NCBI GenBank assembly: GCA_964036045.1
Contig: OZ038384.1
Coordinates: 39,224,844 to 39,288,843 of the forward strand
Length of the DNA: 64,000 bases
DNA from: Eutreptiella sp. 'Long Island Sound 2002'
Taxonomy: Eukaryota > Euglenozoa > Euglenophyceae > Eutreptiales > Eutreptiaceae
Direction of reading: 5' to 3'
The translations under genes were made by a program, and so were the position numbers. Below, piece by piece: positions 1 through 64,000 of this stretch (positions are counted from its first letter, which is position 1; each line of letters starts with the position of its first letter). The notes under the pieces are model-generated. The model saw only the letters and a list, made by a program, of their open reading frames with translations, was not told the DNA's origin and searched no databases.

Positions 1-2254
1 GGCTCCGAGGAGGAGGCAGCAATATTGCCCTTGGGTTGCGAAAGAGGATCCTCTTCATCAAAAAGGAGGGGGGAAGTTGACGGGGGCAAGGGCTCAGAGT
101 CGGAGGCTGTGGTAGGAGCAAATTCTCTGGGCTTCCAACAACGCACTTCCCCCTGCCATTCATTCTCCGGGATGCTGCCGGGGACTCGGAGGGAGCGATC
201 CGCATTGATGATGCGCAGTGCTTCCTTGATGAATCCTGTCGGCAAAGGTGTCAGGATAACATCAACGTCCTCTAGGCTTCTCTGATGGCCAGCCACCTTG
301 TCACAAAGATGCAACGATTCATAGCCACATGACCAACCATCCTTTTGAAAACCCAAAGGCTAGGCATGTGTGGAAACACCCTTTGAGTGGAGGCGCTTCA
401 ACATTGGCCGGACCAACTACCAAGGAAGTACCGGGAAGTGGCTCCCAAATGTGGACTTTGAAGGCCCATACTGGCACTCTACAGTCCACGGCACAAACAA
501 ACCAATGGAGCCCATTACGATCGTCACTATTAACAATAAATATGTGGTGGCGCCTCCAAGCCAAACCATCGGTTGTATGACCGGTGCCCTTACTGCCTTC
601 CTACTTCCTCATGATGTTCACGCGGGACACAATGTATGTCACAGCTGCAATCCATGCCTGAGGCTCACCAACCTCATTGTGGCACAAGTTGTGGTTAAGC
701 CATGCAAGAATGTCCTTGTCGCTCAACCAATCTCCCACAACAAGAGGCTTGGTTTCATCAACAGGCGTATGTCGGGTCACCTGCTCGGAAATGCCAGCAT
801 CCGACAGCTCGGCTACTTTGGAGGAAGTGGCAACATTTGAAAGCCCACTCACCCTACTAGCTAGTACCAACACCCCGTATGTGTCCACCTCATCCTCAAC
901 ACGACCAAGGGGCAAGGTGGCTTGCAGGAGAGAATCCACGTCAACCTCCGTTTCCAATTGTTGTACAACCACGCATCCCCATCAGCAGGCATGCAGCCTC
1001 ACATAGGGCACTCGACCGTGGTCAAGCAAAACCACAACCTTTGCAGTGCATGCACCACAACACTTTCCGCTTGCATTGCCCACAAGTCCAAGGGGTCCGG
1101 AAAAGGTTCAACCGGTGCCATGCCTTCCTATGCAGGGCGGAGTCGCCTTTGAGGGGCACTACCATAGCATCCTCAGACGCATGTGACGTTGCACCATCCG
1201 CATTGGATCGTGGACCTCGTCGTTTCACTCCCTTCTTGCGGGCTTTCTTTGAGGAAGACTGTTTTGGTCGTTCCGCCCGTGTAGTGACCAAGCGTTCCAC
1301 ACGTCCCAACTGGAAGGGTCGTTGGGCAATCAACTCCCAAGAGTACTGGGTGGGCACCTTGAAGCGTGGAACCTTCACAATGTGCCACAAAAGGATGCCT
1401 TCACACATGACATATGTACCGTATGTTGGGCAAGTGCAACACTCTACGTTGACCCGGTGGATTGACATGAAGGCAACAAAATCCTTCAATAGCAACAATT
1501 TGCCTTTCTCTAACTTTCGCAATGTGTTATTCCACGATGTCAGTGCAGAGGCATCAACAAGGGGGTGTGTCCTCACTAGCTCGCTGTTGCGTCCCCCCTT
1601 TTTTTCTACTTCTCTCCCCTTGATGAAAAAAGTGGGCATCTCCTGCATCAAAAAAGTGGCAGCCTCGTGAATGGCCTGACTTTCTTGCCACATCCACGGG
1701 GCACGGCCAGTGAAAGTGTAAGAATGCCAACCCCACATTTGCCAAGGAATCCCATTGACAAGGAATTCTGCCAAAGTGGACATGCGATGCTCAGTTTCAA
1801 ACTTGAGCATATTGGCGTGTGGCTCGGAGCGCGTGGCAGCAGGGATGCCCGGGGGTGAGGCACCACAGAACCAATATGTGCGCTTGTCAATGCATTGTGT
1901 ACCTAACCATCCAATCACACCATGGAACACTTTTATAAGTGCACATGAGCAAAGACAACAACTCGCAACACGGCCTGCATATGTTATGTGCCATTTGTGT
2001 TGCCTATGTTGCCTATGTTGCCTATGGTCATAGCAACTCAAGGTGGTGGTCGCGGACCACGGCCCACAAGGGTACATCACCTCTCCCGGCTTACACCACA
2101 TTTGCAAGACACAAACCTTGGCCAAACTGCAATATTTGAGCTGGATGTTAAAACGACCAGAGGAGCCAATCAAGGGGAGGAACCAAAGAAATGCCAATAC
2201 CAAATGGGTATGTCTGGCACGGCCCCCTGTGCAAAGCAAGGGGGGGGGGGGCAC
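1..2254 (-). CDS. Ulp1/C48-type cysteine peptidase fusion gene, partial at its 3' end
   Basis: Best model, minus strand: exon A about 2254-1030, exon B 945-605, exon C 553-421, exon D 359 to the window edge. Introns 604-554 (51 bp) and 420-360 (61 bp) are GT-AG and keep the frame; the A/B junction is unresolved. Exon A encodes an unrecognised region with a Lys/Arg-rich, nuclear-signal-like stretch and a Cys cluster (CGQC...CMHC). Exon B has the DWLSDKDIL segment that begins many Ulp1 domains. Exon C has the His-Trp motif (NGLHWFV), and exon D has the Gln and Cys motif GFQKDGWSCGYESLH. The family removes SUMO-like modifiers, and such domains are often carried by transposable elements. The usual Asp after the His strand appears to be Glu (IWEPL). 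The downstream tail is acidic and Ser/Pro-rich. The N-terminus is uncertain because the ORF starts in a poly-C tract. Gene confidence is good; host or transposon origin is unknown. Confidence 0.7.
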
Positions 2255-2344
2255 AACACCCCAAAGCTAATGGTGCAATGAGCCGTTACCCGCCGGCCAG
2301 CCTGCTCAAGGCACCGTAGGGTCCCAATGCAAGGGACAAAAATC

Positions 2345-2444
2345 AGAAGTAGCTCGTTCTGGACCCCAACTCAAGGGGCCAGGCCAAAGCATAGGAGTCC
2401 ATCACCCCAACTCGAGGGGCCACGCCAAAGCGTGGGAGGCCATC
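2345..2444. repeat. Relic units of the 48-bp minisatellite family
   Basis: Two degenerate units carry the diagnostic 'ccccaactc(a/g)aggggcca' and 'aaagc(g/a)t' segments of the arrays at 5,727-6,191 and 21,135-31,490. A further unit in reverse orientation lies near 2,745-2,775. Confidence 0.6.
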
Positions 2445-2908
2445 ACCAGGGGTGATGTAGCCAATTTGTCCACATGTGGGCCACTTTTGATTTTGTCCTC
2501 TGCTCTGAAGTGTTGGGGACCCCTGGCCGGCGGGAGTGATGTATGTCCACTTGTGGGCCACTATTGATTCTGTCCCCCGCTTTAAAGCGTTGGGGACCCC
2601 TTAGACAGTAGGGGTGATGTAGCCAAGCTGCCCACTTGTGGGCACTTCTGATTTTGTCCCCCGCTTTGAAGCGTTGGGGACCCCCCGGACGGCAAGGGTG
2701 ATGTAGCCACAAGGCCCACTTGTGGGCCACTTCTGATGGACCTCCACGCTTTGGCATCGCCCCTCGAGTTGGGGTACCTTCGGGGGGGGTCCCCAACGCT
2801 TCAGAGCAGGGGACAAAATCAGAAGTGGCCCACAAGTTGGCACATTGGCCACATCACCCCTGCCGTCTGGGGGGCCATCGCTTCAAAGCGGGGGACAAAA
2901 TCAGCAGT
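2445..2908. repeat. Tandem ~84-bp repeat with fold-back organisation
   Basis: Three to four direct units of about 84 bp (gtgatgtagcc ... gattttgtccccgctttgaagcgttgggga) run from 2,445 to about 2,740. After a reversed 48-bp-family unit, the same sequence continues inverted from about 2,787 to 2,908 (ggggtccccaacgctt ... acaaaatcagaagtgg). The stretch can therefore fold back on itself. Relatives occur at 31,981-32,345, and a short match lies at 15,776-15,793. Confidence 0.65.
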
Positions 2909-3240
2909 GGGAAGTTTTTTTGTTCTTTGGCATAAATTGTGACTTTATAAAAAAGCGGAACTCGCTTTTTTTTTTTTTGCTGTTGGTCGCGTATCAAAAA
3001 AAGTGTACGTCGCGTAACAAAAAAAAAGGTGTAAATCACGTTTTTTTTCAAAGTGTAACCCATGTAACTTTTTTTGTTCAGGCACAGATCGTGTCGCAAA
3101 AACAGCGTAAGTTGCGCGCCATACATTTTCAATTTTTTTCCCACACTGGAGCTACGCCAAAAAAAAAACGCAACTTGCGCTGAAAAAAAAAGCGACTTAC
3201 GCCTGGCACCCGAAAAAAAAAAAGCGAGTTACGCCTGACA
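2909..3240. repeat. Homopolymer-punctuated degenerate repeat
   Basis: Runs of 7-13 A or T alternate with short 'gcg(t)aactt/gcgacttacgcc' words. The last 60 bp are two roughly 33-bp direct copies (poly-A, gcgacttacgcctggcac). No coding signal. A similar block lies at 5,391-5,580. Confidence 0.5.
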
Positions 3241-3345
3241 CCTGCTGGAGCTGCCGCTGCTACTAGAGCTGGATGTGTTGCTGCCATTAGAGCTTGAACT
3301 ACTGCTGGCTGCTGCAGTTTCCGTTGGCTGTGCTGGGGTCACCTT
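3236..3345 (-). CDS. Serine-rich exon fragment
   Basis: On the minus strand one frame reads through a low-complexity Ser/Asn/Gly segment preceded by an acceptor-like 'tttcttaag'. It is probably a piece of a disordered-region exon, cut off by the homopolymer repeat at 2,909-3,240. No family can be assigned; simple CTG-rich DNA would look much the same. Confidence 0.25.
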
Positions 3346-3925
3346 AAGAAAGTTGAGTGCGCACACGCTTTTCTTTTTTCTCTGAATGCTTGTCCTTCTC
3401 ACTCTTCAACCCCATCAGAGGAACCAGCAAAATGCTCCGAAGCCACAAAGAGGTTTCTGCATGGTGCCTGCATAAAGACAAACCGAAAAAAAGCAACCGC
3501 ACGGCTTCTGTAAACAAGAAAAGAAGGTGTGGCAGGAGCCTACTCCACGAAACCCGAGATTGTCGTGGGGCCTCAAATGGTCAGGTTGCAGTGTGCGCAT
3601 CAGGCTCTGGCCGCGCCTGCCCCACGGCTTTCATCACCTTTTGTCCATTCACCATTGTACACACTTGTAAGAGGAGGGGGGGGGTCCAGAGCCTTCCACC
3701 CACCCATCTGGCTGAAGACCCACCCACCCAGACCCCCCCCTTTGCAAGTTACCTCTTATAAACGCAGCCTGATGCACAAGCGGTTGGCAGTTGACTGCCG
3801 GGAGTTGGTCGGTAACCGCCGGTCCAGAGGGCTGTTCCTCAGAAGTGTGCTTGGACCCAACAAAAACCCTGCGTGTCATTGAAAGCCCTGCCCGCTGCAG
3901 CCCTGATACACTCCACACCAATGTA
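3346..3925. other. No supported gene
   Basis: Short overlapping open frames on both strands without recognisable protein features. A poly-G/poly-C segment lies near 3,670-3,750. Confidence 0.4.
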
Positions 3926-4759
3926 CTATCTGTGGGGAGTGGGGGTGATGAGGGTGTGTGTGCCAACCTGCAGACCGCCGCGCACTGCCTCACGCAGGCT
4001 CTCTTGCTTATCCTCCGCCAGCGGTAGCGCCACCGTTCCGTCCTCCGACAAGAACAACATCAATAGGCCCTGCATGATACCAATCTGGCGATTCAGATCC
4101 GCCTGTGCGGTCTCGACATCCCTCTTGAAGTCGCGCACCTTCTGTGCCAGTTCCACGTCGGCAGTCGCGAGCCGCTCGAGGAACGCCTCGTCAAGAACCT
4201 CCAAGTTCTGGCTGACAAGCGGCCGGAGGGTCCCGGGGTCTGCGGCACTGCGCCGCATCTGCAGAAGCAGCTGGTCCTGCACCTCCCTCTCAGTGAACGA
4301 CGTAGTCGTGAGCATGGCCAACCGAGGCTCGTCGCGGCGCGCCCACGGGAAAGGGCTGCCGATCGAGGGCGTGCCCTGGCCCATGGCCTGGCATATGCCT
4401 GACGTCCAGGCCGTAAGCACGGCGGCGGCGAAGGCAAAAGCGCCCAGAATCCCCGCTGAATGTGCACTTCCGGGGGCGGGGCGGGATGTTCCAAAGCGCA
4501 GGCGACGCGCATCATGTGGGTATCGGCTGTGATCATGCGCCATCACAACATGCGCGATGGAAGGGCTCATGCTGCGGCCTGCTTGGGGCACATACTCCCC
4601 ATGGAGTGTGGCCGCAGTGCGGCTGGCCGCCAGTACAGGGACATGAACCCACAGCTCGGAAGATGTCGCAGGGCGAGCCGCAAAGCCCACTGTGGTGACC
4701 ACCAGCATGGCCATGCAGCAGCATGCGCACCCCAAGGTATGCGGCCTGCGGCGCGGCAT
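3926..4759 (-). CDS. Plastid-targeted-type protein with tripartite leader, unknown function
   Basis: Single open frame of 277 codons from the ATG at 4759; the frame stays open upstream, but this Met places a hydrophobic signal at the N-terminus. Residues 9-25 are hydrophobic and end TTVG, followed by F26-A-A-R-P, resembling the Phe+1 (ASAFAP-type) junction of complex red plastids. Residues 27-100 are Ser/Ala/Arg-rich and poor in acids, like a transit peptide. Residues 102-119 form a second hydrophobic segment (GAFAFAAAVLTAW), fitting a thylakoid-transfer domain or a membrane anchor. The mature part (about 130-277) is soluble and charged, with a predicted coiled coil (VRDFKRDVETAQADLNRQ), and matches no family I recognise. 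No intron is needed. It looks like an intact single-copy host gene in an otherwise repetitive window. The targeting interpretation is inference. Confidence 0.7.
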   Translation of the reverse strand: MPRRRPHTLGCACCCMAMLVVTTVGFAARPATSSELWVHVPVLAASRTAATLHGEYVPQAGRSMSPSIAHVVMAHDHSRYPHDARRLRFGTSRPAPGSAHSAGILGAFAFAAAVLTAWTSGICQAMGQGTPSIGSPFPWARRDEPRLAMLTTTSFTEREVQDQLLLQMRRSAADPGTLRPLVSQNLEVLDEAFLERLATADVELAQKVRDFKRDVETAQADLNRQIGIMQGLLMLFLSEDGTVALPLAEDKQESLREAVRGGLQVGTHTLITPTPHR

Positions 4760-5390
4760 CCACAACCCCTTGTCCACAGCTAGATTGGAAGCAGGTGCTT
4801 CTTGGCGTTGTGTGGCCACTGCCAGGGTGGTACCGTAGGTCATCGGGCAAGGCTGCATTCTGTAAGAGGATGGAACTCTGTGGATGCAGCAGTGGAACTG
4901 GGACGGGCAGGCCTGTGCATTACAACAGGAGGGAGGCTGATGAGCAGTCTTAAGACCTAACACAAAAATTGTACTGGCCTTTGAAAAGCGGTGGGGGCAA
5001 ATTCTGGTGTTTGCAAAGCGGTTGGAGGACACTTGCCCAGGAGCAGTTGCAGCGGAATGGACACTCCCTTCCACATCGGCAACCCCCAACCCCATTCAAG
5101 GACCTGCCTGGCAACAGGGGATCGTACTGGTGCCCTGTATCCCAGAGTTACGATTGATGAAACAATGCCCGATGGCGCTGCACATGCAGGGGGCGGGGCG
5201 GCAGAACACAAGCATGACTATGCTTGGGGGGTGGGTCAAATGTGCCTTGTCATACTGCTCATAAGTTATACACCACAAAAGAGCACACACATTTTTATAT
5301 CGCAAGATATGAGGTGGCCATGTTACATCTGCTCCCATATATTTTGGGCAGAATCCTGATTAGCACCAGCTGCTCCCTATCTGAATCAGC
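4760..5390. other. Region upstream of the plastid-type gene
   Basis: The minus-strand frame of the 3,926-4,759 gene stays open upstream to about 5,095, so the start could be further upstream, but that extension has no recognisable feature. Nothing else is supported. Confidence 0.35.
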
Positions 5391-5580
5391 CATAGTCAAA
5401 AATGTAAGTCGTGTGAAAAAAATCGTCTAGTCGTGTAATCAATTTTTGCGGTAAATGCATGTAATTTTTTTGCAATATGTCGTGTGAATTATAAAAAAAA
5501 TGGAATTTTTTTTTGCGGTAAGGGCGTGTAATTTTTTTTTGCGGTAAGTTGTGGAATGTACAAAAAAAATGGAAAAATTC
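5391..5580. repeat. A/T-homopolymer repeat with 'gcggtaa' words
   Basis: Degenerate direct units of the type 'cgtgtaatttttttttgcggtaa' separated by A or T runs. It resembles the block at 2,909-3,240 and lacks coding features. Confidence 0.5.
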
Positions 5581-5726
5581 AAAGAAATGAAACCTTTGCA
5601 AAACGTGCGCAATAAGTACAGCTGCCGTTTCCGTACGGCACCCCATAGCGACCTTAACGATGGGATGCCAAGTCCACAAAGCACATTGGCACTAGACACA
5701 AAATCAGGCCCAAGAAAAGAGTCGTG

Positions 5727-6191
5727 ACCGCAACTCAAGGGGCCAAGCAACGAAGCGTGGATTGCGAGTCCCTATACCCAACTCAAGGGGCCACGCAACA
5801 AAGCGTGGATTGCGAGTCCCTAACCCCAACTCAAGGGACCACGCAACAAAGCGTGGATTGAGAGTCCTTAACCCCAACTCAAGGGGCCACACAACAAAGC
5901 GTGGATTGAGAGTCCCTAACCCCAACTCAAGGGGCCACGCAACAAAGCGTGGATTGCGAGTCCCTAACCCCAACTCAAGGGGCCACACAACAAAGTGTGG
6001 ATTGCGAGTCCCTAACCCCAACTCAAGGGGGTATGCAACAAGGCGTGGATTGAGAGTCCTTAACCCCAACTCAAGGGACCACGCAACAAAGCGTGGATTG
6101 AGAGTCCCTAACCCCAACTCAAGGGGCCACGCAACAAAGCGTGGATTGCGAGTGCCTAACCCCAACTCAAGGGGCCACGCAACAAAGCGTG
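5727..6191. repeat. 48-bp minisatellite, short array (~9.7 units)
   Basis: Direct units of 48 bp: gcgagtccctaaccccaact, then caaggggccacgcaacaaag, then cgtggatt. Each unit contains the dyad CCACGC-AACAAA-GCGTGG. Because 48 is divisible by three and the consensus lacks stops in several frames, the array produces long artefactual ORFs on both strands. Same family as 21,135-31,490. Confidence 0.95.
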
Positions 6192-6832
6192 CCAAAAGAT
6201 GCAGATGCCCCCTTGCAACCAATGCATGGGGTGGTAGCCAAGGAAGCCAAGGCCTGGGGAGCAACAGCCCTGCTCCTCTTGCAACTTGGGAGAGAATCGG
6301 AGAACAAACAAGTTGGAGTCCCGGTATTGAACCCTTGGAAACCCTTTGAGTTGTTTTTTGCCTTTTTCTCCGCATGAGCACCAGTGCTGGGGCTCTTGGA
6401 CCGCTGCTTCTTGTTGATCTGAGAAGATGTCGATGACTGTGACGCCGGCGATGCCTCCGGCTTCTGTGGGGAGGAGTGGACTGCTGCCTGGACCTCCTGG
6501 ACCTCCTGTCGAATGACATCCTTCAGCGCTTTGAGGGTAGCTGAATCCAGCGATATGGGCAACATGTTGTGTGACCCAGGGGGGGGGGGTCCTCAAGCAG
6601 AAGGCTATGGGCCTCCCGCAGGGGTGTGAGACGAGGGCACGCAGCACAGTGTTGAGACGATGCAGTTGTTGCTTTTGGTGCAAGCAAGCACAAACGCAAT
6701 GGTAGTGTCACCACCGACAGGGGCAACAAAAACACCTTCAGCAAGATGTGTTCTACTTTCTGTTGCATGATAAACTTCCGCAAGTTTCTTTTCTAGGGCT
6801 GCTTGCCGACGGCTTGTCTTTCCTTGCCTCAT
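6167..6832 (-). CDS. Basic, low-complexity protein gene ending in the minisatellite
   Basis: Exon 1 starts at the ATG at 6832 (MRQGKTSRRQAALEKKLAEV) and probably ends at a GT near 6737. A second open segment from about 6565 encodes a helical stretch (SATLKALKDVIRQEVQEV), then Ser/Pro-rich sequence with Lys/Arg clusters (NKKQRSK, EKKAKNN) that could be nuclear signals. The frame then enters the 48-bp array and stops after TLCCVAP, a peptide encoded by the array itself, so the C-terminus may have been replaced by repeat expansion. No family recognised; a Gag-like or chromatin protein is possible. The intron is inferred only from the frame change across a poly-G tract. Confidence 0.45.
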
Positions 6833-7560
6833 CTGTCACCAAACTGAAGCGTCGTCTCTTTATCACCAAATTAAAATTCAGGGCTGGGTGGGGAAACACG
6901 GCACCCTGAAAGCATGCTCTGCTTGTCGAGTCAAGGTGTACGCGGGTGTACACTCCCGCATACTCTATTCACCACCACTGGCGTTGTGCAGTCCCCATCC
7001 CCATCAGTGTCCAGTGCCTGCCATGCTGCCATCCCCCTCTCCTCTTACCCTGTGGGAATACCATTCAAGGGGTACTCTACTGGGAACCTGAGTCCGGAAG
7101 CAGGGAGCTGTTCAATGGCTATGCAACCCCAACTGCATCTGGTCCCCAAAATGCTGCATAAACCTTGCCTTACGCCTTGGCTGTACTCAAAATGCTCACC
7201 ATCTTTCAGGGAATGAAAAGATGAATGCGAAGTTGAAAATCATGTGGAACCATCGTTTCCTCCCCGCCTTGGACTGTACATAAGGGTTCTGAAGATGTTG
7301 GGTTCTGAAGATGTTGGGGGTGGGTTTGGGGTGGGGGGTCCTGGATCAGGGCTGGACCCCCAAGAATGCTCCTGGCGACAAATCAACGGTCATACTGTCT
7401 CATGGCTGATGTGGGGTGACTTTCCGGAACTGAAATTAATCTGTTTCCAACACCCCAGACTCTTTCATCACCACATTTATAATTCTTTCCATGTTTTCCC
7501 GATTCTTGCCTTAAACCTGCTGCCCACCCACCAAAAACCCCAGAGTCAGATGCTTCCCTT
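6833..7560. other. No supported gene
   Basis: Overlapping short frames only. Nothing with domain or codon character could be identified. Confidence 0.35.
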
Positions 7561-7569
7561 CCTTATCTT

Positions 7570-8030
7570 TTGCATCTTCTTCGCATCAGGGGTCCTTTTT
7601 TTTGTGGTGAAGCCACACCGCTTGTCAAACCAGCATCTGTCAGAGCGGACAAGCTTTCAGCTGATGGCACATTGCAAGAAGGCAACTGTGGGATTCAAAC
7701 ACCCAGATTGCAGAGGAAGTCACAAAGTTGGCAGGTGCAGCTGGCATTGGATATGCACACAAATCTGCATGAGCTGTAAGCGTCGGTTTCTCCAAGGCGG
7801 TCAAAATGGCTAGGTGCGGCATCAGACACACGGTGGGTATGGTATGTTGTTGCCAAGTCAGTGCTACCAACTCCAGCCTGGTCGCGAACCCATTTGGACG
7901 AAATCTGAGGGCGCCTGTCACCTCCTCAGCAGTGCCAGCCGGCCGACTTCAGCCAGTCTGTCTGTTTAAGATTCCCTCGGACGTCAACATGGAAGAGTGG
8001 CTCAGAGTGCTCATCAGGCTATACAGTTAC
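7570..8030 (+). CDS. Possible exons of an unknown gene
   Basis: Three plus-strand segments look protein-like: about 7,600-7,670 (VKPASVRADKLSADGTLQ), about 7,672-7,765 in another frame (QLWDSNTQIAEEVTKLAG) and about 7,855-8,030 (LFKIPSDVNMEEWLRVLI). The frame changes could be short introns, or the gene may be broken. No family recognised. Confidence 0.25.
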
Positions 8031-8217
8031 ACTGCCACATGCTGACAGGGGCATCTGCTTGGAAATATGCCGTTGCGCCCGCAGCACCCCCCGCCTTGTC
8101 CTTGACCAGCAGGTGGTCGTTTGGGCACGACCGTTCACACTTGTGCAGCCCAAAGAAAAATTGTGCACAAGGGGCGTCCGTGTGTAGGGGGGCGGGGGGG
8201 GGGGGGGGGGCGAAGCT

Positions 8218-8559
8218 TTAAATCGAGCCTGGAAAATGGCGTTTGGGACACAGGAGTAGCACAGCCCATGGGTTGCTGCAAATGCGCATATCGGCAAAAA
8301 CACAACCAGGCGTTTCAGAAGACTTGATTATGATCAACATCAACAGCAATGTGGCTGGGTCCACGATTTGCGTGTCATGCATACAGTATTGCGCCGTGAG
8401 CATCTGCACTTGGCTGGGGGACAGGGCCCAACGCCTTGTGGACGGTGTCGAACGGAAAAGGGGGGGGCATACAGGCTGAAAGAGGGGGGTCGTGTCAGGA
8501 GCTGCCAAGTTTTCTAACAACAAAAGGAGAACCCACCTGCTAACAGACCCCCTTCCCAC
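8218..8559 (-). CDS. Possible exon, unknown gene
   Basis: The minus-strand frame includes STRRWALSPSQVQMLTAQYC and a following hydrophobic helix (PATLLLMLIIIKS). It sits just beyond a 20-base poly-G run (about 8,190-8,210) where assembly may be unreliable. It may belong with the minus-strand fragments at 8,698-9,946. Confidence 0.25.
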   Translation of the reverse strand: MGRGSVSRWVLLLLLENLAAPDTTPLFQPVCPPLFRSTPSTRRWALSPSQVQMLTAQYCMHDTQIVDPATLLLMLIIIKSSETPGCVFADMRICSNPWAVLLLCPKRHFPGSI

Positions 8560-8697
8560 TCTCGTTTCACTGCGCCTCGAGGGTTTTTGCAGGTCAGTGC
8601 CTGTGGTCGTTGCTTGATCTTGCTAAGGAACGCCCCCTCAAGAACGCCTTTGTGGCAGGCATGGTAGTTGACTTCTAAATGACAGCAGGTGGATCAA

Positions 8698-9306
8698 CTA
8701 GCTTTCCGTCCACCAGGCAAAATTTGCTGCCCACTCAATGTCCCATTCGCCCATCAACAGGCGGTTTACAATGCCCATTGGACACAGAGCTTTCCCAATG
8801 AAACCTGTGTCCCTCTGTGGCAGGCGTAGTCTCTGAAAAGCGGACCACACTTGAAAGAAGGGCCTTGCCGGTCTTATCCTGCTGCAAAAGTGAGTGGAGC
8901 GTGATCCCCCATTGGCCCCATAAACAGGCAACGTGGGTGCTCCTTTGGTGTGCGGAAACTGAACAAAGCCTCTGGTGCTCCGGAAGCACAGATTATCCTC
9001 CAAGTCAGGGCAATGATGTCCAGGTGGTCCACCTGTACAAAACCCCCGAATAACAACTTCTGCCAACAGCGTACTCCCTGGCGCACCAACTGCGGGGAGT
9101 AATAATCTAATGTGTGCTCACTACAAAACACTGAGTGCCAAACCCCATGTCTGATAGCCGGTGGGAATATGCACTGAGCACCTCTTGCAAAAAACTGGGC
9201 GAAGGGCACACTTGGGTCCCGTGCACAGACAAGGCCATGCGGGTGCATGACGGTGCATGATGAGCCACAGGTAAGCGTTTGTTAGGGCGTTGGGGCCATA
9301 TTGCAA
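8698..9306 (-). CDS. Possible exons, unknown gene
   Basis: Minus-strand frames at 9,306-9,121 and 9,066-8,698 carry aromatic and Cys-rich coding-like peptides (WDIEWAANFAWWTES before a TAG). Frame changes between segments imply introns or damage. No domain recognised. Confidence 0.25.
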
Positions 9307-9514
9307 GAGTACTGGATAGAAATCACATCAAACAAAGAGAATTGGGTTGGAGTCGAGCAGAATGTTGCTAGAAAGGGACACAACTCTGATTGACCCCAGG
9401 TTTATGGTGAATCAATATCAACACCTTATAGCAACGTCTTCAATGGCAACAATCGGTTTTCAAGAATCAAAATCTTAAGACAACAAAGCCAGTTGCGGGG
9501 TTGCAGTGGTACAA

Positions 9515-9946
9515 TCATGCAGCAGCAAGGGGCATACCTTGTGTAGGGCATGTGTAGGGGGGGGGGCGTTTAAGGGGGGTTTTCGCTGTGAGGGGGTATC
9601 GTCCGCGGGAAGGGCACCCCCCCCCTTGCCCCCTGATTGCCGACCCAAGATGGAGCTGGTGGCCTAAAGGAATGCCATGCATGGAAACCAAATGAAATGC
9701 TTTACGGATCTGACAAAATGTCGGGCACTTCCAAACATTGGATATGGGACCCGGGTGTGATCCAACAATTTGCACCGCCGCTACCCGTGTGTGGGGTAGG
9801 GTTTCATCGGCTTGGGTATTTCCGGCAATGAGTACCAAAACCTTGGGACTGTGCGTATCCGAGGCGCTCATGGGGTTAGAAATACACCCTATGGTGCGAA
9901 ATGCATAAAGGGCAAGGCATAAAAGAAGGGATGTGTGTGATGCCAT
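9515..9946 (-). CDS. Exon with signal peptide, unknown secreted-type protein
   Basis: The ATG at 9946 begins a typical signal peptide (MASHTSLLLCLALYAFR) followed by soluble sequence (SPKVLVLIAGNTQADETLPH). The coding-like part ends near 9,655; the remainder down to 9,515 is low-complexity poly-C sequence and is probably intronic. The mature protein is not recognised. Confidence 0.35.
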   Translation of the reverse strand: MASHTSLLLCLALYAFRTIGCISNPMSASDTHSPKVLVLIAGNTQADETLPHTRVAAVQIVGSHPGPISNVWKCPTFCQIRKAFHLVSMHGIPLGHQLHLGSAIRGQGGGCPSRGRYPLTAKTPLKRPPPYTCPTQGMPLAAA

Positions 9947-9964
9947 ACTAGTGGGGGGACGCAA

Positions 9965-11000
9965 CTCAGTAGGCTCTTAAGGCTATGGGGGGCCAAGCCT
10001 CCCTCCCTGCGCCATTGTGTGGGCCTTCAAGTCCCAGTGTGCATGCTACAACAGGAAGGATAGGGAGACGGAGGAGGTGTACGGGGTGTGGGTGTATGTG
10101 TGTCCACCTACTTCTTGCGCCCTAACGTCTTCAGCGTGCATCGCTTCTTAGCACGATGCATGGCAGAGGTAATGGGCCACTTTGTGCCCAAGATTGCAAC
10201 CCCAAACGTCCTTCCCCCCGCCCCATTCCCACCCAAAGAATGTGCCCATGGGTGGGCAAGTCTTGTTGCTTCCTTCAGCTAAGGATCAGTGGGAGGATCA
10301 ACGTGTGTGGTGTTGGGGGACACATGGGCGTGCACTTTGTAGGGTGACCACTGCGTGAACAGGGCCACCTGCATTTCTTGAGCCTGGGGGGGGGGGGGGA
10401 TGGAGGGCGGTGCTGATGAGGACAAAGACCTCACCTTGGTTGAGGGAGACCTCGTCCCAACTCTCCTCCTAGGCCTCCCCCGGAGCCGTGCCCGCCTAGA
10501 TAGTCAGGCGGTACCGGGAGGAGAGGGCCGTAAAAGTGTACAGGTGGCACTCACTTTTGGCACGGTCGGAGAGGGGAGGTGTCAGGGTGGGTGGCGGTGT
10601 CGGTCTTGGGCAACTAGTTGAATTGCCCCCCCCCCCCCCCTTCGTCACCCCCGAACTCCCTTGCGCAAAGCTCCTCTGTCTGACCTCCCCCCCCGTGTAT
10701 GCCACCTCTAACCCTTCCATTCCCCGACCACCCTACCCCCCCCCCCCCCTTTGGCCCAACTTTGTTGATGCCCTAGGGTACACAGTCCATAGGGACATTT
10801 TGTTGCCTTAGGATTGCAGGACCAGTTGGGCGAGAGTGAAAAAATTTTTTGGGGTTGATGTGATGTTCAACCACAAGATCGAGGAGCACAGGCGGTACCC
10901 CACCCTCCCCCAAAGGTATTTATTAGTCCAAGCAAACGAAGACGGAGAGATTTTTTGGTCCCCTTTTTGAGAAGTTGGTGAAAACTTGGCCCAGAGAATT
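9965..11000. other. No supported gene; homopolymer-rich
   Basis: Contains long G or C runs (about 10,386-10,399, 10,626-10,640, 10,736-10,750). Open frames overlap on both strands with no family signal. Confidence 0.4.
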
Positions 11001-12019
11001 CTGGACCCCTATCACTCTTTTCTAAGATGCCGCTCAGGTCGGTCATTGTCTTGGTGAGTTAGTCGGGCCCGATACCAACTGAGTCCACACATTTGGTGAA
11101 GAGTCGGGATGGTGATACCAGGGATGTGGTGGAGGGGGGGCATCTCAGGGTGGGACAGGAAGATTCCCCAATCGTCCCACCACCGAGAAGCAGTGGAATG
11201 TTACTCAAAGGGAAGGTTAGAGTGATCTCCTTGCGGCTCACCGGCAGGGAAATACTGGTTAAGGGACAAGATATCCATGTGGGGGGGGGGGGGGTAGTGG
11301 AGGAGGTTCATGGTGGGGTAGACATTGCACAATGCACACTATATCTTCCCCACCCTGTGGGAGGACCTGATGGCCAACAAACAATCGACCGCCTCTAGGG
11401 CTGGGATGGGGCGGATGGCCCGCAAGTCGGGGAGGGCTAGCTGTAGCTCTCACCACAACTATGTGGCCCACCCCTTCTTGCGGAGCGCACTCGCCTTGTG
11501 TGGCGTGTGCATGTCGATGTGTAGGAGGTGCGAGGGGGGGGGGTCCAATCCCTTCGCCCACTCCATCCCCCACACACGTGCAAGCCCCCCATGGAGGTGG
11601 CCTCGTTGAGGGTGTGGCGGCAGATGGGGAGGGCCTGGTAGTGGGGGAGGATGTTGGCGGAGGGGTCTGGCAGGCTGCCAAGTTGGGAGAGGGACATGGT
11701 GGCAAAGAGAAGTATGAACAAGGGAACAAACAAACATGGAAATGAACGTTCTCAAAAAAAGTGTGCACCTTCGCGCGAAAATCGTGCTCATGCTGATGCG
11801 AATCTGAATGCGCACGCCATTGCTGACGATAATGCGATTATTACCGTGAGTTGAGCTGTCTCTCCCGAATCTAAGCTCTATTTGCAACGATTCGAAATAG
11901 ATACCTAGTGTGCAGAATTTTCTCGAATTTATGACCCCGAAAGCACGACAAACGGGCACAAAGACAAAGCTCCGTGATGAAACAAGTAAAAAGTGAGAAA
12001 AATGGGCGGATTCATTTAA

Positions 12020-12343
12020 AACGTGCGATTCACATGGGTACATAACAATTTTCTTGTTTAGCTTGCCGTAGTCGACGACTAGCCGTACAGTGTTTCAACC
12101 TTGCTTAGCCACCAAGAAATAGGGGCCATAGTGTTCCGGGTAGTCTCCTTTCCGGGATTCTAGGACGAGACTTGCGTCACTACACAGTTTTTTATGGTCA
12201 ATTTCATCCATGTGATCCTTTGACGTGGATACCATGACCCCCCTTACGTGATGGGGAGATCTATGTACCCTTAGGGAAGAAAAGTCCCATGAAGAGACTT
12301 GGTTGGGGGAGCATGCTGAGTATTGTGGACGGCGAATTATCAC
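12020..12343 (-). pseudogene. Reverse-transcriptase fragment, Ty3/gypsy-like
   Basis: The minus strand reads YGPYFLVAKQG, a TGA, then RLVVDYGKLNKKIV. This is the first conserved block of gypsy-type RT (substrate-binding region ahead of the catalytic Asp block). The next expected blocks, including the YxDD motif, are absent; an unrelated sequence follows from about 12,015. The TGA and truncation make it a pseudogene. Confidence 0.6.
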
Positions 12344-13044
12344 TAGTACCCTGGGGTGATCTGGACGCTTTACTACTTAGAGAAATTCAAGAGAAGAGCA
12401 AAGTGCTAACCTTGGATGTCGTGAACCAAAAACCACCCCGTCAAACCAACAGGGAAGTTCCACTCGGCGGCGGAGGGATGTATTCTTTGGACTCACCTCC
12501 CTCTCCCAAGACCCAACGGGAAGTCAAGGGCATTGCCTGTGAAGAACCGATACAAGACATGGTATGCAATTGTGGGTTACAGGACCCACTCAATTCGATT
12601 TCCTCCTCACTTGAAGGTGATGGAATGCATCAAGAATTCTACATCCGCGGGCCGCCATGGAACAAACGGATGTATCCGCCGAGAATGACAACGACAAGAC
12701 AAAGCCGTTCCTCTCTATGAGGAAGGAAGCCTGTGACCATGGCCCTGCGCGCCAGCACGAGAGGGCCGCACAATTGCAAGGGCGCCCGCATGTGCCTACT
12801 CCCCATCATGCCAATCCGAGTTGCAGTTTCTGGCCCCTCATGAAGGAGCACCTAGTCACCTTGCAAGGGGGCTTGGACGGTCGCGTAACCAAATTGCAAT
12901 GCAACGTGGACCCCAAATGGATGAAGAGTGTATGGGGAGCCCACATACGGATGCTTCAGAAAGATTGGCTATCTGCGGAGTGTATGTGCGAACCTTCTTT
13001 GAACCCTCCTTGGAAGTGCAGACGTTGTCCTCGCCCAAGCAAAT

Positions 13045-13326
13045 GTGTTTAGCGTGACCTACTCTAGGCCTATCAAGGCTGCAAGAAGGAGGCAAGTACG
13101 CCTGTTCAGGACCACCTCTCCGCAAACTATTAAACAAGGGTGGCGCAATTTGGAGTGGAACGAGGATATGGAGGACAAGATCAAGCTACTGGATCCCCAA
13201 GTTCAAGTATTCATTAAAAAGTACTGCGATATCTTCGGCCGCATACCTGCTCCGGTTAGTTGCAAGAAACTAGTGACTATGGACCTCAAAATGAAGGAGG
13301 AATTCTATGGCCAAAGAATACACTAG
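13045..13326 (+). pseudogene. Pol linker-like fragment upstream of an RT
   Basis: The plus-strand frame ends FIKKYCDIFGRIPAP...DLKMKEEF. This resembles the 'FxDVFxxxPP' linker that normally precedes the RT domain in gypsy-type Pol. It terminates at a TAG, and no RT follows on this strand; the RT fragment at 12,020-12,343 faces the other way. Confidence 0.4.
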
Positions 13327-13641
13327 AAAGCGTACTAATGGTTAGCTTCTCGAGGAGAGTAGGCTAGAACCCCATTTCTCCAAAAGCTCCCCAACCCCGC
13401 GTGAAGGTCACCATGCGTGATACTTCGTAGGCCACCTTGGTTGGCACTTTCCCCAATTCGGTGAACCTTGGATTCCCATAGGTCATACGTAGCGGCCGAG
13501 GACTTTGATGTCCCCATTCGCCCCAAGCCGACACCATTGTTTGTCGAGTTTTATGTTGGGGGTAACCGCGCATGGTCAGTGGCTAGCTCAACGCTTGTTG
13601 TAGCCACGTACTAGCCACCCACCATGCAGGGGTACCGCCAG

Positions 13642-13878
13642 CTAAAACTCAACAAACATGGGGACATCACAGTCCTTCGCTTCTACGGCACGCCAAGATC
13701 CTTGCGGCCTTGGGTACCACTCTAGAATATGAGTTTGTAAACGCTCCTTGATGGACTCTAGTTCACTCTGGGTTGCGGACAAAGCACGTGGGGGGACTAG
13801 TTTCGGACTTGGGGGGAAGGAGGGAAACAGCATAGGCAACGGCTTGCAATGCGAACCTGGGTTGAAAGCCGGGCACAT
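13642..13878 (-). pseudogene. Gag-like coiled fragment
   Basis: The minus-strand peptide contains ALSATQSELESIKERLQTHI and a compact C-terminus. A Gag assignment rests only on position beside the Pol fragments. A second minus-strand helical segment (14,874-14,656) may belong to it. Confidence 0.3.
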
Positions 13879-15299
13879 ACAATGAGCCGCGGGATTTAGC
13901 GGACCTGCATCTCCCTACCTTGGGAAGAGGTCCGCCGACCCCTCCTTCGATGGTGCATGGACCATGGCCGAATGTGGCTCAAAACGCCGACGTGTAGGAG
14001 GTGGTCCTACCACCGTCACCACCGGTCTAGGGTGAGTGCGCACAACACAACGGTGGGGTGTAGGGGGCTGTGTTTGGGTCTCACCCACCACTCCCAACGG
14101 CTAGCGATCCCGCCCCTCCCCTTCGCTAACACGGGGGACACCCATAGGAACAATCCTTCGGGGATGCGAGCACGGCGTGTGTTGCCCTCCACTTCTGGTA
14201 GGGGGGGCCTTGGCGCTTGGGTTTGCGGCTCCCCGACATTGTCCCGGATGTGACACCAAAAGCCAGGTCGGCACCCTGAATTGACGTCCCGGGGTAGGAG
14301 GGTCGATGATTTCCGACCCCAAGCTGGACAACCCATCGGCGGTCTTGCTCTCACGGCTGGAATTGGGATCATCTTGCACATCCCTAGCCGGCTGAGCGCC
14401 ACTTGGGCACTTGCCCGAGACACCCACGGGAGCACGGCAACAACGGCGCCAAGGCTGCCAAGCACATGGAATGAACCAAGGAACCCGTCAACCTCCTTTA
14501 TGGCATTAGCACCGAACAGTGCCGCTCCCCAAACCGCCATGCACCTGCAGACCTCTCTGTCTCTGTCCACAGACTCCGGCCAAGGCAACTGCAGGGGCAA
14601 ACTTCATGATCGGAAAAGGATGTTGCGTTGCAGATTACAGAGGCCTCCTCCCACCTCAACTTATCGAGGGCGTCACGCATGTGAGCACTCTGTTCTTGGG
14701 TAGTATAGCGGATGTGGCACGCTTGGTGGCTCTGCGGCATATTGGCCCACATATGGTAGGCAAAGCCCCTGCTGGTGACACTCGGGCCCCCAGTTCTCCT
14801 CCAACAACGGCGGGCCTCGTGGGCCAGGGAACCTGAGCTACAAATTGTAGCAAGGCTTTGATGGAAGCCTGCATCGATTGCAGAAATCAAGAACAGCCTT
14901 GGAACTCCAAAAGGGCTATATCTTGGAGATCGGGCACTACCGCTTGACCACCCAATTTAGATGCCTCAGATCGGGCCCAAAGACCTTGCATTTCTGGGCA
15001 TTGACGATTGAGACGGGCTCAGGCTTCATCCGGATCCCGTTGTCCGGCTCGGCTAACTAGACGGCTGGCGGCTGACCAGACGGCTGGCGGCGAATGACCG
15101 CAGGCCCGCATTGTCGGCAAAAGTCTTAGCCGGTGAGCGTGTAAACGTTGATGCTGAATAACAAATTCCGAAAAACCGAACCGCACACAATGTTTGTGGT
15201 GACGAACACATGTAAAACCTACTTTCCAACCCTTTCACCACAAGCCCCAACATAGTTCCAGGCGTTGTTGGCGCCCAAGTTGGCTATTCCTGATCCCTG

Positions 15300-16780
15300 C
15301 CAACGGGTGTGGGTTATGGGGTCCAAAGGGGGTATGTTTTAATCGTACGGGGGCGCTGTGGTGCTAGCACAGGGGGTGCCCAGCTATATCCCTTCACACC
15401 AACACCCCCCCCACACAACCCCCCAACCCCCTCATAATGGCCAAAATGCTTAGAACGTGTGGACCACGTTTGGTCCCAATTTGGCGCCAAAGGCGGCAAA
15501 AATTTTCTTCTTAATATATGATGGGGGGTAAAATTTCGCTTGCATCCCACGTGTGTATACTAAAACTCATGGGGGGTGCCTAGGTGCAGTCCTTGACCCT
15601 GACACCCCTTAAAAAACATTTTGGCCCCTTGAAAGGGGGGGGGGGGGCTGGGGGATGGGGGGGAGGGGCTAAGACACCAACCGCTACCTCGCGCCGGGGC
15701 TGAGCTTCGAGGGCGGGATCTTCAATGAGCAAGAAACGACATTTGTCCCCATAGTGGGGAAAGATCGATATGGCCACAAAATCAGAAGTGGCCGCACAAA
15801 TCTTGCCTTCTTGGGGCCCAGGGAAAATGCCCAGGAAAAAATTGAGCCTTTTGAGTACAAATACATGGGGTGACCGGTTCTCCCAGCTCCTAAACGGGGG
15901 ACCAAAATTTCCAGCACCTGTGGCGCCAACCAACTTCTCCATTTTGGCTTGTACGATGGTCGGGACCTCTCAAACATTTTAGCGCCCAAGAGGGGGGGGG
16001 GGGGTCCAAGCGACTGCACCTGGGCGCCCCCCTCCTCAAAATGCACCGCATTTCATGGGGAATGCAAATATGTATGAAAAACATCAAATCTGACCGCTAA
16101 CCTTCCCCACATAGCCCGCCAAATCTGGCTGCTGGGGTTGGCCCCCAGGGAGTATTTTTTTTTCAAGAAACCCCACAATGTTCAAAATGATCAGTGCAAC
16201 GAGGGGATCATTTTTGAGGTATGCATGTGAGGGTGCTGAGGACCCAAATCTGCCCCCCACCCCACCCCAACCCCTTCACAGGGCCAAAAATGTTTCGTGG
16301 GTGTTGGTTTTGGGGGTTGCACCTGGGCATTCCCTTTGGGTGCCGGTGTTGTCTTGTGGTGCTGGGCCTGCCACCACCACCATCATTACGAGTAGGTGTC
16401 CGGGCTGCTGTATGGGGTCATAGCACCATCTGTTCCAGTAGGCCGATTAATGCCATTGTGCGTGTAAATGAAACTTTCAGTGGCCCATGGTGATGCCGGG
16501 CAGCACAATGCAGCACCGATACAGCAGCTCAGACACTGAACAATCCACTTTCACCGAACACAAAGGGCACTATACCACATCACACCCATGGAGGCATGGG
16601 GGGGGGGTGGTGCAGTTCAGTTCTAGACACCAACCCCCGCGGTGTGGGCGGGGCTCCGGGAGGGGGGGGGGGGGGGGCAGGCGAAAATTTTTCTCCATTT
16701 TGGGGCATTTTTGAATTCCCCATTTCATTCTGAGCATTTTGAATATACACAAATGTGGTGAATTTTAGTTTTACCATTCA
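15300..16780. repeat. Degenerate dispersed repeat, two to three copies
   Basis: Segments around 15,340-15,660, 15,980-16,050 and 16,240-16,340 share words such as 'gggtgc(c/a)cctgg', 'cccttcacagggccaaaa(a)tg' and poly-G/poly-C blocks in varying orientation. The 18-mer at 15,776-15,793 (ACAAAATCAGAAGTGGCC) is identical to 2,813-2,830. No coding signal is convincing here. Confidence 0.4.
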
Positions 16781-17636
16781 CAACAAATGAAAAACAGTAC
16801 CATATTCCAACAGATGTACCTGTGAATCAGTAAAGGCTTCCCGGCCAGCAGAAGAAGACATGTGGCAAGGCATTTGCTAACTCATTGTGAGCATTTTGAA
16901 TGTAAACAAGTAGGGGGAAATCAAGTGTTTTGCAAATTTTCCAGGCTCAAAAAATTTTCCAGGCGCCGCTAGCACCTGAATTGCCAGGTCTAACCAGGTG
17001 CTGACTAGTATGGGTTGGCGGGTCCAGAGGGGGGGGGTGGGGGTGGGGTGGGGGGGGGTGTCAGGCCTCACAGGGAAGCGCCCCCCATGCATGGGGGCCG
17101 GTTACGTGCTGGGCTAGAACCCCCTTCACCCCGCCCTGCCCCCATCCCACGTCCAGCAGTAAACATTTCCAACAAATTTCTCATCTGAAAAATTTCTAGT
17201 TCTGAAAACAACGAAAAACATCGTCTGCTATTTGTGATGTCAAACCACAAAATGTGCAGCCCAAAGGCGTGGAACGGCAGCCTCATGCAAGGGAATGATG
17301 CAGAAGACAACAGGAAAGCCAGTAGGCACACCCAGTAAGACAAATAAGCCTTGGTATGTGCCCAGGAGGGAGGGCAGCTACATAGGCGCCTGGGGGGAGG
17401 GGAATTTGAAAAACGGGAGAAGGGCTGAATGAATCAGCCCTGCGTTCATGCACGTGTGTGCAGCCCCAAGCACGAAGGGGGAGCGTTGCCTTCCGCAAGG
17501 GAACAAAAGCCGTGCATGGTTGTGGTAGGCAACACACAAGGTGAAGGCACAGATATTCTGGTTGTAGCCAAAGGGCAAGGAAAGGATAGAGCACTGCCAG
17601 ATAGTTTGTGCTTGATGTGTCGCAGAATCACATGAT
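16781..17636. other. No supported gene
   Basis: Contains a G-rich run near 17,020-17,060 and overlapping short frames only. Confidence 0.35.
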
Positions 17637-17711
17637 ACTGTGCTGTGTTGTGCGGTGCTGTGATGCACCGTGCTGTGCTGTGCTATGCTGCTGCATGCAG
17701 TGCTGTGCTCC
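17637..17711. repeat. Degenerate (TGTGC)n microsatellite
   Basis: Tandem TGTGC/TGTGT/TGTGA-type pentamers over 75 bp (ctgtgctgtgttgtgcgg and similar). Confidence 0.8.
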
Positions 17712-17729
17712 AGCATGGCAGTCGCCACC

Positions 17730-18231
17730 TCATCCCTCGCCCCTTTCGGTGGCCCCAGCCCCCCGATTCTCTGGACATGCAGCATACGGCGTGTCATTGC
17801 GGCACCCCAAAATCCCCATGAGAGGTGCACAGTTTACGGGCTGCGACACAGGGGCTGGCGCATCTAAATTGTCCACACGGAAAACAATGCGATGCTCGGA
17901 CTTGTACCCGGGCGTCAACTGTTTGATCCGAATCTTGGGACCTGTGCGCTGTACCGCCTACAACAAGGGGATTGAGGGCGCTATAGAAGAGAGGCAGCAG
18001 TGAGGGGGAGAGGGAGGCGGGTTTGAGGGGGAGAGGCAGCAGCAGAATGGAGAGGATTGAGAAATCGTGCAGGAATAAAGAGGATGAGGGGGAGAAGTGG
18101 TGGGTGGTCCTAGAAATGCTAGGGCCATTCTGATATTGCATCAGGGAGGCCCACCAGGATGTTGTTGGGACTTTCATTTGGATGCTTGCTGCTGCACGCC
18201 CGATAAAGCCCCTTGGCTGACCCCCCCCCAA
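17730..18231 (-). CDS. Two-exon gene fragment, unknown function
   Basis: Downstream exon: begins at 17957 after a clear acceptor (pyrimidine-rich tract, cccttgttgtag) and reads PKIRIKQLTPGYKSEHRIVF ... NCAPLMGILGCRND to about 17,745. Upstream exon: about 18,225-18,115 (FIGRAAASIQMKVPTTSWWA). The donor was not fixed; the intron is about 150 bp. The 3' side runs toward the TGTGC microsatellite. No domain recognised. Confidence 0.45.
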
Positions 18232-18539
18232 AGAGGGGATCCATTGACATCAATCGACAGGACCCCCAAAAACCTACACAGGAACGTCCCTGGTTTCAAT
18301 GTTGGGGGGAGGGGGTGTTTTGGGGGCCGTGGGGCAGGAGATTGGAAGGGGAGGGAGAGAAAACCTAATCAAGACTGAATATTGGGACCGAGCTGGTGGG
18401 GGAGGGGGGAACATCAGCTATGACTGGTGCGGGACATCAAGAATAATTCACGCATTGATGGCTCTTGACAAAGTGAAGTCAGCTTGCAAGTGAACCCCAT
18501 CACCACCAGGCCCACTTTCAAGGCTTTTTGGACTTCTGA

Positions 18540-18766
18540 GGGGCCAAAATGGGCTCAAAATGGGCTCATTTCACCCGTTGGTGCACCCCAAATGGTCTAG
18601 GATGATTTTTCGAAAAATGCGTTTTTGACCCATTTTTGACCCATTTTTGGTCCCAAAACAGCCCATTTTCAAGGCATTTTGGGATTTTCGGAGGACCAAA
18701 ATGGGCCACCACAAGCTCAAAACGGTCCAAAAACACTTGTTTTAGCGTCGCACATGGTCTAGGATC
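18540..18766. repeat. Dispersed repeat interrupted by a retro-insertion
   Basis: Two related units beginning 'atggtctaggat' (18,590 and 18,754), each followed by Gly/Phe-type simple sequence (tttttgacccatttttg). The second unit is split by the insertion at 18,767-19,966 and resumes at 19,967-20,060. Confidence 0.6.
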
Positions 18767-19157
18767 TTTTTTTTCTCTTCTGACACTGGTGAGTTCGGCC
18801 ATCAAGGCAGACAGTGTACTTAGGCAGCAACGGCCTAGAGGTATGTACAGTAAAGTCAGCTTAACCATTGGGTGGGATGCGGGTAAGGCAGTTCCCCACA
18901 GAGGGAGAGCCCAATGGGGGCGCAGGACCTGTATGTACTGTACACTCCATGCAGGTGGTGGGGCCTGCCACGACCACAGAGGGTCAACACCTAGAAACTG
19001 TGGAGTTGTGATTAGATGAAAAACTAAGATCAAAGAGCGACTAACAGTCGGGAACTACATGGAGCCCATAGTGCAGAATTGAAAAACTCATACACTGGGG
19101 TGGAAAGTGGTTGCAAGGGCGTACCCCTCAATGCAGGGCCGATACACTGGGGCGGCA

Positions 19158-19439
19158 TCAGAAGTGGATCTCCCGAATAGGGGACCCAGTGAGTTGAGTG
19201 AAGGGGAGGTCAACGCCGTCTCTATCGGGTGACCCCGTAAGCTGGACAGCAGCCGGACTAGGGGGGTGCAAGCATCGCTGTTTGCAGATATGGACATCGG
19301 GGGACAGCGGGCGCCGACGCTTTAACTGTAGAACGCGCAAGGCCGCCAACTCGCTCTCCAGATACTGGCCCTTCTCTCGCCAAGCTACCTCCTGCCACTG
19401 TTTCGTGACTGTGACCCAGTCGCCCCACTGACGCGCCAA
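19158..19439 (-). CDS. ORF 2 of the retroposed sequence, unknown protein
   Basis: Minus-strand frame containing WVTVTKQWQEVAWREKGQYL followed by a Leu/Arg-rich coiled stretch. It starts without an ATG about 60 bp after ORF 1 ends, in a different frame. It may be the continuation of ORF 1 after a frameshift, or a second cistron. Confidence 0.35.
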   Translation of the reverse strand: MARQWGDWVTVTKQWQEVAWREKGQYLESELAALRVLQLKRRRPLSPDVHICKQRCLHPPSPAAVQLTGSPDRDGVDLPFTQLTGSPIREIHF

Positions 19440-19502
19440 GAGGCGCCCAGTGCTGAGGCCGACATACTGGGAGTGTAGCCGTCACTTCACGACAACTGAC
19501 GA

Positions 19503-19949
19503 TTAGTATGCCTCCCTGTGATGGGAGTGAACCAGTGCCGCATATGAGGATCGGATAGACCGGCACGTGCTGGAGAAAGCTGCCCTATATAAGCGTTCTG
19601 CCTCACCCATGCACGTACGGAGCCACTGTTCGTGGGCCCGCATGCGGTAGGCCATCATGGAGGCCCAAGTCATGTATTTCTGATGGGACATGGATGCATG
19701 GTGCAGAGTGGCACCCCCGATGGTGCGTGTCTGACGCTGATATACCCCCAGGAGGGTAGTGGCCAGTTTGAGTGTAGGTAGGTAGGAGAGGGTGTAATTA
19801 TGATATGTGAGCAGGGCCCGAGCCATGTTCATCTTGGCATGTATGGCACCTTGGAAGCAAGACGTGCGGAACAGGTATCGGGCTGACAGCAACGGAGCCC
19901 TCCACGCCGAGACCATCGCGCGCAACCAGACGGTGGTCTTGCAGGCCAT
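19503..19949 (-). CDS. ORF 1 of the retroposed sequence, unknown protein
   Basis: 148-codon intronless frame from the ATG at 19949 (MACKTTVWLRAMVSAWRAPL) to a TAA at 19503. Alanine-, Met- and Tyr-rich helical sequence with many basic residues; no domain recognised. An in-frame ATG lies inside the flanking duplication, so the source transcript probably started further upstream and the copy is 5' truncated. Confidence 0.45.
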   Translation of the reverse strand: MACKTTVWLRAMVSAWRAPLLSARYLFRTSCFQGAIHAKMNMARALLTYHNYTLSYLPTLKLATTLLGVYQRQTRTIGGATLHHASMSHQKYMTWASMMAYRMRAHEQWLRTCMGEAERLYRAAFSSTCRSIRSSYAALVHSHHREAY

Positions 19950-20060
19950 ATGCAGCAGAACAGCAGACATGGTCTAGGATCATTTTTGAGAAAAGTCATC
20001 TTTTTGCCCCTACTGGACCCTGTTGACCCATTTGGGCACCCACCTGTTTGGGCTTGAGCT

Positions 20061-20700
20061 TGCAGCTTGCCGCAGCCTAGTGGGCCTAGGTATTGGGGTC
20101 TAGGCGTCCGTTTGGGCAATTCTGAGGGGTGGAAACCACAAAAAGTGGGGGGTTGCGGGCGGAGTAGGTGTCCTCGGAATCGCATTTTGAGCCATGTAGC
20201 CAAAGATATGGCCTATTCTTGGTTTGTGGCTGTCGGCATTTGGAGCTTTTGGGGGCCTTTTTGGGCCGTTTCCGGGACATATCATGGAGTTAGAGGGCCG
20301 CAAACAGCTCGTTGACACGAAAAAGTCAAGCCGCATGTGCAGTGTACCCACTGTTTCCCTTCGTTTGGCCGTTTTGAATGTGTTCCAGGGCTTTTTTGGC
20401 CCAAAAATGGCTGTTTTTGGCCCTAATCTGCAGTTTTTGAGACTGAGGTCCGCCACTTGCGAATCCCGTTCCCGGCCGCCACCGTTGAGTTTCTTGCTCA
20501 AACTTTGTGTGATTGTACTTCACACCCATAGGTATCATCCACCAAAATTTCACCCGAATCTAAAGCACCACGCCGGAGTTCTGATTTTCCCCCATTTCGC
20601 GCGTGCTGCTTGCTTGCTGCTTGTTGCTGCTGCTGCTGCTGCTAGACTTGGTAGGTCCACCCTAGACACTAAAAAGGGTTATAAAACCAAGACTTGTTCC
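20061..20700. other. No supported gene
   Basis: Repeat-derived sequence continuing from 19,982, then unremarkable DNA with a short (CTG)n near 20,625-20,645. Confidence 0.35.
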
Positions 20701-20701
20701 A

Positions 20702-20765
20702 CCAGCTCGGTGACCCTAATCCTAACCATAATCCTGACCCTAACCCTGGTAATAAGGGTAACCTT
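20702..20765. repeat. Degenerate CCCTAA-type (telomere-like) tract
   Basis: Six to seven imperfect CC(C)TAA(C/T) hexamers including 'gaccctaaccctgg', about 370 bp before the giant minisatellite, whose own unit contains CCCTAACCCC. Confidence 0.45.
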
Positions 20766-21134
20766 ATACCCGCTGCTCGGTGCAGATAACCTGGGGATGA
20801 CCATCGATTGCATCATTCCAGCAACATGTGGTGGATATGCATGGCAACAGAAGCAAGCAGTCGTCTACAGTATCATACAAACCTTCACGGCGTGCGAAGA
20901 TTAGCGCAATGAGAAAAATCCCAAACAGACCCAACCCCAAATCCCTAAACATCCAATTAGGAGGTAACCGCACAAGGCGTGCCAAGCGCCACAACTCCGA
21001 TCAACACTCGTGGTGTTGCGTCGGTCAAACTCCAGCCCCAGCTTGCTTTGCACAAGTCTTGACATTTGCAGCCAGTCCCCTAATCTTATCCGCGGCTGAG
21101 TTTTTTGTGTCTTGGACCGCCTTCTCCAACCATT

Positions 21135-24100
21135 CATTGCGAGTGTCTAACCCCAACTCAAGGGGCCAAGCAACAAAGCGTGGATTGAGAGTCCCTAACC
21201 CCAACTCAAGGGGCCACACAACAAAGCGTGGATAGCGAGTCCCTAACACCAACGCAAGGGGCCACATAACAAAGCGTGGATTGCTAGTCCCTAACCCCAA
21301 CTCAAGGGGCCACACAACAAAGCGTGGATTGCGAGTCCCTAACCTCAATTCAAGGAGCCATGCAACCAAGCGTGGATCGAGAGTCCCTAACCCCAACTCA
21401 AGGGGCCACGCAAGAAAGCGTGGATTGTGAGTCCTTAACCCCAACTCCAGGGGCCACACAACAAAGCGTGGATTGCGAGTCCCTAACCCCAACTCAAGGG
21501 GGCAAGCAACGAAGCGTGGATTGCGAGTCCCTAACACCAACTCAAGGAGCCATGCAACCAAGCGTGGATTGAGAGTCCCTAACCCCAACTCAAGGGGCCA
21601 CGCAAGAAAGCGTGGATTGTGAGTCGTTAACCCCAACTCAAGATGCCACGCAACAAAGCGTGGATTGCGAGTCCCTAACCTCAATTCAAGGAGCCATGCA
21701 ACCAAGCGTGGTTCGAGAGTCCCTAACCCCAACTCAAGGGGCCACGCAAGAAAGTGTGGATGTTGAGTCCTTGACCCCAACTCCAGGGGCCACACAACAA
21801 AGCATGGATTGCGAGTCCCTAACCCCAACTCAAGGGGCCACGTAACGAAGCGTGGATTGCGAGTCCCTAACCTCAATTCAAGGAGCCATGCAACCAAGCG
21901 TGGATTGAGAGTCCCTAACCCCAACTCGAGGGGCCACGCAAGAAAGCGTGGATTGAGAGTCCTTAACCCCAACTCCAGGGGCCACATAACAAAGCGTGGA
22001 TTGCGAGTCCCTAACCCCAACTCAGGGGCCACACAACGAAGCGTGGATTGCGAGTCCCTAACCCCAACTCAAGGGGCCACGCAACAAAGTGGGGATTGCG
22101 AGTCACTAACCCCAACGCAAGGGGCCACACAACAAAGTGTGGATTGCAAGTCCCTAACCCCAACTCAAGGGGCCACGCAACAAAGCGTGGATTGCGAGTC
22201 CCTAACCCCAACTCAAGGGGCCACACAACAAAGCGTGGATTGTGAGTCCCTAACCCCAACTCAAGGGGCCAAGCAACAAAGCGTGGATTGAGAGTCCCTA
22301 ACCCCAACTCAAGGGGCCACGCAACAAAGGGTGGATTGCGAGTCCCCAACCCCAACTCAAGGGGGTACGCAACAAAGTGTGGATTGTGAGTCCCTAACCC
22401 CAACTCAAGGGGCCACGCAACAAAGCGTGGATTGAGAGTCCCTAACCCCAACTCAATGGGCCAAGCAACAAAGCGTGGATTGTGAGTCCCTAACCTCAAC
22501 TCAAGGGGTCACACAACAAAGGGTGGATTGCGAGTCCCTAATCCCAACTCAAGGGGCCACGCAAAAAAGCGTGGATTGCCAGTCCCTAACCCCAACTCAA
22601 GGGGCCACACAACAAAGGTTGGATTGCGAGTCCCTAACCCCAACTCAAGGGGCCACACAACCAAGTGTGGATTGCGAGTCCCGAACCCCAACTCAAGGGG
22701 CCAAGCAACAAAGCATGGATTGAGAGTCCCTAACCTCAACTCAAGGGGCCACACAACAAAGGGTGGATTGCGAGTCCCTAACCCCAACTCGGGGGGCCAC
22801 GCAAAAAAGGTTGGATTGCAAGTCGCTAACCCCAACTCAAGGGGCCACACAACAAAGTGTGGATTGCGAGTCCCTAACCCCAACTCCAGGGGCCACACAA
22901 CAAAGTGTGGATTGCGAGTCTAACCCCAACTCAAGGGGCCACACTACAAAGTGTGGCTTGCGAGTCCCTAACACCAACTCAAGGGGCCACACAACAAAGT
23001 GTGGATTGCGAGTCCCTAACCCCAACTCAAGGGGCCACACAACAAAGTGTGGATTGCGAGTCCCTAATCCCAACTCAAGGGGCCACACAACAAAGCGTGG
23101 ATTGAGAGTCCCTAACCCCAACTCAAGGGGCCAAGCAACAAAGCGTGGATTGAGAGTCCCTAACCTCAACTCAAGGGGGCACGCAACCAAGCGTGGATTG
23201 CAAGTCCCTAACCCCAACTCAAGGGGTCACGCAACAAAGTGTGGTTTACGAGTCCCTAATCCCAACTCAAGGGCCACACAACAAAGCCCGGATTGCGAGT
23301 CCCTAACCCCAACTCAAGGGGCCACACAACAAAGGTTGGATTGCGAGTCCCTAACCCCAACTCAAGGGGCCACGCAACAAAGCGTGGATTGCGAGTCCCT
23401 AACCTCAATTCAAGGAGCCACACAACAAAGCGTGGATCGAGAGTCCCTAACCCCAACTGAAGGGGCCACGCAAGAAAGCGTGGATTGTGAGTCCTTAACC
23501 CCAACTCCAGGGGCCACACAACAAAGCGTGGATTGCTAGTCCCTAACCCCAACTCAAGGGGGCAAGCAACGAAGCGTGGATTGCGAGTCCCTAACACCAA
23601 CTCAAGGAGCCATGCAACCAAGCGTGGATTGAGAGTCCCTAACCCCAACTCAAGGGGCCACGCAAGAAAGCGTGGATTGTGAGTCGTTAACCCCAACTCA
23701 AGATGCCACGCAACAAAGCGTGGATTGCGAGTCCCTAACCTCAATTCAAGGAGCCATGCAACCAAGCGTGGTTCGAGAGTCCCTAACCCCAACTCAAGGG
23801 GCCACGCAAGAAAGTGTGGATGTTGAGTCCTTGACCCCAACTCCAGGGGCCACACAACAAAGCATGGATTGCGAGTCCCTAACCCCAACTCAAGGGGCCA
23901 CGTAACGAAGCGTGGATTGCGAGTCCCTAACCTCAATTCAAGGAGCCATGCAACCAAGCGTGGATTGAGAGTCCCTAACCCCAGCTCGAGGGGCCACGCA
24001 AGAAAGCGTGGATTGAGAGTCCTTAACCCCACCTCCAGGGGCCACATAACAAAGCGTGGATTGCGAGTCCCTAACCCCAACTCAGGGGCCACAGAACGAA

Positions 24101-27100
24101 GCGGGGATTGCGAGTCCCTAACCCCAACTCAAGGGGCCACGCAACAAAGTGTGGATTGCGAGTCACTAACCCCAACGCAAGGGGCCACACAACAAAGTGT
24201 GGATTGCAAGTCCCTAACCCCAACTCAAGGGGCCACGCAACAAAGCGTGGATTGCGAGTCCCTAACCCCAACTCAAGGGGCCACACAACAAAGCGTGGAT
24301 TGTGAGTCCCTAACCCCAACTCAAGGGGCCAAGCAACAAAGCGTGGATTGAGAGTCCCTAACCCCAACTCAAGGGGCCACGCAACAAAGGGTGGATTGCG
24401 AGTCCCCAACCCCAACTCAAGGGGGTACACAACAAAGTGTGGATTGCGAGTCCCTAATCCCAACTCAAGGGGCCATGCAACAAAGCGTGGATTGAGAGTC
24501 CCTAACCCCAACTCAATGGGCCAAGCAACAAAGCGTGGATTGTGAGTCCCTAACCTCACCTCAAGGGGTCACACAACAAAGGGTGGATTGCGAGTCCGTA
24601 ATCCCAACTCAAGGGGCCACGCAAAAAAGCGTGGATTGCCAGTCCCTAACCCCAACTCAAGGGGCCACACAACAAAGTGTGGATTGCGAGTCCCTAACCC
24701 CAACTCAAGGGGCCACACAACAAAGTGTGGATTGCGAGTCCCGAACCCCAACTCAAGGGGCCAAGCAACAAAGCATGGATTGAGAGTCCCTAACCTCAAC
24801 TCAAGGGGCCACACAACAAAGGGTGGATTGCGAGTCCCTAACCCCAACTCAAGGGGCCACCCAACAAAGGTTGGATTGCAAGTCCCTAACCCCAACTCAA
24901 GGGGCCACACAACAAAGTGTGGATTGCGAGTCCCTAACCCCAACTTCAGGGGCCACACAACAAAGTGTGGATTGCGAGTCTAACCCCAACTCAAGGGGCC
25001 ACACTACAAAGTGTTGCTTGCGAGTCCCTAACACCAACTCAAGGGGCCACACAATAAAGTGTGGATTGCGAGTCCCTAACCCCAACTCAAGGGGCCACAC
25101 AACAAAGTGTGGATTGCGAGTCCCTAATCCCAACTCAAGGGGCCACACAACAAAGCGTGGATTGAGAGTCCCTAACCCCAACTCAAGGGGCCAAGCAACA
25201 AAGCGTGGATTGAGAGTCCCTAACCTCAACTCAAGGGGGCACGCAACCAAGCGTGGATTGCAGGTCCCTAACCCCAACTCAAGGGGTCACGCAACAAAGT
25301 GTGGTTTACGAGTCCCTAATCCCAACTCAAGGGCCACACAACAAAGCCCGGATTGCGAGTCCCTAACCCCAACTCAAGGGGCCACACAACAAAGCGTGGA
25401 TTGCGAGTCCCTAACCCCAACTCAAGGGGCCACGCAACAAAGCGTGGATTGTGAGTCCCTAACCCCAACTCCAGGGGCCACGCAACAAGCGTGGATTGAG
25501 AGTCCCTAACCCCAACTTAAGGGGCCACTCAACATAGCGTGCATTGCGAGTCCCTAATCCCAACTCAAGGGGCCACCCAACAAAGTGAGGATTGCGAGTC
25601 CCTAACCTCAACTCAAGGGGCCACGCAAGAAAGTGTAGATTGAGAGTCCTTAACCGCAACTCAAGGGGCCACACAACAAAGCGTGGATTGCGAGTCCCTA
25701 ACCCCAACTCCAAGGGCCACACAACAAAGCGTGGATTGTGAGTCCCTAACCCCAACTCCAGGGGCCACACAACAAAGCGTGGATTGCGAGTGCCGAACAC
25801 CAACTCAAGGGGCCACACAACAAAGCGTGGATAGCGAGTCCCTAACACCAACTCAAGGGGCCACATAACAAAGCGTGGATTGCGAGTCCCTAACCCCAAC
25901 TCAAGGGGCCACACAACAAAGCGTGGATTGCGAGTCCCTAACCTCCATTCAAGGAGCCATGCAACCAAGCGTGGATCGAGAGTCCCTAACCCCAACTCAA
26001 GGGGGCACGCAACGAAGCGTGGATTGCGAGTCCCTAACACCAACTCAAGGAGCCATGCAACCAAGCGTGGATTGAGAGTCCCTAACCCCAACTCAAGGGA
26101 GCACGCAAGAAAGCGTGGATTGTGAGTTGTTAACCCCAACTCAAGGGGCCACGCAACAAAGCGTGGATTGCGAGTCCCTAACCTCAATTCAAGGAGCCAT
26201 GCAACCAAGCGTGGTTCGAGAGTCCCTAACCCCAACTCAAGGGGCCACGCAAGAAAGTGTGGATGTTGAGCCCTTAACCCCAACTCCAGGGGCCACACAA
26301 CAAAGCGTGGATTGCGAGTCCCTAACCCCAACTCAAGGGGCCACGCAACAAAGCGTGGATTGAGAGTCCCTAACCTCAATTCAAGGAGCCATGCAACCAA
26401 GCGTGGATTGAGATTCCCTAACCCCAACTCAAGGGACCACACAACAAAGCGTGGATTGAGAGTCCTTAACCCCAACTCCAGGGGCCACACAACAAAGCGT
26501 GGATTGCGAGTCCCTAACCCCAACTCCTGGGGCCACACAACGAAGCGTGGATTGCGAGTCCCTAACGTCAATTCAAGGAGCCATGCAACCAAGCGTGGAT
26601 TGAGATTCCCTAACCCCAACTCAAGGGACCACACAACAAAGCGTGGATTGAGAGTCCTTAACCCCAACTCCAGGGGCCACACAACAAAGCGTGGATTGCG
26701 AGTCCCTAACCCCAACTCCTGGGGCCACACAACAAAGCGTGGATTGAGAGTCCCTAACCTCAATTCAAGGAGCCATGCAACCAAGCGTGGATTGAGATTC
26801 CCTAACCCCAACTCAAGGGACCACACAACAAAGCGTGGATTGTGAGTCCCTAACCCCAACTCAAGGGGCCAAGCAACAAAGCGTGGATTGAGAGTCCCTA
26901 ACCCCGACTCAAGGGGCCACGCAACAAAGGGTGGATTGCGAGTCCCCAACCCCAACTCAATGGGGTACGCAACAAAGTGTGGATTGCGAGTCCCTAATCC
27001 CAACTCAAGGGGCCACACAACAAAGCGTGGATTGAGAGTCCCTAACCCCAACTCAAGGGGCCAAGCAACAAAGCGTGGATTGAGAGTCCCTAACCTCAAC

Positions 27101-30100
27101 TCAAGGGGCCACACAACAAAGGGTGGATTGCGAGTCCCTAATCCCAACTCAAGGGGCCACGCAAAAAAGCGTGGATTGCCAGTCCCTAACCCCAACTCAA
27201 GGGGCCACACAACAAAGTGTGGATTGCGAGTCCCTAACCCCAACTCAAGGGGCCACACAACAAAGTGTGGATTGCGAGTCCCGAACCCCAACTCAATGGG
27301 CCAAGCAACAAAGCATGGATTGAGAGTCCTTAACCTCAACTCAAGGGGCCACACAACAAAGGGTGGATTGCGAGTCCCTAACCCCAACTCAAGGGGCCAC
27401 GCAACAAAGGTTGGATTGCAAGTCCCTAACCCCAACTCAAGGGGCCACACAACAAAGTGTGGATTGCGAGTCCCTAACCCCAACTCCAGGGGCCACACAA
27501 CAAAGGGTGGATTGCAAGTCCCTAAACCCAAATCAAGGGGCCACGCAACAAAGTGTGGATTGCGAGTCCCTAATCCCAACTCAAGGGGCCACACAACAAA
27601 GCGTGGATTGAGAGTCCCTAACCCCAACTCAAGGGGCCAAGCAACAAAGCGTGGATTGAGAGTCCCTAACCTCAACTCAAGGGGGCACGCAACCAAGCGT
27701 GGATTGCAAGTCCCTAACCCCAACTCAAGGGGCCACGCAACAAAGTGTGGTTTACGAGTCCCTAATCCCAACTCAAGGGCCACACAACAAAGCCCGGATT
27801 GCGAGTCCCTAACCCCAACTCAAGGGGCCACACAACAAAGCGTGGATTGTGAGTCCCTAACCCCAACTCCAGGGGCCACGCAACAAGCGTGGATTGAGAG
27901 TCCCTAACCCCAACTCAAGGGGCCAAGCAACAAAGCGTGGATTGAGAGTCCCTAACCTCAACTCAAGGGGGCACGCAACCAAGCGTGGATTGCAAGTCCC
28001 TAACCCCAACTCAAGGGGCCACCCAACAAAGTGAGGATTGCGAGTCCCTAACCTCAACTCAAGGGGCCACGCAAGAAAGTGTAGATTGAGAGTCCTTAAC
28101 CGCAACTCAAGGGGCCACACAACAAAGCGTGGATTGCGACTCCCTAACCCCAACTCCAGGGGCCACACAACAAAGCGTGGATTGTGAGTCCCTAACCCCA
28201 ACTCCACGGGCCACACAACAAAGCGTGGATTGCGAGTGCCGAACACCAACTCAAGGGGCCACACAACACAGCGTGGATAGCGAGTCCGTAACACCAACTC
28301 AAGGGGCCACATAACAAAGCGTGGATTGCGAGTCCCCAACCCCAACTCAAGGGGCCACACAACAAAGCGTGGATTGAGAGTCCCTAACCTCCATTCAAGG
28401 AGCCATGCAACCAAGCGTGGATCGAGAGTCCCTAACCCCAACTCCAGGGGCCACGCAAGAAAGCGTGGATTGTGAGTCCTTAACCCCAACTCCAGGGGCC
28501 ACACAACAAAGCGTGGATTGCGAGTCCCTAACCCCAACTCAAGGGGGCACGCAACGAAGCGTGGATTGCGAGTCCCTAACACCAACTCAAGGAGCCATGC
28601 AACCAAGCGTGGATTGAGAGTCCCTAACCCCAACTCAAGGGAGCACGCAAGAAAGCGTGGATTGTGAGTTGTTAACCCGAACTCAAGGGGCCACGCAACA
28701 AAGCGTGGATTGCGAGTCCCTAACCTCAATTCAAGGAGCCATGCAACCAAGCGTGGTTCGAGAGTCCCTAACCCCAACTCAAGGGGCCACGCAAGAAAGT
28801 GTGGATGTTGAGTCCTTGACCCCAACTCCAGGGGCCACACAACAAAGCGTGGATTGCGAGTCCCTAACCCCAACTGAAGGGGCCACGCAACAAAGCGTGG
28901 ATTGAGAGTCCCTAACCTCAATTTAAGGAGCCATGCAACCAAGCGTGGTTCGAGAGTCCCTAACCCCAACTCAAGGGGCCACGCAAGAAAGTGTGGATGT
29001 TGAGCCCTTAACCCCAACTCCAGGGGCCACACAACAAAGCGTGGATTGCGAGTCCCTAACCCCAACTCAAGGGGCCACGCAACAAAGCGTGGATTGAGAG
29101 TCCCTAACCTCAATTCAAGGAGCCATGCAACAAAGCGTGGATTGAGAGTCCTTAACCCCAACTCCAGGGGCCACACAACAAAGCGTGGATTGCGAGTCCC
29201 TAACCCCAACTCCTGGGGCCACACAACGAAGCGTGGATTGCGAGTCCCTAACCCCGACTCAAGGGGCCACGCAACAAAGTGTGGATTGCGAGTCACTAAC
29301 CCCAACACAAGGGGCCACACAACAAAGTGTGGATTGCAAGTCCCTAGCCCCAACTCAAGGGGCCACGCAACAAAGCGTGGATTGCGAGTCCCTAACCCCA
29401 ACTCAAGGGGCCACACAACAAAGCGTGGATTGTGAGTCCCTAACCCCAACTCAAGGGGCCAAGCAACAAAGCGTGGATTGAGAGTCCCTAACCCCGACTC
29501 AAGGGGCCACGCAACAAAGGGTGGATTGCGAGTCCCCAACCCCAACTCAATGGGGTACGCAACAAAGCGTGGATTGCGAGTCCCTAATCCCAACTCAAGG
29601 GGCCATGCAACAAAGCGTGGATTGAGAGTCCCTAACCCCAACTCAAGGGGCCAAGCAACAAAGCGTGGATTGCGAGTCCCTAACCTCAACTCAAGGGGCC
29701 ACACAACGAAGCGTGGATTGCGAGTCCCTAACCCCAACTCAAGGGGCCACGCAACAAAGTGTGGATTGCGAGTCACTAACCCCAACACAAGGGGCCACAC
29801 AACAAAGCGTGGATTGCGAGTCCCTAATCCCGAATCAAGGGGCCACGCAAAAAAGCGTGAATTGCCAGTCCCTAACCCCAACTCAAGGGGCCACACAACA
29901 AAGTGTGGATTGCGAGTCCCTAACCCCAACTCAAGGGGCCACACAACAAAGTGTGGATTGCGAGTCCCGAACCGCAACTCAATGGGCCAAGCAACAAAGC
30001 ATGGATTGAGAGTCCTTAACCTCAACTCAAGGGGCCACACAACAAAGGGTGGATTGCGAGTCCCTAACCCCAACTCAAGGGGCCACACAACAAAGGTTGG

Positions 30101-31490
30101 ATTGCAAGTCCCTAACCCCAACTCAAGGGGCCACACAACAAAGTGTGGATTGCGAGTCCCTAACCCCAACTCCAGGGGCCACACAACAAAGTGTGGATTG
30201 CGAGTCCCTAAACCCAAGTCAAGGGGCCACGCAACAAAGTGTGGATTGCGAGTTTCTAATCCCAACTCAAGGGGCCACACAACAAAGCGTGGATTGAGAG
30301 TCCCTAAACCCAACTCAAGGGGCCAAGCAACAAAGCGTGGATTGAGAGTCCCTAACCTCAACTCAAGGGGGCACGCAACCAAGCGTGGATTGCAAGTCCC
30401 TAACCCCAACTCAAGGGGTCACGCAACGAAGCGTGGATTGCGAGTCCCTAATCCCAACTTAAGGGCCACACAACAAAGCCCGGATTGCGAGTCCCTAACC
30501 CCAACTCAAGGGGCCACACAACAAAGCGTGGATTGCGAGTCCCTAACCCCAACTCGAGGGGCCACGCAACAAGCGTGGATTGAGAGTCCCTAACCCCAAC
30601 TTAAGGGGCCACTCAACACAGCGTGGATTGCGAGTCCCTAATCCCAACTCAAGGGGCCACCCAACAAAGTGAGGATTGCGAGTCCCTAACCTCAACTCAA
30701 GGGGCCACGCAAGAAATTGTAGATTGAGAGTCCTTAACCCCAACTCAAGGGGCCACACAACAAAGCGTGGATTGCGAGTCCCTAACCCCAACTCCAGGGG
30801 CCACGCAACAAAGCGTGGATTGTGAGTCCCTAACCCCAACTCCAGGGGCCACACAACAAAGCGTGGATTGCGAGTCCCTAACCCCAACTCCAGGGGCCAC
30901 ACAACACAGCGTGGATTGCGAGTCCCTAATCGCAACTCAAGGGGCCACCCCACAAAGTGTGGATTGCGAGTCCCTAACCTCAACTCCAGGGGCCACGCAA
31001 GAAAGTGTAGATTGAGAGTCCCTAACCCCACCTCAAGGGGCCACACAACAAAGCGTGGATTGCGAGTCCCTAGTCCCCAACTCAAGAGACCACGCAACAA
31101 AGCGTGGATTGCGAGTCCCTAACCCCAACTCAAGGGGCCACGCAACAAAGCGTGGATTGTGAGTCCCTAACCCCAACTCCAGGGGCCACGCAACAAAGCG
31201 CGGATTGAGAGTCCTTAACCCCAACTTAAGGGGCCACGCAACAAAGCGTGGATTGCGAGTCCCTAACCCCAACTCAAGGGGCCACGCAACAAAGTGTGGA
31301 TTGCGAGTCCCTAAGCTCAACTCAAGGGGCCACGCACGAAAGTGTAGATTGAGAGTCCCTAACCCCAACTCAAGGGGCCACGCAACAAAGTGTGGGTTGC
31401 GAGTCCCTAACCCCAACTCAAGGGGCCACACAACAAAGTGTGGATTGCGAGTCCCGAACCCCAACTCAAGGGGCCACGCAACAAAGTGTG
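21135..31490. repeat. Giant 48-bp minisatellite (~216 units) with higher-order repeats
   Basis: The array is continuous, with the same unit as 5,727-6,191. Units vary at a few positions (ccacgc/ccacac, caaagc/cgaagc, gcgag/gagag/gtgag). Two segments recur at an offset of exactly 2,060 bp (for example 21,612 and 23,672; 22,763 and 24,823). Two more recur at offsets growing from 2,446 to 2,686 bp in 48-bp steps (25,683/28,129; 27,907/30,593). Each unit holds the CCACGC...GCGTGG dyad. Frames of up to 850 codons on the minus strand (16-residue period LGLGTRNPRFVAWPLE) and shorter ones on the plus strand are by-products of the 48-bp period and are not called as genes. Confidence 0.97.
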
Positions 31491-31814
31491 CACAGGATTG
31501 ATTTCTTCCCAAGGGGGAATCTTTGCACTGCGCGCGCACTGCGCGCTACTTTTAGACTATGTTCCCCCCGAAGAGCCCCCAAGCACACCCCTCGGAAACG
31601 CCCTTAGAATTAAGTGACCCAGACTGCCCCAGCTCAAGAAAGTTGCAAACTACCTTCCCTTCACATAACGCACATCATGCACAACTGGAAAAGCCATGAA
31701 CGGCGCATTGGTCGCCACCCTCAAGGAACACACAACTATCTCTCTCTTCCATTGTCAACTAAGTACACATTGAGAATACGCAACTTGTGTGCACAACATG
31801 ACACAGTTGCAGAA
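31491..31814. other. Right flank of the minisatellite
   Basis: Has a local GC palindrome-like stretch (cactgcgcgcgcactgcgcg near 31,527); a related 'cactgcgcgcgctgcgc' lies at 32,399. No gene is supported. Confidence 0.4.
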
Positions 31815-32112
31815 TCAAAGAAAAATCACATTGTCACATGTGTGTGTGTGTGTCAATGCAGTCCGTACAACATTGCAGTTCACACTTGTCACACATGGAC
31901 ATCTTTTCAGGGTCAGACTTGGTGCAACAAAGGGCACAAACATCCCCATCATCACCCACAAAATCCTCATCATTAGGGTCACCATGATGCTCCACGCAAC
32001 AAAGCGTGGAATCAAAGATTGTCCCGGTTTCCTCAATAGCACCGGAAGGTTGGGGCCCAAAAGAGGGCGGAAATGCTACGTCACCCCTGCATTCTCGGGG
32101 GTCCCCAAGCAA
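31815..32112 (-). CDS. Cys-rich zinc-finger-like exon
   Basis: The minus-strand frame encodes DSTLCCVEHHGDPNDEDFVG followed by a Cys cluster (CALCC...MCDKCELQCCTDC). The spacing, with CD-x-C after the second pair, recalls PHD/RING-type zinc-binding modules, but the usual His is not evident. The exon begins inside the 171-bp repeat and includes one minisatellite core (TLCCV), so repeat DNA has been incorporated into a coding frame or the reverse. It ends in a (CA)n tract. Confidence 0.4.
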
Positions 32113-32345
32113 CAGGGGACAAAATCAGAAGTCAAAACGTACGCTAGGGGTCACCATGATGCTCCTAGTATCAAAGCGTGGATTCAAAGATGTCCCGGTT
32201 TCCTCAATAGCACCGGAAGGTTGGGGCCCAAAAGAGGGCGGAAATGCTACGTCACCCCTGCATTCTCGGGGGTCCCCAAACAAAGGGGGACAAAAATCAG
32301 AAGTCAAAACGTACGCTAGGGGTCACCATGATGCCCCTAGGGGCC
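31981..32345. repeat. 171-bp direct repeat, two copies plus a partial third
   Basis: 'tgtcccggtttcctcaatag' occurs at 32,020 and 32,191, a period of 171 bp. The copies also share 'caccatgatgctcc' upstream and 'ggggacaaaatcagaagt' near their 3' ends; a third partial copy starts at about 32,325. The first copy contains an intact CACGCAACAAAGCGTGGA minisatellite core. The 3' part is related to the fold-back repeat at 2,445-2,908. Confidence 0.8.
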
Positions 32346-32884
32346 CCTAGTATCTCAAAGTATGGGTCTCTAGTACGGCCAAACGCCCAAATAGTTGCAC
32401 TGCGCGCGCTGCGCTTGAGGCGCCCCCCAAGCAACCACTAGGTCTAGCATTTGGTCAACTTCCAGATTCACTCCGAGCTCAGCATGAATGGCTCCGGCCA
32501 CCGTCGGTACATTGTGACTGGCTGCCGTCCACCTCATGGACAATTCACCCACCAACTTTGCGATCCGCCCCCAACATACGCTTCAGCCACATAGGAAATG
32601 CAGTCTCTGAGAACGCCCTCATCTGTGCAAGATCTGGCGTTTCCTCCAACGACCTATTCTTATCACCTATTCTTATCGTTCTCCAACATTTAGTACCCGT
32701 TCGAACTTAAGTATGCACTTTAAGTCCTAAATCTTCCCTAAGGAAAAGCGAATTCCGTGGCCTCTTTGCCAGGAAACTATAGGTCTCAGAATTGTCCCGA
32801 CAGGCAGAAATAGAAAGCAGCTGCGGGGGCCTTTGAGCTCCACCCAGCAGCAAAAACAATAAGAAATCTGTGGAGTAAATCAGA
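32346..32884. other. No supported gene
   Basis: Short overlapping frames only. Confidence 0.35.
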
Positions 32885-33180
32885 TCAAATATACATATAA
32901 CTCATGGGAAAAACCACCATTAGCATATCAACGGATGTTTCATGTTTTGTTTGGCTTACAACTGTGAGTCTTCGATTGGTGAGTAGTTTAGCTTGATAGA
33001 GATCTTGCTGGGTCAGGCACAAAGGTTTGAGCTGCACAAACCACAGTCTAGGGTACCGGCCCATGTGCAGAAGACTTACATTCAAATTGGCCCCAGAGCC
33101 CAAGGTGTTCACAACAAACTGACCAACACATGTTCATAGGCCCACGTCCCGCAACAATAGTTGTAGTTCCCAATGTGAAT
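32885..33180 (-). CDS. Possible terminal exon, unknown gene
   Basis: The minus-strand frame reads VNTLGSGANLNVSLLHMGRY through LWFVQLKPLCLTQQDLYQAK to a stop at 32,885. A preceding frame near 33,180-33,130 (YNYCCGTWAYEHVLV) could join by a short intron or a frameshift. Not recognised. Confidence 0.35.
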
Positions 33181-33299
33181 TGCTCACGGAAGCCACATGC
33201 CATAGTGGAGGACTTGGGGGTTGGTGGAGGTCCAGCGCATGGCCATATGAGCATCCACCGTAGCAAAAATGCAGCACGGGCTGAATTGTATGGGCTTTC

Positions 33300-34205
33300 C
33301 TCGTAATTGTTGCAACTATATCACTTCCCCTCCCCCCTTTTTTTTTGCCGTTGGCTTCCACCTCAACGGCATTGGTGACGGTGTGGAATTGCTACCACAT
33401 GGGCCTGCACCCAGATAACTCAAAGTTGGTGGTGGGTGGCGGGAAGAAGGAATGTACAAGTGATAGCTTGTCATGGTGGAGCCCATACACACCATTGAGC
33501 ACTGTCACCATGCCCCCACAATCATTCACTCAGCACCAACCGGGACACGGTGAGCCACAGACAAAGCCAAGTAGTAGGGAAAGGTGTTGGCACCGTCCGG
33601 AACGGACCAAGGATGTACAGCACCAACTGGGGTGCACCTGGAATGGACATTGCCAACAAGGGCAAACTGAGGACGGACACCACACTCAAGACTCCCAGGT
33701 TCAAACCAGTGGTGTATATAAGCAAGGGGGGTGGCGTCCCTCACCATCCCCCCCCCCCCCTACATGCATTGGTGACATGACTTGGCGACATGTATTGAGT
33801 AAGTACTGTCACACCATGCCATGCCATGTCATGTCCCGTCAATTTGTCAAATTGCAAAAAAAAGTCACACATGACACAGCAAACCCTTACCATCCCTGTC
33901 ACTGTGACTGTCACTATGCCTACTCAAAAAGGCAAAGCATGTTGTCCAATGCATGTCGTGACATGCTTTGCAGCCCCCCCCCCCCCACAAACCCACACAC
34001 CCACACACCAAGAGACCCCGTTCTGATGTACAGCCCTGGTCCAAACTTCAGACTTACCAGGCTACTGTCTGTGTTCCCTTGCTGATGCCGCAACAAACCC
34101 AAGATCCCGACACACTGCTCCATGATTTGGGTGCACAACGGTGTATTGCTGGTGTACAACAGTCATGCACCATCATGCGCAACCGTTTCTGCAATGCACA
34201 CAACC
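33300..34205. other. No firm gene; low-complexity tracts
   Basis: Plus-strand frames over 33,345-33,780 have some coding character but no domain. Poly-C runs lie near 33,745-33,760 and 33,975-33,988, and a (CATGC)n-like tract at 33,810-33,840. Confidence 0.3.
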
Positions 34206-34209
34206 ATCA

Positions 34210-34579
34210 TCAGCTGACCCCGTTCTGCTCCGTGCTTCTGTGGGTGGGAGGTGAGGCGCTTGGACTGATTGATGGGGTTGAGGGAGGGACCTGCCGAATG
34301 ATAAGGCTCATGTTGCGGCGCCCGTCGTACCAGCGCTTGTAACTAAGGTAATTGGCGCAGGGCTTCTGCGTGGGCGACGGCAGCTCTAGAAACGTCGTCC
34401 GCGCATTGCGCAGGTGCGTGGCCAGGACGCGTTCGAAGTGGGCGCGGGTAGAGAGGGGCAGCCAGTGGAACACGCTGAGAGTCAGTTGGTAGTCCAGCAC
34501 TACGTGTTCCTGCAGCAGCGCCTCAAAAGTGTCGGGGCCGAACTTGACATCACAGATGACGTTGTTGGCGATCAAGTGC
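34210..34579 (-). CDS. Methyltransferase-like 3' exon
   Basis: The exon starts after an acceptor-like 'cttctgcaag' at 34,580 and runs to a stop at 34,210. It contains LDYQLTLSVFHWLPLSTRAH followed by NARTTFLELPSP, the pattern of motifs IV-V in class I SAM-dependent methyltransferases (a hydrophobic strand with 'LSVFHW', then a helix and a strand ending in LE). An upstream exon at 35,857-35,600 on the same strand supplies a motif-I-like segment. The C-terminal tail is Ser/Pro-rich. Substrate unknown. Confidence 0.5.
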
Positions 34580-35599
34580 CTTGCAGAAGAGGGAAGTGGC
34601 TGGGGGGCTACTCACAGCCACCCAACGCCATAAGGCGAACCATAGCTCTTCCTAGGAAAGCAAGCCTTGGGCCTTGGCAAAAGACTAGAAATGGTCCAAA
34701 TGCTGAATGGCTGGGCTAATTTTGACCACTGTCAACACAACAGGTGCCTCTAGCACCCTCAATGGTGGTGAAAGACACACACATACACCCCGGGTGCCCT
34801 GAAGCTCTTGGTGGGTGGCTTTGTCAAGGTCAGACTTTTCGAGATTCCATCCACTCTGTTTGTCTGCTCGCTGAACATGACGAACCTGACTCGAAAATGG
34901 TGCTTGTAGTTGTACCAAGCGCACAAACCACTCTTCCCCCGTTCCCTTGTGGATGAGCTCCCTCGTGCAAAATGTCGGAAGGTCCCAAATTAATGGGGCC
35001 CATACACCCCTGAACTTTGGGGGTGTTTGCGCGCAGCACGTACACGGCATGTACACAGTGCCAGTTGTGGGGTGACCTTACCAGACCAGCCTCAAAACAC
35101 TAAAACCCAGCACGCACAGTTCAATAGGTGCAGCTGACAATCATACAGCACTACAGAATATGCTCAACCATACAACGTGTGCATAAGTGCACGCCGCATG
35201 CTGAACAATTTCCAATTTGTCCCGTTTTCCGGAACTTGGCAAACTTCTCCAGGGGCTCGTTGAAGCAGGCCACTGCCACAGAACAAGACTCCTGCTTGCT
35301 ACCAGGAAGTTCTTGAAGGCAATGGCAGTGGACACTCCAAACATGGTATTGCGAACGGGGTGGATTCCATGCAACACCACCACACACGCTGTACCACATC
35401 TTGGCAATACTCCAACTCAAAGCAGGCATGCTCCTCAGACTTTATGACCATTGTGGCTGGAACTCGGAGTCTGGTGGCGGGGTGCCAAACCGTCTACCCA
35501 GAAAACCATAATGCGCATGAGAAAAGGGTTTGGGGCTGACTAAGGGGTGGGGATGGGGGTCAGGGGATGGGGGGGGGGAGTTCAGGGCTTGGCAATGGG

Positions 35600-35857
35600 G
35601 GGGCACCCGTCAGCGGCTGGAGAGGAACCAACGACCATTGGCAATGAAGGGCGGTGCGTAGTAGCAGTCTTTGGTGAACGACACAAAGAGGAAACCGTGG
35701 GCACACACTTTTCCAGCATGCCGTAGTGGGACCGCCCAGCCTTCTTATCCATGCCTCCATGGCCCCCTTGGATGTTTTTCTCTCTCGTCTTGTGCATGTC
35801 CAGCGACACCGCCAATGACGACGGGAATGTTGTTGCCAGCGACAGTGAGAAGAAGCC
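35600..35857 (-). CDS. Methyltransferase-like upstream exon (motif I region)
   Basis: The exon begins at 35857 directly after a clear acceptor (gttgtgtggcag). It starts GFFSLSLATTFPSSLAVSLD, which fits the end of motif I and motif II (GxFSLxLA...VxxD) of SAM-dependent methyltransferases; the GxG part would be in the preceding exon. It probably belongs with 34,210-34,579; intervening minus-strand frames (35,430-35,140 and 35,056-34,685) may be exons of the same gene, but their frames could not be joined. Confidence 0.45.
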
Positions 35858-35929
35858 CTGCCACACAACGGATAAAATTGGTGTGAAAGAGCCGATGCGA
35901 CAACAAAAAACTGCCGTCCACACGCGCTG

Positions 35930-36914
35930 ATGGTGTGGGCCATTAACTGTTGGGCAGTGAATGGCCCAGACCAGATCAGCGCGTATGGATCAGGCAATTA
36001 AAGGCCTGACGTCAATTTGAAGAACCCCTTCATCAGAAACGAGGCTCAGTTTTGGCCAGACTGCTCAGAAATTTGTTGGAAGAAGTTGCCATGAAAAATC
36101 GAACCTGTTTTTACAATATCCATAGACACTTTTAAAACATCTTCCTGTCAATGCGGTCCTGTCAGATGGGCCTGCATGGGGGGGGCTATGCACAGAGAAG
36201 AAGAAAAACAGACCAGCCAAGTGCTTTGTGGAGGCACCTGGGCCTCCACACTTCCCATTGAAGGATTGGGCGCATATCTGGGAAGAGGGTCATATTGAAG
36301 GTGTGTCCTAAGCGGGGCAGTCAGCATGGACTACCCCCAGTCCCCCCTCCATACCTCTGTTCCATAGACCTCCATACCTCTGTCCCATAGACCTCCACAC
36401 CTCCCTCCCAGATCTTTGCTTACCAACGGGGGGGGGGGGGGGAGGGGGGGGGTTCATTTTGGGGCTGCCTGAGAACCAGGTAACCCACCCACCCACCCAA
36501 GCTGACCCACCCATCCACCCACCCACCCACCCACAGCCCCCCTACTCTGTCGGCCCAAATTTCAGCCACCACAAAGCGAGGGTGCAGGCCGTTGGCTGGA
36601 CCCCAGTTGGGGGCCGGGAAACGCGGGGGAAACATTTTGCTCCCCCCCCCCCCCCCACTCCCAGCCCCTGCCCTCCGCCCCCCGCTGTGCCTCTTTGCGT
36701 CGCAGGCCTGAAGAACGAAGTGCTGACCCACCTCCTGTGGCGGCATTGTATACCAAGGCTCCTGTCCTGCTCCCCACACACCCCTGTGTCACACTGCAAG
36801 CAGACTGAGCCGGCCAGGGGGGGGGGTTCTCGGAAATCGGATATCCTGCTTAAAAAACCGCCCAGAGCCGAATTTAAAAAAGGGGGGGGGGTTGGGGGGG
36901 GGGGGGGGTTTCGC
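35930..36914. other. No gene; simple repeats
   Basis: Holds a roughly 24-bp direct repeat (ctccatacctctgtcccatag) at 36,346-36,410, a (CCCA)n tract at 36,482-36,537 and poly-G/poly-C runs near 36,430, 36,643 and 36,890, the last just outside the left inverted-repeat arm. Confidence 0.5.
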
Positions 36915-37378
36915 TGCGGCGCTAGCGGCTGTCAACATGCACTTGCCCACAACCCTGCTAGCCGCCAGGCGCCATGCAGTCGTAGGGGACACATCCGCTC
37001 TCCTCCGCTCGGCGGGTGCCAGCGTCAAAGGTGGTGGCCAGTGACCTCAACAAGCCCCGAGGCCCTCGCGGGCGGGTCGCTCTCCAAGGCCCTAGTCCCA
37101 AGGGCCCGCTGTCAAGGTTCCGTAACCGCTACCGCCCATGCGACCCGACCAATGTTGTCGAGCAAGTGGGGTGCCCCTTCAAGCGCGAGCTGGGCTAGCT
37201 TCTCATCGGGCCGGAGACTCCCTGCGTTGGGGCAGAGAAAGTCCTGCTCCGCGGCCTAAACACCCACCACATGCAGTGCGATGTGGGGTTTGGGGAGCGC
37301 ACCTTCGCAGCGGCGGACCCGGCCGCTGTCATCATGGGCATCATGGTCATCGTGGTTCTGGTTGCCGATAAACGATCG

Positions 37379-38700
37379 CTACAGTGCCTCAAAACAGGCG
37401 ACGTAGTCGTACCCCCGGTGAAGGGCGCGCAAGCGAGGTTCTTGTGGGTCCCCAAGTGGGCATTCAGAGTGTCCCGCGCCGCGGCTTGCGTCGTGGTCCC
37501 GGGGTTGATACCCGAGACCTCGATGGCCACTTGGCAGGACGCTTGCGACCCGACCCGGGCCGGCGTGGCGGGGGCCGGGGCTATGTGCGCCGATGACCAT
37601 GGAGTAGGGGCCACAAGAGCTGGGCTCTACCAAGGTGCCGGCTGCGGGGCTGCTGGCCAGGGCATCGGGTATGATGTGTGGGTGTGCCCTGCGCGGTTCG
37701 GGGGGAGCGGGGAGGGGGGGGGGCTTCCCTAGTGGGCGGGCACGCGCGCCAGGCCGGGCGCGGGGTCGCCGGGGGCATAGCAGTGGCACCCAAGCTTGTT
37801 GGGTGGTTGCTTGTGCCCAAGCGGGCTGCGCCGACACGCCCCCCTGGTCTTTGACCGCAGCTTCGATCGCCTGGAGATCTTCCGGGTGGGCAGCCGTTGC
37901 GACTACCCCCACCATAGCCGTCCAGAAGGAGGCGCGGTCCACTGCCTGCAGCAGGGCACCGCGGATGTCTGGTGGGACAACAGTCATGCACGCTATGGCG
38001 GTGGTGACGGCGGCGAAGGGGCTTGCATCGGGGAGGGTGGCTACCAAACGCCGTCATGGTGAGGAAGTCGCCAACTTCCACCCATGCGACCCAATCGCCC
38101 ATTGACGATGCCACCACCGGGCCTTCACCCCCCAAGCGCACGGCGTTTGGAATGAGCACCTTCGCCAGTTGCTCGCCCGATTGTGTGGCTTGGAGGGCTG
38201 ACAGGATATCGAGGGCACACAAGAAGTTGGCCATGCGGGGGTACAGGTCATCCTTGACGGCGCTCAGGTGGGCTGGCGCCACCAAACGCGCCGATTCTGC
38301 CGCGTGCTGCGTGCTGCGATGGGCAATGGCGTGGCCCTCATATGGGGACCGGAGCAACAAGGGGGGCGGTGGCTACGGCTGCAGTGCATATTGGGGGGCG
38401 AGCTGGGTCGCCGCCGGGGAGTAATACGACAAGGGCACCCCGTGGCCCGGGGCTGCGAGCGGTGGGGCTACCGCAATGGGTTACACATGGGGCACTCCAC
38501 CGGAAGGCGGGGAATCGGTGCTACGGGGCTCCATCCGGGCACGCCCCCGGGCTAGGGCTAGGCGGGTTGGTGGCGCACCTTCACCACCACCAAGGCGTCG
38601 CGGACGGGGGCGAATAGGGGCCCTCCTCGCGAGGGGACCCACGGAAGGCTTTGGTCGGCCGGCGGCCCCTCTGCCACCTGATGGCCGGGGGGCTGGCCCG
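37379..38700 (-). pseudogene. Gene X, 3' part, separated by the transposon
   Basis: The minus-strand frames correspond one for one to 57,614-58,985 in the right arm (plus). They encode an Ala-rich helical protein (LYPRMANFLCALDILSALQA; VATLPDASPFAAVTTAIACM; AAVKDQGGVSAQPAWAQATT), then Pro-rich sequence and a C-terminal GYDYVACFEAL. Frame changes remain between segments in both arms, so introns or shared indels exist. The 5' part lies beyond the transposon at 45,390-46,239, so this copy is broken. Function unknown. Confidence 0.55.
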
Positions 38701-38732
38701 CCCTTGGTGCGCGTTTGAAACCCAATGTTGTT
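38701..38732 (+). repeat. Left terminal inverted repeat
   Basis: 32 bp starting CCCTTGGTGCGCG, identical to the reverse complement of 45,358-45,389. It is followed at 38,731-38,815 by GTTCC/GGAAC-rich subterminal motifs. Confidence 0.95.
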
Positions 38733-39208
38733 CCCGACTAGAATATTCCCAATGGGAACAATTCCCGCCGGAACAATCTCGTTGGGAACACCACTGGAAC
38801 AAGTGTCGCAGGCCAGAAAACCAGATCCATCACCATGAGTTTCCAAGTTTGTAAATGATGTTTTTTGTCTCCTTCTTGCATGTATAACGCGTCCAAGGCT
38901 TGTCTTTCCCATCGGGGCCATGTTGACATCTTGTGAGCCGTTGGTGCCACCTTCCACTAGGTGTACACATTTCGAACTTTTCGTATCCATTTGCAAGCCT
39001 GCTGTTACTTGTAGTTCAGACGCAGCGTTGTATGACTTTTCAACGTTGGCGTCCCCATTCTCCCGTTTGATTTGTGCATTGTGGCCATGCCTAGGGTCCC
39101 ATTTTGGTATTTGTTCCTTGCCTGAATACTCGGTGGGTCTACGGGCATCTTCCCCTAGAGGTATGCATTGCCAAATTTCGCTTCGTAGTTCATTGTTGTA
39201 GCTTCATC

Positions 39209-41080
39209 ATGCCTAGATCGCAAACCCGCGTTGCGCAACTAACCACCCACCTCGTCCATTTGGCTAGTGCTGTCAGCCTCCGGGACGGGGATCTTGTTGG
39301 GGAGCTCATAGCGGAATGGGCCATCTCCTCTCCACACGCCCGCCGCCAATTTGCGGTGGCCGTGCGCTTGGCCCAACCAAGCTGTGTACGAGAGATACAG
39401 CAGGGGGCAATCGCCAAGTACGCCTCCGAGGTGCTCCCCCCCGATGAGTGTTGCGAGCTCATCCTCAACGTGCGTGCGCCCAAATCCGCTTGGCGCACGC
39501 TCTCGGAAGTGTACACCCTCCGGGGGCTAAAGTACACCGCGACCACGGGCCTTCCATTCGCCCGTCCGATTTGCCCTGAGAGGGCTTTCCAGCAGCGCTG
39601 GCAAGATCTACTGGCCCCCTTGGAGCTGGCCCCCGCGGTGAGCACTTCGGATCCCAAGGCCACGGGCATCAGTTGGCCGTGGGCATCATGGCTGCGCTAC
39701 ATTGCTAGCCAACCCCCGTTGTGCCGCATGATCGATTGGTCGTTCCCCCTGACTTTCATTGTCAGGGGGGATGGCTACCCCTGCGCAGGCGGGGAGTGGT
39801 CCCAATTGTCTGTGTCCATCGCCAACATGGGCCTTTGGGGACGAATTCCCGCCTGTGTGTGGGTCATCGGCCTCGCAATCTGCGGGGACAAAGCGATGGC
39901 GACCCTAGCAACCCTTTGGGAAGACAATATTAAGGTGTGCCGCGCACACACCATGTTGTTCCGGCGACGTTCCGATAACTTGTTCCGGCGACGTTCCGGC
40001 GACGTTCAAGTGTTTCGTTGGAACCGCCACCGGAACAATCTGGTTCCAACAAAATTGATGTTTTTTTCTTAGGCCATCTAGGAGGTCGTGGACACCCACC
40101 GGGTGGTCTTCAATTCCCATGAGGAAGCGGCCGATGCCTGGCTCGGTGGTGATTCCCCCTGGGTGCGCCGCATTATCGGGATCACACTGGCCCCACAAGT
40201 GGGGTCACTATACAACGAGGGGATTTGGGACTCCGACGCCGCTGTGTGGCGGGGCAAAGACGTGGCCCGGACCACCGAGTCGGACCACGCACAGCGGACG
40301 TCCTTCTTGTTGGGAACACCATCGCTGAAGGCCGCAGGTTGTTCCGTGGAACCAGTGGTGGTCATTGCCCGGTGCCGCGTTGTCATGTGCATTCTGCACT
40401 GTTGCATGGCGATGGGCCGGTTGCAAATGACCAACATTGAGCGGTTGGCGGCAGAGCGGCTAGCCGGGGGCGATGAGGTGTCCCGTGCGGCGATTCAGGC
40501 GGTATTGCATGAGCATCGCACTGGGTGCCGCCTAGGCAAGGATTGTTCCCCGGATGGTGAGGAGACGTCGCGCCTGTTTGCGGCTTGGCCCGATGTTGCA
40601 TTGTTGCTGTCGGTTGGGCCGGAGGAGCCCCTCTATAGGGCTGTGATGGGGATGGCGAAGCTTTTGAAGGACCTGTACCACACCTATCAGGTGGGTACGC
40701 GTCCCCAATGCCGGGCAGCGGCAGCTGCCTTCCGGGAGCATTGTGCTCCTAGGTCCGCGTCCCATTACCTCCTGTTCCTAAAGGAGGATGCGGATCGCGT
40801 ATTGGACGACATTTGGCCGTTCGGATTGGCAATGTTCTCCAATGACATTGTCGAAAGCCTTAACCGCTTCCTGAAGCAGGCTTTCAACGAACACAGTGCC
40901 CGGGGCGGTGGCCGGCAAACGGCTACTGGGACCGCCAGCTGCGGTCGCTCGCAGGCATCCATTGATTCGGACGCCGACGCCCTGCGGCAAGTGTTGCAAT
41001 GGGTTTTCTTGTACTTTCACATTCATCTCCACCAACATGATGCTGTTCGACATGTGCCTTGTGTTCCCAGGGCTGCACTA
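39209..41080 (+). CDS. Transposase-like protein, two exons, intron 39,935-40,081
   Basis: Exon 1 runs from the ATG at 39209 (MPRSQTRVAQLTTHL) to 39934. A phase-0 GT-AG intron of 147 bp ends at 40081, and exon 2 opens GAG GTC GTG. The junction reads LWEDNIK|EVVDTHRVV. Acidic residues that could form a DDE-type site are in RGDGYPC (exon 1), CGDKAM (exon 1) and FSNDIVESLN (exon 2), the last followed by NEHSARGGG; this assignment is a guess. Other notable segments are YTATTGLPFARPI and ILHCCMAMGRLQ. The 3' end is uncertain: the frame stays open into the next gene, while splicing to a cryptic acceptor near 41,070 would end it at about 41,080. Diverged fragments of the same N-terminal domain lie at 60,149-60,576 and 60,969-61,460. 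Its position as the first gene inside perfect TIRs supports a transposase role. Confidence 0.65.
39935..40081 (+). other. Intron 1 of the transposase gene, fold-back motif inside
   Basis: GT (gtgtgccg) to AG (gccatctag). Most of it is the fold-back: TTGTTCCGGCGACGTTCC at 39,958 and related inverted GGAAC copies to about 40,050. Without splicing, the in-frame TAG at 40,079-40,081 would stop translation. Confidence 0.7.
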
Positions 41081-41141
41081 GAGACCACCCCCTCTGCACC
41101 ACCCCCGTTCCTCAGCTCTCTTCTTTCTTCTGCTCCTATCC

Positions 41142-44100
41142 ATGGCCGCGCCCGTCAGCGCAGATATGATGCAAATGATGTTGGCTCTTCTGAAGGCCAC
41201 CAAGAATATGCAGGTTTGCGGGTTTGGGCTTGGGTGGGGGTTTGGGCTTGGGTTTGGGCTTGGGGCTGGGTGTGGGTTTGGGCTTGGGCCTGGGTGTGGG
41301 TTTGGGCTTGGGTGTGGGTTTGGGCTAGGGGTTGGGTGTGGGTTCGGGTGCGGGTTTTGGTTTGGGCCGAGGTTTGGGTTTGGGTTTTGGTGTATGCTTT
41401 GGCGCGCTTTGCGCGCAGTGGAAATCAGTGCGTTGGGTTTGTGTGTCCCTGCCTGCCCTGCTCCCCCCGCTCCCCCCTGTGTCCCTTTTGCTCTTTGCTC
41501 TTTAGGAATTTGATGATTTGTTGTTGAGGGGAAGGGGAAAACCCAAGAACCCCCAGTGATTATTTGTGCCCCAAGCCCATAAAGGGGCTAGGAATCTTTG
41601 TTGTCCAGGGGAAGGGGAAAACCCAAGAACCCCCAGTGATTATTTGTGCCCCATGCCCATAAAGGGGCTAGGAATCTTTGTTGTCCAGGGGAAGGGGAAA
41701 ACCCAAGAACCCCCAGTGATTATTTGTGCCCCATGCCCATAAAGGGGCTAGGAATCTTTGTTGTCCAGGGGAAGGGGAAAACCCAAGAACCCCCAGTGAT
41801 TGTTCGTGCCCCATGCCCATAAAGGGGCTAGGATTCTTTGTAGTGGATGCCCCCCCCCCCCCCCCACGGGGCCGTAGTGCACGCAGTGCGCCCTGTGCGC
41901 GCGCCGAACTGTGCCTATTTTCCATTGTTCCGGCGACGTTCCAACAACCCGTTCCGGCGACGTTCTGGCGACGTTCCAGCGGCCACTGGAACGTCGCCAG
42001 AACGTCGCCGGAACGGGTTGTTGGAACGTCGCCGGAACAAGGTGGCTGGGTAGGGTTGGCCTCTCTCCGGTATCCTTGTCTGCAGGACGGGATGACCGAG
42101 ACCGAGGCCCTGGGGGCAGCACTGGCTGCACCACCCCCGCCAGCCCCACTGGGGGCACAGGGGGCCACGCGCTCCGAGCCACGCAGCAGCTCTGCGCTGG
42201 CTTCGCCAGCCCCTCCCCCACCTCAGGGCGCTCCCAAACATCCTCCGTGGGCAACCCCCGCTCACCGGCCATCGGAGCCGCCACGGCCTGCCCCACAAGG
42301 GGCCGCGCCAGTTGCGCCTCTCCAAGCGCATCGCCCCCAGTCACCCGAGCCCTCGACTGGGAGCTCAATGAGTAACGTGGGGGGGGTTCGGGAGCACGCC
42401 GTGGTTCTGGGGGAGCTGCAAGAGGCGAGGGGCAATGTTGAAAGCCTGCGCCGCCGGGTGAAAAAATGGTCTGCGAAATTGACGGAGTGCCGGCGGCGTG
42501 GGGACATCACCGGGGGGGGGGCACGCGGGCGAGAGGGTTCTCAAGGGGAACCGGCGGGTAAGGGAGGCGCAGAAGGCGGTGGAGGTGCTTGAAAGGGAGT
42601 TGCAGGGCATGGGTGGGGGGGTGCAGGTGAAACAGGAAGGGGGTGACAACGACGATGACATTGTGGAGCTGGGTGAGGTGGTGGTGGATGAGAAGGATGA
42701 AGAGCGGAGGGCTAACCCGGGGGTTAAGAGAGAGGAAGAAGAGGGGGGGGGGGGGATGGGGATGGGGATGGGGATGGGGATGGGGAGGGGGAGGGGGATG
42801 ACGCCGGCGGCGTCTTGCGCATTACGGATTGGATGCGCAACCGACTTGGCTCATCCCTGGCAGCAAAAGCTGCCAAGTTTTCCTGGACAAGGGAGATGGT
42901 AGGCCCCAACCGCCCCCCCCTGGACGCCTGTGTCCTACGAGCCCCCCACCCCACCATTTACACGCTCCGTTGGCTGCTGCAGCGCTTCCTGCACAAGCAA
43001 CTGCACTGCAAGGAGCAGCGTGATTGCCGCTGGCGCCGGGAGGAGGGCTCCGCGCCAGGGGGGGTCCCGGTGTCCTGGGTGACCAGGCCGGGGACAGGGC
43101 GCACGGCACCCCTCCCCAACGACTGGCTCCCCAGCAAGGCGCAGGGGGGCAAATTTCTAACCGCGGGCTCTGTCAGTGTGGGGAGTTGCCATTGGCACCT
43201 CATTTTTGAGCGTTGGGCCGACCACGGCCTTGGCGAGGTGAGGGCGACTCCCCGCAAGGACACCGTCCTCTTTCGGGCCAATTGGACCCGAATCCTCCGC
43301 GACGGCATCTATGTGGTCGAGGACGAAGGCAAATACCATGGCTTCGTCGTTGGCCAAACGCTGTCGCGGCCTGGCGCCCTACGCGGCAAGTGCGAGGACA
43401 ACCCGCAGCGGCACCAACAATCTGCCGTTCGGGCAGTGCTAGCGGAACGTGAGCGCCCGCCGACCTCGCAATTGCGGCAAGCGTTGGCGGCGATCAAGGA
43501 GAACGTGGACACGCGCGTGCGGGTATGCCCCCCCGCAAGCATGTCCACATGGCCAATAGGGCCCAAAAATGCACATGGTTGGCGTGCCGGTGCATTGTTC
43601 AGGCGATGTTCCAAACAGTTTGTTCTGGCGACGTTCCAATCTGTCACCAAAAAACGTTTGAAAAGTCTTTTGAACGGCGCCGGAACAGCTTATTGGAACG
43701 TCGCTGGAACACTCATCCTGGCTATCCTCCATGTAGGTGGAGGACATCCAGGTCAACCCTTCGGACCCGCGCGCCGTTCGGGTGATCCTTCGTTGGCCAG
43801 GAAGCGATCCCCGGCCCATCTATTTGGGCACGTTGCTTCAGCAGTTGCACTTGCAGCCCGTCGCCGTGCTCGAGTTCCTCACGGCCATGATGGACTACGT
43901 GGCAGCCCGCGGCAGCGTTCTCGCGACGCGCATCGAGGGGTGGGGCAGCCTTGGCGACATGTCCCCAGCGCCGCCGCACTGCCAACAAGTGGCCGCAGAG
44001 GCCCCCGCCCCGCCCGCGTGTGCACCGCCCGTGCAACCCCAACCCCGGAACCCCCACCCAGCCCCCCAAACAGCACCCAAACCCAAACCCAAACCCCAAC

Positions 44101-44758
44101 GCCCCCCCAAGCGGGAACCCAAGAGCGCCCCCAAACAAGCCCCCCAAAAAAGGAAGAGGCTCCCGGGGGAGTCCTCCAGCGAGGAGTCGTCCAGCGACTC
44201 CTCAACGGACTCCTCCTCGGAGTCCACCACCGACTCCTCGGCGTTCGAGGAGCCCCAGCCCCGCCCCCCGGCCAAGGAGCCCACCAAACCCCCTCGCAAG
44301 GCTCCCAAGAGAGCCGCGCCCCCCCAACCCAAGGCCCAGCCCCCCCAACCCCAACCCAAGGCGAAGCCAAAGGCAAGAGGGGGGGGGGGTGCAAATACAA
44401 AGCGGGGGAGCAAGTGTATGTAGTTTTTCGGGACAATGGGCAGTGGGGGATCGAGCAGGGCAAAGAGGCCCTTGCCGCGGGTGGCCCCCCCGGGGTTGGG
44501 GAGACGTGGATCGCCTTCCCCAAAGACCCCGAACTCTTCGCCATCCCGAGAGCGTCGGTTTGGAAAACCAAGACGCAGGCGAAGAAGTTCCTCGCCAAGA
44601 TGATGGCGGCCGAGGAGGAGGACAAGGAGGACGTCGCGGACGCGGACGAGGAGGTGGAGGAGAGCAACGACGGGGACGGGGACGGGGGAGACGAAGGGGA
44701 TGGACCGGGGGCAGGTTTGGGTGCTACCGGGGCTAACCGGGATGGGGGCGTCGGGTAA
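41142..44758 (+). CDS. Transposon accessory protein, three exons, three homopolymer frameshifts
   Basis: Exon 1 is 41142-41213 (MAAPVSADMMQMMLALLKAT...MQ), exon 2 is 42086-43522 and exon 3 is 43737-44758. Both introns (872 and 214 bp) are GT-AG and phase 0. Order of regions: Pro/Ala-rich N-terminus; a coiled coil (NVESLRRRVKKWSAKLTE ... AQKAVEVLERELQ); an acidic stretch; a globular region (ITDWMRNRLGSSLAAKAAKF ... DGIYVVEDEGKYHGFVVG); after exon 3, a helical segment, Pro/Lys-rich and Ser/Asp-rich linkers; a small domain (GEQVYVVFRDNGQWGIEQGK); and an acidic C-terminus. The frame shifts exactly at G runs 42,512-42,521, 42,743-42,755 and 44,379-44,389, with protein character continuing in the new frame each time. 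No family recognised. A DNA-binding or complex-assembly partner of the transposase is plausible. Confidence 0.6.
41214..41395. repeat. G-rich TTTGGGC-type minisatellite
   Basis: About 25 variants of (g)tttgggct and tgggtgtggg. Only the G strand is on the coding side, so the intron RNA could form G-quadruplexes. Confidence 0.8.
41531..41850. repeat. 80-bp direct repeat, four copies
   Basis: Copies start at 41,531, 41,611, 41,691 and 41,771 (gaaggggaaaacccaagaac...), nearly identical. They differ by, for example, ccaagccc/ccatgccc and attattt/attgttc. Confidence 0.95.
41925..42040. repeat. Perfect 55-bp-arm palindrome of TTCCGGCGACGTTCC iterons
   Basis: Arms 41,925-41,979 and 41,986-42,040 are exact reverse complements with a 6-bp loop. 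Each arm holds three iterated GTTC(C/T)(G)GCGACGTTC words. Confidence 0.97.
43523..43736 (+). other. Intron 2 of the accessory gene with fold-back motif
   Basis: 214-bp phase-0 intron (gtatgccc ... atgtag). From 43,598 to 43,711 it holds TTGTTCAGGCGATGTTCC and TTCTGGCGACGTTCC on one side and GGCGCCGGAAC and GGAACGTCGCTGGAAC on the other, a diverged version of the 41,925 palindrome. The splice restores VDTRVR|VEDIQVNPS. Confidence 0.65.
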
Positions 44759-44764
44759 GAGGTC

Positions 44765-44925
44765 GAAGGGGTGGAGGGGGAAAGGATGGAGGTCGAAGGG
44801 GTGGAGGGTGAAGGGGTGGTGGGAGAAGGGGTGGAGGGTGAAGGGGTGGAGGGTGAAGGGGTGGTGGGTGAAGGGGTGGAGGGTGAAGGGGTGGTGGGTG
44901 AAGGGGTGGTGGTCGGTGAGGGAGA
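44765..44925. repeat. 15-bp G-rich minisatellite
   Basis: About ten units of gggtgaaggggtgga/ggt directly after the accessory-gene stop. The plus frame continues as a Glu/Gly/Val repeat to 44,998, so the gene could extend here if 'gggtaagag' at 44,753 is a donor. Confidence 0.85.
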
Positions 44926-45099
44926 TGGGGGGGATAGTGGGGCGGGTGACAAGAGTTCGGGGGCGCCCGCCGGGCCCCCGACCACGCAGGACTTTTAGGT
45001 GAGAACAAGAGACTAACCCGATGGGCCCCCGGGGGCACCCTACACAACAATGTATGTTACCATTTTACCCTTCCTTGTGCTTTGCTCTTGTTGTAGAGT

Positions 45100-45170
45100 G
45101 CTTGTTCCGGCGACGTTCCAATAACTTGTTCCAGCGGTGTTCCAATGGTGTTCTAACAAAAACTGTTTTT
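45100..45170. repeat. Right subterminal fold-back-type motif
   Basis: CTTGTTCCGGCGACGTTCCA followed by a second diverged copy (ttgttccagcggtgttcc), then a partial GGAACAATTTGG near 45,342. It mirrors the left subterminal block. Confidence 0.7.
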
Positions 45171-45357
45171 GAAAACAAGTTTTTTTCACGTGGCAACGCG
45201 CCGGGCAACAAATATGAGCATACCACCGGGGACCCCCAAGGCTAGCAAACAACATATTTTGCCACCATGTACGGGTAGGCTTGGTTGGGGGGTAAATAAA
45301 TTTTGAACTTTTTTTGGTCCGGCCAGATAGCCTAGAACATTGGAACAATTTGGCCAA

Positions 45358-45389
45358 AACAACATTGGGTTTCAAACGCGCACCAAGGG
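45358..45389 (-). repeat. Right terminal inverted repeat
   Basis: Reverse complement of 38,701-38,732, 32 of 32 bases. Confidence 0.95.
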
Positions 45390-45782
45390 CGGCGGCAAGG
45401 GCCTCTTAAGGTTACCGCTGGGCCAGCGCGGCCGCTCCCGCCGGCAGCCCCATCCTGTGGCGGGCTGCTCCGCCTGGGCGGCGCTCGGCTTTGCCGGCTT
45501 TGAGAGCTCCGTACTCGCCTTCACCGGGCATAGGGAGCCGGATATTAGGTCCGTCACCTGTGGTGGGGCGACCGGGCAATCGGCGCGGAAGCCGTGGGCT
45601 TCGGTGCCCCCCGTCCATACCGGCGACCTGGAGCTACAGGCCGCCGGAGCGGCCGTCATGGCGACACAGAGCCACAACCAATGCAGGGAGAGCAGGGGGC
45701 CCGCTAGGCTCACCGATTGGTTGAGGAGCCAGCGGAGGTAGTAGGGATCACGGTTCCGCTTATCCCAGTGCCTTTGCTGCAT
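45390..45782 (-). pseudogene. Gene X, middle part, cut by the transposon
   Basis: The minus-strand frame starts MQQRHWDKRNRDPYYLRWLL and contains a hydrophobic segment (LAGPLLSLHWLWLCVAMTA), then Ser/Ala/Pro-rich sequence. It runs into the transposon end at 45,389. The right-arm homologue (57,230-57,754) has TAG in place of the Trp of QQRHW. Sequence continuity with 38,700 is restored if the transposon is removed. Confidence 0.5.
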
Positions 45783-45867
45783 AGTCTCCCAGGGGATGCC
45801 AGGGGATGTGCCTCGGGGCTAACCCCGCAAATTGGAGCCCGTGCGCACCTCCTTTGTGGACGACACC

Positions 45868-46239
45868 CTAGCGGTAGCTGTCCACCACGTCCGTAATGAA
45901 CGTCCACAAGCCCCCGGGCCACCGTGTAGTGAGTTGTGCACTCTCGGTCCGGGTCTTTTTCCCCTTGAGGATGGAGAGCTGCATGCCTAGGGTGCAGGCG
46001 ATCCTTTCCGTGAGGGGTACACCGACGACTTCGGTGGCCCTGGGCCAGTGCTGCATGGAAGCCAGGAGGGCGTCCTCCACGAGGGCCACACAGTCAATGC
46101 GGCCCACCTGCTGTGGGTGGGCCTTTAGGTGGAGCCGTTTTTTAGCGAGGGAAAGGGTGCGGAATTCTGCCATGCTCCCTGAGGTGTGGCAGATCGCACA
46201 CGGCGCCCCGCGCCGCACACGTCCCTCCACGCACGCCAT
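45868..46239 (-). CDS. Gene X 5' ORF (left copy), 123 aa
   Basis: ATG-to-stop frame nearly identical to 56,774-57,145 (one residue difference seen, T for A near the C-terminus). It has a CAICHTSGSM pair of Cys near the N-terminus and a helical, basic remainder (LSLAKKRLHLKAHPQQVGR; LTERIACTLGMQLSILKGKK). Conservation of the full ORF in both arms supports coding. It may be a separate small gene or the last exon of a gene starting upstream. Function unknown. Confidence 0.5.
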   Translation of the reverse strand: MACVEGRVRRGAPCAICHTSGSMAEFRTLSLAKKRLHLKAHPQQVGRIDCVALVEDALLASMQHWPRATEVVGVPLTERIACTLGMQLSILKGKKTRTESAQLTTRWPGGLWTFITDVVDSYR

Positions 46240-46739
46240 GCCCGCATGGCCGAGTCCCCCTTCGCGGTCCCGTTGGCCGCTCGGTCGCTGGGCCTCCCGG
46301 CTCAGGGCGGGGACACTTGCCGCAACCCTGCAGTGACATCCGCAACGACCGCCACGTCTCAGTTATAGCCTGTCCGCTTGAGCCGAGACGGAGGGGGCTG
46401 CGAGGGTGGAGGCAGGCACCCCCAGTTGTAGCCTTTCCGCGTGCGCCGTTCGGCTGCCGGTGTTGTGGAAGCCAACACCGTGTGCCTCGCCCTTAGGCGG
46501 CCCTAATCAAGTGCATCTTTCAGACCCTTTGAGACCCCGGATGTCAGTTTTCAAAATCAGAATTTTGGAGGAAGCTTTGTCCTACTCGTTGCATGCCATA
46601 CCCTTGTCAATGTTTCTTTGTTTGTTGAGTATCATGTTGCGTGCTATGTTGTGTTGTACGGGCTGTTGTGAGCTGGACAGTTTTGAACTACACAGTCTTC
46701 GCATGATGCATGAGGCCCTAGTAAAACAGTGAAACGGAA

Positions 46740-46835
46740 AAAGAATGAGCTTTGGCTTATTCTTTTGGCCAAACCTGGAGATACACCCTTGTATATGTGT
46801 GTCCTTAGAAAACAATGAGGCAAAGCTCATTCTTT
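46740..46835. mobile_element. 96-bp MITE-like element (left arm)
   Basis: 15-bp perfect inverted termini AAAGAATGAGCTTTG / CAAAGCTCATTCTTT. Present at the equivalent place in the right arm (56,178-56,273). No target duplication was established. Confidence 0.55.
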
Positions 46836-47066
46836 TGGCCAAGTGTTTGTTTGCACACCCCATATAGTGCCCACATAGCAGCCTGCTTGTGAGCTACACG
46901 AGACGTATCACATTTGCCGCGGCAACCTATGAAAGGCTTCCACCACCAAGTTGCAAGGCTAGCACATGCATGATATTCTTGACGGGCTATGAGCTATCGG
47001 CGGTGCATTGGGCTATGGACATTGGCAGGGTATGTGTTTTCATTATTCCTGCGTTGTCATTGTCCA

Positions 47067-49584
47067 CGTGCTTACTTACCTGTAGATCAAGCCCCTTTCT
47101 TTGCCTGTTTGGTGATCAAGTCTAGCTTGTTGCTGACATTATGGATGCAACGCCGTTCGTCACCCTCGTGGCTGGCAACACATACGGGACCAAGGATGAT
47201 TTTCTGGATGCTGCTAATTCTTGGGGTCATATGGCCGAGTTTTTTTTTTCCTTTCCTTTGTCACTTCGTTTAAACAGAAATACCCGCCCCACACTCAAGA
47301 TTTTTCTTAGGCAACTGAGGCTGTTGCGTAGCGGAAGCGCACAGTTAGGTGATTGGTTCCAGCGGCTCAAGAGGCTTATAATTTGTGCCGTGTGATGTTG
47401 TTGCGTTGTGGTCCTCGTGCTAACTTGTTGCGTCACGACGAGGAAGTTGCTCCCACTCGGAGCGTTCCACGCAAGCTAGCACGCTCTGGTTTATGTGCCC
47501 CACGTGCACCGTCTCTGCAACTAGGGCACAGGGATGTGCTGCAGCTTTGTGGCCCCTTATGAAAGGGACTGTATTTGTTCTATGATTTGATATTTTCTAT
47601 TTTGCCGGTTTGACCCCACCCCACATGAGTCAAACACGTCACTTAATAGTATGGCAATTGCTGTAGCTTTTGTTAGCAAGGTAATTAAGATTTTGTGGAA
47701 TTTCCATCCCTTCCCACACTACGAGCTTCTCCTACCAGGCGGGCAAGTTGTTGACTACCACTCCGCTGGTCGTTATGTCAGCACTGTTTGACCTTAGAGA
47801 AGATGAAATACCCCCCCCCCTTCCAATACATCCGTTGCCCGTTGCATGTTCGACGAACGGCAGTGCACGGCACCCAATGGCATCTCAATACGCTTTGAGG
47901 ACTTCAGTCAGGAACTCAGTCACATCTGCTTGGATTAGCTTTGTGTGAAATGTAGGACTACACGTCCCGTGTGCTCCCCATACTCATTGAAGAAACGATA
48001 CACTATAGTATCAAGAAGATGACACATAGTGTTTCATACCATGAATACAATATGCGTCACAAGCTTTTTCGAACCCCCCTCCCCCCACTGTACGGCATAT
48101 GGCACCCATGCAAGTACACCGTCATTGTCACATACTGCCTTTTTTTCCCATTGATGGTGGCATTTGGCCATGGTATTCAGGCACTGGATGTCCCGGTGTA
48201 TGCATTCCCCAAGGTGATCTTTTGGAGCGTATGTTCGTGCGGTTCTCTGTCTGTTAGTTCATTAACTTTTTCCTCGTGTACTGTGCAGAATTCAACAATA
48301 GCTGGACGATCCCACTACTACGGACCCGCATGAGGCAATGTACATGACTGTTCGGAGGGCAGGCCTCATCAAAGCGGAAGTTACCATGGTATGCCCCCCC
48401 CCCCCCCCATGGCAAAGCTCAGTTGTCAGTGCCAGCTTTGTGGCTTGCGCTTTGTGGCCTACTTGCCTCACAAGACAATGTCTGGAGGACCTAGAGGCCG
48501 CTGTATCAACTGGTCAATCATACCGATAATCCAATATCCGTAGCACTGAGGTCGTGCACCGGAAAAAAAACAAGGTATTTCAGCCCCCTTGCTTTGAGCA
48601 TTTCGCATTTCAATGATCCATGGCTCATTGGTGCCAGCTGCAAATCCGGAGACCTGACAATCACGGGCCTAAAGTGCACCTTGGGAATGTACCGGTATCA
48701 GGCAGAGAAAATTTGCATCTATCCAGGATCCGAAAGTGCATTAACGGCAGGCTTGGCTAAGCTCGTGAGGGGCTTGAAGCGCAATAGGCAACGAAAGCTG
48801 ATTTTCATGCATCCTGAAAACCCATTGCTACATCCCAGTAGAAGTATGTGTGCAACTCACCTCACAGGCTCGAGGGTGTGTGGAACAGGCTCGAGGGCGT
48901 CTGGAACAGTCATTATACCCCACCCCCTCCTGTTGATACCACGAATGCCTGAGGAACCGGTGGAGTTGCGACGCCTCGTGCAACCATCCGTAGTGAAATA
49001 TCATGTGGGAAGATGGATAGCGCAGCACGAGGACGACTACCCACCCTGGGAGTCAATCAAGAAAGCACTGATTTGGGAAGGAGCAGAATGGAGTAGCTTC
49101 CGGTGCATCCTAGCAAGACTTGTGGTATACCTTGAGGTGGAAACCAGTGACAAGGTTGCACACACGGTGCATGTTGAAGGACACATTTCTCGTGATGGGG
49201 AACCGATCGAGGGACCACAAGTGATGTTCGTCCACATGGTGAAGCGCGCACTGCCGTAGGCCTTCACGAACCATTGCTTTCAAATGGTGTGCTTTGCAAT
49301 TTGTCACGGTGCTATTTTATCGTGCATCGTTTACAAAATTAGTGAGCCATGGCTCGTTCTGAGACCCGACCCTGCTTGGTTAGTGCTTGAAAAGGCCTGT
49401 TGTTGTCCTGCAGATCTTTGTCGAATCAGAATAAGACGAGGAGTTCTACCCGCACCTGCATGCTTACCATGAATGGAAAGAAATTCAATTTGTTGTCGGG
49501 TTTCCGGAAAAGCTCACTGTGAAAGTGCCTAGTTACTTGAATGTTGATTAGGGTGCTGTGATGTCGCCAACGACGGTTGGCCTG
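47067..49584 (+). CDS. Gene Y (left copy), multi-exon, unknown function
   Basis: Exon-like plus-strand segments in order: 47,141-about 47,250 (MDATPFVTLVAGNTYGTKDD); 47,366-47,562 (AYNLCRVMLLRCGPRANLL); about 47,760-47,940 (SALFDLREDEIPPP; frame disturbed at a poly-C run); 47,971-48,229 (LPILIEETIHYSIKKMTHSV ... VYAFPKVIFWS) with a GTATGT donor; 48,303-48,388 (LDDPTTTDPHEAMYMTVRRA) with a GTATGC donor; about 48,419-48,534 (LSCQCQLCGLRF); 48,600-48,840; and about 48,870-49,259 (QPSVVKYHVGRWIAQHEDDY ... GPQVMFVHMVKRALP). No domain recognised. Three copies in the window suggest a multicopy family. The Gln codon before AEKICIYP is TAG in the right arm, so this copy is the better preserved. Confidence 0.45.
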
Positions 49585-49779
49585 CTCGGCCTGTTGATAA
49601 AGTGTTTAGGTTTGTGCCCGAAGCACCATGACAGAGAGAACTCCGAAGTGCCTAGTGACCTGACTTGGATTCTGATTTACACTAGTCAGCCTGGTCTCCC
49701 TTTTCACTGCGCCGCGCTGCTGGAACTTCTTACTGTTGGAGTGTTATGCATAGGCCCTAGAGTTGAAAGTTCTTAGTCT

Positions 49780-49990
49780 TTAGTCCTCCTCGCGTTTCAC
49801 TTTGCGGGGTGTGGTCTTCTTTGGTGGTGTGGGTTCCTCCTCCTTCTCCCGAATTAGGTCCCCGGCATCATTTTCCTCATCTTGGGGCTTGTGCATAACC
49901 ACAGGCACAACACTCAACAAGCTGTTGTACCAGTCTTTCCACTTGACCACATAAAGGTCGCCATTGGCATACATAGCCTGGAATTGTTGG
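49780..49990 (-). CDS. Terminal exon with acidic/basic tail
   Basis: The minus strand begins after an acceptor-like 'caattccag' and reads AMYANGDLYVVKWKDWYNSL, then a Glu/Asp-rich stretch and a Lys/Arg-rich tail (PPKKTTPRKVKREED) to a stop at 49,780. It lies in the spacer of the inverted repeat and has no copy in the arms. Function unknown. Confidence 0.4.
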
Positions 49991-50883
49991 ACATAGTCTT
50001 ACTAATAAGAAGAAGAAAGAGGGACAACAACAGAAGGAGGCAAAGGATGACACTGTTAAATTCAATCCGACGCGTGGCGTAGCCCTTTTCCCGGGTCGTG
50101 TCAGCACTACTGGCAAGAAGTGAGATCTAATGTGTGTGAGTATAGTATTTAAGCGTATGGTATTTTTCAGGTTCAGCCAGAAGAATGAGCCAAAACTCAT
50201 TCTTTTTTCGTTTTACAATGTTTAGCCTACCGTATACACAATGCGAGACTGTATGGTTCAGTATTGCTGCCATATTGTATTGCTGCCCTGTGTGCCTGGC
50301 ATGCTGTGTTTTTCCACCCACATGTTGTGCAGATGTGCTGCTTGGTAAAACAGCACAGACAAATATTGGCCATGGTTTGTCATGCGTGGTAGTTGGGATC
50401 CAGGTTTGTGACAAACGCACACCGAAAATCATCAGATGGGTTGAAAAACATGCCATTTCGGCGGTTCATGTGCCACGTCTTGCACTGCCACCCTCTGCTC
50501 AACCATGCCCGGGAAACGCTTTCCCCTGTTTTTTGGGGGGTTTCGGGGCAATCCCCCCGCCCCCCCGGGGTACCGCTGCTAGGTCAAAATGCCCCCCCCC
50601 CCCCCCTATTTTATGGGTTTACAAAACAAGGCATTTCTGACACTTGCCAGAAAAAGGGGCCCTCGGGTGGGGCCGTCTAAGCCGCGTGGCTCCTGCCCGC
50701 CCTTGTACCCTCGCACACAAGGCCTAGCCCGCACTTCCACATTGGCGTCCGCACGATAGGCACATTCCGGCTGTAGCCAAACCACGTGAGCCGGGACGGA
50801 TGGGGAGTGAGGGTAGAGGCGGGACATTCCCGGTCGCAGCCACTCCGCGTGCGCCGCTCCGGTGCTGATGGTGTGCTAGTGGT
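49991..50883. other. Inverted-repeat spacer, no supported gene
   Basis: Contains a short hairpin related to the MITE ends (AAGAATGAG at 50,181-50,189, CTCATTCTT at 50,196-50,204) and a poly-C run near 50,590. Confidence 0.4.
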
Positions 50884-51522
50884 GTGCTTACTTACCTGTA
50901 GATCAAGCCCCTTTCTTTGCCTGTTTGGTGATCAAGTCTAGCTTGCTGCTGACATTATGGATGCAACGCCGTTCGTCACCTTCGTGGCTCGCAACACATA
51001 TGGGACCAAAGATGATTTTCTGGTGCTAGTTCTTGAGGTCATATGGCCGAGTTTTTTTTCCCTTTCCTTTGTCACTTCGTTTAAACAGAAATACGCGCCC
51101 CACAGTCACGATTTTTCTCAGGCAACTGAGGCTGCTGCGTAGCGGAAGCGCACAATTAGGTGGTTGGTTCCAGCGGCTCAAGAGGCTTATAATATGTGCC
51201 GTATGATGTTGTTACGTTGTGGTCCTCGTGCTAACTTGTTGCGTCACGACGAGGAAGTTGCTCCCACTCGGATCGTTCCAAGCAAGCTAGCACGCTCTGG
51301 TTTATGTGCCCCACGTGCACCTTCTCTGCAACGAGAGCACACGGATGTGCTGCAGCTTTGTGGCCCCTTATGAAAGGGGCTGTCTTTGTTCTATGATTTG
51401 ATAATTTCTATTTTGCCGGTTTGACCCCACCCCACATGAGTCAAACACGTCACTTAATAGTATGGCAATTGCTATAGCTTTTGTTAGCAAGGTAATTAAC
51501 ATTTTGTTGGGTTTTCCATCCC
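50884..51522 (+). pseudogene. Third, truncated copy of gene Y (part 1)
   Basis: Direct-orientation duplicate of 47,067-47,710, including MDATPFV...NTYGTKDDF and the AYNMCRMMLLRCGPRANLL exon. A short deletion replaces 'LDAANSWGH'. It is interrupted at 51,522 and resumes at 53,047. Confidence 0.7.
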
Positions 51523-51605
51523 AGCTACCCGAGCAGCTATTTCATCTTGATAGGCATCTGCCGCGTTGCTGTCCTGGGGCTCCTTGTCCGTTTGCCATTT
51601 CATTG

Positions 51606-52763
51606 TCAACCAGTCTCCCGTGCGGGCCAGGTCCCTGCCCCAATGTAGAAAGTCCTTGTCACCGGAGGGCACGTGGTGGTGAACACCGCACACACATTAT
51701 CCGCATGATCCATCTCAGGCATTTTGGACGATGGAACTCGCTGCAACGGAGATGCATTGGCATCGCCAGTGGGCACTTTTGAGTCTCGCAACTCTAGTGC
51801 CGCGTTCAAAACATCAAACACACCTGTCAAAGACAATCCTGCCTTTGCATCAACCGCAAGTTGAAAAGGTTCCTTCAGCCGTAGCGCCATGGCATCCCGT
51901 GCCCGCGACGCCTTTTGCGCGTCTCGCACCCAGAGTAGGGTCCAGCACAGATCATTCCAACCGGGCGGTGGTGCAAGAGGTGTCACAGGATGGGGCACAA
52001 AATCATTGAGTAGACCATGGTTTGCAATCTGCTTCTGCAACCATATGCAGAACCACAATACCAAATAGCCACCCTCCCAATGGTTGTCTTGTAGACCAAA
52101 ATGTCGCACAACAATATTTGGACAAGTGGCTACAATGGTGCCCAAGTAATCGTCGTGGTCACAAGAGTCAATGACAAACCTGGCTATTGCACTCACATGT
52201 ACTGTACGCCAGAGAACAACTACTCAGTGTACCTCTGATGGTTCAGTGTTTGTGCATATCAATGTGCCAAAACTTGCAAAGTCCTCGGCCTTTGCGACTT
52301 TTTGCTGCAACTTCCAATAGACTCCTGCGTAGCAGCGCGGGAATGGTAGGAGCTCGAAGGGCCTTGTCTCCATTATTTTCCAAAGGGCCTCCTCAATGAC
52401 AACCACGTCGTCTCCTTCCATCAAGTAGAATTCACCGCAATTCTTACCAAAATTCTGTCGCACTGGTGTCTGGGGACACGGTGCAGCCATCTTACTCGTT
52501 GCCCGCTCCTTGTGAAATTTGGGTTGTTGCTTGAATGCGACTTGCCGGCAGAGATGGGACACCCACTTTGAGGGTAATGCGACATCACTGGCTAAGGCGG
52601 CTGCACCCGGGTGTCGGCAACGGGCCCATTCTTGTGCCTTGCGGGAGGTATATGAGCTTGCAGTGGCCTGCACAATCGAAAAGACGAACTTGGCTTGTGC
52701 CCGATCCCACACTTTGCGGTTCAAATCCTTGATCCACTGCTTAACATCATCGCGTGAAGGCAT
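51606..52763 (-). CDS. Ulp1/C48-like protein, catalytic Cys apparently Gly
   Basis: Exon 1 starts at the ATG at 52763 (MPSRDDVKQWIKDLNRKVWD); the second open segment runs 52,196-51,606. A GT-AG intron of 72 bp (52,273-52,202) would join them as DFA..IHVSAIARFVIDSCDH, giving the His, then Asp (VIDS) order of C48 peptidases. It is followed by GLQDNHWEGGYLVLWFCIW, which matches the Gln and nucleophile block (Q...ECGY) except that the Cys position is Gly. An alternative donor at 52,232 does not keep the frame. A preceding minus-strand exon (53,045-52,870) may belong to the same gene. It is unlike the Ulp1 gene at 1-2254 in the rest of its sequence. Confidence 0.5.
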
Positions 52764-52859
52764 ACTGCTTCCACTGGCTAGTTTGCGTCAGAGGCAGTAG
52801 TGTCCCTTGTAAGCATGAAACAAACCACTGCAAAAAAGGTCGCTACTTGTTAGAAATAC

Positions 52860-53045
52860 ATCTTCCTCATTTCGCGGCCTACCATCTCCTGAGGTCATGA
52901 TGGGGGACATATCTTCCATTGCGATCCAAGAAGGCCTGGTCTTTGCCCAATCCATCAAGCCACCACCCAACAAATACTGCAGCATTCTTGTGACAGTAAG
53001 CGTAGGACTACTTGCTTTGCCTGCATTGAACGGTTCTTGCCAAAG
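52860..53045 (-). CDS. Possible upstream exon of the Ulp1-like gene
   Basis: The minus-strand frame reads MLQYLLGGGLMDWAKTRPSW through DMSPIMTSGDG, ending at a possible donor (g|gtaggcc, about 52,886). Coding-like but unrecognised. Truncated at the insertion boundary near 53,046. Confidence 0.35.
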
Positions 53046-53046
53046 G

Positions 53047-53299
53047 CTTCCCACACTACGAGCTTCTACTACCCAAGTGGGCAAGTTGTTGACGACCACT
53101 CAGCTGGTCTTTATGTCAGCACTGCTTGACCTTAGAGAAGATGAAATACCCCCCTCCCCCCTCCAAATACATGCGTTGCCCGTTGCATGTTCGACGAACG
53201 GCAGTGCACGGCACCCAATGGCATCCCTTTACGCTTTGAGGACTTTAGTCAGGAACTTAGTCACATTTGCTTGGGTTGGTATTAGGTTTGTGTGAAATG
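53047..53299 (+). pseudogene. Third copy of gene Y (part 2)
   Basis: Continues the copy at 50,884-51,522 after the 1.5-kb insertion, corresponding to 47,716-47,955 (SALLDLREDEIPPS...). It stops exactly where the right arm begins. Confidence 0.65.
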
Positions 53300-53691
53300 C
53301 AGGCCAACCGTCGTTGGCGACATCACAGCACCCTAATGAACATTCAAGTAGCTAGGCACTTTCACAGCGAGCTTTTCCAGAAACCCGACAACAAATTGAA
53401 TTTCTTTCCATTCATGGTAAGCATGCATACTGCCGGAGTCATACAAGTTGATGGCAAGCCACTTCTACCCATCACAAGACTGAAATCCACTTACCTATGT
53501 CTTAGTTGCCTTGCTTTCCACCGCACGACCCAAAATACAAATGGAACAGCAAGCCCGAAGTCCCTGGCGAACCGTTGGGTGCGGGTAGAACTCCTCGTCT
53601 TGTTCTGATTCGACAAAGATCTGCAGGACAACAACAGGCCGTTTCAAGCAGTAACCAAGCAGGGTCGGGTCTCAGAACGAGCCATGGCCCA

Positions 53692-55880
53692 CTAATTTTG
53701 TAAACGATGCACCGATAAAATAGCACCGTGACGAATTGCAAAGCACACCATTTGAAAGCAACGGTTCTTGAAGGCCTGCGGCAGTGCGCGCTTCACCATG
53801 TGGACGAACATCACTTGTGGTCCCTCGATCGGTTCCCCATCACGAGAAATGTGTCCTTCAACATGCACCGTGTGTGCAACCTCGTCACTGGCTTCCACCT
53901 CAAGGTATAGCACAAGTCTTGCTAGGATGCACCGGAAGCTACTCCATTCTGCTCCTTCCCAAATCAGTGCTTTCTTGATTGACTCCCAGGGTGGGTAGTC
54001 GTCCTCGTGCTGCGCTATCCATCTTCCCACATGATATTTCACTACGGATGGTTGCACGAGGCGTCGCAACTCCACCACTTCCTCAAGCGTTCCTGGTATC
54101 AACAGGAGGGGGTGGGGTATAATGACTGTTCCAGACGCCCTCGAGCCTGTGAGGTGAGTTGCGCACATGCTTCTACTGGGATGTAGCAATGGGTTTTCAG
54201 GATGCATGAAAATCAGCTTTCGTTGCCTATTGCGCTTCAAGCCTCTCACGAGCTTTGCCAAGCCTGCCGTGAATGCACTTTCGGATCCTGGATAGATGCA
54301 AATTTCCTCTGCCTAATACCGGTACATTCCCAAGGTGCACTTTAGGCCCGTGATTGTCAGGTCTCCGGAATTGCAGCTGGCACCAATGAGCCATGGATCA
54401 TTGAAATGCGAAATGCTCAAAGCAAGGGGGCTAAAATACCTTGTTTTTGTTCCGGTGCACGACCTCAGTGCTACGGATATTGGATTATCGGTATGATTGA
54501 CAAGTTGATACAGCGGCTTCTAGGTCCTCCAAACATTGTCTTGTGAGGCAAGTAGGCCACAAAGCGCAAGCCACAAAGCTGGCACTGACAACTGAGCTTT
54601 GCCATGGGGGGGGGGGGGGCATACCATGGTAACTTCCGCTTCGATGAGGCCTGCCCTCCGAACAGTCATGTACATTGCCTCATGCGGGTCCGTAGTCGTG
54701 GGATCGTCCAGCTATTGTTGAATTCTGCACAGTACACGAGGAAAAAGTTAATGAACTAACAGACAGAGAACCGCACGAACATACGCTCCAAAAGATCACC
54801 TTGGGGAATGCATACACCGGGACATCCGGTGCCTGAAGACCATGGCCAAATGCCACCATCAATGGGAAAAAAAGGCAGTATGTGACAATGACGGTGTACT
54901 TGCATGGGTGCCATATGCCGTACACTGGGGGGAGGGGGGTTCGAAAAAGCTTGTGACACATATTGTATTCATGGTATGAAACACTATGTGTCATCTTCTT
55001 GATACTATAGTGTATCGTTTCTTCAATGAGTATGGGGAGCACACGGGACGTGTAGTCCTACATTTCACACAAAGCTAATCCAAGCAGATGTGACTGAGTT
55101 CCTGACTGAAAACCTCAAAGCGTATTGAGATGCCATTGGGTGCCGTGCACTGCCGTTCGTCGAACATGCAACGGGCAACGGATGTATTGGAAGGGGGGGG
55201 GGGTATTTCATCTTCTCTAAGGTCAAACAGTGCTGACATAACGACCAGCGGAGTGGTAGTCAACAACTTGCCCGCCTGGTAGGAGAAGCTCGTAGTGTGG
55301 GAAGGGATGGAAATTCCACAAAATCTTAATTACCTTGCTAACAAAAGCTACAGCAATTGCCATACTATTAAGCGACGTGTTTGACTCATGTGGGGTGGGG
55401 TCAAACCGGCAAAATAGAAAATATCAAATCATAGAACAAATACAGTCCCTTTCATAAGGGGCCACAAAGCTGCAGCACATCCGTGTGCTCTCGTTGCAGA
55501 GAAGGTGCACGTGGGGCACATAAACCAGAGCGTGCTAGCTTGCGTGGAACGCTCCGAGTGGGAGCAACTTCCTCGTCGTGACGCAACAAGTTAGCATGAG
55601 GACCACAACGTAACAACATCACACGGCACAAATTATAAGCCTCTTGAGCCGCTGGAACCAACCACCTAATTGTGCGCTTCCGCTACGCAGCACCCTCAGT
55701 TGCCTAAGAAAAATCGTGAGTGTGGGGCGGGTATTTCTGTTTAAACGAAGTGACAAAGAAAAGGAAAAAAAAACTCGGCCATATGACCCCAAGAACTAGT
55801 AGCATCCAGAAAATCATCCTTGGTCCCGTATGTGATGCGAGCCACGAAGGTGACGAACGGCGTTGCATCCATAATGTCAG
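53692..55880 (-). pseudogene. Gene Y (right copy), nonsense-mutated
   Basis: Same exon order as the left copy on the opposite strand: MDATPFV exon near 55,880-55,770; AYNLCRVM exon 55,650-55,452; EDEIPPPPSNTSVARCMFDE exon 55,266-55,075, intact here because the poly-C length differs; LPILIEETIHYSIKKM exon 55,042-54,780; and the final exons to about 53,744. The codon before AEEICIYP is TAG (54,315-54,313) where the left arm has CAG, so this copy would be truncated. Confidence 0.5.
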
Positions 55881-56177
55881 CAACAAGCTAGACTTCATCA
55901 CCAAACAGGCAAAGAAAGGGGCTTGATCTACAGGTAAGTAAGCATGTGGACAATGACAACGCAGGAATAATGAAAACACATACCCTGCCAATGTCCATAG
56001 CCCAATGCACCGCCGATAGCTCATAGCCCATCAAGAATATCGTCCATGTGCTAGCCTTGCAACTTGGTGGTGGAAGCCTTTCATAGGTTGCCGCGGCAAA
56101 TGTGATACGTCTCGTGTAGCTCACAAGCAAGCTGCTATGTGGGCACTATATGGGGTGTGCAAACAAACACTTGGCCA

Positions 56178-56273
56178 AAAGAATGAGCTTTGCCTCATTG
56201 TTTTCTAAGGACACACATATACAAGGGTGTATCTCCAGGTTTGGCCAAAAGAATAAGCCAAAGCTCATTCTTT
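56178..56273. mobile_element. 96-bp MITE-like element (right arm)
   Basis: Same inverted termini as 46,740-46,835, so it was present before the arms duplicated. Confidence 0.55.
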
Positions 56274-56773
56274 TTCCGTTTCACTGTTTTACTAGGGCCT
56301 CATGCATCATGCGAAGACTGTGTAGTTCAAAACTGTCCAACTCACAACAGCCCGTACAACACAACATAGCAGGCAACATGATACTCAACAAACAAAGAAA
56401 CATTGACAAGGCTGTGGCATGCAACGAGTAGGACAAAGCTTCCTCCAAAATTCTGATTTTGAAAGCTGACATCCGGGGTCTCAAAGGGTCTGAAAGATGC
56501 ACTTGATTAGGGCCGGCTAAGGGCGAGGCACACGGTGTGGGCTTCCACAACACCGGCAGCCGAACGGCGCACGCGGAAAGGCTACAACTGGGGGTGCTTG
56601 CCTCCACCCTTGCAGCCCCCTCCGTCTTGGCTCAAGCGGACAGGCTATAGCTGAGACGTGCCGGTCGTTGCGGATGTCACTGCAGGGTTGCGGCAAGTGT
56701 CCCCGCCCTGAGCCGGGAGGCCCAGCGACCGAGCGGCCAACGGGACCGCGAAGGCGGACTCGGCCATGCGGGC

Positions 56774-57145
56774 ATGGCGTGCGTGGAGGGACGTGTGCGG
56801 CGCGGGGCGCCGTGTGCGATCTGCCACACCTCAGGGAGCATGGCAGAATTCCGCACTCTTTCCCTCGCTAAAAAACGGCTCCACCTAAAGGCCCACCCAC
56901 AGCAAGTGGGCCGCATCGACTGTGTGGCCCTCGTGGAGGACGCCCTCCTGGCTTCCATGCAGCACTGGCCCAGGGCCACCGAAGTCGTCGGTGTACCCCT
57001 CACGGAAAGGATCGCCTGCACCCTAGGCATGCAGCTCTCCATCCTCAAGGGGAAAAAGACCCGGACCGAGAGTGCACAGCTTGCTACACGGTGGCCCGGG
57101 GGCTTGTGGACGTTCATTACGGACGTGGTGGACAGCTACCGCTAG
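56774..57145 (+). CDS. Gene X 5' ORF (right copy), 123 aa
   Basis: ATG-initiated frame MACVEGRVRRGAPCAICHTS... to the TAG at 57,143-57,145; see the left copy at 45,868-46,239. A CxxC-type Cys pair is present. Both the start and the stop are kept in the two arms. Confidence 0.5.
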   Translation: MACVEGRVRRGAPCAICHTSGSMAEFRTLSLAKKRLHLKAHPQQVGRIDCVALVEDALLASMQHWPRATEVVGVPLTERIACTLGMQLSILKGKKTRTESAQLATRWPGGLWTFITDVVDSYR

Positions 57146-57229
57146 GGTGTCGTCCACAAAGGAGGTGAGCACGGGCTCCAATTCGCGGGGTTAGCCCCAA
57201 GGCATATCCCCTGGGAGACGATGCAGCAA

Positions 57230-58985
57230 AGGCACTAGGATAAGCGGAACCGTGATCCCTACTACCTCCGCTGGCTCCTCAACCAATCGGTGAGCCTAGC
57301 GGGCCCCCTGCTCTCCCTGCATTGGTTGTGGCTCTGTGTCGCCATGACGGCCGCTCTGGCGGCCTGTAGCTCCAAGTCGCCGGTATGGATGGGGGGCACC
57401 GAAGCCCACGGCTTCCGCGCCGATTGCCCTGTCGCCCCACCACAAGTGACGGACCTAATATCCGGCTCCCTGTGCCTGGTGAAGGCGAGTACGGAGCTCT
57501 CAAAGCCGGCAAAGCCGAGCGCCGCCCAGGCGGAGCAGCCCGCCACAGGACGGGGCTGCCGGCGGGAGCGGCCGCGCTGGCCCAGCCGTCACCTTAAGAG
57601 GCCCTTGCGGCCGGGCCAGCCCCCCGTCCATCAGGTGGCAGAGGGGCCGCCGGCCGACCAAAGCCTTCCGTGGGTCCCCTCGCGAGGAGGGCCCCTATTC
57701 GCCCCCGTCCGCGACGCCTTGGTGGTGGTAAAGGTGCGCCACCAACCCGCCTAGCCCAAGCCCGGGGGCGTGCCCCGATGGAGCCCCGTAGCACCGATTC
57801 CCCGCCTTCCGGTGGAGTGCCCCATGTGTAACCCATTGCGGTAGCCCCACCGCTCGCAGCCCCGGGCCACGGGGTGCCCTTGTCGCACTACTCCCCGGCG
57901 GCGACCCAGCTCGCCCCCCAATATGCATTACAGCCGTAGCCACCGCCCCCCTTAGTGCTCCGGTCCCCATATGAGGGCCACGCCATTGCCCATCGCAGCA
58001 CGCAGCACGCGGCAGAATCGGCGCGTTTGGTGGTGCCAGCCCACCTGAGCGCCGCCAAGGATGGCCTGTACCCCCACATGGCCAACTTCTTGTGTGCCCT
58101 CGGTATCCTGTCAGCCCTCCAAGCCACACAATCGGGCGAGCAACTAGTGAAGGTGCTCATTCCAAACGCCGTGCGCTTGGGGGGTGAAGGCCCGGCGGTG
58201 GCATCGTCAATGCGCGATTGGGTCGCATGGGCGGACGTTGGCAACTTCCTCACCATGGCGGACATGACCCACCGGCTATGTGGCTTTGGCGTTTGGTAGC
58301 CACCCTCCCCGATGCAAGCCCCTTCGCCGCCGTCACCACCACCATAGCGTGCATGACTTTTGTCCCACCAGACATCCGAAGTGCCGTGCTGCAGGCAGTG
58401 GACCGCGCCTCTTTCTGGATGGCTCTGGTGGGGGTAGTCGCAACGGCTGCCCACCCGGAAGATTTCCGGGCGATCGAAGCTGCGGTCAAAGACCAGGGGG
58501 GCGTGTCGGTGCAGCCCGCCTGGGCACAAGCAACCACCCAACAAGCTTGGGTGCCACTGCTATGCCCCCGGCGGCCCCGCGCCCGGCCTTGCGCGCGTGC
58601 CCGCCCACTAGGGCAGCCCCCCCCCGCCCCCCGCTCCCCCCGAACCGCGCAGGGCACACCCTGCACCTCGCGTCATACACGATGCCCTGGCCAGCAGCCC
58701 CGGCCACGCCCCCTAGCCCCGCAGCCGGCCCCTTGGTAGAGCCCAGCTTTTGTGGCCCCCACTCCATGGTCATCAGCGCACATAGCCCCGGCCCCCGCCA
58801 CGCCGGCTCGGGTCGGGTCGCAAGCGTCCTGCCAAGTGGCCATCGATGTCTCGGGTATCGACCCCGGGACCATGACGCAAGCCGCGGCGCGGGACACTCT
58901 GAATGCCCACTTGGGGACCCACAAGAACCTCGCCCGCGCGCCCTTCACCGGGGGTACGACTACGTCGCCTGTTTTGAGGCACTGT
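57230..58985 (+). pseudogene. Gene X body (right copy), uninterrupted by the transposon
   Basis: Frames in order: 57,239-57,754 (NRDPYYLRWLLNQSVSLAG, hydrophobic segment, Pro/Arg-rich end); 57,955-58,299 (AHRSTQHAAESARLVVPAHL ... DWVAWADVGNFLTMA); 58,290-58,600 (WRLVATLPDASPFAAVTTT); 58,830-58,985 (SCQVAIDVSGIDPGTMTQAA ... GYDYVACFEAL). A TAG at 57,236-57,238 replaces the Trp codon of the left arm. The transposon-free target site is at 57,612-57,613. Ala-rich helices dominate; no family recognised. Confidence 0.45.
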
Positions 58986-59446
58986 AGCGATCGTTTATCG
59001 GCAACCAGAACCACGCGGTGATGCCCATGATGACAGCGGCTGGGTCCGCCGCTGCGAAGGTGCGCTTCCCAAACCCCGCATCGCACTGCATGTGGTGGGC
59101 GTTTAGGCCGCGGAGCAGGACTTTCTCTGCCCCAACGCAGGGGGTCTCTGGCCTGATGAGTAGCTAGCCCAGCTCGCGCTTGAAGGGGCACCCCACTTGC
59201 TCGACAACATTGGTCGGGTCGCATGGGCGGTAGCGGTTACCAAACCTTGATAGCGCGCCCTTGGGACTAGGGCCTTGGAGAGCGACCCGTCCGCGAGGGC
59301 CTCGGGGCTTGTTGAGGTCACTGGCCACCACCTTTGACGCTGGCACCCGCCGAGCGGAGGAGAGCGGATGTGTCCCCTACGACTGCATGGCGCCTGGCGG
59401 CTAGCAGGGTTGTGGGCAAGTGCATGTTGATAGCCGCTAGCACCGC

Positions 59447-59824
59447 TCTGCAGGCTGGGTCCACCCGGACGCTAAGGCCGTGGTCCTGCGCATGCACACG
59501 CACCTCAGAGCTGTTCAGCAGGGGGGCGTGCACCAGGGTAAGAGGGGGCCCACGCACACGCGGTGCGGCAAGCCCGCGAGCCACGCCGCAACAAATTGCG
59601 GATGGGCCTCTTACAGATGGGTGGCGTCGGGCGCCGGGCTGACCAGGTGCCTTATGAGGCGGGGGACCTTCTGGTGGTCCAACTCCAAGCCCCCTCAAGT
59701 AGCGGTGAAAATGTGGAGGCGGGCGACGTCTGAGAGCTCTGCCTGAGGCGCTCCAGGGGGTCAACCGGCTGACGGTGCACACCCTAGGCGTACTTCTCAG
59801 GAGAGCCTTGGTTTGGTGCCCTCC
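59447..59824. other. Flank between inverted repeats, no supported gene
   Basis: GC-rich with overlapping Arg/Pro-rich frames typical of GC-biased non-coding DNA. Confidence 0.35.
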
Positions 59825-60650
59825 AGACCTACATTACAATCAATATGGTTAATTGTAATTTGTTCGGAAGGAAAGGGGGTAAAAATGAAATTGTCAATTA
59901 TTAATACGTTAACGTACCTTTGGCTCGTTTGCACTGCTTTGCTTGTGTGTGTACCATGCCCATTCACGGTTTTTGGTTGGTCAAAGGGTGCATAACGGGG
60001 TGGTGGAGGGGTTCCATACTCTTTGAGGTAGTTACATAGACCCACATCCGTCTCCTTGGTCCCCCTACTCACACCACTCCCAACTACCCTATTCTATTGT
60101 GTAGCCCGTGTTATGCCTTTCTCTCAGGACACAGCTCTCTAATTAAGTATGACACTCACGCGTCTGAGTGGGGCCAAGAGTTTGCGTGACCCATTGGTCT
60201 CGAAACGCATTTGTAAGTGGGTGGCCTCATCCCCTTTGGCTAAGGCCCGTTGGTACGAGGTCACCGAGGTTGCCCAAGTGCCCCTAGTCTGCAGCAAACA
60301 AAAGAGGCCGTGAAGCAATCTGCCTCCGTCCTCTTCGCGGAACCCGAGTTGATCGGGCTACTTATGGACTCGAATGTCCCCAAGTCCGGCTTCCGGCATG
60401 TGTGGGAGTTCATGATCCGCCGGGGGGCGGCTTACACCGCCGCAACGGGCCTCCCATTCCCCCAACCCATCCCTTCACGTGACTGCTTCATGAACACATG
60501 GAAGGAGTTGGTGAAACCCCTTGTGCTAGATCCACCCCTGTCCGTGCTGGAGCCCCCTACAGGCGGCCGCTCTTAGCCTCCAGAATCCTGGGCCCACTAC
60601 ATACAATCGCGCCCACCCCTTGTGGGGACCATCAATTGGAAGAGGCCGTG
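59825..60650. repeat. Left arm of an imperfect 1.9-kb palindrome
   Basis: Pairs with 60,959-61,768. Both outer ends share 'agacctac' and the A/T-rich 'aaagggggtaaaaatgaaat', and both inner ends share 'ccttgtggggaccat'. The spacer is about 308 bp. Confidence 0.8.
60149..60576 (+). pseudogene. Transposase N-terminal fragment, frameshifted
   Basis: Starts ATG (MTLTRLSGAKSLRDPL). It loses frame at about 60,300 through a 1-nt deletion relative to the copy at 61,460-60,969, continues as KSGFRHVWEFMIRRGAAYTA...TGLPFPQPI, then stops (TAG after GGRS). It is homologous to transposase residues around YTATTGLPFARPI. Only the N-terminal third is present. Confidence 0.65.
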
Positions 60651-60958
60651 CAATCAATTTTTCGAGGTTCATATTAGATTCATTGTTCTGTCGGCGTGAA
60701 TATCTGCGAACTATTACAGATCAACCTCAAGAAATGAGCGCAAAAACGAAAGCGAAAGGAAACCCCCGAAGACTGGCAAGTTTTTGGACCATATTGTGGC
60801 TACCGGGGCCATTTCCTTATCCCCGCATACATCCAGCCCAATCACCAATAGGTAGGCAGGTGTGCGGGCCCGTCCGCCGTGGTTGAGGAGCCCAATGGAT
60901 AGTTGGGTCCAACTTTCACCAACGCAGGGGTAAGCATCCCCCCGGAGGAGGAAAGTGG

Positions 60959-61768
60959 GCGGCCTCTTCTAATCGATGGTCCCCACAAGGGGTGGGCGCG
61001 ATTGGATGTAGCGGGCCCATGATTGTAGAGGCCAAGAGCGGCCGCTTTCAAGCGGCTCTGGCACGGACACGGGCGGATTTAGCACAAGGGGCCTCACCAA
61101 CTCCTTCCATGTGTCCATGAAGCGGTCACGTGAAGGGATGGGTCGGGGGAAAGGGAGGCCCGTTGTGGCAGTGTAAGCTGCCCCCCGGCGGGTCATGAAC
61201 TCCCAAACATGCCGGAAGCCGGACTTGGCAACGTTGAAGTCCATAAGTAGCCCGATAAACCCGGGTGCCGGGAAGAGGACAGAGGCATATTGCTTCACGG
61301 CCTCTATCTGTTTGCTGCGCATGAGGGGCAGGTGGGCAACCTCGGTGGCCTCGTGCCAATGGGCCTTAGCCAAAGGGGATGAGGCCACCCACTCTCGAAG
61401 GAGTTGTGAGACCAATATGTCACGCAAACTCTTGGCCCCACTCAAACGCGTGAGTGTCACACTTAGTTTGAAAATGGTGTCCCGAGAGAAAGGCAGAACA
61501 AGCTGTACACACTAGAATAGGGTAGGTGGGAGTGGTGTGAGTAGGGGACCGGGGAGAAAGATGTGGGCCTATGTAACTACCTCAAAGAGTATGGAACCCC
61601 TCTACAACCCCGTTGTGCACCCTTTGACCAACCGAAAACCCTTAGTGGGCATAGTACGCGCACAACCAAAGCGGTGCAAATGAGCCAAAATTAGGTTGAC
61701 GTATTAACATTTGACAATTTCATTTTTACCCCCTTTCATTTGACCATATTGGTTTTAACGTAGGTCTC
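60959..61768. repeat. Right arm of the 1.9-kb palindrome
   Basis: Inverted partner of 59,825-60,650. Confidence 0.8.
60969..61460 (-). pseudogene. Transposase N-terminal fragment, open but truncated
   Basis: Minus-strand frame of 163 codons; the ATG of the other arm is GTG here (at 61,460). It reads KSGFRHVWEFMTRRGAAYTA, TGLPFPRPIPSRDRF, SWARYIQSRPPLVGTID, colinear with KSAWRTLSEVYTLRG..., TGLPFARPICPERAF and SWLRYIASQPPLCRMID of the 38,701-45,389 transposase. Everything after this N-terminal region is missing, so it cannot be a full transposase. Confidence 0.65.
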
Positions 61769-62085
61769 CAGGGAGGTCTTGATGCAACGCACACACGGAC
61801 ACACACTCTCTCTCTTTTGCCTCCTGGAGGACTCGACGAGAAGCGGAGAGTCGGCCAAAGAAGTGCCAGTGACATGCAAGGTTGAAGTTTGGTTCGACAG
61901 TCGTGATTCCGTCTCTAAGATTTGCTATTGAGGCTAAAGGTTTTCGCCGACAAAACACAGCCCATCGAAGGAAGCAACATAGTAAAAGGCGATGGCCTTT
62001 GCATACACCGGTGCTGTTAATGAACTCAGTGTGATTCTGTGGAACTGGCGAACGTTGCTGCATATGCTTACTAGGACCTGCATGT

Positions 62086-62331
62086 GTGGAGGGCTTTGTT
62101 GACCTGCATGCGGCCAGTCAACAATGTTTGGGTGACCTAGCCCCCGGAGCGCCGGTGCCGGCTACCCGAGGCCTAGGCTACCCTAACAGCCTCAAGCCGC
62201 TGTTCCCCGAATTGGTGGAGGGCGACTCCCGGGGCCACATTGGCTTACGAGTGTGGGGAAATAAGCCAAGTGATCCCGGCATGTTGGCCCTTTGGAGGAG
62301 ATCCTTGGCACTACTACGCCGGCATAGGTGA
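62086..62331 (+). CDS. Possible exon, unknown
   Basis: Plus-strand frame with NSLKPLFPELVEGDSRGHIG and LRVWGNKPSDPGMLALWRRS. No start or domain can be assigned. Confidence 0.25.
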   Translation: MEGFVDLHAASQQCLGDLAPGAPVPATRGLGYPNSLKPLFPELVEGDSRGHIGLRVWGNKPSDPGMLALWRRSLALLRRHR

Positions 62332-62588
62332 CCGTGTGCGTGCGGGGCTATCCCTCAGCCCTTGCCCCAGCCACTGAGGAGTATGCCAAGCTACGGTGAG
62401 CGGCACGAGAGCCCTTGGGGGATACGGCACCCATTGCGGCGCGCCACTCCGCCCAGGTGTCCTCCAACTCATTGGCCCACCCGGTGTTCCACGTAGAGCT
62501 AGAGGGCATCCCGCTGGGCTAGGCCGGGGTCAAGCTGCTGTCCAAGGACACGCACCTCCCGGACCGCATCTGGGAGGTCACCCACCGC

Positions 62589-62836
62589 CGCGGCACATGA
62601 GGCCGCTACCGAACTGTCGGCCCCAAAGGCCGCCTTCTATGCGACCGTGCACTAGCAGCCGAGGCGGAGGAGCAGGCCGTGCAGCGCTCAAGTAGGGCAA
62701 CACCCGCGGCAGCAATGGCGGCTGACGCAGCCAAGGGCAACCACGCCATGGCCGAAGGCGACGCTGCGGCTGCAGTTGAAGGTACGGCCAATGTGGACAA
62801 GGAGGAGGACAATATCTTGCAATTTTTGTGCCCCTG
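62589..62836 (+). CDS. Ala-rich exon-like fragment
   Basis: Plus frame RYRTVGPKGRLLCDRALAAE continuing as an Ala/Glu-rich helix to a stop near 62,836. Probably the end of a broken gene; stops interrupt the frame upstream. Confidence 0.3.
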
Positions 62837-62839
62837 ACC

Positions 62840-63660
62840 CCTCACAAGCCTGAGTGGTACAAACTCCGCGTCCCCTTGGTTGCAGCGTGGGGGGGGTAGT
62901 TTTGGATGGTGCCGGTGTTGTGGCTATCGGTGCCGAGGGCGGGGGCTCTGTGCGCCAAGTGCGGCCGCCGCTTCATCTGGACCTGGGCCTTGTCCGTGAC
63001 CCACGGGCATGTGTCTCCATGCCATTCGCCTGGGGAGGCGACAAGAGCGCACTCGGGGGCAGTGGGTCTGGCTCGGGCGTCAAGCTGCTGCCAGCGACCA
63101 CAGCCGTGGTTGGTGTGTGGTGTGCCGGCGCGTGACGATGCGCCGCCTAACCCGCCTCACCCACTTGCCCTTGCCCTCAACGGCTTCCAACGGCAGCGGG
63201 AGAAGGGGGTGGGGCACAAGATTAAAGTCGTCAAGCAGCATGTTGCCTGAAGGTGAAGGCCATTGACCGGGCTCCTGCGGGGTGGGGCGTCAACCTTCGG
63301 GTACACCCCCGCCCTCACGTTCCTTTTTCGCTTGGTGGTTTGCCCCAACCCCCCCTCCCTTGCCCCCTCCCCGTGCGCCCCTCTGCGAGCTCACTCTTTG
63401 CCTTTTCTGCTGGAAATTACTCAATTGTCCTCTCGGAAGTCTGCCAAGCTCGTTGCCAAGCCGGCGGCGCTGCCGCCCTTGACGCTCGAGCGGCGTCATT
63501 ACTAGGGGCTCTCCCTCCTTCGGTCGTGGCATATCGAGGCCGTGAAGGACTATCCGTATCTCCCCCACTAGGCTCAATGAGCAGCCATTTTTTGCGCCCT
63601 TGCCCCCCTCAACGCCCTATGTCCTGGCGTCATTCGCCTCCATGAGTTACTTCTGAGGGC
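62840..63660. other. Weak coding-like sequence, no firm gene
   Basis: A plus-strand frame near 62,940-63,010 has a CAKCGRRFIW motif that could be half of a zinc site, and another near 63,180-63,250 is basic (NGFQRQREKGVGHKIKVVKQ). They could not be joined into a model. Confidence 0.25.
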
Positions 63661-63665
63661 ATGTA

Positions 63666-63929
63666 ATGGGCATTGCCGTCGTGAAGGCCGTTCTTAGCAC
63701 GGCTCGGTCTAAAAAACAGCTGTTCGGAGCGTGGGCAGGTGAGACATGGGTGGCAATGGCCCCACTATGCACCATGCGCTCTTGTGGCGCTCTCGTGGGG
63801 CCTTTTCTCTTGCGAGCCTCCCGCCCCACATGGGGCTGGCACGTGGCACATGTACCTCACACCACTCTGGTGAGAAGAGACCCGCCCCCAACTTTGGCAC
63901 TACCGAGGGTAGCAGTGGGAGCCCCCTGA
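63666..63929 (+). CDS. Possible first exon near the window edge
   Basis: The ATG at 63666 gives MGIAVVKAVLSTARSKKQLF...GAWAG followed by a good donor (g|gtgagac) near 63,739. If spliced there, the rest lies outside the window. Confidence 0.25.
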   Translation: MGIAVVKAVLSTARSKKQLFGAWAGETWVAMAPLCTMRSCGALVGPFLLRASRPTWGWHVAHVPHTTLVRRDPPPTLALPRVAVGAP

Positions 63930-64000
63930 TGCATGGCTGCACAATCCCTGCGCCGGGTTGTTTATTTTGAGGGCAAGACCGGCGCTCGGCGTGACCACGT

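What the first reader, a model, noticed from the sequence alone, without database searches (positions are those of the whole stretch)
38701..45389. Complete, apparently young DNA transposon of an unrecognised type, with its empty site in the same window
Seen: 32-bp perfect TIRs, matching CG dinucleotides outside both ends, and two co-oriented intron-containing genes. The inverted-repeat partner lacks the element at 57,612-57,613. Removing the element restores the partner sequence apart from one C/G difference next to the target. Identical TIRs imply recent insertion. Inference: a two-gene autonomous element (transposase plus coiled-coil partner) that I cannot place in a known superfamily.
Basis: partly seen in the sequence, partly recalled or inferred. 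Interest (0 to 1): 0.92.

Follow-up and report, generated by a model that had tools for sequence, protein, structure and literature searches.

The report
RAG1-fold transposon of unlisted lineage
The window holds one of hundreds of copies of a jumping DNA element whose cutting enzyme is predicted to share the fold of the antibody-gene recombinase RAG1, but which matches no transposon superfamily I could test it against.

Summary
Window 38,701-45,389 is a 6,689-bp DNA transposon with perfect 32-bp TIRs (5'-CCCTTGG...), CG on both sides, and an empty site in the inverted-repeat arm. The 2.28-Gb genome has 308 + 307 TIR hits, 0 for the reversed control. Of 22 copies with both ends, 19 carry an identical 2-bp target duplication of varying sequence.

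Gene 1 is most likely a DDE transposase. Pfam, NCBIfam and PDB sequence searches did not place it. A predicted model of a family member matches RAG1 and HzTransib first (Foldseek ranks 1-13, best E 2.2e-7). D, D, CxxH and E are conserved; the C(2)C zinc motif of CACTA/Transib/RAG1 occurs in 1 of 44. A related young family in the same genome (transposase 33% identical; TIR hits 250 + 254) also has 5'-CCCT..AGGG-3' ends and 2-bp duplications (4 of 4). This points to a separate lineage near RAG1/Transib.

Corrections: the window copy has an in-frame stop in gene 1, so it is probably not autonomous; identical TIRs do not date it. Repbase could not be searched.

The parts
38699..38700 (.). left target-site duplication CG
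38701..45389 (+). whole element, 6,689 bp
   Evidence: TIRs, TSD, empty site; copies elsewhere mostly 95-98% identical
38701..38732 (+). left terminal inverted repeat, 32 bp
38733..39000 (+). left subterminal region; GGAACA/TGTTCC 5 times in the first 300 bp (0.3 expected)
39209..39934 (+). gene 1 (transposase) exon 1, holds the first catalytic D (motif RGDGYP)
   Evidence: open in copy L015
39935..40072 (+). gene 1 intron, 138 bp, GT..AG, with GTTCCGGCGACGTTCC repeats
40073..41080 (+). gene 1 exon 2: second D (GGDSPW), CxxH (CILH), SPDGEE, catalytic E (DIVESLN); 3' end of the gene not defined (frame open to 41,527)
40079..40081 (+). in-frame stop in the window copy; the 8 other aligned copies that cover it are open there. 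It also forms an AG that, if used as acceptor, would skip it in frame
41142..41213 (+). gene 2 exon 1 (MAAPVSADMMQMMLALLKATKNMQ)
   Evidence: the same stretch follows gene 1 in P0005 and, diverged, in P0010
41214..42085 (+). gene 2 intron 1 with GGGTTT-like array, 80-bp x 4.1 tandem array and an inverted pair of GTTCCGGCGACGTTCC arrays
42086..43522 (+). gene 2 exon 2: Pro-rich, coiled-coil-like and central region; frame changes at G runs in this copy and in the majority reading
   Evidence: 150 scored matches to the central region in the genome
43523..43736 (+). gene 2 intron 2, GT..AG
43737..44998 (+). gene 2 exon 3: basic Pro/Lys region and acidic C terminus, stop TAG 44,996-44,998 (frame change near 44,380)
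45090..45357 (+). right subterminal region; GGAACA/TGTTCC 4 times in the last 300 bp (0.2 expected)
45358..45389 (-). right terminal inverted repeat, 32 bp
45390..45391 (.). right target-site duplication CG
57612..57613 (.). empty site (CG) in the other arm of the inverted repeat

Best explanation
The element is a cut-and-paste type DNA transposon. Gene 1 makes a DDE transposase with an RNase H-like core and a helical insertion like those of RAG1 and Transib. Two or more subunits would bind the 32-bp ends, helped by the repeated GGAACA/TGTTCC sites just inside them, cut the element out and join it to target DNA with a 2-bp stagger, which leaves the 2-bp duplications. Gene 2 would be an accessory DNA- or chromatin-binding partner, comparable in role to TNPA of CACTA elements. 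It belongs to a lineage with 5'-CCCT..AGGG-3' ends, CxxH and 2-bp TSDs but no C(2)C + H(3-4)H zinc motif, and I can place it in no named superfamily. Shown: ends, TSDs, copy families, conserved residues, predicted fold. Inferred: catalysis, excision, role of gene 2, role of the repeats. The window copy is probably moved only in trans.
Against: The model's beta part is low in confidence (pLDDT block means 41-76 over residues 1-100) and its best Z (9.9) lies under the 13 that the tool warns of for helical parts; the whole-length match has rmsd 7.2. E is seen in only 22 of 30 rows (many are decayed copies or wrongly joined gene models). RAG1 and Transib carry the zinc motif and this family does not. 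Three of 22 copies have unequal flanks. Gene 2 of the window's family and of the young family show no significant BLASTP match, so a common partner gene is not shown. No excision footprint or transcript was seen.
Confidence: 0.83

Rival explanations
1. [quoted passage not shown]
For: TSD of 2 bp lies in the clade's 2-5 bp range and PlavakaA makes 2-bp TSDs (PMC12730594, passages); RAG1/Transib fold match; two gene products plus subterminal repeats as in CACTA (PMC2613891, passages).
Against: C(2)C in 1 of 44; H(3-4)H in 12 of 43, 6 of these at one site after E; ends CCCT..AGGG; no convincing Pfam hit in the 50 members scanned.
Confidence: 0.3
2. It belongs with the C/DxxH superfamilies (hAT, P, MuDR, Kolobok, Dada) and the RAG1 match reflects a shared helical insertion.
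For: CILH between the second D and E, C in 47 and H in 46 of 50; the C/DxxH motif is reported for these five (PMC10045372, passages) and its H is in the Hermes active site (PMC4763223, passages); Hermes and P element also match the models.
Against: TSDs are 2 bp; hAT makes 5-8 bp (PMC12730594, passages), the others longer than 2 (recalled). Hermes scores far below RAG1 (E 1e-2 against 2e-7).
Confidence: 0.2
3. Gene 1 is a passenger and the element is moved by an unrelated transposase encoded elsewhere.
For: Copies of 1.2-1.3 kb that keep only part of gene 1 exon 1 exist (L009 with TSD, L036 with TIRs but unequal flanks), so these at least must have moved in trans or been deleted later.
Against: Gene 1 relatives sit between CCCT..AGGG ends with 2-bp TSDs in two families 33% alike; conserved D, D, E and a transposase fold.
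Confidence: 0.05

Closest known systems
RAG1 / Transib transposase
   Same: Predicted fold: RNase H-like core with large helical insertion before the catalytic E.
   Different: No C(2)C and H(3-4)H motifs; 2-bp TSD instead of Transib's 5 bp (recalled); other ends; no sequence match.
CACTA/EnSpm and Plavaka (CMCT clade)
   Same: 2-3 bp TSD (PlavakaA 2 bp), two gene products, repeated subterminal motifs.
   Different: Ends CCCT..AGGG, not CACTA, CA..TG or TGT..ACA; zinc motif missing; no Pfam match.
hAT, P, MuDR, Kolobok, Dada (C/DxxH group)
   Same: CxxH between second D and E; helical insertion.
   Different: TSD length; CxxH lies about 80 residues after the second D here, closer in Hermes (recalled); lower structural scores.
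Tc1/mariner
   Same: 2-bp TSD.
   Different: TSD is not TA-specific; helical insertion; no match of TIRs or protein known to me.

Membership tests
CMCT clade (CACTA, Mirage, Chapaev, Transib, Plavaka, ESTA, Lanisha) | C(2)C and H(3-4)H between second D and last E | tested here: not met
   C(2)C 1 of 44; H(3-4)H 12 of 43, at scattered places or after E; definition from PMC12730594 (passages)
CMCT clade (CACTA, Mirage, Chapaev, Transib, Plavaka, ESTA, Lanisha) | 2-5 bp TSD | tested here: met
   2 bp in 19 of 22 copies
CMCT clade (CACTA, Mirage, Chapaev, Transib, Plavaka, ESTA, Lanisha) | 5'-CA..TG-3' ends in most cases | tested here: not met
   CCCTTGG..CCAAGGG; CCCTAGTG.. in the young family
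CMCT clade (CACTA, Mirage, Chapaev, Transib, Plavaka, ESTA, Lanisha) | transposase fold as in RAG1/Transib | tested here: inconclusive
   best Foldseek and VIA matches, but a model of middling confidence
Plavaka (PlavakaA) | 2-bp TSD and TGT..ACA ends | tested here: not met
   TSD fits, ends do not; definition from PMC12730594 passages
Transib | 5-bp TSD (recalled) | tested here: not met
   2 bp
C/DxxH group (hAT, P, MuDR, Kolobok, Dada) | C/DxxH between second D and E | tested here: met
   C 47 of 50, H 46 of 50
hAT | 5-8 bp TSD | tested here: not met
   2 bp; hAT range from PMC12730594 passages
Tc1/mariner | TA target duplication | tested here: not met
   CG, CC, AT, TG, TA, TC, CA, GA seen
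KDZ (Kyakuja, Dileera, Zisupton) | 7-8 bp TSD (Kyakuja 7, Zisupton 8; Dileera not looked up) | tested here: not met
   2 bp; definition from PMC12730594 passages
DDE/D transposase in general | three catalytic acidic residues in an RNase H-like fold | tested here: inconclusive
   conserved D, D, E and predicted topology; no assay
any Repbase superfamily | sequence match to Repbase transposases | not testable with these tools
   Repbase not held; no transposase model among the Pfam hits

The most novel reading that the evidence does not exclude
This is an undescribed superfamily of eukaryotic DNA transposons, still or very recently spreading in its host, whose transposase branches near the root of RAG1/Transib: it has the RAG1-type helical insertion and the CxxH motif of the hAT/P group but not the zinc motif, and so may link the two large groups of eukaryotic transposases.
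Probability: 0.4. Interest if true: 0.75.

Novelty: new variant of a known kind. Interest (0 to 1): 0.55.

Why it matters
Groups of eukaryotic cut-and-paste transposases are recognised by two motif sets, C/DxxH and C(2)C + H(3-4)H, and by TSD length. This lineage mixes them: RAG1/Transib-like fold, CxxH, no zinc motif, 2-bp TSD. If confirmed it would help to order the deep branches around the ancestor of RAG1. It also offers a natural system with dozens of near-identical copies with open frames (36 of 42 listed rows with the same 506-codon frame) for biochemical work.

Tried and rejected
Pfam and NCBIfam scans, PDB sequence searches with single sequences and profiles: nothing convincing; the few weak names (Ectatomin, Keratin head, 60S L3, Galectin-1 and so on) come from one or two members or from low-complexity pieces. 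The idea that GTTCCGGCGACGTTCC is a general intron signal of the host was rejected: 593 + 610 exact hits in 2.28 Gb (control 1 + 2), grouped in the 100 listed places much as the element's own copies are, and none outside the element in the window at up to 3 mismatches. A codon-position test of the copies was uninformative apart from gene 1 exon 1 (substitutions 68, 50, 110 at positions 1, 2, 3): the copies decay one by one. The 11.9% divergence of L009 I take for a misalignment of a 1.3-kb copy (it is 97-98% identical to the window copy). Gene 2 of the window's family against the young family: no significant BLASTP; the young family's gene 2 tail does match a piece fused to a relative's transposase, P0084 (E 5e-12). 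Rfam on the window: no match at gathering score. Naming the host failed. On a published description: searches (listings and starts of abstracts, plus passages of four papers) showed none that I recognised; the library lacks most subscription journals, and Repbase was not searched.

Full report
WHAT IS THERE. The element spans 38,701-45,389. Its first and last 32 bases are perfect inverted repeats, flanked by CG. The window also holds a large inverted repeat (arms 36.9-49.6 kb and 53.3-59.4 kb). The element interrupts one arm only; with it left out the arms align through at 95.6% identity (165 mismatches and gaps in 5,906 columns), and the empty site differs from the rejoined flank by one base near the target. 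The window copy is about 1.0% from the majority of copy ends (10 of 1,040); the arms differ by 2.8% in substitutions, about 1.4% per arm. Insertion after the duplication fits these figures and is the simpler reading, but they do not prove it: loss from the other arm is not excluded.

THE FAMILY. The genome looks eukaryotic (2.28 Gb, 2,205 contigs, genes with introns); no tool named it. The 30-bp TIR core has 308 forward and 307 reverse hits at up to 3 mismatches and none for the reversed control. From the 100 listed hits I fetched 10 plus/minus pairs; one (L018) ran past the fetched stretch. The 9 complete ones plus the window copy all have identical 2-bp flanks: CG, CC, AT, TG, TA, TG, TG, TC, CA, AT. 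Eighteen further ends on contig C1 without a listed partner were fetched: 12 had a second TIR within 10 kb at up to 4 mismatches, and 9 of these 12 had identical 2-bp flanks. L025 and L035, a duplicated pair, differ by one base, and L036 does not match. L032 had only a doubtful second end (9 mismatches, flanks unequal) and was set aside; L019, L029, L030, L031 and L033 had none. In sum 19 of 22. Sizes run from 1,230 to 8,186 bp; the short ones are internal deletions.

GENE 1. Exon 1 (39,209-39,934), a 138-bp GT..AG intron and exon 2 (from 40,073) join in frame. The window copy has an in-frame stop at 40,079-40,081; the 8 other aligned copies that cover the codon are open there. Of six copies translated, L015 is open through the conserved region, L018 and L017 have stops or a shift, and L010, L011 and L012 lose the frame in exon 2. 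The stop in the window copy also makes an AG that could serve as an in-frame acceptor, so loss of function is likely but not certain. A database of 5.8 billion proteins gave 12, 50 and 102 matches in three searches (in each only about 8,000 candidates were scored), nearly all from large ENA contigs without names; one of them, P0053, is encoded at 100% identity in this genome, so that set includes the same or a very close organism. Short contigs of P0060, P0061 and P0072 may show relatives elsewhere. In a 50-row alignment of these relatives the first D is kept in 14 of 15, the second D in 35 of 36, C and H of CxxH in 47 and 46 of 50, and E in 22 of 30, gaps left out.

GENE 2 AND THE REPEATS. 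Gene 2 starts at 41,142; its first exon is seen after gene 1 in P0005 and, diverged, in P0010. The majority reading has a Pro-rich part, a coiled-coil-like stretch (by eye), a central region, a basic region and an acidic tail ending at 44,998; it changes frame at G runs, in this copy (one extra base at 42,512) and in the majority. Its central region has 150 scored matches in the genome (of 1,332 candidates). GGAACA/TGTTCC is enriched in both 300-bp ends (5 and 4, about 0.3 and 0.2 expected; 0 of 200 shuffles), in the gene 1 intron (3; 1 of 200) and in gene 2 intron 2 (3; 0 of 200). It is not significant in gene 2 intron 1 (2; 38 of 200), is also raised in gene 1 exon 2 (5; 0 of 200), and is not enriched in the flanks (intron borders there were a few bases off the final ones). 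GTTCCGGCGACGTTCC has 1,203 exact hits genome-wide. I read these as binding sites for an element protein; that is inference, modelled on TNPA and CACTA subterminal repeats (PMC2613891, passages).

A SECOND, YOUNG FAMILY. P0053 as query gave 108 matches (107 scored of 8,375 first-look candidates). Of the rows listed, 42 stand at 60% identity with nearly equal scores; 36 of them have the same open frame of 506 codons and 41 have no internal stop. Two such loci are 99% identical over 4.6 and 2.5 kb. Their ends are CCCTAGTGACCCCTTTTGCACACC, and in 4 of 4 copies examined the flanking dinucleotides agree: TT, TC, TC, AG (L037/L039, L038/L040, L041/L042, L043/L044; L038's left end differs at two bases). 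This TIR has 250 + 254 hits at up to 2 mismatches with no control hit; 36 plus/minus pairs under 15 kb stand among the first 100 listed, 0.8-7.4 kb long. Its transposase is 60% identical to P0053 and 33% identical to that of copy L015 of the window's family over 366 columns, with RGDG, GGDSPW, CILH, SPDGEE and DIVESLN all aligned. So ends of the form CCCT..AGGG and a 2-bp TSD hold across strongly diverged transposases.

PLACEMENT. CMCT transposases share C(2)C and H(3-4)H between the second D and E, CA..TG ends in most cases and 2-5 bp TSDs, PlavakaA having 2 bp (PMC12730594, passages). Here C(2)C is in 1 of 44 and H(3-4)H is not conserved. [quoted passage not shown] This family has CxxH, but with a 2-bp TSD and a RAG1/Transib-like fold. 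It works like a DDE cut-and-paste transposon; membership in a named superfamily was not met, or could not be settled, for each one tested. Repbase was out of reach, so an existing entry cannot be excluded.

Noticed in passing
G000:C24:18777800-18787000 (L037), G000:C10:25535000-25544200 (L038) and other places: A very young family of the same transposase lineage: 42 listed rows at 60% identity to P0053, 36 with the same open 506-codon frame.
   Followed up: partly
L038 with L040: The right part of the young element, including its right TIR, is repeated head to tail (a second 2.5-kb unit at 99% and the start of a third), as if ends had been amplified.
   Followed up: no
window 5609-6292 and from about 21032 onward: Large tandem array of a 48-bp unit (220 overlapping copies counted, 30 listed).
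   Followed up: no
window 36916-49585 and 53299-59446: Inverted repeat of several kb, arms mostly 94-99% alike, that holds the empty site.
   Followed up: partly
window 59868-61740: Smaller inverted repeat with arms 86-88% alike and similar outer ends, possibly a foldback element.
   Followed up: no
window 41220-41391 and 41517-41841: A GGGTTT-like array and an 80-bp unit repeated 4.1 times lie inside the predicted first intron of gene 2; shifts of 80 bp in the matches suggest that the number of units varies between copies.
   Followed up: partly
L025 and L035 (C1:98.00 and 98.02 Mb): Two near-identical copies about 19 kb apart with the same unequal flanks, apparently a segmental duplication.
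   Followed up: no
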